Origin: Ignavibacteriota bacterium
GTDB taxonomy: Bacteria; Bacteroidota; Ignavibacteria; UBA10030; UBA6906
Assembly: GCA_003152875.1 (NCBI GenBank)
Contig: PMBF01000073.1
Location: 510 to 45,243, forward strand
Length of the DNA: 44,734 nucleotides
Reading direction: 5' to 3'
Positions within the stretch are counted from its first letter, which is position 1; every line of letters begins with the position of its first letter. Below the pieces are notes generated by a model. It had not been told where the DNA came from and made no database searches. It was given only the letters and a program-made list of their open reading frames with translations. The position numbers and the translations under genes were made by a program. Positions 1 to 44,734 of this stretch are shown here, in pieces.

Positions 1-458
1 GGCGGAATGGCAGACGCAACGGACTTTGACAGGAGCACCTGGGGAGTAATCCCCAGAGTGAATGGTGCCTAATTCGGCGAACCCCCTGGCATCAAGCCGA
101 GGCAACGCCGAGCTAAACGGTGCGCTCAGGTAGCCGGTCCCATCTGCCGGAAAGCGGCAACCCCTCGGGGTGACCTCCGTACCCGGCCGATAAAGAGCGG
201 CCGGCGAAGCCGGTCGTGGAGTGCGCGGGACGCAGCTCTTGCGCTCCGGGTGTGTTGTGAGGCGGCTGGAGAGGGTGAAGCCCGGTCCCTGGCGTGGCCG
301 AAACGTGTAGAGACTATACAGCACCCTCCCGCATGCGAACGGCGTTCCGGTCGGCATGCGGGATGAAGACATAGTCCGGACTACGATGCGAAAGCGACGT
401 AGTGAAGAAAATCCGTTGGTGGGCGACCACCGTGAGGGTCCGAATCCCTCTATCCCCA
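1..458 (+). tRNA. tRNA-Leu(UAA), split by a group I intron, 5' end cut by window
   Basis: The exons are 1-26 and 408-458. Joined, they give the anticodon stem ACGGA/UCCGU with loop CUUAAAA, so the anticodon is UAA and the intron sits after U34. The 3' exon holds a long class II variable arm (GGTGGGCGACCACC), a T arm GAGGG-TCCGAAT-CCCTC, and the 3' acceptor strand TATCCCC plus discriminator A. CCA is not encoded. The 5' acceptor strand (expected GGGGATA-like) lies just before base 1, so the gene is partial. The D-arm sequence GGCGGAATGGCAGACGC is typical of bacterial tRNA-Leu. Confidence 0.93.
27..407 (+). ncRNA. Group I self-splicing intron (IC3-like) in the tRNA-Leu anticodon loop
   Basis: The conserved core is visible. 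P element AATTCGGCGAA is at 71-81 and Q element AACGCCGAGCT at 104-114, pairing CGGCG/CGCCG as P4. R element GTGTAGAGACTA is at 305-316 and S element GAAGACATAGTCC at 365-377, with P7 pairing GACTAT (312-317) to ATAGTC (371-376). P2 contains TGGGGA/TCCCCA. P8 is a 9-bp CCCGCATGC/GCATGCGGG stem (about 328-362). P9 is CTACG/CGTAG with a GAAA tetraloop inside. The intron ends in the expected terminal G at 407. A G+C-rich insertion of about 170 nt lies between Q and R. No homing endonuclease is encoded. Family knowledge: the same insertion site and core are known from cyanobacterial and plastid tRNA-Leu(UAA). Confidence 0.92.
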
Positions 459-563
459 CTGCTGGCATGACTGCGGGTCAGAGTTCATCCCGGAGGTCCG
501 GACTCTTCCCGGGCATGCTTGCGGGGCCGACTGCCGGGATGCCGCCGGTTGGAGATGAAACTC

Positions 564-592
564 TTGCTTCCCGTGCAGTTTTTGCGTATCTT
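564..592 (+). promoter_or_regulatory. Promoter of tRNA-Val
   Basis: A -35 box TTGCTT (564-569) and a -10 box TATCTT (587-592) are separated by exactly 17 nt. Transcription would start near 599, about 10 nt before the tRNA. The rest of the 459-608 spacer holds nothing recognisable. Confidence 0.55.
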
Positions 593-608
593 TAGGGCCG
601 CATCATGC

Positions 609-682
<74 letters not shown>

Positions 683-696
683 CGCCTGCGCCGAAA

Positions 697-728
697 CGTC
701 CCGCGTCATACTGCGGGACGGTTTTTTT
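697..728 (+). terminator. Intrinsic terminator after tRNA-Val
   Basis: An 8-bp perfect stem CGTCCCGC (697-704)/GCGGGACG (713-720) with an 8-nt loop is followed by a run of seven T (722-728). It separates the tRNA from thrS. Confidence 0.88.
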
Positions 729-770
729 AAGGACGTCTCCCCAGAGGCGTGTCACAACGAGCGAAGCATT

Positions 771-2711
771 ATGGACCAGATCACCATCACCTTACCCGAC
801 GGCTCCCGGCGCGCAATCGAGCGCGGGGCAACCGGAAGAACAATTGCCGAGAGCATCGGGCCGCGCCTCGCAAACGACGCGCTCGCTATCGGCGTGAACG
901 GCGAGACGATGGACCTGGCCCGGCCGATCTCCGGGGACGCAGAGGTCCGGATCTACACCTGGAAGGACGACGAAGGCAGGCGCGCGTACTGGCACAGCTC
1001 CGCACACCTCATGGCGGAGGCGATCGAGGCGCTCTATCCCGGGACGAAGTTCGGCATCGGACCGCCGATCGAAAACGGGTTCTATTACGACATCGATCCC
1101 GGCGACAGGACCATGACCGAGATCGAGCTCCGGGCCATCGAAGGGAAGATGCGCGACCTCGCCCTCAAGGACAGCCTCTACCTGCGGGAGGAAAAATCAT
1201 GGGACGATGCCGTCGAATATTTCCGGAAGAAGGGTGACCAGTACAAGCTTGAGCTGCTGGAAGGGTTGAAGGGGCAGAACATTTCATTCTACCACTCCGG
1301 GAACTTCACAGACCTCTGCTCCGGGCCGCACATCCCGTCTGCCGGGAAGATCAAGGCGGTCAAGCTGCTGAGCATCGCAGGAGCGTACTGGCGAGGCAGC
1401 GAGAAAAACAAGATGCTCACCCGCATCTACGGCGTCACCTTCCCGACGCAGAAGGAGCTCGACGAGCACCTGCTGCGCCTGGAAGAGGCGAAGAGGCGCG
1501 ATCACCGGAAGCTCGGCCAGGAGCTCGAGCTCTTCCTCCTCACGCCCAAGGTCGGCGGGGGACTGCCTCTCTGGCTGCCGAAGGGAACGATCATCCGGGA
1601 GACGCTCGAGGGTTTTCTGCGCGAGGAGCAGCGGAAGCGCGGTTACCAGCCGGTCGTTACACCGCACATCGGCAACCTGGACCTCTACCGGACCAGCGGG
1701 CATTACCCGTACTACAAAGACAGCCAGTTCGCGCCGATCAAGATAGGGGACGAGGAGTATCTCCTCAAGCCGATGAACTGTCCGCACCACCATCAGATCT
1801 ATTTGGTGAAGCCGCGCAGCTACCGCGATCTGCCGCTCCGCCTTGCGGAATTCGGAACGGTCTACCGGTACGAGCAATCGGGGGAGTTGAACGGCCTCAC
1901 CCGGGTCCGTTCGTTCACGGTGGACGACTCTCACATGTACGTGAGACAGGACCAGCTCCGGGACGAGCTCTGCGATGTCATCGACCTGATCCAGAGAGTC
2001 TTCACAACGCTCGGATTCAGCGATTTCCGGACCCGCCTCTCGTTCCGGGACCCGAAAAACATGGAAAAGTTCGGGGGGGCGGAGGAGATGTGGGTGCAGG
2101 CCGAACAGGATATCAAGGCAGCAGCCGACCAGATGAAACTGAACTACTATGTGGGCATCGGAGAGGCGGCATTCTACGGGCCCAAGATCGATTTCATGGT
2201 CCAGGATGCCCTGCGCCGGACCTGGCAGCTCGGGACCGTACAGGTCGACTACGTCATGCCCGAGCGCTTCAACCTCGAATATATGGGGAGTGACGGGAAG
2301 AAGCACCGGCCCGTCATCATTCACCGGGCGCCGTTCGGGTCGCTGGAGCGCTTTATCGGAGTGCTGATCGAGCACTATGCCGGGGAATTCCCGGTCTGGC
2401 TCGCCCCTGTCCAGGCCGTCGTTCTCCCCATCACGGACGGCCAGCTTGATTATGCGAGGAAAGTTTCCGATGATATGAAGAACGGGGGCATCCGCACGGA
2501 GCTGGATGACCGGAACGAGAAAATCGGCTACAAGATCCGTGAATGGGAGACCAAAAAAGTCCCCTATATGCTTGTACTTGGGGACAAAGAGCGGCAGGCC
2601 GGCAACGCCGCCCTCAGGATGCACCGCAAGGGGGACCAGGGCGCTGTGGGTGTTGATGAAATCATTCGCCGCATCCAGGAACAAATCGTAGAAAAGCGAA
2701 TCACCATATAG
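771..2711 (+). CDS. thrS: Threonine-tRNA ligase
   Basis: Charges tRNA-Thr with threonine in the cytoplasm. The 646-residue length is normal for bacterial ThrRS. Domains in order: an N-terminal TGS domain (about 1-64), the second editing domain with HSSAHLMAEAI and CSGPHIPSAG zinc-like motifs (about 75-225), the class II catalytic core with motif 2 around YRYEQSGELNGLTRVRSF and motif 3 IIHRAPFGSLERF, then a C-terminal anticodon-binding domain from about 545. It leads the thrS-infC-rpmI-rplT-pheS-pheT cluster. The stop overlaps the infC ribosome binding site, indicating one transcript. No T-box leader was seen in the 42 nt between terminator and start. Confidence 0.97.
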   Translation: MDQITITLPDGSRRAIERGATGRTIAESIGPRLANDALAIGVNGETMDLARPISGDAEVRIYTWKDDEGRRAYWHSSAHLMAEAIEALYPGTKFGIGPPIENGFYYDIDPGDRTMTEIELRAIEGKMRDLALKDSLYLREEKSWDDAVEYFRKKGDQYKLELLEGLKGQNISFYHSGNFTDLCSGPHIPSAGKIKAVKLLSIAGAYWRGSEKNKMLTRIYGVTFPTQKELDEHLLRLEEAKRRDHRKLGQELELFLLTPKVGGGLPLWLPKGTIIRETLEGFLREEQRKRGYQPVVTPHIGNLDLYRTSGHYPYYKDSQFAPIKIGDEEYLLKPMNCPHHHQIYLVKPRSYRDLPLRLAEFGTVYRYEQSGELNGLTRVRSFTVDDSHMYVRQDQLRDELCDVIDLIQRVFTTLGFSDFRTRLSFRDPKNMEKFGGAEEMWVQAEQDIKAAADQMKLNYYVGIGEAAFYGPKIDFMVQDALRRTWQLGTVQVDYVMPERFNLEYMGSDGKKHRPVIIHRAPFGSLERFIGVLIEHYAGEFPVWLAPVQAVVLPITDGQLDYARKVSDDMKNGGIRTELDDRNEKIGYKIREWETKKVPYMLVLGDKERQAGNAALRMHRKGDQGAVGVDEIIRRIQEQIVEKRITI

Positions 2712-2722
2712 GAGAGACGTCC

Positions 2723-3397
2723 ATCGGTAAAGAAAAACGCCCGCGGATCAACGAAGAGATCCGAGTCACAGAGGTGCGGGTTATCGATCAGCACGGGGGG
2801 CAGCTCGGAGTCATGCTGCCTCAAGCGGCTATCAAGATGGCGAAGGAACGCGATGCGGACCTCGTCGAGATCGTGCCGAACGCAAACCCGCCGGTATGCA
2901 AGATCATCAACTTCGGCAAGTTCAAGTACGAGCTTGCCAAGAAGGACAAGATCCAGAAGAAACACCAGCACGTGTCACTCCTGAAGGAGCTGCGATTCCA
3001 TTCGAATACGGACACGCACGATTTCGACTTCAAGACCCGGCACGCCATCCAGTTCCTGGCGGACGGCCACAAAGTGAAGGCTTCGGTCGTGTTCAAAGGG
3101 CGGGAGATCACGTACAAGCAGAAGGGCGAAGAGATGCTCGCCCGCCTGTCCGAGAAGCTGAAAGACTACGCGAAGGTCGATCAGCCGGCGCACATGGAAG
3201 GGCGGAGCATGATCATGATCCTGACCCCGGAGCGCAAGAAGAAGGTGGAGACGAAGGCCGACGGCGAGGGCAAGGCGGATGCGAAGGGGACCGTCAAGGC
3301 AGAAGCGGCGGCAGAGGGAACAACAGACGCAAAACCCGGCGTTGCGCCCGGTGTGCAGGCAGAGCCAAAGCCCGTGACGAAGCCGCAGGAAGCATAA
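2723..3397 (+). CDS. infC: Translation initiation factor IF-3, AUC start
   Basis: Binds the 30S subunit and proofreads initiator tRNA and start codon. The conserved IF-3 N terminus ([15 protein letters not shown]) begins upstream of the first ATG/GTG/TTG-type start (GTG 2774). In this frame the only plausible start between the thrS stop and that motif is ATC at 2723, six nt after GGAGAG (2711-2716). Family knowledge: infC typically uses AUU/AUC, a codon IF-3 discriminates against, giving autoregulation. The N and C domains occupy roughly residues 8-175. The remaining about 45 residues are a Lys/Ala/Glu/Pro-rich low-complexity tail not needed for the core fold. Confidence 0.95.
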
Positions 3398-3416
3398 CTC
3401 GAAGGAAGCGATTCCC

Positions 3417-3611
3417 ATGCCGAAGATGAAAACCAGGAGCGCCGCGAAAAAGAGATTTAGGCTGACTGCATCCGGGAAGGTCAAGCGCTCGACAGCGTAC
3501 CGGAGCCACATCCTGACATCGAAGACCACCAAGCGGAAGCGCAAGCTGCGCGGACCGCACCTGGTCTCCAAGGCCGACCAGAAGAACGTCAAGATCATGC
3601 TGCAGGGCTGA
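3417..3611 (+). CDS. rpmI: 50S ribosomal protein L35
   Basis: Large-subunit ribosomal protein of 64 residues, the usual length. It begins [20 protein letters not shown], the family signature, and is strongly basic. It lies 19 nt after infC with AAGGA upstream of the ATG. The infC-rpmI-rplT order is near universal in bacteria. Confidence 0.97.
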
Positions 3612-3646
3612 CCGGCCGCCAGCGTGTAGATCCACCGCACCCCGTC

Positions 3647-3681
3647 CCGCTTCCGCCGGGACCCGGCGACGCTCGAAGCGG
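3647..3681 (+). promoter_or_regulatory. Hairpin in the rpmI-rplT spacer, possible L20 control site
   Basis: The 128-nt rpmI-rplT spacer is long for this operon and contains a stable hairpin: CCGCTTC (3647-3653)/GAAGCGG (3675-3681) continued by CGCCG/CGGCG (3654-3658/3664-3668). No T run follows, so it is not an obvious terminator. L20 represses its own operon by binding structured RNA in other bacteria; assigning that role here is inference. Confidence 0.3.
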
Positions 3682-3739
3682 CACCGCCTGCGGAGAGTCC
3701 GGGGGTGGCGGGTTCCATTCACCAACACCAAGAGCAACA

Positions 3740-4087
3740 ATGCCTCGTTCGCAGAACATCGTTGCCTCCCATCGCCGTCGCAAGCGCGTCATGGCGCAAG
3801 CGAAAGGCAACTGGGGTGCTAGAAGCAAAGTGTACACGGTCGCGAAGCATACCGTCGACAAGGGCATGCAGTACGCCTACCGCGACCGGAAAACCAAAAA
3901 GCGCCTGTTCCGGCAGCTCTGGATCACCCGCATCAACGCGGCCGCCAGGCTGCAGGGGACGACGTATTCGCGTTTGATCGCGGCGCTGAGCACCAAAGAG
4001 GTGGACATCAACCGCAAGGTGCTCGCCGAGCTTGCGGTAAGCAGCCCGACGGCCTTTGCCGAGGTTGTGAAGTTCGCACTCGCATAA
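3740..4087 (+). CDS. rplT: 50S ribosomal protein L20
   Basis: Large-subunit assembly protein of 115 residues, the usual length. The Lys/Arg-rich N terminus ([20 protein letters not shown]) and the globular part with [19 protein letters not shown] are characteristic. The start at 3740 places the conserved [15 protein letters not shown] at the N terminus. Downstream is a large hairpin separating it from pheS. Confidence 0.97.
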
Positions 4088-4096
4088 TCCGCCACT

Positions 4097-4157
4097 GTCT
4101 TCCCATCCGTCCCGGCCCGCCAGACGGCGGGCAGGATGGATGGGAAGACGCGTTTTT
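4097..4157 (+). terminator. Large hairpin plus T run between rplT and pheS (terminator or attenuator)
   Basis: The 12-bp arms GTCTTCCCATCC (4097-4108) and GGATGGGAAGAC (4138-4149) enclose a second perfect stem GCCCGCC/GGCGGGC (4115-4121/4126-4132) with loop AGAC. TTTTT follows at 4153-4157. This has the form of an intrinsic terminator, ending 20 nt before the pheS ATG. No separate pheS promoter is evident, so partial read-through (attenuation) is likely. No Phe-rich leader peptide was seen. Confidence 0.75.
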
Positions 4158-4177
4158 CATCCCTTTCCCCACCTCCC

Positions 4178-5185
<1,008 letters not shown>

Positions 5186-5192
5186 CGCTGCC

Positions 5193-7610
5193 ATGAGAGT
5201 CCTGCAAAGCTGGCTGAAAGAGTATCTGAAATTCTCCATCCCGCCGGAAGAGCTGGTGGAACGGCTGACCATGCTCGGTCTGGAATTCGAAAGCGTGGAC
5301 CGGCTTGGAGAGAAATTCCGCGGGTTCGTGGTTGGACACGTGCTCGACTGCGCCAGGCACCCGAACGCCGATCGTCTCTCGGTCTGCTCCGTGCACGTGG
5401 GGAAGGAAACCCTGCAGATCGTGTGCGGGGCCCCGAACGTCGCCGCGGGGCAAAAGGTGGCCGTGGGCCTGATCGGGGCGGTGGTCCCGAGGAGGATGCA
5501 CGATCCGGCGGGGACTCCCCTGGTCCTCTCGCCGATAGCGATCCGCGGCGTCGACTCCCGCGGCATGATCTGCTCTGAGGCCGAGCTGGACCTTGGGCCC
5601 GAATCCGGCGGCATCATGGTGCTGGAGCCGAAGGCGAGGGCAGGCCAGCCGCTGGCGGTGTACCTCGGCCTCGACGATGTCGCCTACGATGTGGAGGTTA
5701 CACCCAACCGCCCCGACTGGCTGAGCCACATGGGGGTGGCGCGGGAGATCGCCGTCCTCACCGGCAGGAAGCCCGCACTTCCGCGTGTCAGGCTCCGGGA
5801 GGGGAAGACTCCCGTGACGAGTTTCCTGAAGGTCCGTGTGGCTGACCGCGTGAACTGTCCGCGCTTCGCCGCGCGCGTGATTCGCGGCGTCACGATCGCG
5901 CCGTCTCCCGCCTGGCTGCAGACCCGGCTGCGGAACGCCGGGTTCCGCCCCCGCAACAACGTCGTGGATATCACGAACTACGTCATGCTCGAGTGCGGCC
6001 AGCCCATGCACGCTTTCGACCACGCCATGCTGCGTGGAGGGACGATCATCATCCGCCAGGCGACGGAAGGGACAAGGTTCACCACGCTGGACGGCAGGGA
6101 GCACTCACTGCCTGCCGGGACGGTGATGGTGTGCGACGCTGAACGGGAGGTCTCGGTGGCAGGCGTGATGGGCGGGGCGAATTCCGAGATCAGCGAAGGA
6201 ACGGTCGATATCGTCCTGGAGAGCGCGTACTGGAAACCGGCTTCGATCCGCAAGACGGCGAAAGCACTCGGCATCGTCAGCGACGCATCACAACGCTTCG
6301 AGCGCGGGGCCGATCCCCAGGGAGTGAGGTACGCTCTTGACCGCGCGGCGGGGCTCGTTCTCGAACTGGCCGGAGGGACCCTCCTCAGGGGGGTGATCGA
6401 CGTCTATCCGAAGAAGATCCACGAGCGGGTAATCCGGATGCGGCCGTCGAGGGCGAACCTGGTGCTCGGCACCTCGCTGTCCGTCAGAGAGATGATTGCG
6501 CTGCTTGCCCTGCTGGATGTTCGTCCCGTGCGGCGAACCGGGAAGACGCTCGCGTTCAGGATCCCGGCCTACAGGGTGGACCTCCTGGAGGAGATTGACC
6601 TGATCGAGGAAATCGCCCGGGTGCACGGCTACGACAGGATCGATTCGAAAACCAGCGCAGCCATCGATGTCTCCCATCCCCTGGAGAAGGAGGATCCTGC
6701 AGCGCGGGTCCGTTCTCAGCTCGTCGGGATGGGGTTCCGCGAAGCGGTCACCAACTCCATGCAGGATGAGGCGCGGTCCGTTGCACCCGGAATCACCCCT
6801 GTGCGGGTGTTGAATCCGCTCAGCAAGGAGATGGCCGTCATGCGCTCCAGCCTTGTCCCCGGACTTCTTCAGGTGATTGCGCTCAACCAGTCGAGGGGCA
6901 CGCCGGATCTCCGTCTCTTTGAGATCGGCCACGTGTTCCGGGTGGATCCGGATGCGCCGACCCGCCTGGTCGGAGACTACGCTGAGGAGGAGCGCGCAGC
7001 TGTCATCTTGACAGGCGCGCGTCATCCCAGGCACTGGGATTCGGTTTCTCCCACAGTGGACCTCTATGACCTCAGGGGGGTTGTCGACGGCCTTCTGGAG
7101 GCTCTGGGGCTTGACAATAGCCGCTTTATTCCCTATCCTACCAGCGATGGTTTAATAGAGACCCCTCTCGGCGTTGAACTACATGGTGGTTACGCCGGCC
7201 TGATGGGCCCTGTTTCTCCGGGGATGGCATCCAGGTACGGGGTGGAGGGGGATGTGTTCGCAGCGGAGTTTCTGCTGTCGGCGCTTCGTCCGGGTGGGCG
7301 AAAGCCGTATGTTCCGCTCCCAAGGTTTCCAAAAGTGCGCCGCGATGTCGCGTTTACGTTCGACCGGAATATTGCTGCTGGAAATGTCGAGAACGAGATC
7401 CGCAGGGCCGGTGGAGAACTTCTGGTCGGCGTCGGCGTGTTCGATGTATATCAGGGCAAGGGTTTGCCGGAAGGGAAAAAGAGCCTGGCATTTGCCCTTG
7501 AGCTGATGTCCCTTGAAAGAACGCTCACCGATCCGGAAATCGATGCAGTGGTCGGAGGCATAGTCCGGCACATCGAGCAGAAGTTTGGAGCGGTGTTGCG
7601 GGGAGCCTGA
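5193..7610 (+). CDS. pheT: Phenylalanine-tRNA ligase beta subunit
   Basis: Non-catalytic/editing partner of PheS, 805 residues, full length. An EMAP/tRNA-binding OB fold (about 40-150; GHVLDCARHPNADRLSVC) is followed by the B3/B4 editing domain (about 210-390), B5 (about 410-485; LLEEIDLIEEIARVHGYDRI), the catalytic-like core (about 490-690) and a C-terminal FDX-ACB domain (about 710-805; PRFPKVRRDVAFTFD). Seven nt separate it from pheS, so the two subunits are co-translated. Confidence 0.96.
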   Translation: MRVLQSWLKEYLKFSIPPEELVERLTMLGLEFESVDRLGEKFRGFVVGHVLDCARHPNADRLSVCSVHVGKETLQIVCGAPNVAAGQKVAVGLIGAVVPRRMHDPAGTPLVLSPIAIRGVDSRGMICSEAELDLGPESGGIMVLEPKARAGQPLAVYLGLDDVAYDVEVTPNRPDWLSHMGVAREIAVLTGRKPALPRVRLREGKTPVTSFLKVRVADRVNCPRFAARVIRGVTIAPSPAWLQTRLRNAGFRPRNNVVDITNYVMLECGQPMHAFDHAMLRGGTIIIRQATEGTRFTTLDGREHSLPAGTVMVCDAEREVSVAGVMGGANSEISEGTVDIVLESAYWKPASIRKTAKALGIVSDASQRFERGADPQGVRYALDRAAGLVLELAGGTLLRGVIDVYPKKIHERVIRMRPSRANLVLGTSLSVREMIALLALLDVRPVRRTGKTLAFRIPAYRVDLLEEIDLIEEIARVHGYDRIDSKTSAAIDVSHPLEKEDPAARVRSQLVGMGFREAVTNSMQDEARSVAPGITPVRVLNPLSKEMAVMRSSLVPGLLQVIALNQSRGTPDLRLFEIGHVFRVDPDAPTRLVGDYAEEERAAVILTGARHPRHWDSVSPTVDLYDLRGVVDGLLEALGLDNSRFIPYPTSDGLIETPLGVELHGGYAGLMGPVSPGMASRYGVEGDVFAAEFLLSALRPGGRKPYVPLPRFPKVRRDVAFTFDRNIAAGNVENEIRRAGGELLVGVGVFDVYQGKGLPEGKKSLAFALELMSLERTLTDPEIDAVVGGIVRHIEQKFGAVLRGA

Positions 7611-7665
7611 AGCGGCACCAGATCACCATTCCACCCAACACGCACAGGACTGACGAGCAGGCAGC

Positions 7666-8007
7666 GTGGAGCAGCAACTCTCCGAGATCACCGGCGGCAA
7701 TGGCGCGGATGCGGGAGCGCTCGACAGGAGTATGCGGGCGTTGTGGGAAAGGGCGCAGCTGGCGGCTGAGGTCATTGCACGGTTGCGCGACGAGAAGAAC
7801 TCGTCGGAGCACCGCGTGCATGACCTGGAAGTTCGGCTCCGGAAGACAGAGCAGGAGTTGAAGGATGCACAGGAACAGCTGAAGGCACAACCTCCCGCGC
7901 AGGTCCCGCCTGACGACGGCCGCGCTCGCGTGTTCGCCAACGGCGAACGCGAAGCGCTGGCCGGCAAGGTGAAGGATCTGCTGGCAAAACTGGACGCGTA
8001 TCTGTAG
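7666..8007 (+). CDS. Small coiled-coil protein upstream of zapA
   Basis: No known family is recognised with confidence. It has 113 residues with a GTG start. Residues about 20-78 are strongly heptad-like (ERAQLAAEVIARLRDEKNSS and the following EVRLRKTEQELKDAQEQL), followed by a Pro/Gln linker and a short C-terminal helix (REALAGKVKDLLAKLDAYL). It sits 38 nt before zapA. Its place between pheT and zapA and its coiled-coil nature suggest a ZapB-like or other divisome-associated role, but this is only context. Confidence 0.65.
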   Translation: MEQQLSEITGGNGADAGALDRSMRALWERAQLAAEVIARLRDEKNSSEHRVHDLEVRLRKTEQELKDAQEQLKAQPPAQVPPDDGRARVFANGEREALAGKVKDLLAKLDAYL

Positions 8008-8045
8008 TCCCTTCGGGGACGTGAATCATCAGAGGTCTCTACCGG

Positions 8046-8336
8046 ATGACCGCCGACCGGAAAAGCATCAAGGTGAAGATCTTCGGCTCCGAGTATCCCC
8101 TTCGCGGCGACAGCGAGGAGTTTACACGGAACGTGGCGACGTACGTGGATGAGATGATCAGCTCCATCCACGAGAAGATCCCGGAACAGCCGACTCTGAC
8201 CGTCGCGGTACTCACCGCGTTGAACATCACCGAGGACCTCTTCAAAGAACGGGAGAAGTCAAGGGAAATGGCCACCATGGTGAGGGGAGAGATCGAGAAG
8301 CTAACGGAGTTTTTTGACACCTGCCTGCATGATTAA
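8046..8336 (+). CDS. zapA: Cell division protein ZapA
   Basis: FtsZ-ring-associated protein that cross-links FtsZ filaments at midcell. It has 96 residues, the normal size. The N-terminal beta-hairpin region (IKVKIFGSEYPLRGDSEEF) is followed by the long C-terminal helix for dimerisation (from about residue 28). It is preceded by a small coiled-coil gene and followed by a structured RNA that resembles 6S RNA; zapA next to ssrS is also the arrangement in gammaproteobacteria. Confidence 0.9.
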   Translation: MTADRKSIKVKIFGSEYPLRGDSEEFTRNVATYVDEMISSIHEKIPEQPTLTVAVLTALNITEDLFKEREKSREMATMVRGEIEKLTEFFDTCLHD

Positions 8337-8376
8337 GGCAAGGCGGACCGTTATGGTCCGCGGGCACGAGGTTGCC
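8337..8376 (+). other. Stem-loop just after zapA
   Basis: The inner stem GCGGACC (8343-8349)/GGTCCGC (8355-8361) with loop GTTAT is closed by GGCAA (8337-8341)/TTGCC (8372-8376). No T run follows, so it may be a 3' end-stabilising or processing hairpin rather than an intrinsic terminator. Confidence 0.45.
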
Positions 8377-8419
8377 TTCAGCGTTCTTTGCATACTGCTG
8401 CTCTGTCGTGTACGGAGTG

Positions 8420-8657
8420 AAATCCGCACCGCCAGCCGTCTCAACACAAAATAAAGAACCAACACTTTAGAGATGGGAGCTCGACTCATGGGCGTCGATT
8501 ACATGCCCCGGGCCAGTACGGCACTCTTGCGATGACATCCTGCATCCGCGGGACGAGCGAGAGGGGGAAGTAAAAGACGCACAGGCGTGCACCCACTGTG
8601 TTCGGAAGGGGTTCTTTATAAGTGCCTTTCTGGTACGGTTGTCTCGTGCGGATTTTT
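8420..8657 (+). ncRNA. ssrS: 6S RNA candidate (long rod-like RNA, zapA-rny interval)
   Basis: A nested series of complementary blocks folds about 238 nt into one long rod. The pairs are AAATCCGCAC (8420-8429)/GTGCGGATTT (8646-8655); AGCCGT (8434-8439)/ACGGTT (8635-8640); ATAAAGAACC (8451-8460)/GGTTCTTTAT (8610-8619); AACAC (8461-8465)/GTGTT (8598-8602); TGGG/CCCA (8474-8477/8592-8595); GCGTC (8492-8496)/GACGC (8576-8580); and CTCTTGC (8524-8530)/GCGAGAG (8557-8563) at the tip. A large, weakly paired region before the terminal stem could be the central bubble that mimics an open promoter. The 3' strand runs into TTTTT, like a terminator. Location after zapA supports 6S RNA. A weak promoter (TTGCAT 8388-8393, 17 nt, TACGGA) lies upstream. 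Identity is inference from structure and synteny. Confidence 0.68.
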
Positions 8658-8699
8658 ATTGCCCTTCCGATCCGGTTCTCCCTCACGTAAGGAGGCTGT

Positions 8700-10256
8700 A
8701 TGTCTTTTGAGATTCTGATCGCCGTCGCGCTCCTCCTGGCAGGGACGGTGGCCGGATGGATCCTCAGCACCAGGAACGGTCAAAGCAGGATCTCTTCGTC
8801 CCGCGACGCCGCCAAGAAGATCATGCAGGATGCCGAGAAGGAAGCGGATACGCTCAAGCGCGAGAAACTCCTTGAAGTCAAGGATGAATGGTATCAGAAG
8901 AAGAAGGAGTTCGACGCAGATGTGCAGAGCAAGCGGGGCAAACAGCAGGCCCAGGAGAAGGCGCTCGAGCTGCGGGAGGAAAACATCGACCGCAAGGTGG
9001 AGCTGCTCGGGAAGAAGGAGCGGGAACAGCAGATCCTGAAGCGTCAGATCGAGGAACGCCATAGGTCGGCCGAAACGCGGCAGACCGAGCTGGACCGGAT
9101 GATCGCCGAGGAGAACGCCCGGCTGGAACGCCTCTCGGGACTCTCGCGGGACGAGGCAAAACGGCTGCTCATCGACAATCTCACGAATGAAGCGCGCAGC
9201 GACGCCGCGCAGCTCCTGAAGGAGATCCGGGACAAGGCCAGGGACGATGGGCGCAAGGAAGCGCAGAAGATCATCATTCAGGCCATCCAGCGCACCGCAG
9301 CCGACCATTCGGTGGAAACGACGGTGAGCGTGTTGAATATCCAAAGTGACGAGATGAAGGGCCGGATCATCGGCAGGGAGGGGAGAAACATCAGGGCCTT
9401 CGAAGCCGCCACCGGGGTTGACGTGATCGTTGACGACACCCCTGAAGCCGTGATCCTCTCGGCGTTTGACCCTTTCAGGCGCGAGGTGGCGCGGCTCGCG
9501 CTCGAGCGGCTGATCGCCGATGGGAGGATCCACCCGGCGCGGATCGAAGAGGTGGTCGAAAAGGTCCGCGGTGAGCTGGAAGAGGAGATTCTCCGGGTGG
9601 GGGAAAACACGCTGATCGAAGTCGGCTTGCACCCCGCCAGCAAGGAGATCCTCAGCCTCGTCGGGCGCATGAAGTACAGGTCGAGCTATGGTCAGAACAT
9701 GCTCCAGCACAGCGTCGAAGTGGCGTATCTGGCGGGCATGATGGCTGCAGAACTTGGACTGGACGCACAGCTGGCGAAGCGCGCGGGCCTCTTCCACGAC
9801 ATCGGCAAATGCGTCGACCGTTCAATCGAAGGTCCCCACGCCCTCATCGGCGGGGAGCTCCTGAGGAAACACGGGGAACACCCTCTCGTGGCAAACGCGG
9901 TGGCGTCCCATCACGACGACATCCCGATGGAATCTCCGATCGCGCCCCTTGTCCAGGCGGCCGACGCCATCAGCGGGGCCCGGCCGGGCGCTCGGCGCGA
10001 ATCGGTGGAGGGGTACATCAAGCGCCTCGAGAAACTGGAGGCCTTTGCCCAGTCGTTTCAGGGTGTCGCGAAGACCTATGCGATCCAGGCGGGAAGGGAG
10101 GTGCGCGTGGTCGTGGAGCAGGACAAAGTGGATGACGCCAGCGCCGACCAGCTCGCGCACGACATCGCGGCCAAGGTGGAGCGGGAGATGGAGTATCCGG
10201 GACAGATCAAGGTGACGGTGATCCGTGAGTACCGGGCGGTCTCCTATGCGAAATGA
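8700..10256 (+). CDS. rny: Ribonuclease Y
   Basis: Membrane-anchored endoribonuclease that starts mRNA decay. It has 518 residues, normal length. An N-terminal membrane helix (about 3-22) is followed by a long charged coiled coil (about 35-190), a KH domain with GRIIGREGRNIRAFEAATG (about 219-240), and an HD domain with QHSVEVAYLAGMMA and the metal-binding FHDIGK at about 365. AAGGAGG at 8689-8695 is an excellent ribosome binding site. coaE overlaps its last 11 nt. Confidence 0.96.
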   Translation: MSFEILIAVALLLAGTVAGWILSTRNGQSRISSSRDAAKKIMQDAEKEADTLKREKLLEVKDEWYQKKKEFDADVQSKRGKQQAQEKALELREENIDRKVELLGKKEREQQILKRQIEERHRSAETRQTELDRMIAEENARLERLSGLSRDEAKRLLIDNLTNEARSDAAQLLKEIRDKARDDGRKEAQKIIIQAIQRTAADHSVETTVSVLNIQSDEMKGRIIGREGRNIRAFEAATGVDVIVDDTPEAVILSAFDPFRREVARLALERLIADGRIHPARIEEVVEKVRGELEEEILRVGENTLIEVGLHPASKEILSLVGRMKYRSSYGQNMLQHSVEVAYLAGMMAAELGLDAQLAKRAGLFHDIGKCVDRSIEGPHALIGGELLRKHGEHPLVANAVASHHDDIPMESPIAPLVQAADAISGARPGARRESVEGYIKRLEKLEAFAQSFQGVAKTYAIQAGREVRVVVEQDKVDDASADQLAHDIAAKVEREMEYPGQIKVTVIREYRAVSYAK

Positions 10257-10887
10257 AACCCTGCTGGTCGGCGTGACCGGCGGAATCGGCAGCGGCAAAT
10301 CCACCGTGTGCAAGGCCTTCGCCGGGCTGGGGAGGATGGTGATCTCCGCTGACCGCGTCGCGCGGGATCTGACGGAAAACGACGGAACCGTGCGCGCGGG
10401 GATCAGGAGCGAGTTCGGGGACGGGGTCTTCAGCGCCGGCGGACTGCTGGACCGCGCTGCCCTCGGACGATCCGCGTTTGCGGATGCTGGGCGCACGGCC
10501 GCGCTCAATGCCATCGTTCACCCGCGCGTCTTCGAGGAGATCGGGGTTCTCCTCGAAGACGCGGCCCCGGAACGGAAGGATCCGTATGTGATCATCGAGG
10601 CTGCGTTGATCTTCGAATCCGGCATGGACGAGCTGCTCCACCGGGTGGTGGTTGTCGATGCGCCGGAGGAAGTCCGGATCCGGAGGGTCATGGAACGTGA
10701 CCATCTTACGGAAGAGGAGGTCCGGAAACGGATCGGGGCCCAGATGCCGGTCCGCGAAAAGCTGCAGAGGGCGGACTTCGTGATCGTCAACGACCGGAAT
10801 TCCGTGGCCTTGGAAGCCAAAGTGGCCTTCATTGACATGTTGCTGTGCGGACTTTCCCGGGCCGTGGTCCCCGGCGGACCGCAGTAG
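10246..10887 (+). CDS. coaE: Dephospho-CoA kinase
   Basis: Phosphorylates dephospho-CoA in the last step of coenzyme A synthesis. It has 213 residues. The P-loop GVTGGIGSGKST is near the N terminus, followed by ISADRVARDL and the C-terminal RRVMERDHLTEEEVRKRI lid/base-binding region. ATG 10246 was chosen over the upstream in-frame ATG (10225) because MRNETLLVGVTGG matches usual family starts. It overlaps the rny 3' end by 11 nt. Confidence 0.94.
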   Translation: MRNETLLVGVTGGIGSGKSTVCKAFAGLGRMVISADRVARDLTENDGTVRAGIRSEFGDGVFSAGGLLDRAALGRSAFADAGRTAALNAIVHPRVFEEIGVLLEDAAPERKDPYVIIEAALIFESGMDELLHRVVVVDAPEEVRIRRVMERDHLTEEEVRKRIGAQMPVREKLQRADFVIVNDRNSVALEAKVAFIDMLLCGLSRAVVPGGPQ

Positions 10888-11142
10888 TCCGCCGGACGCC
10901 GCCGGCCCCCTGGCCAGGCTTCCGACCGGTGATCGCCACCTGTCGCTCCCACCGCGCCCTGCTCTCCCGTGCACGTCCGTCATGATTCCTGAGTGACGAG
11001 CCGGAGTTCCCCGACCCTCAGATCTGGCTCCGAACGAGACGGAAGTCCCGGCAGCCCTGTCTGCCCTTGTCGCACCCCGGGCGGTTGACCGAATGGCGTC
11101 ATCGGGAAGGAGGGCGGTGTTCCTCCCGCCAAGTGCTTCTCC

Positions 11143-11171
11143 TTGACAATTCCCCTCGAACCGCCTATATT
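11143..11171 (+). promoter_or_regulatory. Near-consensus promoter upstream of rel
   Basis: A perfect -35 TTGACA (11143-11148) is followed after 17 nt by -10 TATATT (11166-11171). Transcription would begin near 11178, about 70 nt before the rel ATG. It lies at the end of the 360-nt gap after coaE (10888-11247), which otherwise holds no gene or RNA that I can recognise. It probably drives rel-ruvX-mtgA-AlbA_2. Confidence 0.8.
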
Positions 11172-11247
11172 TTTCTGAGAGGGTAGATTCCGTTCTTTTT
11201 TGCCAATCCGGCGGCCGAACCGCCGGCCATGGGACCGTCAGGCAGCC

Positions 11248-13434
11248 ATGACCAATCCGAAGTACAAGAAGAAACTCGAAGATCTGCTGGTCGTCTGCCA
11301 GAAGAACCTCCCCCGGGTCGACGAAAACCTCATCCGCCGCGCCTTCGATTTCGGCTTCAACGCCCATCGTCACGACATCCGGGCCTCCGGCGAACCCTTC
11401 TTCGACCACCCCTACGAGGTCGCGCGCATCGTCGCCAAGGAAATCCCCCTGGACGACATCTCCGTCGCCAGCGCCCTGCTGCATGACGTGGCGGAGGACA
11501 CCGAGTACCAGGTGAAGGACATCCGCGAGGAGTTCGGCGACGCGGTAGCCGACATCGTGGACGGGGCCACGAAGATCTCCGACATCTTCAAGAGCCACGA
11601 CGTCACCCAGGCAGAGAGCTACCGGAAGATGCTCCTCTCGATGGTGAACGATGTCCGGGTCATGCTGGTCAAGTTCGCGGACCGGCTGCACAACATGCGC
11701 ACGCTCGAGTACCTTCCTCCGGAGAAGCAGAAACGCCTTGCCCGCGAGACGCTGGATATCTATGCGCCGTTCGCGCACCGCTTCGGCCTGGCGGGCATCA
11801 AGTGGGAGCTCGAGGACCTTTCGTTCAAATACCTGTACCGCGATGCATACGACGCGATCGCCCGGGAACTCAAATCCCGCCGGCGCGAGCGAGAGCATTA
11901 CATTGGGAAATTCGCCGCCCCGATCGAGAAACGCCTGCGCGAGGAAGGTTTCAAGTTCGAGATCAGCGGCAGGCCGAAACACCTCTACAGCATCTACAAC
12001 AAGATGCTCAAACGCAGCAAACCGCTGGAAGAGATCTACGACCTCTTTGCGATCCGCGTCATCCTCGACACCGAGGACAGCAACCAGTGTTTCGCCGTGT
12101 ACGGCATCATTGCGGACATCTACCTGCCCAACCCCGAACGGTTCAAGAACTACATCTCGGTCCCGAAAAAGAACGGGTACCAATCCATCCATACCACGGT
12201 GATGGGACCGGAGGGGAAGATGGTGGAGGTGCAGATCCGGACCCGCGCCATGCATGAAGTCGCCGAGAAGGGGATCGCCGCCCACTGGATGTACAAGGAG
12301 AACGTCTCTGCGATCGACGAGGAGCTGGCCAACTGGGCGAACTGGGTGAGGGACATCTTCGAGAATGCCGCGGAAGGCCAGGTGCCGACGCAGCAGCTGA
12401 TGGAGAGCTTCAAGCTCAACCTGTACCAGGACGAGATTTACCTGTTCACCCCCAAAGGCGACCTGAAAATCCTCCCTACAGCCGCCACGCCCGTCGATTA
12501 CGCCTACGAGATCCACTCCAACATCGGCGACCACTGCCTGGCCGCCAAGGTGAACGGCCGGATTGTTCCGCTGGACAGCCAGCTGAAGAGCGGAGACCAG
12601 GTGGAGATCATCACCTCGAAGAACCAGACCCCCAACCCCGACTGGGATAAGTTCGTCGTTACGCACAAAGCCAAGGCGCATGTCCGACGGTGGGTGCGCG
12701 AAGAGCAGCGCAAGGCGGTCGAAGAGGGGAAAGAGATCTGGGAAAAGAAGGTCAGGAAAGCGAAGCTCGCCATCAATGACGACGACCTGGCCGGCTTCCT
12801 GCACCGGCGGAAGATCGAAAACCTCGCGGCGTTCTTCCTTGCCCTGAGGCAGGAGAAGATCAATCCGGACGAGTTGATCGCCATGCTGCAGGAGGAGCAG
12901 AAGCATCCTCAGGCGGTGGGGACCGAAGAGGAGAAGATCGACGGCCTCTTCAACCGGTTCATCACCTCGGCGCGCGGAGTGACGCCGGGGATCGTGCTGA
13001 ACGGGACGCACGACAATTTCATGCACCAGTATGCCAAGTGCTGCCATCCGATCCCGGGAGATGATGTGGTCGGGTACGTGACGACGGGGGAAGGCATCAA
13101 GATCCACCGCCGCTCGTGCCGGAATGTCGAGCTCATGATGCGGGTGGAGCCAAGCAGGATCATGGACGTCCACTGGCCGACGGAGAGCTCTTCCACGTTC
13201 GTGTCGGGGATCCGCATTGCGGGAGACGACCGGAAAGGGATGCTCAATGACGTCACCCACGCGATCTCGTCGTACCTCGACACCAACATCCGGAGCGTCA
13301 GCATCGACGCGGAGGACTCGATGTTCGAGGGGACGTTCATCGTGGATGTGAAGGACACCGAACATATGTCGCGTCTGATCGAAAAGATCCGCAGGGTCCA
13401 GGGCGTCAAGCGGGCGGACCGGTTCGAGGAATGA
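11248..13434 (+). CDS. rel: Bifunctional (p)ppGpp synthetase/hydrolase (Rel/SpoT)
   Basis: Makes and degrades the stringent-response alarmone. It has 728 residues. The N-terminal HD hydrolase domain keeps its HDxxED motif (LLHDVAEDT, about 79). The synthetase domain contains RFKNYISVPKKNGYQSIHTT (about 298). TGS (about 397-460), helical/zinc-finger (CCHPIPGDD) and C-terminal ACT domains follow. Both active sites look intact. Start ATG 11248 gives the normal N terminus MTNPKYKKKLEDLL; an in-frame start at 11200 would add 16 unusual residues. ruvX overlaps its stop. Confidence 0.95.
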   Translation: MTNPKYKKKLEDLLVVCQKNLPRVDENLIRRAFDFGFNAHRHDIRASGEPFFDHPYEVARIVAKEIPLDDISVASALLHDVAEDTEYQVKDIREEFGDAVADIVDGATKISDIFKSHDVTQAESYRKMLLSMVNDVRVMLVKFADRLHNMRTLEYLPPEKQKRLARETLDIYAPFAHRFGLAGIKWELEDLSFKYLYRDAYDAIARELKSRRREREHYIGKFAAPIEKRLREEGFKFEISGRPKHLYSIYNKMLKRSKPLEEIYDLFAIRVILDTEDSNQCFAVYGIIADIYLPNPERFKNYISVPKKNGYQSIHTTVMGPEGKMVEVQIRTRAMHEVAEKGIAAHWMYKENVSAIDEELANWANWVRDIFENAAEGQVPTQQLMESFKLNLYQDEIYLFTPKGDLKILPTAATPVDYAYEIHSNIGDHCLAAKVNGRIVPLDSQLKSGDQVEIITSKNQTPNPDWDKFVVTHKAKAHVRRWVREEQRKAVEEGKEIWEKKVRKAKLAINDDDLAGFLHRRKIENLAAFFLALRQEKINPDELIAMLQEEQKHPQAVGTEEEKIDGLFNRFITSARGVTPGIVLNGTHDNFMHQYAKCCHPIPGDDVVGYVTTGEGIKIHRRSCRNVELMMRVEPSRIMDVHWPTESSSTFVSGIRIAGDDRKGMLNDVTHAISSYLDTNIRSVSIDAEDSMFEGTFIVDVKDTEHMSRLIEKIRRVQGVKRADRFEE

Positions 13435-13886
13435 CCGGCGCCGCCGGGAGAGTGCTGGGGATCGACTATGGCTCCAGGCGCGTGGGAGTCGCACTGAGCG
13501 ACCCGCTCCGGATCCTCGCCGGGCCCCTCGCGGCTCTGGAGAACGATGCGTCACTGCTGGACGAGCTGAGCGCCGTCGTCCGCGAGCAGGGGGTGACGCG
13601 CATCGTGGTCGGCATGCCGTACGCGGCGGACGGCGGGAAGGGGCGGAAGGCGCTCGAAGTGGAAGCCTTCATCCGGCGCCTGAGCGGCCGCGTAGGCGTT
13701 CCGGTGGAGACATGGGACGAGAGCTATACGACCGTTGAAGCGCACCGCGCCCACAGGGACGGCGGCATGAAGAAGAAGCAGCGGCGGCAGAAGGAGCGGG
13801 TCGATGTTATGGCGGCGCGGCTCCTGCTGCAGGAGTACCTGGAGCACATCGGCAGGCCGGGTTCCCATCCTGGGATCAATGACTGA
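13431..13886 (+). CDS. ruvX: Putative pre-16S rRNA nuclease / Holliday junction resolvase RuvX (YqgF)
   Basis: RNase H-fold nuclease implicated in 16S rRNA 5'-end maturation. It has 151 residues. LGIDYGSRRVGVALSD carries the first catalytic Asp, TRIVVGMPYAADG follows, ETWDESYTTVEA holds the second acidic site, and DVMAARLLLQEYLE the last. The ATG overlaps the rel stop as ATGA and its 3' end overlaps mtgA, indicating translational coupling. Confidence 0.92.
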   Translation: MTGAAGRVLGIDYGSRRVGVALSDPLRILAGPLAALENDASLLDELSAVVREQGVTRIVVGMPYAADGGKGRKALEVEAFIRRLSGRVGVPVETWDESYTTVEAHRAHRDGGMKKKQRRQKERVDVMAARLLLQEYLEHIGRPGSHPGIND

Positions 13887-14736
13887 CAGCGAGCACCCCG
13901 AAGCATCCCCTTCACCTGAGCCGGCGAGAGGCCTCCGCCTGCTGGGCGGGCTTGTCCGCATGCACCCGTTCCGGACCCTGGGTCTGGTGCTCGCCCTGGC
14001 GGTTGTCCTGGAAGCCGCCACGATCCCCTGGCTCTCCGTCCCGCAGCTTGCCCTCACCAACCCGGCGGAGACGGCCCTCATGAGGCAGCGCCTCCGGGAA
14101 GCGGAGGCCGAGGGAAAACCCTTGAAGATCGTCCGCAAGTGGGTCCCCCTCGACAGGATCCCCGGACAGCTCGTGGATGCCGTCGTGGTTGCGGAGGACG
14201 GAACGTTCTACAGCCATGGCGGGTTCGACTGGTACGAAATGCGGGAGTCGATGAACAGGAACGTGAAGGAGGGGCGCATCGCCCGTGGCGCAAGCACCAT
14301 CACCCAGCAGCTGGCGAAAAATCTCTACCTCTCGACGTCAAGGGACCCCGTGAGGAAGCTCAAGGAAGCCGTCATCACCATGCTCCTCGAGCGGTCCCTG
14401 AGCAAGAGGAGGATCATCGAGCTCTACCTGAATGTCATCGAGTGGGGACGGGGGATCTTCGGTGCGGAGGCTGCAGCGCAGGCATACTTCCACAAGAGCT
14501 GCGTGCAGCTGGACCCCGACGAATGCGCCCGGCTTGCCGCGGTCATCCCGAGCCCCATCCGGCACCGGCCGGACGACGATTCACGCTATGTCATGCGACG
14601 CACGGCGATGGTCCAGCGCAGGCTGGCCTCGCGCGCCCGCGGCGTCAGTATCCAATCAACAGAGGAGGACTCCTCCGACTCGCCGGACACCGTCGATGTG
14701 ACCGCAACGGATTCTACCGACACAGGCACGGAATGA
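13879..14736 (+). CDS. mtgA: Monofunctional biosynthetic peptidoglycan transglycosylase
   Basis: Polymerises lipid II into glycan strands at the inner membrane. It has 285 residues. A cytoplasmic N terminus is followed by one membrane helix (about 34-58). The GT51 domain has EDGTFYSHGGFDW (catalytic Glu), GASTITQQLAKNLYL and KRRIIELYLNVIEWG. There is no transpeptidase domain. The C-terminal about 40 residues are a Ser/Thr/Asp-rich tail. ATG 13879 overlaps the ruvX stop; the longer upstream frame reads through ruvX and is unlikely. Confidence 0.92.
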   Translation: MTDSEHPEASPSPEPARGLRLLGGLVRMHPFRTLGLVLALAVVLEAATIPWLSVPQLALTNPAETALMRQRLREAEAEGKPLKIVRKWVPLDRIPGQLVDAVVVAEDGTFYSHGGFDWYEMRESMNRNVKEGRIARGASTITQQLAKNLYLSTSRDPVRKLKEAVITMLLERSLSKRRIIELYLNVIEWGRGIFGAEAAAQAYFHKSCVQLDPDECARLAAVIPSPIRHRPDDDSRYVMRRTAMVQRRLASRARGVSIQSTEEDSSDSPDTVDVTATDSTDTGTE

Positions 14737-15401
14737 CCATGGACTACAGGGATGTTGACCAGCTGATCGAAGAGGGTGAAGGGTTCGAGGTCGAGTTCAA
14801 ACGCAAAGTGTCAAGTCCCGAAAAGATCGCACGGGCCCTCGCGGCGTTCGCCAATACCAGGGGAGGGCACATCCTCTTCGGCGTCGACGACGACGGCTCG
14901 GTGGTGGGAGTTGAAAGCGAGAAGAGCGAGGTGGACCTGATCGTGACGGCAGGGACCAGCTTCTGCGTTCCCCCCGTCCAGCCCGAAATCGACATCGTGG
15001 CCTATGACGGGTTGGACGTCATCGTGGCGTATGTGCCGGAGAGCTCCCTCAAGCCTCATCTGTACACGGGGCTGAACGGTCAGGGCGATCCGGGCACGCG
15101 CGTCTACATCCGGATCAAGGACAAGACCGTGATGGCGAGCAGAGAGGTCGTCAAGGTGCTGCGGGACGAGCGCCCCGACGCCCCTCCGCTCCGCATGGAG
15201 TTCGGACAGAACGAGCGCAGGTTGTTCGCCTACCTGGACGGCCACGAGAGGATCACAGCGAAGGAATACAGCGAGCTTGTGAACATCTCCGAACGGCGGG
15301 CCTCCCGCATTCTTGCCGGCCTCGTCCGCGCCGGGGTGATGCGCATCCATACGATGGAGCGGAGCGCCTACTTCACGCTCGCGTACGACCTGCCCGCCTG
15401 A
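14733..15401 (+). CDS. AlbA_2 (Schlafen-type) putative DNA/ATP-binding protein
   Basis: It has 222 residues, beginning at an ATGA overlap with the mtgA stop. The N-terminal AlbA_2 domain (about 10-140) shows EVEFKRKVSSPEKIARALAA followed by FANTRGGHILFGVDDDG, the family core. The C-terminal part (about 155-222) is a winged-helix-like segment (RITAKEYSELVNISERRASR). The combination suggests a small transcriptional regulator or nucleic-acid-binding protein; target and ligand are unknown. Coupling to a peptidoglycan synthase gene is unusual. Confidence 0.82.
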   Translation: MTMDYRDVDQLIEEGEGFEVEFKRKVSSPEKIARALAAFANTRGGHILFGVDDDGSVVGVESEKSEVDLIVTAGTSFCVPPVQPEIDIVAYDGLDVIVAYVPESSLKPHLYTGLNGQGDPGTRVYIRIKDKTVMASREVVKVLRDERPDAPPLRMEFGQNERRLFAYLDGHERITAKEYSELVNISERRASRILAGLVRAGVMRIHTMERSAYFTLAYDLPA

Positions 15402-15437
15402 CATGCCCTCCCGCACCCACCCATATCCCAGGGGTCG

Positions 15438-16367
15438 TTGACATCGTTGAAGAAGGATCCGCTCGCCGTTGCCGACAGCCATTCCTTCAAGCCCCTGGCG
15501 CTGGGTCTGGTGCCGGTGGTGTCGTGGGGTGCCTCCTTCATCGCGACGAAGGTCCTGCTGCGCGAACTCCCCGGGGGCGCCATCGTCTGGCTCAGGTTCG
15601 GCGTCGGCACAATGGTTCTCGCCGCATTCGCTGTGGGGCGCGGCGAGAGGCTTGCCGTTCCGGTCCGGACACTGGCGTCGTTCGCGTTCCTGGGATTCCT
15701 CGGCATTGCCTTCCACCAGTGGCTGCAGATCAACGGCCTTGTCACCGCGAAAGCTTCGACAGCCGCATGGATCATCACCACGACTCCGGTCTTCATCGCG
15801 CTCCTCGGCCGCTTCGTCCTCAGGGAAGTCCTGGGTCTGTTTCGGGCTGCAGGCATCGCCGTCGCGGCCTTCGGCGTCCTGCTCGTCGTGTCGGGGGGGG
15901 ACATCCGCGCTCTCTTCCTGGGGGAGACCGGGACCACGGGGGATCTCCTCGTGCTTGCCAGCGCGGTCAACTGGGCCGTCTTCTCCGTGATCTCACGGCG
16001 CATACTGAAAAAGCAATCACCTACCGTTGCGATGCTCTACGTCATGACCGCAGGTTGGCTCTTCAGCTCGGTCCTCCTCCCCGCCCCTTCTGGCCTCTGG
16101 AACGGCCTCGTGCACCTGAGCGCCTCGGGGTGGTGGTGCCTCGCGTTCCTCGGCCCCGTTTGCTCCGGTGTTGCTTACGTGTTCTGGTACGACGCGCTCA
16201 AGGTGCTTCCCGCCGCCAGAGTCGGAGCGCTCCTCTATATTGAGCCCCTGGTCGCGATGGCGGTTGCCGCCGTGGTCCTCGGAGAACCGGTTCACACCGC
16301 CGCTCTCGGAGGGGGATTCCTCATCCTGGGAGGCGTCTGGATGGTGAACCGCCGCCCTTCTCACTGA
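15438..16367 (+). CDS. EamA/DMT-superfamily permease
   Basis: Inner-membrane transporter with about ten predicted membrane helices in two EamA repeats (about 20-150 and 165-300). SWGASFIATKVLLRELPGGA is typical of the first repeat and GPVCSGVAYVFWYDALK of the second. It has 309 residues, normal length. It begins with TTG at 15438 preceded by AGGGG; no better ATG lies upstream. Substrate cannot be told from sequence; family members export metabolites or drugs. Confidence 0.85.
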   Translation: MTSLKKDPLAVADSHSFKPLALGLVPVVSWGASFIATKVLLRELPGGAIVWLRFGVGTMVLAAFAVGRGERLAVPVRTLASFAFLGFLGIAFHQWLQINGLVTAKASTAAWIITTTPVFIALLGRFVLREVLGLFRAAGIAVAAFGVLLVVSGGDIRALFLGETGTTGDLLVLASAVNWAVFSVISRRILKKQSPTVAMLYVMTAGWLFSSVLLPAPSGLWNGLVHLSASGWWCLAFLGPVCSGVAYVFWYDALKVLPAARVGALLYIEPLVAMAVAAVVLGEPVHTAALGGGFLILGGVWMVNRRPSH

Positions 16368-16706
16368 ACTCCGCCAGGAAATTCCGCAGTCCGAGGTATT
16401 CGTTGAAGAGCTTCTGGTTCAGCGACCTCAGGACCCCCAGCTCCCTCCGGGAACGGACCCATGCGGCATACAGTCTGTTGAGCCGCTCCACAGGCGCCTC
16501 CTCCAGGCAGGCACGAGCCCCTCGTCGGTGCCAACCGGATGGCCGATGTTAGCCAGGTGAGCACAATTCTGTATCCCAAACCTGTCATCGTGGGACTCCC
16601 GAGGAAGACAGGCGAGCGGCATGTTGCACTCCTCATCCGATCCTCTGTTCCAGACTCTTCCTGAACCGCCGATCATAAGACACTGAGGATTTTTACATGT
16701 TTTCAT
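16318..16706 (-). pseudogene. Possible decayed gene on the minus strand (unrecognised)
   Basis: Reading leftward, one frame gives MPLACLPRESHDDRFGIQNC and continues to HPVGTDEGLVPAWRR. After a shift near 16500 another frame gives LEEAPVERLNRLYAAWVRSR and LNQKLFNEYLGLRNFLAEFS before stopping inside the transporter gene. Both pieces look protein-like rather than random, but no single open frame joins them. I do not recognise the family. Plus-strand frames here look like noise. The spacer 16368-16968 shows no other feature. Confidence 0.28.
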
Positions 16707-16968
16707 CGATCACGTCCACGCCATCTTATCTCGAGAGCTTTCGCTCGCCCGTCGGTCCAAAGGCGTCTCCGGGCGTTGAAGAACGTTCGTGGCACATTAC
16801 TTGTACTAAGCGCTCTGAGGGGGCTCTTGCTCCCCTGGCGTTTCGTTTGCCGGAATCTCCCGGTTCGAGGGGTCTGCGCATCGGGCTCAAAGCCAGGCCC
16901 GTCTTCTCTCCTGTGGTCAATGGGAGTTTCGGTCACATCCAGACCCTCTTCAAAGGAGCGGCGATCTC

Positions 16969-19482
16969 ATGGCATGGTTCAGCAATCTCAAGATAGTGAC
17001 CAGGCTCTACCTCTTCACCGCGGTTGTTGCCTCCAATACCGCTATTGTGGGGTATCTCGCGCTTTCGAGGATGGACGAGGCGCATGCCCCGGATAGCCGG
17101 GTGCTGCTGGTTCTGGTCATCGGCGGGACGTGTCTCGCGCTTGCGCTCGGCAAATTTGTGGCAGAACAGATCGTGCGGCCGATCAAGGCGCTTGAAACCT
17201 CGGCCATCAGGGTTTCCGCGGGAGACCTGGATGTACCCCACCTGGCGGAGACCTCAGATGAAACCGGCAGGGTCTCCCGATCCCTCAACATGATGGTGGA
17301 AGGCCAGCGGGAGCTGATGGCTCAGGCCGGGAGGCTTGTCGCATCGGCCAGGCAGGGGAAGCTGGACGAGCCCGGAGAGCCGCGGAAACTCGGAGGAGTG
17401 TATGCATCGCTGATACAGGAGATGAACGAGATGTTGAAGTCCCTGGCCGGGCCTCTGCACGAAACTCGCCGGGTCCTTGACCATATGGCGCTCGACGAAA
17501 CGTCCGCGGCACTGACGGAGGCATATCCGGGCGATTGGGCGCCGATGCAGAGCTCCCTTGCCGGGGTGCGGAAGAATATGAGCGAAGTCGCTGAACTGGC
17601 GCTGCGGGTGAGCCGGGGAGACCTGCAAGGCTTGGACGCCCTGGAAAAGACCGGACGGAAGGGCGGGGGCATGTTTCCTTCTTTCATCCGGCTGACGGAC
17701 ACACTCGATCGGTTGATCGCCGATATCAGCAGTCTCTCCGAAGAGCATGCCAGGGGAAACATCGACGTGTTCATGGAAGCGGAGAAATTCGAAGGGGACT
17801 TCCGCCGCACGGCCGAGGGGATCAACACGATGCTACGCGGCCATATCCAGGCGAATGCAAAGGCCATGGCTTGTGTGGCGGAATTCGCCGAAGGAAATTA
17901 CGATGCCCCGCTGGAGCAGTTCGGCGGCAAACGCGCGTTCATCAATGATTCTCTGGAGCTGCTTCGAGCGAATGTCAGGGAGTTTGGGGCCGAGACGGAC
18001 AGGATGTTTCAGGCCCAGAAAGCCGGCGAGACCGGCGTCCTGATCGATGCAGGCCGGTTCAGAGGCGCATATGGCGAAATCGCCCGGATGGTCAACGAGT
18101 GCGTGGGACTGCACGTCCGGAACCTCTTCGCACTTCTGGAGGCCTTGAGCTCATATGCGGAAGGGGACCTCTCGGCGGCGGCCCAGCCGCTCCCGGGAAA
18201 GCTGGCGGTCGCCAATGACGTCATGGAGATGCTGAAGGATAACCTTCAGGCTCTTGTGACATCCATCGTGGGACTTGCCGCCTCTGCCGCCGTTGAAGGG
18301 AATCTCTCCAAGCGAGCCGAGGCATTGCGTTTCAGCGGCAGCTACCGGGAAGTGCTGGAAGGAGTGAACAGGACTCTTGACGCGGTCGTTGCCCCGATGC
18401 AGGACGGGGCGCGGGTGCTCGCCGAAATGGCCCGGGGAGACCTCACCGCCCGCGTACAGGCGCCCTATCAGGGTGACCACCGCCTGATGAAGGACTCCAT
18501 CAACCAGGTGGGGGAGGCCCTCGACAACGCCATGCGGGAAGTGTCTGAGGCGGTCATTGCAACCGCAAATGCGTCGAGCCAGATCTCCAGTTCCACCGAA
18601 CAGATGGCGGCCGGAGGAGAAGAACAAACCAACCAGACTCACGAAGTGGCCTCCGCGGTCGAAGAGATGGCCAAGACCATCATCGAGAACTCCACAAATG
18701 CTGCCACGGCGGCCGCAGTTGCAAACCAGGCCAGGGAGTCGGCAGAGGCGGGGGGAAAGGTGGTCGAGGGAACCGTTGCGGGCATGAAACGGATCGCCGC
18801 GGTCGTGGAGCGATCGGCCGAGACGGTTAGGGAGCTGGGGAAATCCTCCGACCAGATCGGAGAGATCGTGACGGTGATCGAGGATATCGCCGACCAGACC
18901 AACCTGCTGGCCTTGAACGCGGCCATCGAGGCCGCCCGTGCCGGGGAGCAGGGACGGGGATTTGCCGTGGTGGCCGACGAGGTGAGAAAGCTTGCCGAGC
19001 GGACGACCAAGGCGACCAAGGAGATCGCCGGGATGATCAGGAAGATCCAGGCCGACACGGCAGGGGCTGTCAGCTCGATGGAAGAGGGGACGAAGGAAGT
19101 GGAAACAGGCATCGGCCTGGCCGACAGGGCGGGGACATCTCTGACCGAAATCGTGCAGGTGAGCCAGAAAGTGACCGACATGGTGATGCAGATCGCCTCA
19201 GCCTCGGAGCAGCAGTCGAAGGCCTCGGAGGACATCAGCAAGAATGTCGAGGCCATTTCCTCTGTCACCACCCAGACGGCTTCGGGAACCCGGCAGATTG
19301 CAAGAGCTGCCACCGAGCTGAACGGACTCACGGGTAACCTCTCGGAACTGATCGGACGATTTCGTCTCACGACGTCCGGTCCGGACCAGACCGCGCCGGC
19401 GCCGGGCACCGGGGACAGCCGGGCTCAATCGCGGAAGGTTCGAAAAGAGAGGCGGAATATCCCTGCCGGAAAAGGGGTTTAG
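16969..19482 (+). CDS. Methyl-accepting chemotaxis protein with repeated HAMP-like region
   Basis: It has 837 residues. Two membrane helices (about 10-28 and 44-63) are separated by only about 15 residues, so there is almost no periplasmic sensor. A HAMP domain follows ([20 protein letters not shown], about 68-120), then about 400 residues with several further HAMP-like units (each with a GDL or GNL turn, e.g. [11 protein letters not shown]). The signalling tip [20 protein letters not shown] is at about 640. It likely transmits a cytoplasmic or membrane signal to CheA/CheW. AAAGGAG lies upstream of the ATG. No che or flagellar genes are in the window. Confidence 0.93.
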
Positions 19483-19599
19483 CTCAAGCAGGCATGAGAG
19501 GGGCGGCTGCGGAGAGTCGCGGGATGGGGAAGGGAACGCTCAGGGGATCGGAGGTGTTTGCCCTAGAGCTGCGTCTCCGCAAGAACGGAAAGGAAAACG

Positions 19600-19977
19600 A
19601 TGCCGAACGAACCACAGGGAGCGACACTGACGGAACGGCTGACGGTCGGTAACGCCATGTCGAAAATCTCCCCGTCCCAGGGAAGCGAGATCGTCACCCT
19701 GTTCCTCCGCGGATCGCTGCAGATCGAGATGTACAAGCCCGAATTGGTCGACCGGCAGCAACCCCACAGCCGGGATGAAATTTATGTCATCATCGCCGGT
19801 TCGGGGTACTTTGTCAAGGGCGCTGAACGGAATCCCTTCGAGGCCGGCGAAGTGATTTTCGTGCCCGCTGGCGTGGTCCACCGCTTCGAAGAATTCACGC
19901 CCGACTTTTCCACCTGGGTCTTCTTCTTCGGCCCCCGGGGTGGTGAGCGTCTCACCTCAGAAGGAGAACCTTTCTGA
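19600..19977 (+). CDS. Cupin-domain protein
   Basis: It has 125 residues, a single small beta-barrel. Cupin motif 1 is present (PHSRDEIYVIIAGSGYF) and motif 2 (FEAGEVIFVPAGVVHRFEEF) contributes the second His. Metal ligands are therefore largely conserved. The substrate is unknown. AAAGGAAAAC precedes the ATG. Its 3' end overlaps the convergent T9SS protein gene by 26 nt. Confidence 0.85.
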   Translation: MPNEPQGATLTERLTVGNAMSKISPSQGSEIVTLFLRGSLQIEMYKPELVDRQQPHSRDEIYVIIAGSGYFVKGAERNPFEAGEVIFVPAGVVHRFEEFTPDFSTWVFFFGPRGGERLTSEGEPF

Positions 19978-21187
19978 CGGCGGTGAATGTTCCTGCCTCA
20001 CCCGAGAGGGTCTGGTTCAGACCGGGCTCCGGAATGCCGCCTATGGGAGCCGCTGACAATCGATAGAAGTAGACGCCGCTGGAAAGGCCCCCGGAGCCAA
20101 CGCCGCCGGCGGCAGACGAGCTTGAGGGAACCCCGCTTGCGTGAACGCCGCTTTGGGGTCCGAAGGCCCCTGCATTGAACGGCACCGTGTAGATACCTGC
20201 CGAATACTCCCCATCTGCCAGCACCGCCACCTCCTTCCCCTGCACATCGTAGACAACGAGCCTGACGGCGCTGGTGACCGGCAGCGAAAACCGGATTTGC
20301 GTCGACGGGTTGAAGGGATTCGGATAGTTCTGCGAAAGGGCGTAAGCCGACGGCCTCCCACTGCCAAGAATTTCCACGCCGGTGAGCGATGTCGTGAAGC
20401 TCCAGGCCGGACCGGACCACGGGCTTGTCCCCCCCGAATCCGTTGCGCTGACATGCCAGTAGTACTGCGTGGAGTTAAGGAGCGTCCCGGGTGGGACCTT
20501 GAACGAGGTGTCCGTGGAAACGATCTGGTGCAGGATAGTCGTCGCAAAGTCCTGGCGGGTTGAGATCTCGAGCGTCCAGGATGCCCCGGACGGCCCTCTC
20601 CAGGAGAGCGTGGGAGATGTCGGTATCCCCGGGCTGTTGCTTGGGGGAGACAGGAGCACCGGCGCGGGCGGTGGACCGACGCGCACGGACAGGTTGGGGG
20701 CCCAGTTCCAGGAACCCGAGTGCAAGGCCCCTTTGCCGTTAGCGTACATGGTCACGATGCCGGTGTCCGGCGGCGCGGAGAACGTGAAGGCGATGCTGTA
20801 CGGCGTGTTGATAGCCCCGGCATGGGTCAGTTCCGAGTCGAGAAGCTGAATGGAGGGAGATGTGGAGCTGAGTGTTCCACTGCTGACGGCGATGTCAAGA
20901 CCGCCCCCGGCACCCGTCGTTCCCGCAAGCGAAAGTGTGTACGATCCGGTCCCGCCAGCCGGCAGAACTGCAGGCCCGCTGAGCGTGACCGTGACGGCGC
21001 TGGACGCGGTGGTGCCATGACAGCTTCCGCCGCCGGTCACCTTGGCTCCGCATCCGGCTGTCGGGCTGTTCTTCATGGTTTGTCCGGTCCTCCCGGCCGA
21101 GCTCGCATAGGCGGCGTAGATTGCGAGGAGGACTGCGGCGGCTGACGCAAGTGCGTATCCCGCCCGCCTTGGTATCACGTTCTCCAT
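19952..21187 (-). CDS. Secreted surface protein with T9SS C-terminal sorting domain
   Basis: It has 411 residues. The N-terminal signal/membrane helix (YALASAAAVLLAIYAAYASS) is followed by a choice-of-anchor V/Reeler-like domain containing GCGAKVTGGGSCHG (about 40-170). A fibronectin type III-like domain comes next (about 175-270), then a type IX sorting domain (NYPNPFNPSTQIRFSLP, VVYDVQGKEVAVLADGEY). That domain carries an inserted Gly/Ser-rich loop and ends KVLLLR. ATG 21187 is chosen because GAAGGAG lies 7 nt before it; the TTG six nt further upstream is too close. It is probably exported and attached to the outer surface. Function is unknown. Confidence 0.85.
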   Translation of the reverse strand: MENVIPRRAGYALASAAAVLLAIYAAYASSAGRTGQTMKNSPTAGCGAKVTGGGSCHGTTASSAVTVTLSGPAVLPAGGTGSYTLSLAGTTGAGGGLDIAVSSGTLSSTSPSIQLLDSELTHAGAINTPYSIAFTFSAPPDTGIVTMYANGKGALHSGSWNWAPNLSVRVGPPPAPVLLSPPSNSPGIPTSPTLSWRGPSGASWTLEISTRQDFATTILHQIVSTDTSFKVPPGTLLNSTQYYWHVSATDSGGTSPWSGPAWSFTTSLTGVEILGSGRPSAYALSQNYPNPFNPSTQIRFSLPVTSAVRLVVYDVQGKEVAVLADGEYSAGIYTVPFNAGAFGPQSGVHASGVPSSSSAAGGVGSGGLSSGVYFYRLSAAPIGGIPEPGLNQTLSGEAGTFTAVRKVLLLR

Positions 21188-21234
21188 TGTCAAGCTCCTT
21201 CATAAGTGCGAGACGAGCCGCGTGGCACCCACCA

Positions 21235-22566
21235 TTACAGGTTGACGCTCACCCCGAAAGTGGGGGCGACCGGCGCCCGCAGGCCTCCGTCATTCAGCGG
21301 GACAAGGATATTCGCCAGAATGAGGACCTGCGCCGAGGGGGAATACCGGATCCCCGCTGATACATTGTAAAGGTTGTCGTTGCTCCTATCCGGGATGTTG
21401 CTCAGGCTCACGACACGGATCGATTTGTTGGTGGCAGAGGCAAAGTCGGTGATCGTCGTGGTGCCCGGGAAGAGCTGGATCGCCTTGCTCTTTTCGACGT
21501 CGATCGTGCCCAGGAAGTCGAACGCAAACGTCACCCCCTGGGCGAGCTTCTGATCGAACCCCCCCTTCAGGAGGACCCGGTCGCTCTGGAAGTCGGCGGA
21601 CCTCAGCTCGTAACCCAGATTCAGGTGCGGAACGAATTCTCCCATTCTCTTGGACAGGAGTCCCGAGATGGCAATGTCGGCCTTCCCGCTCCCCATGAAG
21701 TCTTCCTTCTTGCCGGTGGGAATCCTCGCATCGACAAGCGCGCCCAGATCGATCCCGGACCCTTTGTGGATGCAGTACTTCAACCGGAGTGCGATATCGC
21801 CGATTCCAGTGGCGCTCTGGTCGTACGGGACTGAAGTTGTCAGGATGGGATTGGTGCTGGTCCCGCCGAAGATGTGCGCAGCGACGCCCTGGTTGGCATA
21901 GGTGAAGCTGTTGATCACGGCGGTGGCGGTGCCGCTGATGTTTACATTGATCAACGGTACCGCGATGCCGATGTCCAGGTCGCTGGTGATCCCAAAGGTG
22001 GCATAGAACGCGAAGATGGTGGCCCTGATGCGGGTGCCCATCGTGACATCGATGAGATCTCCCTCCGTCGCGGTGGAATCGAGCCCCCCGAGAATGTTGT
22101 CGCCGTTCAGGTCCTTGTGGGTGAACGTGAAGCGCATCTGGTCCGTTGCCAATCCCCTGAACGACGTCAGGTTCAGGTAGGTGGCATTGAATCCCACGTT
22201 GAACCTCCCTTTGCCTGTCGTGGTTGCCCTGTCGGAGAATATCGGTCCGAGCCCCTCCGTGACGCTGACGAGCTCACCCCCGGAGAAATCGAACGTGACG
22301 CCGGGAGTCGTGGAGCTGAGCGGGAACGAGGAGATGTTGCTGACAATCAGGCTGTTCAGAGCGGGTGTCAGCAGGCTCTCCGCTTCCGCGGCTGCATCGA
22401 TATAGTGGCCCTTGTGCGGGCCCGGGCTGAGAATGAGCCGGTCCTTGAGAATGGTCTCGAAGATCTGCGTAAATTGCTGGCTGAGCTGGGCGTCCGCGCT
22501 GCTCGTCAGACAGAACGAGCAGAGCAAAGCCGCCGCCGCGGGGAACGTCGACCAGTGTGTTCTCAT
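21235..22566 (-). CDS. Putative outer-membrane beta-barrel / transporter-like protein
   Basis: It has 443 residues. The start at 22566 gives a clear signal peptide (MRTHWSTFPAAAALLCSFCL, then SSADAQ) with GGAAGGGA upstream. The mature part is rich in alternating hydrophobic beta strands (GRFNVGFNATYLNL, DIALRLKYCIHKGSGIDLGA, FVPHLNLGYELRS) and ends in a strand with aromatic/Leu terminus (GVSVNL), as expected of a barrel. It resembles the transporter-like family around Phenol_MetA_deg, but this is tentative. It lies 47 nt before the T9SS protein and may share its transcript. Confidence 0.65.
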   Translation of the reverse strand: MRTHWSTFPAAAALLCSFCLTSSADAQLSQQFTQIFETILKDRLILSPGPHKGHYIDAAAEAESLLTPALNSLIVSNISSFPLSSTTPGVTFDFSGGELVSVTEGLGPIFSDRATTTGKGRFNVGFNATYLNLTSFRGLATDQMRFTFTHKDLNGDNILGGLDSTATEGDLIDVTMGTRIRATIFAFYATFGITSDLDIGIAVPLINVNISGTATAVINSFTYANQGVAAHIFGGTSTNPILTTSVPYDQSATGIGDIALRLKYCIHKGSGIDLGALVDARIPTGKKEDFMGSGKADIAISGLLSKRMGEFVPHLNLGYELRSADFQSDRVLLKGGFDQKLAQGVTFAFDFLGTIDVEKSKAIQLFPGTTTITDFASATNKSIRVVSLSNIPDRSNDNLYNVSAGIRYSPSAQVLILANILVPLNDGGLRAPVAPTFGVSVNL

Positions 22567-22624
22567 ACCGGATCCCTTCCTGGAAGTGTGAAAAACTGTG
22601 ACCTGAACCACTGGTGCGATCAGG

Positions 22625-24913
22625 CTATTTCCTGAACTGATGCGATGTGGTCTCCCACGTCCCGTTCTCGTAATGGAGTCCGAGTGTCACGAGGCCGTCG
22701 ATCTTTTTTCGACCTCCGTCGTTTTTGTCGCGATACGAGATGCTCGCGTCGAACGTGACCTGGGCGTTGTCTGTGTCCCTCTGTACGCGCTCGCCTGCAG
22801 TCGTGACTTCAACGTTGTCAGCCACATCGAAGAATGTCGACCACGCGCTCTGCTCTTTGGTTGAGAACTGCAGGAGGCGCGTCAGGCCCGCAAGGTCCCC
22901 TTGTTCATACCCGGCCTTGAATTGTGTCAGGATGGCTCGAATATCGGGAGGGGCAGCCTCCTTCCTCGGCGTTTCCTTTTTCGGCGGTTCGCGGTTCTCA
23001 GGGACCGGCCGTTCGGGTTGAGCGGTCTGAGGGTCGGGGGCCGGAGGCCTTTTCGCCGCGCTTTCTGCGGTGGGTGAGCCGGGGGCCTTTCCGGACCGCT
23101 TTGCAGCGAGGTTATCTGCCGAACGGGTGTAGCTGTCCTTCGCCTGAAGGAATGTGCTGAGGGCGTCTTCAAAAGCCCTGTCCTGAAGCTGACGTTCCCC
23201 CAGTGTCTGCCGTTCCAGGCCTCGTTGGTAGTCCGGGTCGGCGCGCTTCTCTGCCTCGCTCCCGATAACCCTCCCCCTTGCCTTCCGGAGTTCGCCCAGC
23301 AGGGTTTCGGCGCCCTTCCTGAGATCTTTCAGCGTCTGGTCGTACGGAACGAAATCGTTCACATCGAGGCTCAGCGACATGTCCGGACCCAGGGGCTCGG
23401 GCTTCGCCTTCCCCGCGTATGACTTGAGCCGGTCCACGCCTATACGAACGGTGGGAACGCTCCCCTCGGAAGCCCCGGGGTAGTTCGCGATAAGGGCGCG
23501 ACCCCGGAGGTCTGTCTGAGCCGAGTAAACCTTGCCTGACCCTCCCCGGAGGCTGATCGTCGCGCCGGGCACGGGGTTGCCCTCCCCGTCGTGAAGGGAG
23601 ACCGTCACCTGCGCGGCCTCCGTCTCAGCCGCGGGCTCCGACCTGAGTCTGGAGAGAACCACAACAACGCTGTCGGCGGGGATTCTGAAGGCCTGACCGC
23701 CATGAGCGTAGCTGTCCGCTTCGACCGCTACTTCCAGTCGTGCATCGCGCGCTCCCCGGTATCTCAGGCTCGACTCCCCCATGTAATTGGCTGTGGTTGC
23801 GAGTCTCCCGGCAGCGCTCCTCTCCGTGCGGGCATCCGTGATCACAACTCCGCCCGAAGAATCTCCGGTCCCACCCACGATGATGCTTGCTCCGGGGATG
23901 GGAGAGCCAGACTGCTCGCGCACAACCACCGTGAAGCTCCCCGACACGGTTTTGGGACCGGGCGTAAGGACGCCCGAAACGTATAGAATGACCCCCCCGA
24001 TGGCGAGCACCAGAACCCCCAGCGCAAAGGCAGTCGCCGTGCGTGACGGCCTGCGCCGCGCATTGCGTGCCTTCGCGGCCGGCGTGGTGGCGCACTGCTC
24101 GAGAGCTTCAAGCATTGCTGCCGCGCTCCGAAAACGCCTGGCCGGGTCATTGTGTATGGCCTTCATGACCAACTGCACGAAATCGTCGGGAAGATCGGGA
24201 CGCAGGGTGTCAGGAGGCGGAATGTGCCCCTCCACGATGGCCTGGCGGATACGGAAGTCTGAGCTCGTATCGGAGAAGGGGACCCTCCCCGTCAGCGCCT
24301 CATACATCGTCATGCCGAGGGAATAAATGTCCCCCCGGAAATCAACATTCGCCAGCCCGTCAAGTTGCTCGGGCGGGGAGTAGTAGAGCGTTCCTCCGAC
24401 CAGCATCGTGCTCGCTCTCGAAGAGGGGTCAAGACGCTTCGCCAGTCCGAAGTCGGTGATCTTGACGACATCCTCATCCGTGAGCATGATATTGCTTGGC
24501 TTGATGTCCCGGTGGATGATCCCTTCCTTGTGTGCGTGGACCAGGGCGTTCAGGCACTGGAGAAAGATGCTCTTGACGCGCGGCAAAGGCAGCGGTCCCG
24601 TGTTCTTGATGATCTCGGAGAGGCCCCTCCCTTTCACGAGCTCCATCACGATGCAGAACCCGATCTGGCTCTCGCGCAGCGCATAAATAGCGACGATATT
24701 CGGGTGCTGCAGCCTCGCGAGCGCCCGCGCTTCCTCCTGGAATCTCTTCAGCAAGGCCCCCTCGGGATCGAGCGGGACGTCCATCATCTTGACAGCAACA
24801 TCCTTCTCAAGCATCAAATCCCGCGCCCGGTACACTATCCCCATGCCCCCTTTTCCCAGCACCTCCAGGATCTGGTAAGAATCAATGGTCCTTCCGATAT
24901 ACTTGGATTCCAT
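22625..24913 (-). CDS. Membrane Ser/Thr protein kinase, likely T6SS regulator (PpkA-like)
   Basis: It has 762 residues. The N-terminal eukaryotic-type kinase (about 12-275) has a G-loop GKGGMG, ATP-binding Lys42, HRDIKPSN (134-141) and DFG (154-156), so it should be active. A single membrane helix is at about 294-316. The extracytoplasmic part has two Ig-like carboxypeptidase-regulatory-type domains (about 322-430, 440-530), a helical segment (about 535-625), a Pro/Lys-rich linker and a C-terminal NTF2/SnoaL-like domain (about 660-762). It diverges from the FHA gene that starts the T6SS cluster. PpkA-Fha control is known in Pseudomonas, but that PpkA has a von Willebrand A domain instead. The T6SS role is inferred from context. 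Confidence 0.88.
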   Translation of the reverse strand: MESKYIGRTIDSYQILEVLGKGGMGIVYRARDLMLEKDVAVKMMDVPLDPEGALLKRFQEEARALARLQHPNIVAIYALRESQIGFCIVMELVKGRGLSEIIKNTGPLPLPRVKSIFLQCLNALVHAHKEGIIHRDIKPSNIMLTDEDVVKITDFGLAKRLDPSSRASTMLVGGTLYYSPPEQLDGLANVDFRGDIYSLGMTMYEALTGRVPFSDTSSDFRIRQAIVEGHIPPPDTLRPDLPDDFVQLVMKAIHNDPARRFRSAAAMLEALEQCATTPAAKARNARRRPSRTATAFALGVLVLAIGGVILYVSGVLTPGPKTVSGSFTVVVREQSGSPIPGASIIVGGTGDSSGGVVITDARTERSAAGRLATTANYMGESSLRYRGARDARLEVAVEADSYAHGGQAFRIPADSVVVVLSRLRSEPAAETEAAQVTVSLHDGEGNPVPGATISLRGGSGKVYSAQTDLRGRALIANYPGASEGSVPTVRIGVDRLKSYAGKAKPEPLGPDMSLSLDVNDFVPYDQTLKDLRKGAETLLGELRKARGRVIGSEAEKRADPDYQRGLERQTLGERQLQDRAFEDALSTFLQAKDSYTRSADNLAAKRSGKAPGSPTAESAAKRPPAPDPQTAQPERPVPENREPPKKETPRKEAAPPDIRAILTQFKAGYEQGDLAGLTRLLQFSTKEQSAWSTFFDVADNVEVTTAGERVQRDTDNAQVTFDASISYRDKNDGGRKKIDGLVTLGLHYENGTWETTSHQFRK

Positions 24914-25348
24914 GGTTCTCTGCTGCTAGCCGGCAGGGTTGGCGTTAGACTCAGGCATGTCGTCGGTAGACTATGGGGAAAACGCCGGATTCACGTCGTC
25001 CGTTCCCTCTGCCCTTACCTCGGAAGGTCATTCCGAAAATCCAGTGAGGGAGATGCGGGTCCGTCCGACGCCTCGAGCCTGCCGCTCAATCTCTTGTGCT
25101 GTCGTGGTGAAACTTATCTGGCATAGGGGGTGTTCGAAAGCACGGAAAGCACTTCGACTACTGCCGGGGCGGACTGATTCACCGCCCTTCTCCACAAATT
25201 CATCGTGTGAGGCATTCCTCATGACTATGAGGTGGTCGCCATTCTCGATGTCGCGGCCGTGGAGCCAGGACCTCGGCAGACCTTAAGCTTCCATTCTTTT
25301 CTTTACTAACGCGCCCTTGCGGATTGTCCGCAGGATTGTCAGTATCCC
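24914..25348. promoter_or_regulatory. Divergent intergenic region between the kinase and the T6SS cluster
   Basis: These 435 bases separate the minus-strand kinase from the plus-strand FHA gene. They contain no convincing ORF, tRNA or repeat. Promoters for both directions should lie here, but no clear -35/-10 pair could be picked out. The stretch 25285-25310 is noticeably A+T-rich. Confidence 0.4.
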
Positions 25349-26959
25349 ATGCCAGTCAGGATCAAGCTGTCGAAAGCAGGTGTCCGGGTAGAGACCAGGG
25401 AGCTTGTCTTCAACGAAGATCTCATCTCGATCGGACGCGAGGCTTCCAACACACTCCCGCTCGTGGATCCGTCAGTCTCCAAGGCTCACGCCCGGATGAC
25501 ACGGCGCGGGTCGGTCTGTCACATTGTAGACCTCCTGAGCACAAATTCCACCTATTTGAACGGCCTGAAGCTGGCTGGGGGACAAGAGTATCCGCTCCAC
25601 AAGGGCGACAAGGTGAGAATCGCGGTCTTTGAGCTGGAGCTCATGGAGATATCTTCCGATCTCCCCTTGAGGTTGGCACATGAGTCTAGCCCGGCGACCG
25701 GGCTGACAACCGAAGGTCTGGCGGAGGACGCGGCAGGAATGCCGCAGGTGCTCACACCAGAAGCAAGAGCGGTGGCCGGGCGTACTCCCAGTCAGGACAC
25801 CCCCGCAGGAGCGGACAGGCAGGGGCAAGTGCCTTCCCCGGCAGAAGTCTCTGAGTTCGCTCTCGAGGCGAAGGACGCTCGCGGCAATCCGATTCAGGGT
25901 GTCGAGGCAGGGAGCTCCCTGGGAGAGAGTCCTGATCCGTCGGGTGGAGCGGAGTCCGTCGCAGAGGTGATGCCTGCGGGGGAACGGTCCTTCCGTGTCG
26001 ACAATGCCGGCTTCAGCCTGGCTCAGTGGTCTGAGCTGAAACAGGAGATTGCTCGACGGCTTGAGGCTTTTGATGTCCGAGAGATTGCCTCGCGCCAGGA
26101 GCGGCTGCTGGCACGGTGCGAGGAGCTGACTGAAGAGAACCGGATACTGAAAGAACAGATCGCAGGTCGCGAAGCCGAGCCTCGGGAGCAGGGCCCGGTC
26201 ATCAAACCGGCGGAGCTGAAGAGGCGGCCCGAGGGAGACCCTCTCGGAATGGGCGAAAGCTCCGGTGGAGGCCCGTCCGTCCGGACCGGAGAGGGTGGGG
26301 CATCAATGAACCCGGCTGATGCGCCCCGGATGGAGCGTCTGCTTAACGCGCTGCTTCAAATGGTACTCAAGCTGACCTCCGGACAGCATTCGTTTCTCTC
26401 GGAATTCCTTGCCAGAACACTATTTCAGGCTTCCGGTAGGATAGCTGGACGATTCCAGTCGGGCGAGGAAGCAATCAGCTACTTTGCCGATCCTTCCCTC
26501 GGCGAAGGGGAATTCGCCGCCCGGCTGGCCGATCTGGAAGGGACGAACCGGCAGATCATCCTCCACGTCATGGGCCTTCTGGAAGGCTACCGGAAGAGCG
26601 TGGATGACGGGGCGCGCAGGCTCCTGGCGCAGATAGACCCTGAATCTATAAGCCGGGAACTGGCGGTAACAAGCATGACCGTCGGGCCGCTTCACATCCC
26701 TTACTCGTCCCTTCCGGTCCTCCTTCACCTGAGGGTCTTCAAAGTGCTCCGGCTCCGGCACCAGGAATTGGTCCAGGAAGACCGCGGCCTCCTCGAAAAG
26801 CGGTTCTTCAGGCCGGGCTTCGTTCACGGGTACGAGGAGTGCGTCTCGGCTGCGGCCAGGGGGGCAGAAGGCATTTCCGGTATTCCGGTGCGCCGTGCTA
26901 CGGCGACCGGCAACGAGTCCCCCGCGCGCAATGACGGGGCTGGCTCGATCAAGCGATGA
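25349..26959 (+). CDS. tagH: T6SS-associated FHA-domain protein (TagH/Fha)
   Basis: It has 536 residues. The N-terminal forkhead-associated domain (about 1-100) has ISIGREASNT, SVSKAHARM and STNSTYLNG, the phosphothreonine-binding residues. A disordered Glu/Gly/Pro-rich linker (about 105-215) and a coiled coil (about 225-290) follow. The C-terminal domain (about 325-500) resembles the TagH/ImpI C terminus (FLSEFLARTLFQ, YEECVSAA). It probably scaffolds the apparatus when threonine-phosphorylated by the divergent kinase. First gene of the T6SS cluster. No strong ribosome binding site. Confidence 0.83.
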   Translation: MPVRIKLSKAGVRVETRELVFNEDLISIGREASNTLPLVDPSVSKAHARMTRRGSVCHIVDLLSTNSTYLNGLKLAGGQEYPLHKGDKVRIAVFELELMEISSDLPLRLAHESSPATGLTTEGLAEDAAGMPQVLTPEARAVAGRTPSQDTPAGADRQGQVPSPAEVSEFALEAKDARGNPIQGVEAGSSLGESPDPSGGAESVAEVMPAGERSFRVDNAGFSLAQWSELKQEIARRLEAFDVREIASRQERLLARCEELTEENRILKEQIAGREAEPREQGPVIKPAELKRRPEGDPLGMGESSGGGPSVRTGEGGASMNPADAPRMERLLNALLQMVLKLTSGQHSFLSEFLARTLFQASGRIAGRFQSGEEAISYFADPSLGEGEFAARLADLEGTNRQIILHVMGLLEGYRKSVDDGARRLLAQIDPESISRELAVTSMTVGPLHIPYSSLPVLLHLRVFKVLRLRHQELVQEDRGLLEKRFFRPGFVHGYEECVSAAARGAEGISGIPVRRATATGNESPARNDGAGSIKR

Positions 26960-27010
26960 GGAGGCTCCTCCCTCTCCGGAAGGCGGCCAGTCGAATCGGA
27001 CGGCAATGAT

Positions 27011-28372
27011 ATGACAGAGCGGAATCGGCAATCACCAGTGTGGTATGAGGGGATGACCCTCGACCCGCACCACTTCCAGCAGTGGGACCGGCACCAGCGG
27101 CACGAGTTGAATATGCGTGCGCGGGCGATTCTGCCGCTTGCCTGGGGGTTCCTCAGCCTCGACATCGACAGGGATACCCTCGCCAACGGGCAGTTCAGCC
27201 TGCGCTCTTGCAGGGGGATCATGCAGGATGGACTCTATTTTGACTGTCCAGGAAGCCACCGTCTCCCCCGGGCGGAAGGGGTAAAGGAGCACTTTCCCCC
27301 CGCGGGTGACAGGGTCAAAGTTTCTCTCGCGCTCCCCCTGGAGCAGGCGCGGAACTGCCAGCTCATCGGGGCCGAAGAGAATCGGCAGGCCCGCTGGATC
27401 GTGGAAAACGCATCGATCAAGGACGACAACACGGGAGCGGATGACCGTGAGATCGGCGTGTGCCAGCCCAATCTCAGGATCCTGTTCGGCGATGAGCCGC
27501 TCGACGACTACACGGCCCTGCAGGTCGCCGAGATTGTGCGTGCCCCTGATGGAGCGTACTCTCTGAGCGACAGGTTCATTCCTCCCTGTCTCTCCATCGC
27601 CGCGTCAGAAAACCTCATGAAGACCGCAAGAAACGTCCTTGAGCTGCTCATCGCCAAGAGTGACTCCCTCTCGGAGCGGCGCAGGCAACAGGCGTCCGGC
27701 CAGGTCGAGTTCACCACGGCCGATGTGACTCTCCTCGGGATTCTTCAGACGGTCAACAGCGCCATCCCGCTTCTGCGCAATCAATTCTCGGCCGGTGCCT
27801 GCCACGCTGAATCGCTCTACTCCACGCTTGCCTCCCTGGCCGGACAGCTCATGACGTATTCGGCCGATCAGGACATGCGTCCCGCCGATCTCCCGGCATA
27901 CGACCATGGGAACGCGGGGGAGTGTTTCATGGCTCTGTCGGGAAAGATCGGACGGCTTCTTGACACGGTGCTGTCTGCCAACTACATCAGGATCCCCATG
28001 GAGAAGCAGAGCGAAAGCCAGTGGGTGGCGCGGTTCACGGACCAGGCCCTTTTCGCCAGCGCACAGTTCTATCTTGCTGCGAGCGGGGAGGTGCCGGAAC
28101 GGAAGCTCGTCGACGAGCTGCCTCTCAGGATGAAGGTGGGGGGAATGAGCGACCTCTCGATGCTGGTGAACGCGGCAATTCCGGGACTTTCCATCAGCCA
28201 TACGGCCAGGCCTCCGGCGGGCCTCCCGTTGCGCCCCGGTCTGCAGTACTACCGCCTGGAGAAAACAGGCCGGCTCTGGGAGTCCATCGTCCGCGACTGC
28301 AACATGGCGCTCTTTGTCCCGGCGGATTTCAAGGGTGTCAGGTTCGAACTGCTGGCAGTCAAATCACACTGA
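27011..28372 (+). CDS. tssK: T6SS baseplate protein TssK
   Basis: Connects the baseplate to the membrane complex. It has 453 residues, normal length. The N terminus SPVWYEGMTLDPHHFQQWDR is the hallmark of the TssK/ImpJ/VasE family. The middle and C-terminal parts (LPLRMKVGGMSDLSMLVNAA and LQYYRLEKTGRLWESIVRD) also match. It is followed 9 nt later by tssL. Confidence 0.95.
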   Translation: MTERNRQSPVWYEGMTLDPHHFQQWDRHQRHELNMRARAILPLAWGFLSLDIDRDTLANGQFSLRSCRGIMQDGLYFDCPGSHRLPRAEGVKEHFPPAGDRVKVSLALPLEQARNCQLIGAEENRQARWIVENASIKDDNTGADDREIGVCQPNLRILFGDEPLDDYTALQVAEIVRAPDGAYSLSDRFIPPCLSIAASENLMKTARNVLELLIAKSDSLSERRRQQASGQVEFTTADVTLLGILQTVNSAIPLLRNQFSAGACHAESLYSTLASLAGQLMTYSADQDMRPADLPAYDHGNAGECFMALSGKIGRLLDTVLSANYIRIPMEKQSESQWVARFTDQALFASAQFYLAASGEVPERKLVDELPLRMKVGGMSDLSMLVNAAIPGLSISHTARPPAGLPLRPGLQYYRLEKTGRLWESIVRDCNMALFVPADFKGVRFELLAVKSH

Positions 28373-28381
28373 GGCAGCCTC

Positions 28382-29053
28382 ATGCAAACGCCAAGGGCAC
28401 AGGGACATCAATCATTGTCTGACGTCTGCAGCGAGTGCCTGATGCTGATCCAGCAGCTCCGGCTTGCAACAAGCATCGGGCCGCAGCTCCGTTCCAGAAC
28501 GCTCGACGTCCTGAAGCGCCTCGAGCGCAATGCCAGGGATGCCGGCTTCGAAAACGACGAGATCCAGAGCGCGAAATTCGCTCTCGTGGCATTCATCGAT
28601 GAAGCCATCACAGGAGGTTCCTTCGCGGAGAAGGAAGACTGGGCTTCGAATCCCCTGCAGGCTGAGCTCTTCGGGTTGAACTATGCCGGGGAGGAGTTTT
28701 TCCGGCGGCTGGGCGACCTCCGCCAGCGCCCCCAGTCCAATGTGCCCCTCCTGGAGGTGTACTACCTCTGCATGGTGCTGGGGTTCAAAGGAAAGTATCT
28801 GCTCGACAGTCCTGAGGTGCTGCGGCACCTGGTCGAGGAAACGAAAGCTGATATCGTCCGTGCAAAGGAACAGCCACTCTCTCCGCACGGCAAACCCCAG
28901 GAGAATCTGGGCGGTGTGGTCGCGCGAAACCTCCCGGCGTGGGTTCTGGCCGCGGGAGCAGGGGGCCTTGGCTTCCTCGTCTTTCTTATCATGTCATGGA
29001 TGATTGGCGGGGCGGCCGATCGGGTGAGGGCGCTCATTGAGCAGGCGGGCTAG
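28382..29053 (+). CDS. tssL: T6SS membrane protein TssL (DotU family)
   Basis: Inner-membrane component that binds TssM and TssK. It has 223 residues. The cytoplasmic helical domain carries FALVAFIDEAITGG and FFRRLGDLRQRPQSNVPLLE, both DotU-typical. A single C-terminal membrane helix (about 182-208, VLAAGAGGLGFLVFLIMSWM) anchors it. There is no OmpA-like peptidoglycan-binding extension, so anchorage to the wall would need another protein. Confidence 0.93.
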   Translation: MQTPRAQGHQSLSDVCSECLMLIQQLRLATSIGPQLRSRTLDVLKRLERNARDAGFENDEIQSAKFALVAFIDEAITGGSFAEKEDWASNPLQAELFGLNYAGEEFFRRLGDLRQRPQSNVPLLEVYYLCMVLGFKGKYLLDSPEVLRHLVEETKADIVRAKEQPLSPHGKPQENLGGVVARNLPAWVLAAGAGGLGFLVFLIMSWMIGGAADRVRALIEQAG

Positions 29054-29195
29054 CTCCCCTGCCCGGTGCCGGCCCTTCCGTGGTGAAATCCAGACCCTGA
29101 CCCTCTGCAGGGCGCATTCCGCCGCGGGGTGGAGAGGGATGTGATGACACAGTGTATAGAAACGTGAAAGGGATGCTGATCGAGGTGAAGACGAT

Positions 29196-32100
29196 ATGGG
29201 GCGCATAGCTGCAATCGTTAAATCCAGGCGTTTCATTTTCACCGCCTGCATGCTGTTCCTTCTCGCCCTGATCTGGCTGACCCTGGGCCTCTGGCTGGGG
29301 CTGGGGATGATGATCTGCCTGCTGGCAACATGCGGGCTGCTCATCCTGTTCAGCGTCTTCCTGCTCGTGGACCAGGCGAAGGCTGCGAAAAATGCCTCGA
29401 ATCTGGAACGGTCGATCTTCGAGCAGAGCGAGGAACACAAGGCCGGCGTTCGTCCTGAGAAAAGGGAGGAGATCGAAAGCCTGCGCCAGCAGCTGTCTTC
29501 CTCGATCCAGAAACTCAAAAAGAGCAGGCTCGGACAGGGCCGTTCAGGCGCTTCGGCGCTCTATGCCCTGCCATGGTACATGATCATCGGACCCCCCGCC
29601 GCCGGGAAAACCACCGCGATCAGGAATTCGGGCCTGGAGTTTCCGTTCGGAACCGACCGTGAGATCCAGGGCGTCGGGGGCACACGAAACTGCGATTGGT
29701 GGTTCTCCAATTCCGCCATCATCCTGGACACCGCCGGCCGGTACATCACGGACGACGACGATCAGGAAGAGTGGGCGGCCTTCCTTGACATCCTCAGGAA
29801 AAACAGAAGCCGCCAGCCCATCAACGGGGTCCTTGTGTGCATCAGTATTGCGGACCTGCTGAATGCCGGCAGCGAGGAGATGGAATGGCATGCCCGGACA
29901 ATCCGCAAAAGGATCGACGAGCTGACCCAGCGGCTGGGCCTCCGGTTTCCGGTCTACCTGGTGTTCACAAAGTGCGATCTGATCAACGGGTTCGTCCAGT
30001 TCTTCGAGGAGTTCAGCCGGGCGCAGCGCGAGCAGATCTGGGGATGCACCTTCGGTGGCGATCAGCTTGATGATCCCAACCCGGGAGCGCTCTTTGAGCG
30101 CGAGTACCAGACCCTGTATGAGGGACTCTTGAGCGCACGGTTTGTCAGGCTCTCCCCCGGGATCAAGAGGGAGGACCGCAGCCTCATCTTCGCCTTCCCC
30201 ATGGAGTTTCTCTCGGCGAGGGAAAACCTCTCGTTCTTCGTCAAGAGGGTCTTTCAGCCCAACCCCTACCAGGAAAGCCCTGCCTTTCGCGGGTTCTACT
30301 TCACAAGCGGCACACAGGAAGGGGTCCCGATCGACAGGGTCATCCAGTCGATGGCCCAGGCCTTCGGTCTGGAGTCCCACGCGAGGCAGGAGGCGGAAAT
30401 CCAGGCCAAGAGCTACTTCATCAAGGATCTCTTCACCGAGGTGATTATTCCCGATGAGCGGCTGGTCAGGCCGACATCCCGGGTTGCGAAAAGCAGGCGC
30501 CTCTTCACAGTCGGGACCGGGGCGGCAAGCGCCCTGGCGCTCGCCATCATTGTCCTGGGCATGTCGCAGGCGTACCTCCGCAGCAAGTCCGGGCTCGATT
30601 CGACCGCGAAGGACGTCGCGGTCTTTCGTACGGCGGCGGCAAACCCCGCCGATCTCATCCCGAGGCTCGACATCCTCCTCAACCGGATAGAGGTGCTGCA
30701 ACATCCTCCCTTCTTTCTGTTCGGCATGGACAAGAGCCAGTCTCTCCTTGCACCCATGCGCAGGCTCTATTTCCGCCAGATCCGGCAGTTCATGCAGACA
30801 GGCCTTCTCCAACCGTTGCAGGAGAGGCTCACCCGGTCGGGAGGGGCCCGGAGCGAATCCTACGACGATCTGAAATCATACCTCCTCCTCACCGCAGAAC
30901 TCCCAAGACTCAAGGAAGACGAGAAGAACCAGCAGTTCCTGAGTCAGCACCTGGCGAAGGTCGTCGAGGCGAAGGATGCGCCGCTGATGCGGCCCCACCT
31001 GGACTACTTCGCCAGGACATTCTCGGATGCCGTGGCCGACAGTCTTGCACAGCCTCTTGCCGCCGACATGCGGGTGATTGCCCAGGCACGCTCGGTTGCC
31101 GGAAAGCTCGACGTGCCGGGGATCTATGAAAACCTCAAGCGGAAGGTGGCCGAGATTCCGGCATATACCGCCTCCGCTCAGGTCTTCATCGGCGGCTCGC
31201 AGGTGCGGGGCACCTTCACAAGCGAAGGGTACAAAGCCCTGGACCAGCTCATTGAGAGCAGTGAATTCATGAACCTCGGCGACGAAGCGAAATGGGTGCT
31301 GGGGCTGGAAGCCAACCAGATGCAGGGAACGCTCCGGAACCCCTCCCAGATCGGCGATTCCCTGCGCGGGACGTACCTCCGGGAGTACGCGGCGGAGTGG
31401 TCCGGGTATCTCACCGGACTGAGGATTGCGCCCTTCGAAAACCTCTCCGACGCGGCGAACCGCATGAGACAGTACGCCGACGCCCGGAGTTCCCCTATCA
31501 AGCTGCTCCTGAAGGATGCCGTCGCGAACACCACATTCGAAAGTCCCCTCAAGAAGGGGCTGCAGGAAAAGACTGGAAAGCTCGGTGCGGCCATCCTCCC
31601 CTCAAACTACGTCGAGAGCGAGTTCGGCGACGTGCATCGGTTCGCACAGAGTGACCTCGACAACGGGAAGCCGGGCGAGATCGACGGGCTCCTGGCACAG
31701 CTTGGCAAGGTCAGCGATGAGCTCGAGCTCCTGAACTCGGCTCCCGCACAGGAGGCAAAAAACCACGCCGCAAATGCCTACGCCGGCAGCGGTCCGCTTG
31801 CCGACGCCCTGCGGGAAATCCGCCGATCCTCCAAGGACAAGGACGAGAGAATGCAGCGGATCCTCGGCAACCTCTTTGAGCAACCGATCCGCTCCTCGTG
31901 GAAAGTCGTCGTCGACCGGTCGGAGGAGTACCTGAACGACACATGGCGCCGCGACGTGCTTGAACCGTACCGCCAGCTTTCGGCATACTTTCCGTTCGAC
32001 GCCACGGGGCAGGATGCTCCCCTGACGGAGGTGGCTGCAATCTTCGCGGACAACGGCAAGCTCCCGAAATTCATCGACGGCGAGCTGAAGCCCTTCGTTG

Positions 32101-32666
32101 ACGAGGACCACGGCTGGGATCCAAGGCCGTGGGAAGGTGCGGACGGAATCGTCCTGTCGCCTGCCGCAAGGAACGCTCTGGCGCAGGCCAGGACCCTGAA
32201 GCAATCGCTCTTCCGCGGTCCCGATCCCGGCATGAAGGTCGACATCAGGCTGGAGCCCATCGTGCGCCCAGACGGATCCGGCTCCATCGACAAGGTCTGC
32301 GTGAAGGTCGGAGGGAAAGAGCAGTGCTGGAAGCTGGAGGATGGAAAGCCTCCGGAATTCGTTTTCGACTGGCCCGGCGACGGCGGATGCAGCATACGCC
32401 TTGTGAAGGAGTCAGGGAAGGTCCTGGGACTGTTCGGGTCCTCCGAAGACAAGGTCTTCGACGAGAAGTCGTTCGATGGGGGATGGGCCCTCTTCCGGCT
32501 CGTTGGAGCCTCCGCGAAGTCGACGGGGACAGGAAGAGCAGAGGTGCGGTGCATCTGGACCTTTAAGGAAGGCATCGTGGTCAGTTGCGTGATCAAGACC
32601 GACAAGGGGTTCAATAACCCCCTTGCGCGAAACATCGGCATCGATTTGCCGGAAAAGCTGAACTGA
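29196..32666 (+). CDS. tssM: T6SS membrane protein TssM (IcmF family)
   Basis: Large inner-membrane component spanning the periplasm. It has 1156 residues, the full size. Two N-terminal membrane helices (about 8-28, 30-52) and a third (about 437-459) flank the cytoplasmic NTPase-like domain, where Walker A is intact (GPPAAGKTTAIRNSG, about 131). The large C-terminal periplasmic part holds the IcmF-related domain and ends in a beta-rich domain. The 142-nt gap before it shows no feature. It sits between tssL and tagF. Confidence 0.95.
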   Translation: MGRIAAIVKSRRFIFTACMLFLLALIWLTLGLWLGLGMMICLLATCGLLILFSVFLLVDQAKAAKNASNLERSIFEQSEEHKAGVRPEKREEIESLRQQLSSSIQKLKKSRLGQGRSGASALYALPWYMIIGPPAAGKTTAIRNSGLEFPFGTDREIQGVGGTRNCDWWFSNSAIILDTAGRYITDDDDQEEWAAFLDILRKNRSRQPINGVLVCISIADLLNAGSEEMEWHARTIRKRIDELTQRLGLRFPVYLVFTKCDLINGFVQFFEEFSRAQREQIWGCTFGGDQLDDPNPGALFEREYQTLYEGLLSARFVRLSPGIKREDRSLIFAFPMEFLSARENLSFFVKRVFQPNPYQESPAFRGFYFTSGTQEGVPIDRVIQSMAQAFGLESHARQEAEIQAKSYFIKDLFTEVIIPDERLVRPTSRVAKSRRLFTVGTGAASALALAIIVLGMSQAYLRSKSGLDSTAKDVAVFRTAAANPADLIPRLDILLNRIEVLQHPPFFLFGMDKSQSLLAPMRRLYFRQIRQFMQTGLLQPLQERLTRSGGARSESYDDLKSYLLLTAELPRLKEDEKNQQFLSQHLAKVVEAKDAPLMRPHLDYFARTFSDAVADSLAQPLAADMRVIAQARSVAGKLDVPGIYENLKRKVAEIPAYTASAQVFIGGSQVRGTFTSEGYKALDQLIESSEFMNLGDEAKWVLGLEANQMQGTLRNPSQIGDSLRGTYLREYAAEWSGYLTGLRIAPFENLSDAANRMRQYADARSSPIKLLLKDAVANTTFESPLKKGLQEKTGKLGAAILPSNYVESEFGDVHRFAQSDLDNGKPGEIDGLLAQLGKVSDELELLNSAPAQEAKNHAANAYAGSGPLADALREIRRSSKDKDERMQRILGNLFEQPIRSSWKVVVDRSEEYLNDTWRRDVLEPYRQLSAYFPFDATGQDAPLTEVAAIFADNGKLPKFIDGELKPFVDEDHGWDPRPWEGADGIVLSPAARNALAQARTLKQSLFRGPDPGMKVDIRLEPIVRPDGSGSIDKVCVKVGGKEQCWKLEDGKPPEFVFDWPGDGGCSIRLVKESGKVLGLFGSSEDKVFDEKSFDGGWALFRLVGASAKSTGTGRAEVRCIWTFKEGIVVSCVIKTDKGFNNPLARNIGIDLPEKLN

Positions 32667-32722
32667 GGTCCGACCCCGCATGATCTTGCGGGTGGCGCGT
32701 CCACCAAGAGTACAGGTGCTGC

Positions 32723-33706
32723 ATGTCCGTTGCAGGTTCTTCGGCATTATGTTTCGGGAAGCTGCCGTCCCATGCCGATTTCGTCCGCTTTAATGCCGGT
32801 GGCCCGGAACTCCATGCCCTGGACGAGTGGCTGCAGCGCGGCCTGTCCTTTGCGCGGACACGGACGGGCTGGGAACAAGATTTTGAACGGTCGCCTCAAT
32901 ACCGCTTTTTCTTTCATCCGGAAAACGCCGATCACTTCCTGACGGGAGTGCTTCAGGCAAGCCAGGACAAGAGCCACCGGCACTATCCGTTTCTGGTCGC
33001 CCTGTCCATGGATCGGAGATGTTTTCTGGACAGCCAGCTGTGGCTGGCGCCTTTCGTGCTCTCGGAGTTCTACGACCGGGCGCAGCAGCTTGTGCGTCGT
33101 GCGGAGGGGGGAATGGAGATGCGGGAGATCGCCGACCAGACACAGGCCTTGAACGGCCCTCTGCCGGACCAGGGCTCTGCGGAATCCCGGTATCGCGCCG
33201 ACTATCTCGACGTCCTTCCGGCTGAGAGCTTTTGGCGGGAGCTGTTCGGGAGCTTCGGAGACTCTCGGAAGTACCTGGTGTTGAAGAATCTTGCCGATGT
33301 CCTCCTGCCATTCCGGGGCCGGACCTCCGCCCGGATAAATCTCGGGCTCAGGTTTCCCCTGGCGAATTCCGGGAGTCCCGTGGAATGCTCCGTCTGCTTC
33401 TGGCTAAACCTCTCATTCATCCTCCTGGGCTCGCTGCCCGGCCGCCCCTTTCTGTTCTGGAGTCTGCCCCGGGAGACGCTGCCCGGCTATCTGTTCCTCT
33501 TCTTCCGGCAACCATCGGCCCGGCACTTCTTGCAGCTCCTGAAACCGGAGGCCGACAACGAGACGATTTGCGCGGTGGACGAAGAAGGAAGGGAGAAGGC
33601 GGCGACGGCAAGCCAGTTGATCGTCCCCGGCTATCGGGTGCCCCTTGAAGCCGGAAAGGAGCCGCTGAGCCGTTTCCTGAGCAGTGTGATGAGCGCAACG
33701 ACATGA
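32723..33706 (+). CDS. tagF: T6SS-associated protein TagF
   Basis: It has 327 residues. The N terminus ALCFGKLPSHADFVRFNAGG and RHYPFLVALSMD are diagnostic of the TagF (ImpM) family. Known: TagF is a post-translational repressor of T6SS activity in Pseudomonas, acting through Fha, and can be fused to a PppA phosphatase. Here the C-terminal half (about 170-327) is a different domain without phosphatase metal motifs. Its presence beside a kinase and FHA protein supports a threonine-phosphorylation switch. Confidence 0.9.
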   Translation: MSVAGSSALCFGKLPSHADFVRFNAGGPELHALDEWLQRGLSFARTRTGWEQDFERSPQYRFFFHPENADHFLTGVLQASQDKSHRHYPFLVALSMDRRCFLDSQLWLAPFVLSEFYDRAQQLVRRAEGGMEMREIADQTQALNGPLPDQGSAESRYRADYLDVLPAESFWRELFGSFGDSRKYLVLKNLADVLLPFRGRTSARINLGLRFPLANSGSPVECSVCFWLNLSFILLGSLPGRPFLFWSLPRETLPGYLFLFFRQPSARHFLQLLKPEADNETICAVDEEGREKAATASQLIVPGYRVPLEAGKEPLSRFLSSVMSATT

Positions 33707-33833
33707 GGCGAACAGGTCAGACCGCATGGTCGGATCTTGGTGCCAGACTTCGATGTACGTGGTAGTGTTCAGACCTTGGTGCTGGTCCGAGGTGTGAGAC
33801 ATGCTGAAGCAGTGGTGAACAGGGTGAAAAAGT

Positions 33834-35750
33834 ATGGCGGACGAACAGCTCAATACTGATAGCCAGGCGCCTCTCGAACCCGCGGGGGCGACAGCGGGAC
33901 CTGTAGGGATTTCGCTATCCCCCTTGCTCCTGGCTGTTCGCACTCCCATCCCGGGAACGAACCCGTGCGGCAGTGATGTCTCCTACGATGAAGACTACCT
34001 GGCGATCAAGGCGGAGATCGACAAGCTGGGCACGGTGAGCGGCCACGTCGACCAGGAACGCGCCTCGGAGCTGCGGCAAATGATGGACGCCACCCGGGAG
34101 ACCGTGAGGAAAGCCGACCGCGCGGAAGCGGAGAAACAGCTCGAGCAGCGCGGGAGCGTGGTCCGATCGACGGGCGGACCCGATTACGAGCTCATCAGAG
34201 AGCGGGCGGCCAGAATCCTCTCCGGGAAATCGAAGGACATCCGTGTCGCGAGCTATCTCTGTTTCGCGCTCTGGCAGCGGCAGCAGTTTCCCGGACTGGC
34301 AGAGGGACTGTCCGTCATCGACATCCTCGTGAGCCAGTTCTGGGACGGGCTCTTTCCCCCGAAAAGCCGTCCCAGCGCGAGGAAGACCGCTATCGATTTC
34401 CTCACCTCGAAGCTCGGCGAAAACGTTGAGTATGCGGCTGTGAAGGCGGATGACCGCCAGCCTCTCGAGCGTGCCAAGGGGGTCCTGGCCGCCTTGCAGA
34501 TCCAATTCGCCGGAAAGATGACCGCAGATCCCCCGTCCCTCCTCGGGCTCGTGCAGGCAGTAGAGAAGTGCTTGGGAAGGATTCCCCGGCCCGCGCAGGT
34601 GGCCAACGCCACCGCGGCGGCGGTGAATCCGGAGGCCCCGGGCACGACTCCTGCGTCGCCTTCGCCGGTCGCGACGGAGGCGACACTCCGAACGGCACAG
34701 GACGCCTTCGACCTGATCAAGAAGGGGGTGAAGTTTCTCCGGGAACAGAATCGCCGTAACCCGTCGCCGTACAGGCTTCTCAGGAGCATCCGCTGGGACC
34801 CGCTTGCCGCGGAGCCGCCCAATGAAAACGGCAGGACAAAGATCGAGCCGCCGCCCGCGCAACGGCGCAACTTCCTCTCAGCCCTCGCCGATGCGGCAGA
34901 ATGGAACAAGCTTCTCGACGAATGTGAGGCGAGCCTCGGGGAGCCGGGCTACCATCTCTGGCTGGACATGCAGAGGCTGACGGTCATGGCCCTCGATGGA
35001 TTGGGGACGGATTTCCTGGTGGTTCGCTTCTCGGTGTTGACCGAAATGGCCGTGCTGGTCAAACGCCTTCCGAGACTTGCCACGCTCACGTTCGTCGACG
35101 GCACACCCCTTGCGAACCCCGCCACTTCCGATTGGATCGCGGAATCGGTGTCTCCTCTCATGCAGGCTCCGGGTTCGGGCGATGCCACCCCCAGACGGCG
35201 ATTCGCCGACGACGAGCTCGAGAACCAGTTCGCGGAGGCAAAGAAGATGCTGGATACAGGAGACCTTGCCGGGGCTCTGGCCCATCTCCAGGACGGCGCC
35301 CGCGCCGACAACTCCCGCAAGTCGACCTTCCGGCGACGGCTTGCCTCGGCGGCTCTCTGCCTGCGCGGCAGCCAGCCCGCCATCGCGCGTCCTCTGCTCG
35401 AAGAGCTGGAGGAGGAGATCAAGAGGCATTCTCTCGACGAGTGGGAGCCGGCTCTCGCGCTCGACGTGTGGACACATCTGCACAAGTGCTATGGATTGTT
35501 GACGGCCGGACCTTCCACACCGGGCAAGCAGGCCGTGCAGCAGCAGGCCGACCGGGTCTTTGAGAGGATCTGCCGCCTTGACATCGGCTATGCCCTTGAA
35601 AGCACTGGGGCGAAGACTGTGCGCAAGGGGGCTCCTCCGTCCGGAATCCCACAGAGCGGGACCGGTCAGGCCGGCCCCGCGCCCCCCGGCGAAAAGCCTC
35701 CGGCCGGCAACGGAACGAACAAAGAACCAACTGAGCATCCATCATCATAA
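33834..35750 (+). CDS. tssA: T6SS protein TssA
   Basis: Coordinates sheath/tube polymerisation at the baseplate or distal end. It has 638 residues. The ImpA_N domain (about 25-165) has PIPGTNPCGSDVSYDEDY and LSVIDILVSQFWDGLFPPKS, which is typical. The C-terminal half (about 330-590) has a VasJ-like helical region. The extreme C terminus is Pro/Gly/Lys-rich. A stretch of Thr/Ala/Pro at about 262-280 acts as a linker. tssB follows 11 nt later. Confidence 0.93.
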   Translation: MADEQLNTDSQAPLEPAGATAGPVGISLSPLLLAVRTPIPGTNPCGSDVSYDEDYLAIKAEIDKLGTVSGHVDQERASELRQMMDATRETVRKADRAEAEKQLEQRGSVVRSTGGPDYELIRERAARILSGKSKDIRVASYLCFALWQRQQFPGLAEGLSVIDILVSQFWDGLFPPKSRPSARKTAIDFLTSKLGENVEYAAVKADDRQPLERAKGVLAALQIQFAGKMTADPPSLLGLVQAVEKCLGRIPRPAQVANATAAAVNPEAPGTTPASPSPVATEATLRTAQDAFDLIKKGVKFLREQNRRNPSPYRLLRSIRWDPLAAEPPNENGRTKIEPPPAQRRNFLSALADAAEWNKLLDECEASLGEPGYHLWLDMQRLTVMALDGLGTDFLVVRFSVLTEMAVLVKRLPRLATLTFVDGTPLANPATSDWIAESVSPLMQAPGSGDATPRRRFADDELENQFAEAKKMLDTGDLAGALAHLQDGARADNSRKSTFRRRLASAALCLRGSQPAIARPLLEELEEEIKRHSLDEWEPALALDVWTHLHKCYGLLTAGPSTPGKQAVQQQADRVFERICRLDIGYALESTGAKTVRKGAPPSGIPQSGTGQAGPAPPGEKPPAGNGTNKEPTEHPSS

Positions 35751-35761
35751 GGAGAACTGCC

Positions 35762-36265
35762 ATGGCAGAGAGTTTCCAAAAAGAGAAACCGCCCGCAAGG
35801 ATCAACCTCTTCCTGGAGGTCCTGAAGGGCGACGCGAAGAAAAAAATGGAATTGCCGCTGCGGCTCCTTGCCCTCGGCGATTACAGCCAATCGGGCTCCA
35901 GCGTCCCGCTGTCCGAGCGGGAGAAAATCAACATCAATAAGGACAATTTTTCCCAGGTCATGAAATCGATGGATCTCGGCCTCGAGCTTGCCGTGCCGGA
36001 CCGCCTAAAGGGGGGGGACGCGGAGACCAAGGTCAAGATCAAGTTCGACGATTTGAAATCGTTTGAGCCGGAGGAGGTGGCGAGGCAGGTGCCCCAGCTT
36101 GCCAAACTGCTCTCAACACGCTCGCTGCTTCAGGACCTGCGCAATCGCGCGATCAGCACGAATGAATTCCGCAAAGAGCTGGAGCGCATTGTGAAGGACA
36201 AGCATGCGCTGGCTGAGCTCCGTGGCGAACTGGACAAGCTCGTACCGCCGAGCCGGCCGGAGTAG
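35762..36265 (+). CDS. tssB: T6SS contractile sheath small subunit TssB (VipA)
   Basis: Forms the contractile sheath with TssC. It has 167 residues, the usual size. The family start INLFLEVLKGDAKKKMELPL and the central FDDLKSFEPEEVARQVPQL are clear. An excellent AAGGAG lies before the ATG (TCATAAGGAGAACTGCCATG). Confidence 0.97.
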   Translation: MAESFQKEKPPARINLFLEVLKGDAKKKMELPLRLLALGDYSQSGSSVPLSEREKININKDNFSQVMKSMDLGLELAVPDRLKGGDAETKVKIKFDDLKSFEPEEVARQVPQLAKLLSTRSLLQDLRNRAISTNEFRKELERIVKDKHALAELRGELDKLVPPSRPE

Positions 36266-36317
36266 CGTCTGCGGGAACCGCCAGACGCCGTCTGGACCAT
36301 CAAGAAGGAGACAAGCA

Positions 36318-37835
36318 ATGCCCGAACAGAAAGAAGCGGCGGCCCCTCAGGCTGCCACGCAGACGACCGAATCGAAAGAGGGCAGACTGAGCATCCTGCT
36401 GGACAAGGTCAATGTTACGCTGCCGACCTCCACGGTCGCCATTGACCATATCGCCGACACAGACAAAGGAGCCGTGGTCACGGCGGCCCTGCGGGTGTTC
36501 GTCGACGCGATCAGCGAGCTGCAGGCTCCCCTCGAGAAGATTGACAAGAACCTCCTCGACGGCCTGATCGCGAAGCTGGATTCCAAGCTGAGCGAACAGC
36601 TCGACGAGATCATGCACGCGCGGCAATTCCAGGCGCTGGAGGCCGCCTGGCGCGGCCTGAAGTTCCTCGTCGACCGGACGGACTTCCGGAGAAATGTCAG
36701 GATCGAGATGATCGACGTCTCGAAGGACGCACTGCGGGAGTCGTTTGAAGACGCCCCGGAGCTGATCCAGTCGGCCCTCTACAAGCAGGTCTACAGCGGG
36801 GCCTACGATCAGCCGGGCGCTGACCCCTACGGCGCGATGATTTCCAACTACGAGTTCGAAAACACGGCCCAGGACATCTCCCTGCTCCAGGAGGCGGCCA
36901 AGGTGGCCTCGTCGGCGCATTGCCCGTTCATCGGCTCCGTCGGCCCGCGCTTCTTCGGCAAGAACTCCATGGAGGAATGGAAGAAGATTCCGGACCTGAA
37001 GGCATGGATGGAGACCGCCGAATACACCAAGTGGCGATCGTTCCGGGAATCCGAGGACTCACGCTACATCGGGCTCACGTTCCCGCGCTTCATGGTCCGG
37101 CTCCCGTATGGGCCGGACACGATCCCGGTGAAAGGGTTCAATTACACCGAGAACGTGAAGGGACCCGATCACGAAAAATACCTCTGGGGAAACGCCAGTT
37201 TCTCCTTTGCCACCAATATGGTCCGCTCGTTTGTCAACGATGGATGGTGCGTTCAGATCCGCGGCCCGCAGGCCGGCGGAACCGTTGACAACCTTCCGGT
37301 CCATCTCTACGACGTGGGGAAGGGGAAGCAGATGAAGATCCCTACCGAAGTCCCCATCGACGAGACGGCGGAGTTCACCGCGGCGAACCTGGGCTTCATC
37401 CCCTTTAGCCACTACCAGGGGCGCGACTATGCCTGCTTCTTCTCGGCCAACTCGGCGCAGAAGCCGGCGGAATATGACCTGAAGGAGGCCACCGCCAACA
37501 GCCGGATCAACGCCCGGCTCCCGTACATCTTCCTGGCATCGCGCATCGCCCACTATCTCAAGGTGCTCCAGCGGGAAAATATCGGCGCGACCAAGGACCG
37601 GACGAAGATCGAGAAGGAGCTTAACACGTGGGTCAAGAGCCTGATCATCGGGATCAAAGACCCCTCGGAGGCGCAGATCGCCAAGTATCCGCTGCGGGAC
37701 GCCCAGGTCAAAGTGTATGACATCGAGGAAAACCCGGGCTTCTACCGCGTGGAGATGATGATCATGCCGCACTTCCAGATAGAGGGGATGGATATCAGCC
37801 TGTCCCTGGTCGGCAAGATGCCAAAAGGAAAGTAG
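36318..37835 (+). CDS. tssC: T6SS contractile sheath large subunit TssC (VipB)
   Basis: Main sheath protein, 505 residues. ATG 36318 has AAGGAG 7 nt upstream; an in-frame start at 36204 lies within tssB and is rejected. Typical motifs are present: FQALEAAWRGLKFLVDRTDF, AAKVASSAHCPFIGSVGPRF, FPRFMVRLPYGPDTIPVKGF, and the C-terminal VKVYDIEENPGFYRVEMMIM. The C terminus is close to the ClpV-binding region. Confidence 0.97.
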   Translation: MPEQKEAAAPQAATQTTESKEGRLSILLDKVNVTLPTSTVAIDHIADTDKGAVVTAALRVFVDAISELQAPLEKIDKNLLDGLIAKLDSKLSEQLDEIMHARQFQALEAAWRGLKFLVDRTDFRRNVRIEMIDVSKDALRESFEDAPELIQSALYKQVYSGAYDQPGADPYGAMISNYEFENTAQDISLLQEAAKVASSAHCPFIGSVGPRFFGKNSMEEWKKIPDLKAWMETAEYTKWRSFRESEDSRYIGLTFPRFMVRLPYGPDTIPVKGFNYTENVKGPDHEKYLWGNASFSFATNMVRSFVNDGWCVQIRGPQAGGTVDNLPVHLYDVGKGKQMKIPTEVPIDETAEFTAANLGFIPFSHYQGRDYACFFSANSAQKPAEYDLKEATANSRINARLPYIFLASRIAHYLKVLQRENIGATKDRTKIEKELNTWVKSLIIGIKDPSEAQIAKYPLRDAQVKVYDIEENPGFYRVEMMIMPHFQIEGMDISLSLVGKMPKGK

Positions 37836-37904
37836 CAGAGGACCACATCCCGCTGGATTCCTTCCCGCGGGGACAGAAACCATCTTCCAGAAAGGAGCAT
37901 CAGT

Positions 37905-38390
37905 ATGCCCACTCCATCATACGTCTGGCTCAAGGACGACAAGGCGGGAGACATCAAGGGTTCCGTCCAGATCCATGGGCGCGAGGGAAGCTGCGAGGTC
38001 ATGGAGTTCCACCACGACCTTCACATCCCGACGGATCCGCACACGGGAAAACTGACCGGCGTTCGCATGCACAGCCCTGTCGTGATTATCAAGGCCTATG
38101 ATTCCGCCTCCCCGTATCTCTACAAGGCGTGTTGCGAGGGCCAGACCCTGAAGGAAGTGACCATCAAGTGGTACGCCATCGATGACACAGGCACGGAAAA
38201 GGAGTACTTCATCCACAAGCTCGAAGGCGTGAAGGTCGCCGCCATGAAGGCCCAGATGCCGAATACGAAGGACCCGACGAAGGAACGGTACGTCCATCTG
38301 GAAGAGGTGTCTCTGGTCTACGGCAAGATCACCTGGACGTTCGTCGACGGAAACGTCGAATATGTGGACGAGTGGACGGCGCAGAAGTAA
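37905..38390 (+). CDS. hcp: T6SS tube protein Hcp (TssD)
   Basis: Hexameric tube subunit and effector carrier, 161 residues, usual size. Characteristic blocks are YVWLKDDKAGDIKGSVQIHG, PVVIIKAYDSASPYLYKACC, and VHLEEVSLVYGKITWTF. AAAGGAGCATCAGT precedes the ATG. It is separated from tssE by a 128-nt spacer with a strong palindromic hairpin. Confidence 0.96.
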   Translation: MPTPSYVWLKDDKAGDIKGSVQIHGREGSCEVMEFHHDLHIPTDPHTGKLTGVRMHSPVVIIKAYDSASPYLYKACCEGQTLKEVTIKWYAIDDTGTEKEYFIHKLEGVKVAAMKAQMPNTKDPTKERYVHLEEVSLVYGKITWTFVDGNVEYVDEWTAQK

Positions 38391-38432
38391 CCCACCCGGT
38401 GAACGGGAGGCCGCTTGCGAGAACGCAATGCC

Positions 38433-38480
38433 GGATGAATGGAGGGGATCCCGGTATACCGGGATTCCACCCCTTCACCC
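38433..38480 (+). repeat. Palindromic hairpin between hcp and tssE
   Basis: A perfect 18-bp palindrome ATCCCGGTATACCGGGAT (38448-38465) is flanked by further imperfect complementarity (GGATGAATGGAGGGG against CCACCCCTTCACCC). It forms a long hairpin about 40 nt after the hcp stop. No T run follows, so it is more like an mRNA-stabilising or REP-type element than a terminator. It could let hcp mRNA accumulate above the downstream genes. Confidence 0.6.
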
Positions 38481-38518
38481 GGAGACACCGTGCCCGGGAG
38501 GGCGCCGGAGAACGTGGA

Positions 38519-38947
38519 ATGGATGCTGGGCTCATCGATCTCCTGCTCGGTCATTTTCTTGACGGGCAAGCTGTGGCCGACGGAGATCCCGCGCGGAACA
38601 GGCTTTCGAGCATCGTCGATAACCTGAGCCGCCTCTTCAACACCAGGCGCGGATCCATCGCCCATCTTCCGGACTTCGGTCTCCCGGATATTTCACAGGT
38701 CTACCGCGACCTGCCCTACTCCATCGAGGGCCTCCGCGGGGCGATCAGGAGCGTGGTTGAAAAGTACGAGCCCCGCCTCCACCGCGTCCGTGTCGAGAAG
38801 CTGGAAAAAGACAAGGACGAGGAGCACGACATGCGGGTGTCCTTCATCGTGATGGGGGAGCTCGAAAAGGGCCAGCGGGTGCAATTCCAGACCACATTCA
38901 CTTCAAACGACCTGGCGGAAGTGCGCCCGTGGCGCAAACCGTCCTGA
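38519..38947 (+). CDS. tssE: T6SS baseplate protein TssE (gp25-like)
   Basis: It has 142 residues. The start at 38519 has GGAG 9 nt upstream and removes about 49 nonsense-like residues of the longer frame. A gp25-like fold is indicated by LSSIVDNLSRLFNTRRGSIA, LPDFGLPDIS, and ESI-type YSIEGLRGAIRSVVEKYEPR. The C-terminal beta hairpin ends with FTSNDLAEVRPWRKPS. It is followed 13 nt later by tssF. Confidence 0.92.
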   Translation: MDAGLIDLLLGHFLDGQAVADGDPARNRLSSIVDNLSRLFNTRRGSIAHLPDFGLPDISQVYRDLPYSIEGLRGAIRSVVEKYEPRLHRVRVEKLEKDKDEEHDMRVSFIVMGELEKGQRVQFQTTFTSNDLAEVRPWRKPS

Positions 38948-38960
38948 GCGCCGAGCCGCC

Positions 38961-40739
38961 ATGATCAGACACTACTACGAAGACGAGCTTCGATACCTGT
39001 ACCGGGCGGGGAAGGAATTCGCCAGAACGCATCCCGGCATCGCACGCTATCTGCAGATCGACAGCGAGAGCAAGGAGGACCGCGACCCCTACGTCGAGCG
39101 CCTGTTCGAGGGGTTTGCCTTTCTGACCGGTCGGATACGCGAGCGCCTGGACGACGAGCTGCCGGAGCTCACCGAATCGCTCTGCGCCCTCCTGTGGCCT
39201 CATCTCCTGAAGCCCGTCCCCTCGCTTTCTATTGTGGAGTTCAAGCCGCGTCCGGGCCTGGTGCAGCAAACCACCACGTTCCCGGCCGGCACAGAGGTGC
39301 AATCGATTCCGGTGGGCGACGAAGCCGCCGTCTGCCGATTCCGCACGACCCACGATGTGCGGCTCCAGCCGATGAGGATCGCGGAGGCGTCGCTCGGCTG
39401 GGCCGCCGACGGCACGACCGCGGTGACGCTCCGTTGCGTCCTTGAAAAAGGGATCGAGTACCAGAAACTCCGGCTGACCCCCCTCCGTCTCTACTTCCAC
39501 GCGGAGGAGTCCATTGCGTCGATCATGCATCTGTTTTTCACGCGGCATGTTTCCGGAGTGGTCTTCTCGTCGGGCGGCGTACGGTGCGAAGTCACGGGGC
39601 CGCAGGCTGTCCGTCCGGCGGGGCTCGGAGCCGGCGAGGAGTTGCTTCCGTATTCCGGCTACTCCTCCAGGGGCCTGCGGCTGCTCCATGAGTATCTCAG
39701 CTTCCGCAGGAAATTCTGGTTTGTCGATCTGTACGGGCTCGACCGGTTCTCTCCCCCTCCGAAGACCTCGGAATTCCTGGTCCGGTGCGCCTTCGACAGG
39801 CCGTTCCCTGAAGAAAAGAAGTTCTCGGTGGACAATATTCGCCTTCACTGCGCGCCGATCGTAAACCTGTTCCGCACCGATGCCGAGCCCGTCCGCGTCG
39901 ACTACCTGAGCGCGGAGTACCGCGTCACACCCGACATCAACCGCCCCGGGAGCCACGAGGTCTATTCCGTCGATGAGGTCGTGGGCACGGAAGAAGGGAC
40001 CGGGAAACAACACCGGTATTCCCCTCTGTTTACGTTTCAAGGCCGCGAGCCCGGCCTCGTCGAGAACCGCACCTTCACAACGTCGACACGGATGGGACCG
40101 TCGGATCGGTATCAGACATTCATTGTTCTCGGGGGCTTCTCCAGTCAGAACGACGCGTTGCCAGTCGAGACCCTGTCGCTGGAAATCACCGCAACAAATG
40201 GGAGCCTTCCGCGCGAGAAGCTGCAGGAGAGGACCATCACCCGGCAGGCGCCGGACTTCCCGAATGTTGCGTCGTTCGAGAACCTGACCCAGCCCACCCT
40301 CGATCTCCATCCGAAGGGGTTCGATTCGCTCCGCTCGGCGCCGCGCGAGGACAATTTCCTGTGGAAGATGGTCTCCCACTTGTCGCTCAACTTCATGTCC
40401 ATCGCTACGCCCGAGGCGCTGCGCGGGGTGCTGGAGCTGTACGACTGGACTGGAACGGAACAGAACCGCCGCCGCATTGCGGGGCTGCGAAACGTCTCGT
40501 GGAAGCCGAAGGAACAGATCTACCGGAGCGCGGTCATCCGAGGCGCCGAGGTCACCCTGGAGATCCAGGACGGGCACTTCGCCGATGAAGGGGACCTCTG
40601 CCTGTTCGGTCTCGTGCTGAGCGAGTTCCTTTCGGCATATGCGTCCATCAATGCATTCGTGCACCTGGTCATCGTCACCAAGCCCTCGGAGCAGCAGTAC
40701 CGGTGGCAGCCGCTGAAAGGCGGGTTGCCCCCCGTGTGA
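38961..40739 (+). CDS. tssF: T6SS baseplate protein TssF
   Basis: Wedge component, 592 residues, normal size. The N terminus YYEDELRYLYRAGKEFARTH and the LPELTESLCALLWPHLLKPV block are diagnostic of VasA/ImpG. The mid-region YSPLFTFQ and C-terminal FLSAYASINAFVHLVI also match. The short Shine-Dalgarno is weak; tssE and tssF are probably translated sequentially. Confidence 0.95.
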   Translation: MIRHYYEDELRYLYRAGKEFARTHPGIARYLQIDSESKEDRDPYVERLFEGFAFLTGRIRERLDDELPELTESLCALLWPHLLKPVPSLSIVEFKPRPGLVQQTTTFPAGTEVQSIPVGDEAAVCRFRTTHDVRLQPMRIAEASLGWAADGTTAVTLRCVLEKGIEYQKLRLTPLRLYFHAEESIASIMHLFFTRHVSGVVFSSGGVRCEVTGPQAVRPAGLGAGEELLPYSGYSSRGLRLLHEYLSFRRKFWFVDLYGLDRFSPPPKTSEFLVRCAFDRPFPEEKKFSVDNIRLHCAPIVNLFRTDAEPVRVDYLSAEYRVTPDINRPGSHEVYSVDEVVGTEEGTGKQHRYSPLFTFQGREPGLVENRTFTTSTRMGPSDRYQTFIVLGGFSSQNDALPVETLSLEITATNGSLPREKLQERTITRQAPDFPNVASFENLTQPTLDLHPKGFDSLRSAPREDNFLWKMVSHLSLNFMSIATPEALRGVLELYDWTGTEQNRRRIAGLRNVSWKPKEQIYRSAVIRGAEVTLEIQDGHFADEGDLCLFGLVLSEFLSAYASINAFVHLVIVTKPSEQQYRWQPLKGGLPPV

Positions 40740-40781
40740 CAGGGGCCGTGCTCAAGATTCTCGTCAGGTCAACGGTCTTCC

Positions 40782-41792
40782 ATGGCATCATCTGAATCCA
40801 GGGTTCCCTCAGGGGTCATTGCCCGGCTCTTTCGCGAAGGGTATATGTTCGACTTTTTCCAGACGGTGCGCCTTCTGGAGTCATACTTCGCCGAAGGAAA
40901 AAGCCCGGGCGAGAGCTCCGATGTGGAGGAGGAACGGATCCGCTTCCGGCCTCACCACGGGCTTGTCTTCCCCGCGACGGATGTTCGGAGTGTGGAGCTT
41001 CTCGAGGGTACGCCGGCCCGTGCGCGGGTGACGGCGACCTTCATGGGATTGTACGGCGTCGATTCACCCCTGCCGGTCTATTTCTACAATGCCATTGCGA
41101 CGGAATCGGAGGAGTCGAGGCCGTTGCGCGATTTTCTCGACATCTTCAACCACAGGCTCTATGCGCTCTTCTATAGAAGCTGGAAGAAATACCGGCTGGC
41201 ACTCCACTCCGGGACCCCGTCGCTCCAGAAGACCCTTGAGGAGCGGGCGCTCTCGATGGCCGGGCTGGGGACCAGGGATACTGTCGAAGGGGCCCCGATG
41301 CCGCCGATCAGGCTTGCAGCCTTTGCCGGTTCCCTCTCCCCAAGAGTGCGGAACTCCGACGGCCTCCGGAACCTTGTGACCGAGCTGCTTGACGGCGTGC
41401 AGGTGTCGGTCGTGGAAAACGTCCTCCGATGGGTGGCGATTCCGGAACGAAGCCGGCTGGGACGGCAAGGCAGACTGACGGCGGTGCTTGCCTCGTCGGC
41501 GTGCCTCGGTGAACGGGTGAGCGACGCCTCGGGTAAGTTCCGGCTGGCATTGGGTCCGCTCACCCTGACACAGTACCTTGCGCTTCTTCCGGGAGGCCCG
41601 GCCGCCGCGGTGCTTCAATACCTGGTGCGGCTTTACGTTCGCGACTACCTCGACTACGACGCCGAATTGAAACTGAGGACGGCGGAAATCCCGACGCTCC
41701 GCCTTTCGGACACGGACTTGAGACTCGGACTCACCACATGGGTGGGGAAACCAGGGACGACGACCACCTCGCGTGTTGTCGCCTACAACTAA
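40782..41792 (+). CDS. tssG: T6SS baseplate protein TssG
   Basis: Wedge component, 336 residues. MFDFFQTVRLLESYFAEGKS and IRFRPHHGLVFPATDVRSVE are typical of the VasB/ImpH family, as is TFMGLYGVDSPLPVYFYN. It directly follows tssF (42 nt) and precedes clpV (15 nt), the standard tssE-F-G-H order. Confidence 0.94.
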   Translation: MASSESRVPSGVIARLFREGYMFDFFQTVRLLESYFAEGKSPGESSDVEEERIRFRPHHGLVFPATDVRSVELLEGTPARARVTATFMGLYGVDSPLPVYFYNAIATESEESRPLRDFLDIFNHRLYALFYRSWKKYRLALHSGTPSLQKTLEERALSMAGLGTRDTVEGAPMPPIRLAAFAGSLSPRVRNSDGLRNLVTELLDGVQVSVVENVLRWVAIPERSRLGRQGRLTAVLASSACLGERVSDASGKFRLALGPLTLTQYLALLPGGPAAAVLQYLVRLYVRDYLDYDAELKLRTAEIPTLRLSDTDLRLGLTTWVGKPGTTTTSRVVAYN

Positions 41793-41807
41793 ACGACCGG
41801 GAAACCT

Positions 41808-44558
41808 ATGATCACCAAAGACCTCAAGAGGCTGTTGGAGAAGCTCGACGACCACACGACCCGCGGACTCGAAGCCGCGGCGGGCTTCTGCATCGGGCGC
41901 GGGCACTATGAGGTGTCCATCGAACACCTCTTCCTCAAGCTCCTGGAAGACGGATCGGGCGACCTGCCGAGGATCTTCAACCACTTCAACAGCGATTCCC
42001 GGGACTTCTGGGACGCCATGCTGCAGCGCCTGGAAGGCTTTCGCTCCGGCAACACCGGGCGCCCGACGATGTCCCCCGTGCTCCTCGGCCTGATCGAATC
42101 GGCCTGGATCACCGGATCGATTCACCATAGCCTTTCGGAGATCCGCTCCGGCAACTTGATGGAGGCCCTGCTGGACAGCGAGGGCCTGCGTGCCGCATAT
42201 GCCGAGGCGCTCTCATCCCTCCGGGGCGACGAGCTGAGGGACCGGTTCTTCGAGATCGTTGCAGGTTCGGCGGAAGACACCCCGGCGAAACTCTCGGTGG
42301 CGCGCCAGGAAGCGGAGAAGGCAAAGGGAGGGGAGACGGCGCTGGACCTCTATACGACGGACCTGACCGGCAACGCCAGGGCCGGGTCGGTCGACCCCGT
42401 CTTCGGGCGCGACAAGGAGATCCGGCAGATGATCGACATCCTGAGCCGCCGCCGCAAGAACAATCCAATTCTCGTCGGCGAAGCCGGCGTGGGAAAAACG
42501 GCCGTGGTGGAAGGGCTCGCACTCCGCATCACGCAGGGGGATGTCCCGTCAAGCATTGCGGAGGTCGAGATCCGGGGGCTGGACCTGGGACTGCTGCAGG
42601 CGGGGGCGGGAGTGAAGGGGGAGTTCGAGAAAAGGCTCAAGTCGGTCATCACGGAGGTCAGGTCCGCCGCCAGGCCCACCATCCTCTTCATCGACGAGGC
42701 CCATACGCTCATCGGGGCCGGGGGCGCCGCCGGCACGAGCGATGCCGCCAACCTGCTGAAACCTGCGCTTGCGCGCGGGGAGCTGCGCACCATCGCGGCA
42801 ACGACCTGGTCCGAGTACAAGAAGTACTTCGAGAAGGACGCCGCCCTCGAACGCCGGTTCCAGATGGTGAAGGTGGATGAGCCCTCGGTCGAGGTGGCAA
42901 CCAGCATGATCCGCGGCATTAAGGCCAAATACGAGAAGCACCACGCCATCCAGATTTCCGACGAGGCGGTAAGCACCGCCGTGAAACTCGCCGAACGGTT
43001 CATCGCGGGACGGCAGTTGCCTGACAAGGCCGTCGACCTGATCGACACTTCGGCCGCCCGCGTCAGGATGGGGCAGAGTGCGAAGCCGGCGGCGCTGGAC
43101 GATCTGGAACGGCGGCTGCAGAACCTGGACATCAAGATCGCCGCCCTGAAGCGGGACCTGGACACGGCGGTCCTTTCCGACGGGAGCGTGCTGGAGACCC
43201 TGGCCCTTGAGCGTGCGGAAACCGAGGAGCGAAGGAAAGCGATAGAGGAGCGGTGGAAGAAAGAAGATGACAAGGTCAGGAAGATCAATGCGCTGCGGGC
43301 ACGGCTGTACGGTGTGGCCGGGGGCAACGGCCAGGCCGGTGGGGCGTCCGGAGTGAAGGCCGGTGAAACCACGCCCGACCCCCGGCACACGAAGACGGGG
43401 ACGGGGGAAGGGGAGAAGAGGAAAGCCGCAGGGGACGTGAAGACGGAGACCGCTGATACCGGTGCGGATGTGCAGGAGATGAAGAGGGAGATCGCCCGGC
43501 TCATGGATGAGCTGGCCGCGATCCAGGGGGATGAGCCGCTCGTCCACGCAGACGTCGACGGCAGCATCGCGGCCGAAGTCGTTGCCGATTGGACCGGCAT
43601 ACCTGTCGGCGCCATGATGAAGGATGAAGCGCAGGTGCTGCTCGGGTTTGAAGAGAAGCTGCGGGGCCGGATTCTCGGACAGGAAGAGGCGGTCGCCGAC
43701 ATCGCCGATACGGTCCGGACAGCCAAGGCGGGGATGAGAAACCCCGAAGCGCCGATCGGGGTCTTCCTCTTCGTCGGCCCGAGCGGGGTCGGCAAGACGG
43801 AGTGCGCGCGGTGCGTCGCCGACCTCCTCTTCGGCGGCGAGCGGTTCGTCATCACCATCAACATGTCGGAATACCAGGAGGCGCACACCGTGTCGCAGCT
43901 GAAGGGCTCACCGCCTGGCTATGTCGGTTACGGAGAAGGAGGGGTGCTCACGGAAGCGGTGCGCCAGCGCCCCTATTCCGTGGTCCTGCTGGATGAGGTG
44001 GAGAAAGCCCATCGTGATGTCATGAACCTCTTCTACCAGGTGTTCGACAAGGGGTTCATGCGCGACGGTGAGGGGCGGGAGATCGACTTCAAGAACACCG
44101 TGATCATGATGACCTCAAACCTCGGGTCGGATATCCTGATGCAGGTGTGCACGGAAGACGAGCGCCCCACCCCCGATCAGCTCAGGGAAGCGCTCCATGG
44201 CCAGCTCGTGAATCACTTCCAGGCGGCGCTGCTCGCACGGATGAAGGTCATCCCCTTCTATCCCCTGAGGAAAGACACCATGAAGGGGATCGTGAAGCTG
44301 AAGCTCGCTCAGATCGGGAAACGTCTCAACGACGCGCACGCCATGGCGTTCGAGTATGATCCCCTGGTTGTGGACAGGGTGGCCGAACGTTGCACGGAGA
44401 TCGACACGGGCGCGCGCAATATCGATTCGATCATCGACCGGACACTCCTCCCCGAAGTCTCCAAGGCAATGATCATAAAGATGGCCGAGGAAAACATCCC
44501 CGCAAAGCTGACGCTGGGGATGGACGAAAAAGGGAGCTTCACCTACACATTCGCGTGA
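41808..44558 (+). CDS. clpV: T6SS ATPase TssH (ClpV)
   Basis: AAA+ unfoldase that recycles contracted TssB/C sheaths. It has 916 residues. An N domain (about 1-160) is followed by AAA1 with Walker A GEAGVGKTAVVEG (about 224) and Walker B LFIDEAHTLIG (about 292). The coiled-coil middle domain (about 420-560) includes a Gly/Lys/Thr-rich insertion at about 503-548. AAA2 has Walker A GPSGVGKTEC (about 656) and Walker B VVLLDEVEKAH (about 725). Both ATPase sites look intact. The insertion is unusual for ClpV. Confidence 0.95.
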   Translation: MITKDLKRLLEKLDDHTTRGLEAAAGFCIGRGHYEVSIEHLFLKLLEDGSGDLPRIFNHFNSDSRDFWDAMLQRLEGFRSGNTGRPTMSPVLLGLIESAWITGSIHHSLSEIRSGNLMEALLDSEGLRAAYAEALSSLRGDELRDRFFEIVAGSAEDTPAKLSVARQEAEKAKGGETALDLYTTDLTGNARAGSVDPVFGRDKEIRQMIDILSRRRKNNPILVGEAGVGKTAVVEGLALRITQGDVPSSIAEVEIRGLDLGLLQAGAGVKGEFEKRLKSVITEVRSAARPTILFIDEAHTLIGAGGAAGTSDAANLLKPALARGELRTIAATTWSEYKKYFEKDAALERRFQMVKVDEPSVEVATSMIRGIKAKYEKHHAIQISDEAVSTAVKLAERFIAGRQLPDKAVDLIDTSAARVRMGQSAKPAALDDLERRLQNLDIKIAALKRDLDTAVLSDGSVLETLALERAETEERRKAIEERWKKEDDKVRKINALRARLYGVAGGNGQAGGASGVKAGETTPDPRHTKTGTGEGEKRKAAGDVKTETADTGADVQEMKREIARLMDELAAIQGDEPLVHADVDGSIAAEVVADWTGIPVGAMMKDEAQVLLGFEEKLRGRILGQEEAVADIADTVRTAKAGMRNPEAPIGVFLFVGPSGVGKTECARCVADLLFGGERFVITINMSEYQEAHTVSQLKGSPPGYVGYGEGGVLTEAVRQRPYSVVLLDEVEKAHRDVMNLFYQVFDKGFMRDGEGREIDFKNTVIMMTSNLGSDILMQVCTEDERPTPDQLREALHGQLVNHFQAALLARMKVIPFYPLRKDTMKGIVKLKLAQIGKRLNDAHAMAFEYDPLVVDRVAERCTEIDTGARNIDSIIDRTLLPEVSKAMIIKMAEENIPAKLTLGMDEKGSFTYTFA

Positions 44559-44561
44559 GCC

Positions 44562-44734
44562 ATGCACAAGAGCTGGAGATTGCAGGGGCCGTCCGAGACA
44601 TGCGTGATCGCGCCGCGGTCGCATCTGGTCCAGGAGGAACAGGATCTCTATCTCTCGGCGCAGCTCGACCGCTGGCTTGCTGACCCGTTGTCGCTCAAGA
44701 CCCTTCTCGACATGTACGAGAGCCTCCGGAGCCA
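44562..44734 (+). CDS. Unidentified ORF after clpV, cut by window end
   Basis: An ATG four nt after the clpV stop opens a frame that runs to the window edge (57 codons seen, no stop). It starts MHKSWRLQGPSETCVIAPRS and continues with an amphipathic helical stretch (DLYLSAQLDRWLADPLSLK). No family is recognised. Position suggests another T6SS-linked gene, perhaps near tssI/vgrG. Confidence 0.5.
   Translation, partial: MHKSWRLQGPSETCVIAPRSHLVQEEQDLYLSAQLDRWLADPLSLKTLLDMYESLRS

Follow-up and report, generated by a model that had tools for sequence, protein, structure and literature searches.

A group I intron in the tRNA-Leu(UAA) gene of an Ignavibacteria genome and its probable horizontal gain

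The interrupted tRNA-Leu(UAA) locus

The window analysed here is a stretch of 44,734 nucleotides from a 3.96-Mb assembly (C90:510-45243). At its 5' edge, the anticodon of a tRNA-Leu(UAA) gene is broken between U34 and A35 (U34^A35) by a group I (IC3-type) intron of 381 nt (Table 1). The 5' exon ends with ACGGACUU at position 26 and the 3' exon begins with AAAAUCCGU at position 408. Both splice-site signatures of group I introns are present, namely a U-G wobble (U26-G33) at the 5' splice site and a G as the terminal intron nucleotide. The P1 arrangement, in which the exon CUU faces a GAG guide, is identical in all 24 same-site sequences extracted (24/24). Insertion point and P1 together assign the intron to the tRNA-Leu(UAA) family, and they confirm that, as proposed in the initial annotation, U34 is the position also occupied in cyanobacteria and plastids.

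On its 3' side, the interrupted gene is contiguous with tRNA-Val and thrS. The order tRNA-Leu(UAA), tRNA-Val, thrS is conserved and recurs in Ignavibacteria, where the tRNA-Leu is intronless (many MAGs). No 16S rRNA gene was found in the host genome and taxonomy was therefore based on ThrS, whose best matches are from Ignavibacteria MAGs (up to 79%). Thus, the host belongs to the FCB bacteria, as had been surmised from the sequence, and not to the Cyanobacteria, named there as the refuting case. Further downstream, the window of this Ignavibacteria genome carries a type VI secretion gene cluster (25349-44558; TagH-like FHA protein, TssM, TssH/ClpV).

The 5' side is less complete. An NN scaffold gap lies directly upstream of the window (508-509 of the contig) and the 5' strand of the acceptor stem (about 8 nt) is missing at the window edge. 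This truncation accounts for the lack of an ARAGORN call for the intron-bearing tRNA-Leu(UAA). In the cloverleaf of the spliced tRNA, the 3' half and the anticodon stem are intact, the 5' acceptor strand is unassembled and position 55, where tRNAs normally have an invariant U, is a C (window position 440); the relatives have U there. This C may be due to an error, reflect a polymorphism or indicate decay. The assembly yielded 28 intronless tRNAs, among which there is neither another tRNA-Leu(UAA) nor a tRNA-Asn. If the interrupted gene is the sole copy, splicing is therefore needed to read UUA. It should be noted that the MAG is 97% complete and split into 120 contigs, so that a second tRNA-Leu(UAA) could be missing from the assembly.

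Table 1. Features of the intron-bearing locus (window coordinates)
Feature	Position	Strand	Basis
5' exon of tRNA-Leu(UAA), truncated, D arm to U34	1..26	+	26 nt identical to intronless G006 and G012
Group I (IC3-type) intron, terminal G407	27..407	+	Sequence, RF00028 match, covariance model, covariation
P1: exon CUU 24-26 with guide GAG 33-35	24..35	+	Same-site comparison, 24 sequences
P2 hairpin, GUAA loop	39..56	+	Folding, covariation
P3 5' strand GGUGC, partner GCACC 321-325	64..68	+	Folding; double changes in 5/5 pairs
P4-P5-P4': UCGGCG 74-79 with CGCCGA 106-111	74..111	+	100% paired, 17 introns
P6: GC 112-113 with GU 305-306, holds large peripheral domain	112..306	+	Covariation, covariance model
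G+C-rich insert within P6, 177 nt	121..297	+	P6 length comparison, composition
P7: GACUA 312-316 with UAGUC 372-376, encloses P3' and P8	312..376	+	100% paired, 17 introns
P8	328-332 with 358-362	+	Five window-derived pairs, only 57.6% paired across introns
P9 hairpin ACUACG/CGUAGU, GAAA loop 390-393	380..403	+	Folding
3' exon of tRNA-Leu(UAA), A35 to discriminator A	408..458	+	Sequence, relatives
tRNA-Val(GAC), follows tRNA-Leu in the conserved Leu-Val-thrS cluster	609..683	+	ARAGORN, synteny
thrS, threonyl-tRNA synthetase, anchor for synteny and taxonomy	771..2711	+	Best hits

A group I core with an enlarged P6 domain

In the search suggested at the outset, the Rfam Intron_gpI model (RF00028) matches positions 17-400 with an E-value of 3.5e-6 (800-nt search), but the score of 31.8 bits is below the gathering score of 50 bits. 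The low score is due to the 177-nt insert in P6, where 171 nt are left unaligned. Three plasmid introns (L123, L124, L121) likewise score less than 50 bits with RF00028. The shortfall is therefore a limit of sensitivity and not a defining feature of the intron. A covariance model of tRNA introns (R1) gives 87.9 bits (E 8e-23), a value that is not independent since the window intron is one of the 17 training sequences. With a model built from 15 other tRNA-Leu(UAA) introns, the match is broken in two by the P6 insert, 35.4 bits (E 5.9e-10) being obtained for the 5' half and 13.6 bits for a separate segment.

Comparative evidence for the core is provided by the 17 introns. With the P7 pseudoknot included, 89.8% of the cells are paired vs 71.5% in shuffles, and 112 double-change cells are observed vs 38 in shuffles. 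P6 is, like P4 and P7, 100% paired, P3 is 89% paired, and all core pairs form in the window. Thus, the P2-P7 core is supported by covariation, and it contains the P3-P4-P6-P7 elements and the P3/P7 pseudoknot by which group I introns are defined. P7 is the guanosine-binding helix of these introns. The window intron also conforms to almost every invariant column in the alignment of tRNA introns, and the whole precursor is more stable than its shuffles (z -3.8). It has the short core devoid of P5abc, with conserved J4/5, J6/7 and P7, that marks the IC3 class of bacterial tRNA introns. The Rfam match, the tRNA-intron model, covariation and the splice signals thus agree with the IC3-like core originally proposed.

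The absence of an endonuclease, also stated at that time, holds: no homing endonuclease is encoded in the intron, where the longest ORF has 38 aa, and the P6 insert contains neither an ORF nor an endonuclease remnant. The intron therefore lacks the encoded endonuclease that characterizes homing group I introns. An Rfam search found no other convincing family inside it.

The peripheral G+C-rich insertion, initially estimated at about 170 nt, is a 177-nt insert in P6 with a G+C content of about 70% (sliding windows). It brings the P6 region to 191 nt; over the 99 introns measured, the median is 21 nt and the next largest value 111 nt. The insert was considered as a repeat or mobile element, an idea rejected because no second copy exists in the genome or the family and no internal repeats are found. 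It was also considered as a selected structure, and this too was rejected, its stability alone being that of shuffles (z -0.5). The insert is regarded as a tolerated peripheral expansion of P6. Length variation in this region is known from the trnL introns of Nostoc, where P6b ranges from 50 to 126 nt in Collema-type strains (PMC4476775).

Related introns in Bacteroidota, plasmids and phages

Exact empty sites are found close to the host. In two genomes of the same family (G006 and G012), the same tRNA-Leu has its exons joined exactly at the insertion point; the 5' side is identical in both (26/26) and the 3' side is 92% and 76% identical, respectively. These empty sites imply a lineage-specific gain, or repeated loss, through which the absence of the intron in relatives could also have arisen. 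In a sample of 391 genomes of the class, the host genome (G000) is the only one with a Leu(UAA) intron on a non-phage contig. The other match in the class (G069:C5, L332/L333) is a contig of a T4-like phage that lies in the bin of an Ignavibacteria genome. This contig encodes a major head protein, a portal, a head maturation protease and a DNA polymerase, and has a tRNA array that includes a tRNA-Leu(UAA) with a group I intron (L108 1501-1684).

At the scale of the phylum, tRNA introns of this kind occur in 28 of a sample of 395 genomes. The idea that the intron is unique within the phylum was overturned by this Bacteroidota-wide search, since nine further loci, typed by ARAGORN and/or exon motif, are tRNA-Leu(UAA) genes (L307-L311, L313, L319, L321, L324). 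Other Bacteroidota loci (L312-L331, L272, L276) have group I introns in tRNA-Arg(UCU), -Leu(CAA), -Leu(UAG), -Gln and -Asp; in one family, the intron-bearing tRNA-Arg(UCU) recurs between tRNA-Pro and tRNA-Cys. Introns in tRNA-Leu(CAA) were observed in Ignavibacteria (L110 and L113), one of which (L113) encodes a PD-(D/E)XK endonuclease (Pfam PDDEXK_5, E 5e-50).

The host genome itself carries a second group I intron, in tRNA-Asn(GUU) (G000:C62:10399-10714, minus strand; L005), which scores 104.5 bits. This gene is the only tRNA-Asn detected in the genome, and by our reading its intron is inserted at U35^U36. Introns of tRNA-Asn occur in about 20 genomes of the class; on several of these Ignavibacteria introns, ARAGORN tRNA-Thr labels were rejected as misread tRNA-Asn. 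In the example inspected (L094 1229-1549), the P1 loop contains an ORF whose C-terminus is HNH-like (Pfam HNH E 0.004, short of the cut-off), and the HNH-like motif was also seen in several other tRNA-Asn introns.

One review lists tRNA introns for cyanobacteria, alpha- and beta-proteobacteria only (PMC4033280), and according to a review of 2014, all phage introns known at that time were within protein genes (PMC3984707). The tRNA-Ile2 introns of Acidovorax and Burkholderia are added by another paper (PMC8450103). Outside the phylum, we found same-site tRNA-Leu(UAA) introns in Mycetohabitans, in Vallotia, on a Bradyrhizobium plasmid and on plasmids of the pCTX-M3 type, and, among viruses, in the jumbo Agrobacterium phage Atu_ph07, in a 735-kb phage and in IMG/VR contigs. 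With the Mycetohabitans intron as query, 1,277 plasmid records were matched, mostly at 60-80% identity. In pCTX-M3 (NC_004464.2), a tRNA-Leu(UAA) gene that lacks annotation and is interrupted by a group I intron (L123 1487-1792) is located some 0.7 kb away from aac(3)-IId; this copy occurs in 635 of the 5,426 complete E. coli genomes, is mostly plasmid-borne and is unannotated among the matches listed. Sequence similar to it is found on more than 1,200 proteobacterial plasmids. The insect symbiont Candidatus Vallotia cooleyia has kept a tRNA-Leu(UAA) intron on a 66-kb plasmid (L127), 82% identical to the Mycetohabitans copy. In the IMG/VR contigs (L129-L248), many tRNA genes were called with introns at group I cores; they correspond to Leu(UAA), Leu(CAA), Arg(UCU), Tyr, Lys, Thr, Ile(CAU) and Ser.

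A BLAST search of phage records with the window intron gave no match. Against plasmids, it matched only the P4-P6 segment of Mycetohabitans, to which positions 71-116 are 92% identical over 46 nt.

Origin of the intron

No other core exceeds about 64% identity to that of the window intron. Its identity to the core of the Anabaena sequence used here is only 57%, vs 60-64% for many others. In a maximum likelihood tree, the window intron is placed with the Azoarcus-type tRNA-Ile introns and next with the Mycetohabitans tRNA-Leu intron (bootstrap 88 and 72). When more Bacteroidota are included, support for this inner placement drops to 39-57, and the window intron belongs to a 27-taxon clade of bacterial and viral-contig tRNA introns (bootstrap 87). 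The intron lies apart from Anabaena in these trees, whose cyanobacterial side is this single sequence, but a constraint grouping the two is not rejected by the AU test (p-AU 0.47). Constraints joining the window intron to the tRNA-Asn introns (p-AU 0.23) or to Mycetohabitans are not rejected either. The core phylogeny called for by the initial annotation thus sets the intron among tRNA introns of bacteria and viral contigs, and the constraint tests are compatible with a link to the cyanobacterial intron as well as with its absence.

Taken together, these data indicate that a presumably autocatalytic IC3 tRNA-type group I intron was very probably gained horizontally by an Ignavibacteria lineage in its native tRNA-Leu(UAA). 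Horizontal gain is well supported by the empty sites, and no donor is singled out by the core trees or AU tests. If Ignavibacteria had received the cyanobacterial/plastid trnL intron directly from a cyanobacterium, this would account for the identical insertion site and CUU/GAG guide, and the Anabaena constraint is not rejected by the AU test; such a transfer is nevertheless unlikely, given the lower core identity to the Anabaena sequence and the position of the window intron in trees, amid bacterial and viral-contig introns. An origin within the lineage can also be envisaged, in which an Ignavibacteria tRNA-Asn intron reverse-spliced into tRNA-Leu and gained the Leu guide. The host genome has such a tRNA-Asn intron, both introns have a GUAA L2 loop, AACGUG before P7 and similar P8/P7' surroundings, and their grouping is not rejected by the AU test. 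However, the Asn introns differ in guide and in splice position, contain an additional hairpin between P7 and P3' and have an A-U pair in P4, and they form a clade of their own away from the window intron, which makes retargeting quite improbable.

The initial annotation had left open either horizontal spread or a deeper origin. Inheritance from an ancestor of Cyanobacteria and Bacteroidota, followed by loss nearly everywhere, could explain why the same site is occupied in several phyla. It would require very many independent losses, and is hardly credible in view of the exact empty sites in the same family, the intronless tRNA-Leu at the same locus in many Ignavibacteria MAGs and the same-site introns on plasmids and phages. 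Finally, with the 5' end unassembled and U55 replaced by C, the locus might be a chimeric assembly or a tRNA gene that has decayed, to which the adjacent NN gap and the weak Rfam score could also point. Against this, the exons match the tRNA-Leu of the same family, the 3' side runs into tRNA-Val and thrS in the conserved order, the core elements and the anticodon stem are all intact and no second Leu(UAA) was found; such an artefact is very improbable. Horizontal gain is therefore preferred: it is supported by the same-family empty sites, the sole non-phage occurrence among the 391 genomes and the same-site introns on plasmids and phages, whereas the deeper origin is unsupported. Moreover, since the same insertion exists in many unrelated bacteria, plasmids and phages, the window reveals a new host of a widespread element and gives no evidence of a special ancient origin. 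A non-cyanobacterial host, singled out at first as unusual, is not remarkable in itself, as shown by the nine other loci of the phylum and by proteobacteria.

We infer that splicing would follow the group I pathway. The P3-P9 core would fold after transcription. An exogenous guanosine bound in P7 would attack after U34, at the U26-G33 wobble of P1, and the freed 3'-OH of U34 would then attack after G407, joining U34 to A35. The exons would be held together by pairing of the anticodon stem, and the insert, as a peripheral extension of P6, would be tolerated by the core. As no endonuclease is present, the intron most likely no longer moves and is passed on as a passenger. As to donor and transfer route, we infer that the intron may have been drawn from a pool of tRNA introns moving among bacteria, plasmids and phages. 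A broader view, possible but rather doubtful, is that intron-bearing tRNA-Leu(UAA) genes cross phyla as phage or plasmid cargo, and that chromosomal introns like the one described here, possibly including those of cyanobacteria and plastids, are captures from this mobile pool and not vertical relics.

The tRNA-Leu intron is the textbook case of an intron regarded as older than plastid endosymbiosis. With clean empty sites and a filled one in a single family, and with plasmids and phages carrying introns at the same position, the alternative of repeated gain from a mobile pool can be put to the test. In addition, such genes escape standard tRNA callers and the Rfam cut-off, which leaves gaps in the tRNA inventories of many MAGs, plasmids and phages.

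Comparison with known introns underlines both common and distinct features. A tRNA-Leu(UAA) intron of a gamma-proteobacterium, reportedly described by Vepritskiy et al. in J Bacteriol in 2002, is a precedent for a non-cyanobacterial host. The introns of Mycetohabitans, Vallotia, the Bradyrhizobium plasmid and the IncL/M pCTX-M3-type plasmids have the same tRNA, site and guide as the window intron, but they lack the large P6 insert and have a longer P9 region. Those of Atu_ph07, the 735-kb phage and the T4-like phage contig also have the same site and guide, but are phage-borne, A+T-richer and shorter (205-278 nt). The other Bacteroidota tRNA-Leu(UAA) introns have the same anticodon and phylum; however, they belong to other classes, their cores are at most 60% identical and they are devoid of the 177-nt insert. 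The Azoarcus tRNA-Ile(CAU) intron and its viral-contig relatives (L143, L182) are nearest in the core trees (bootstrap 88 in one and 39 in the other) and have the same P4 helix, but they reside in another tRNA at another splice position. Finally, the cyanobacterial/plastid trnL intron, represented by Anabaena, has in common with the window intron the U34^A35 position, the CUU/GAG P1 with its U-G wobble, the IC3 core and a variable size of the P6 periphery (PMC4476775). The window intron differs from the Anabaena type by its host phylum, its core (only 57% identity to the Anabaena sequence), its 177-nt G+C-rich insert and its lineage-specific presence.
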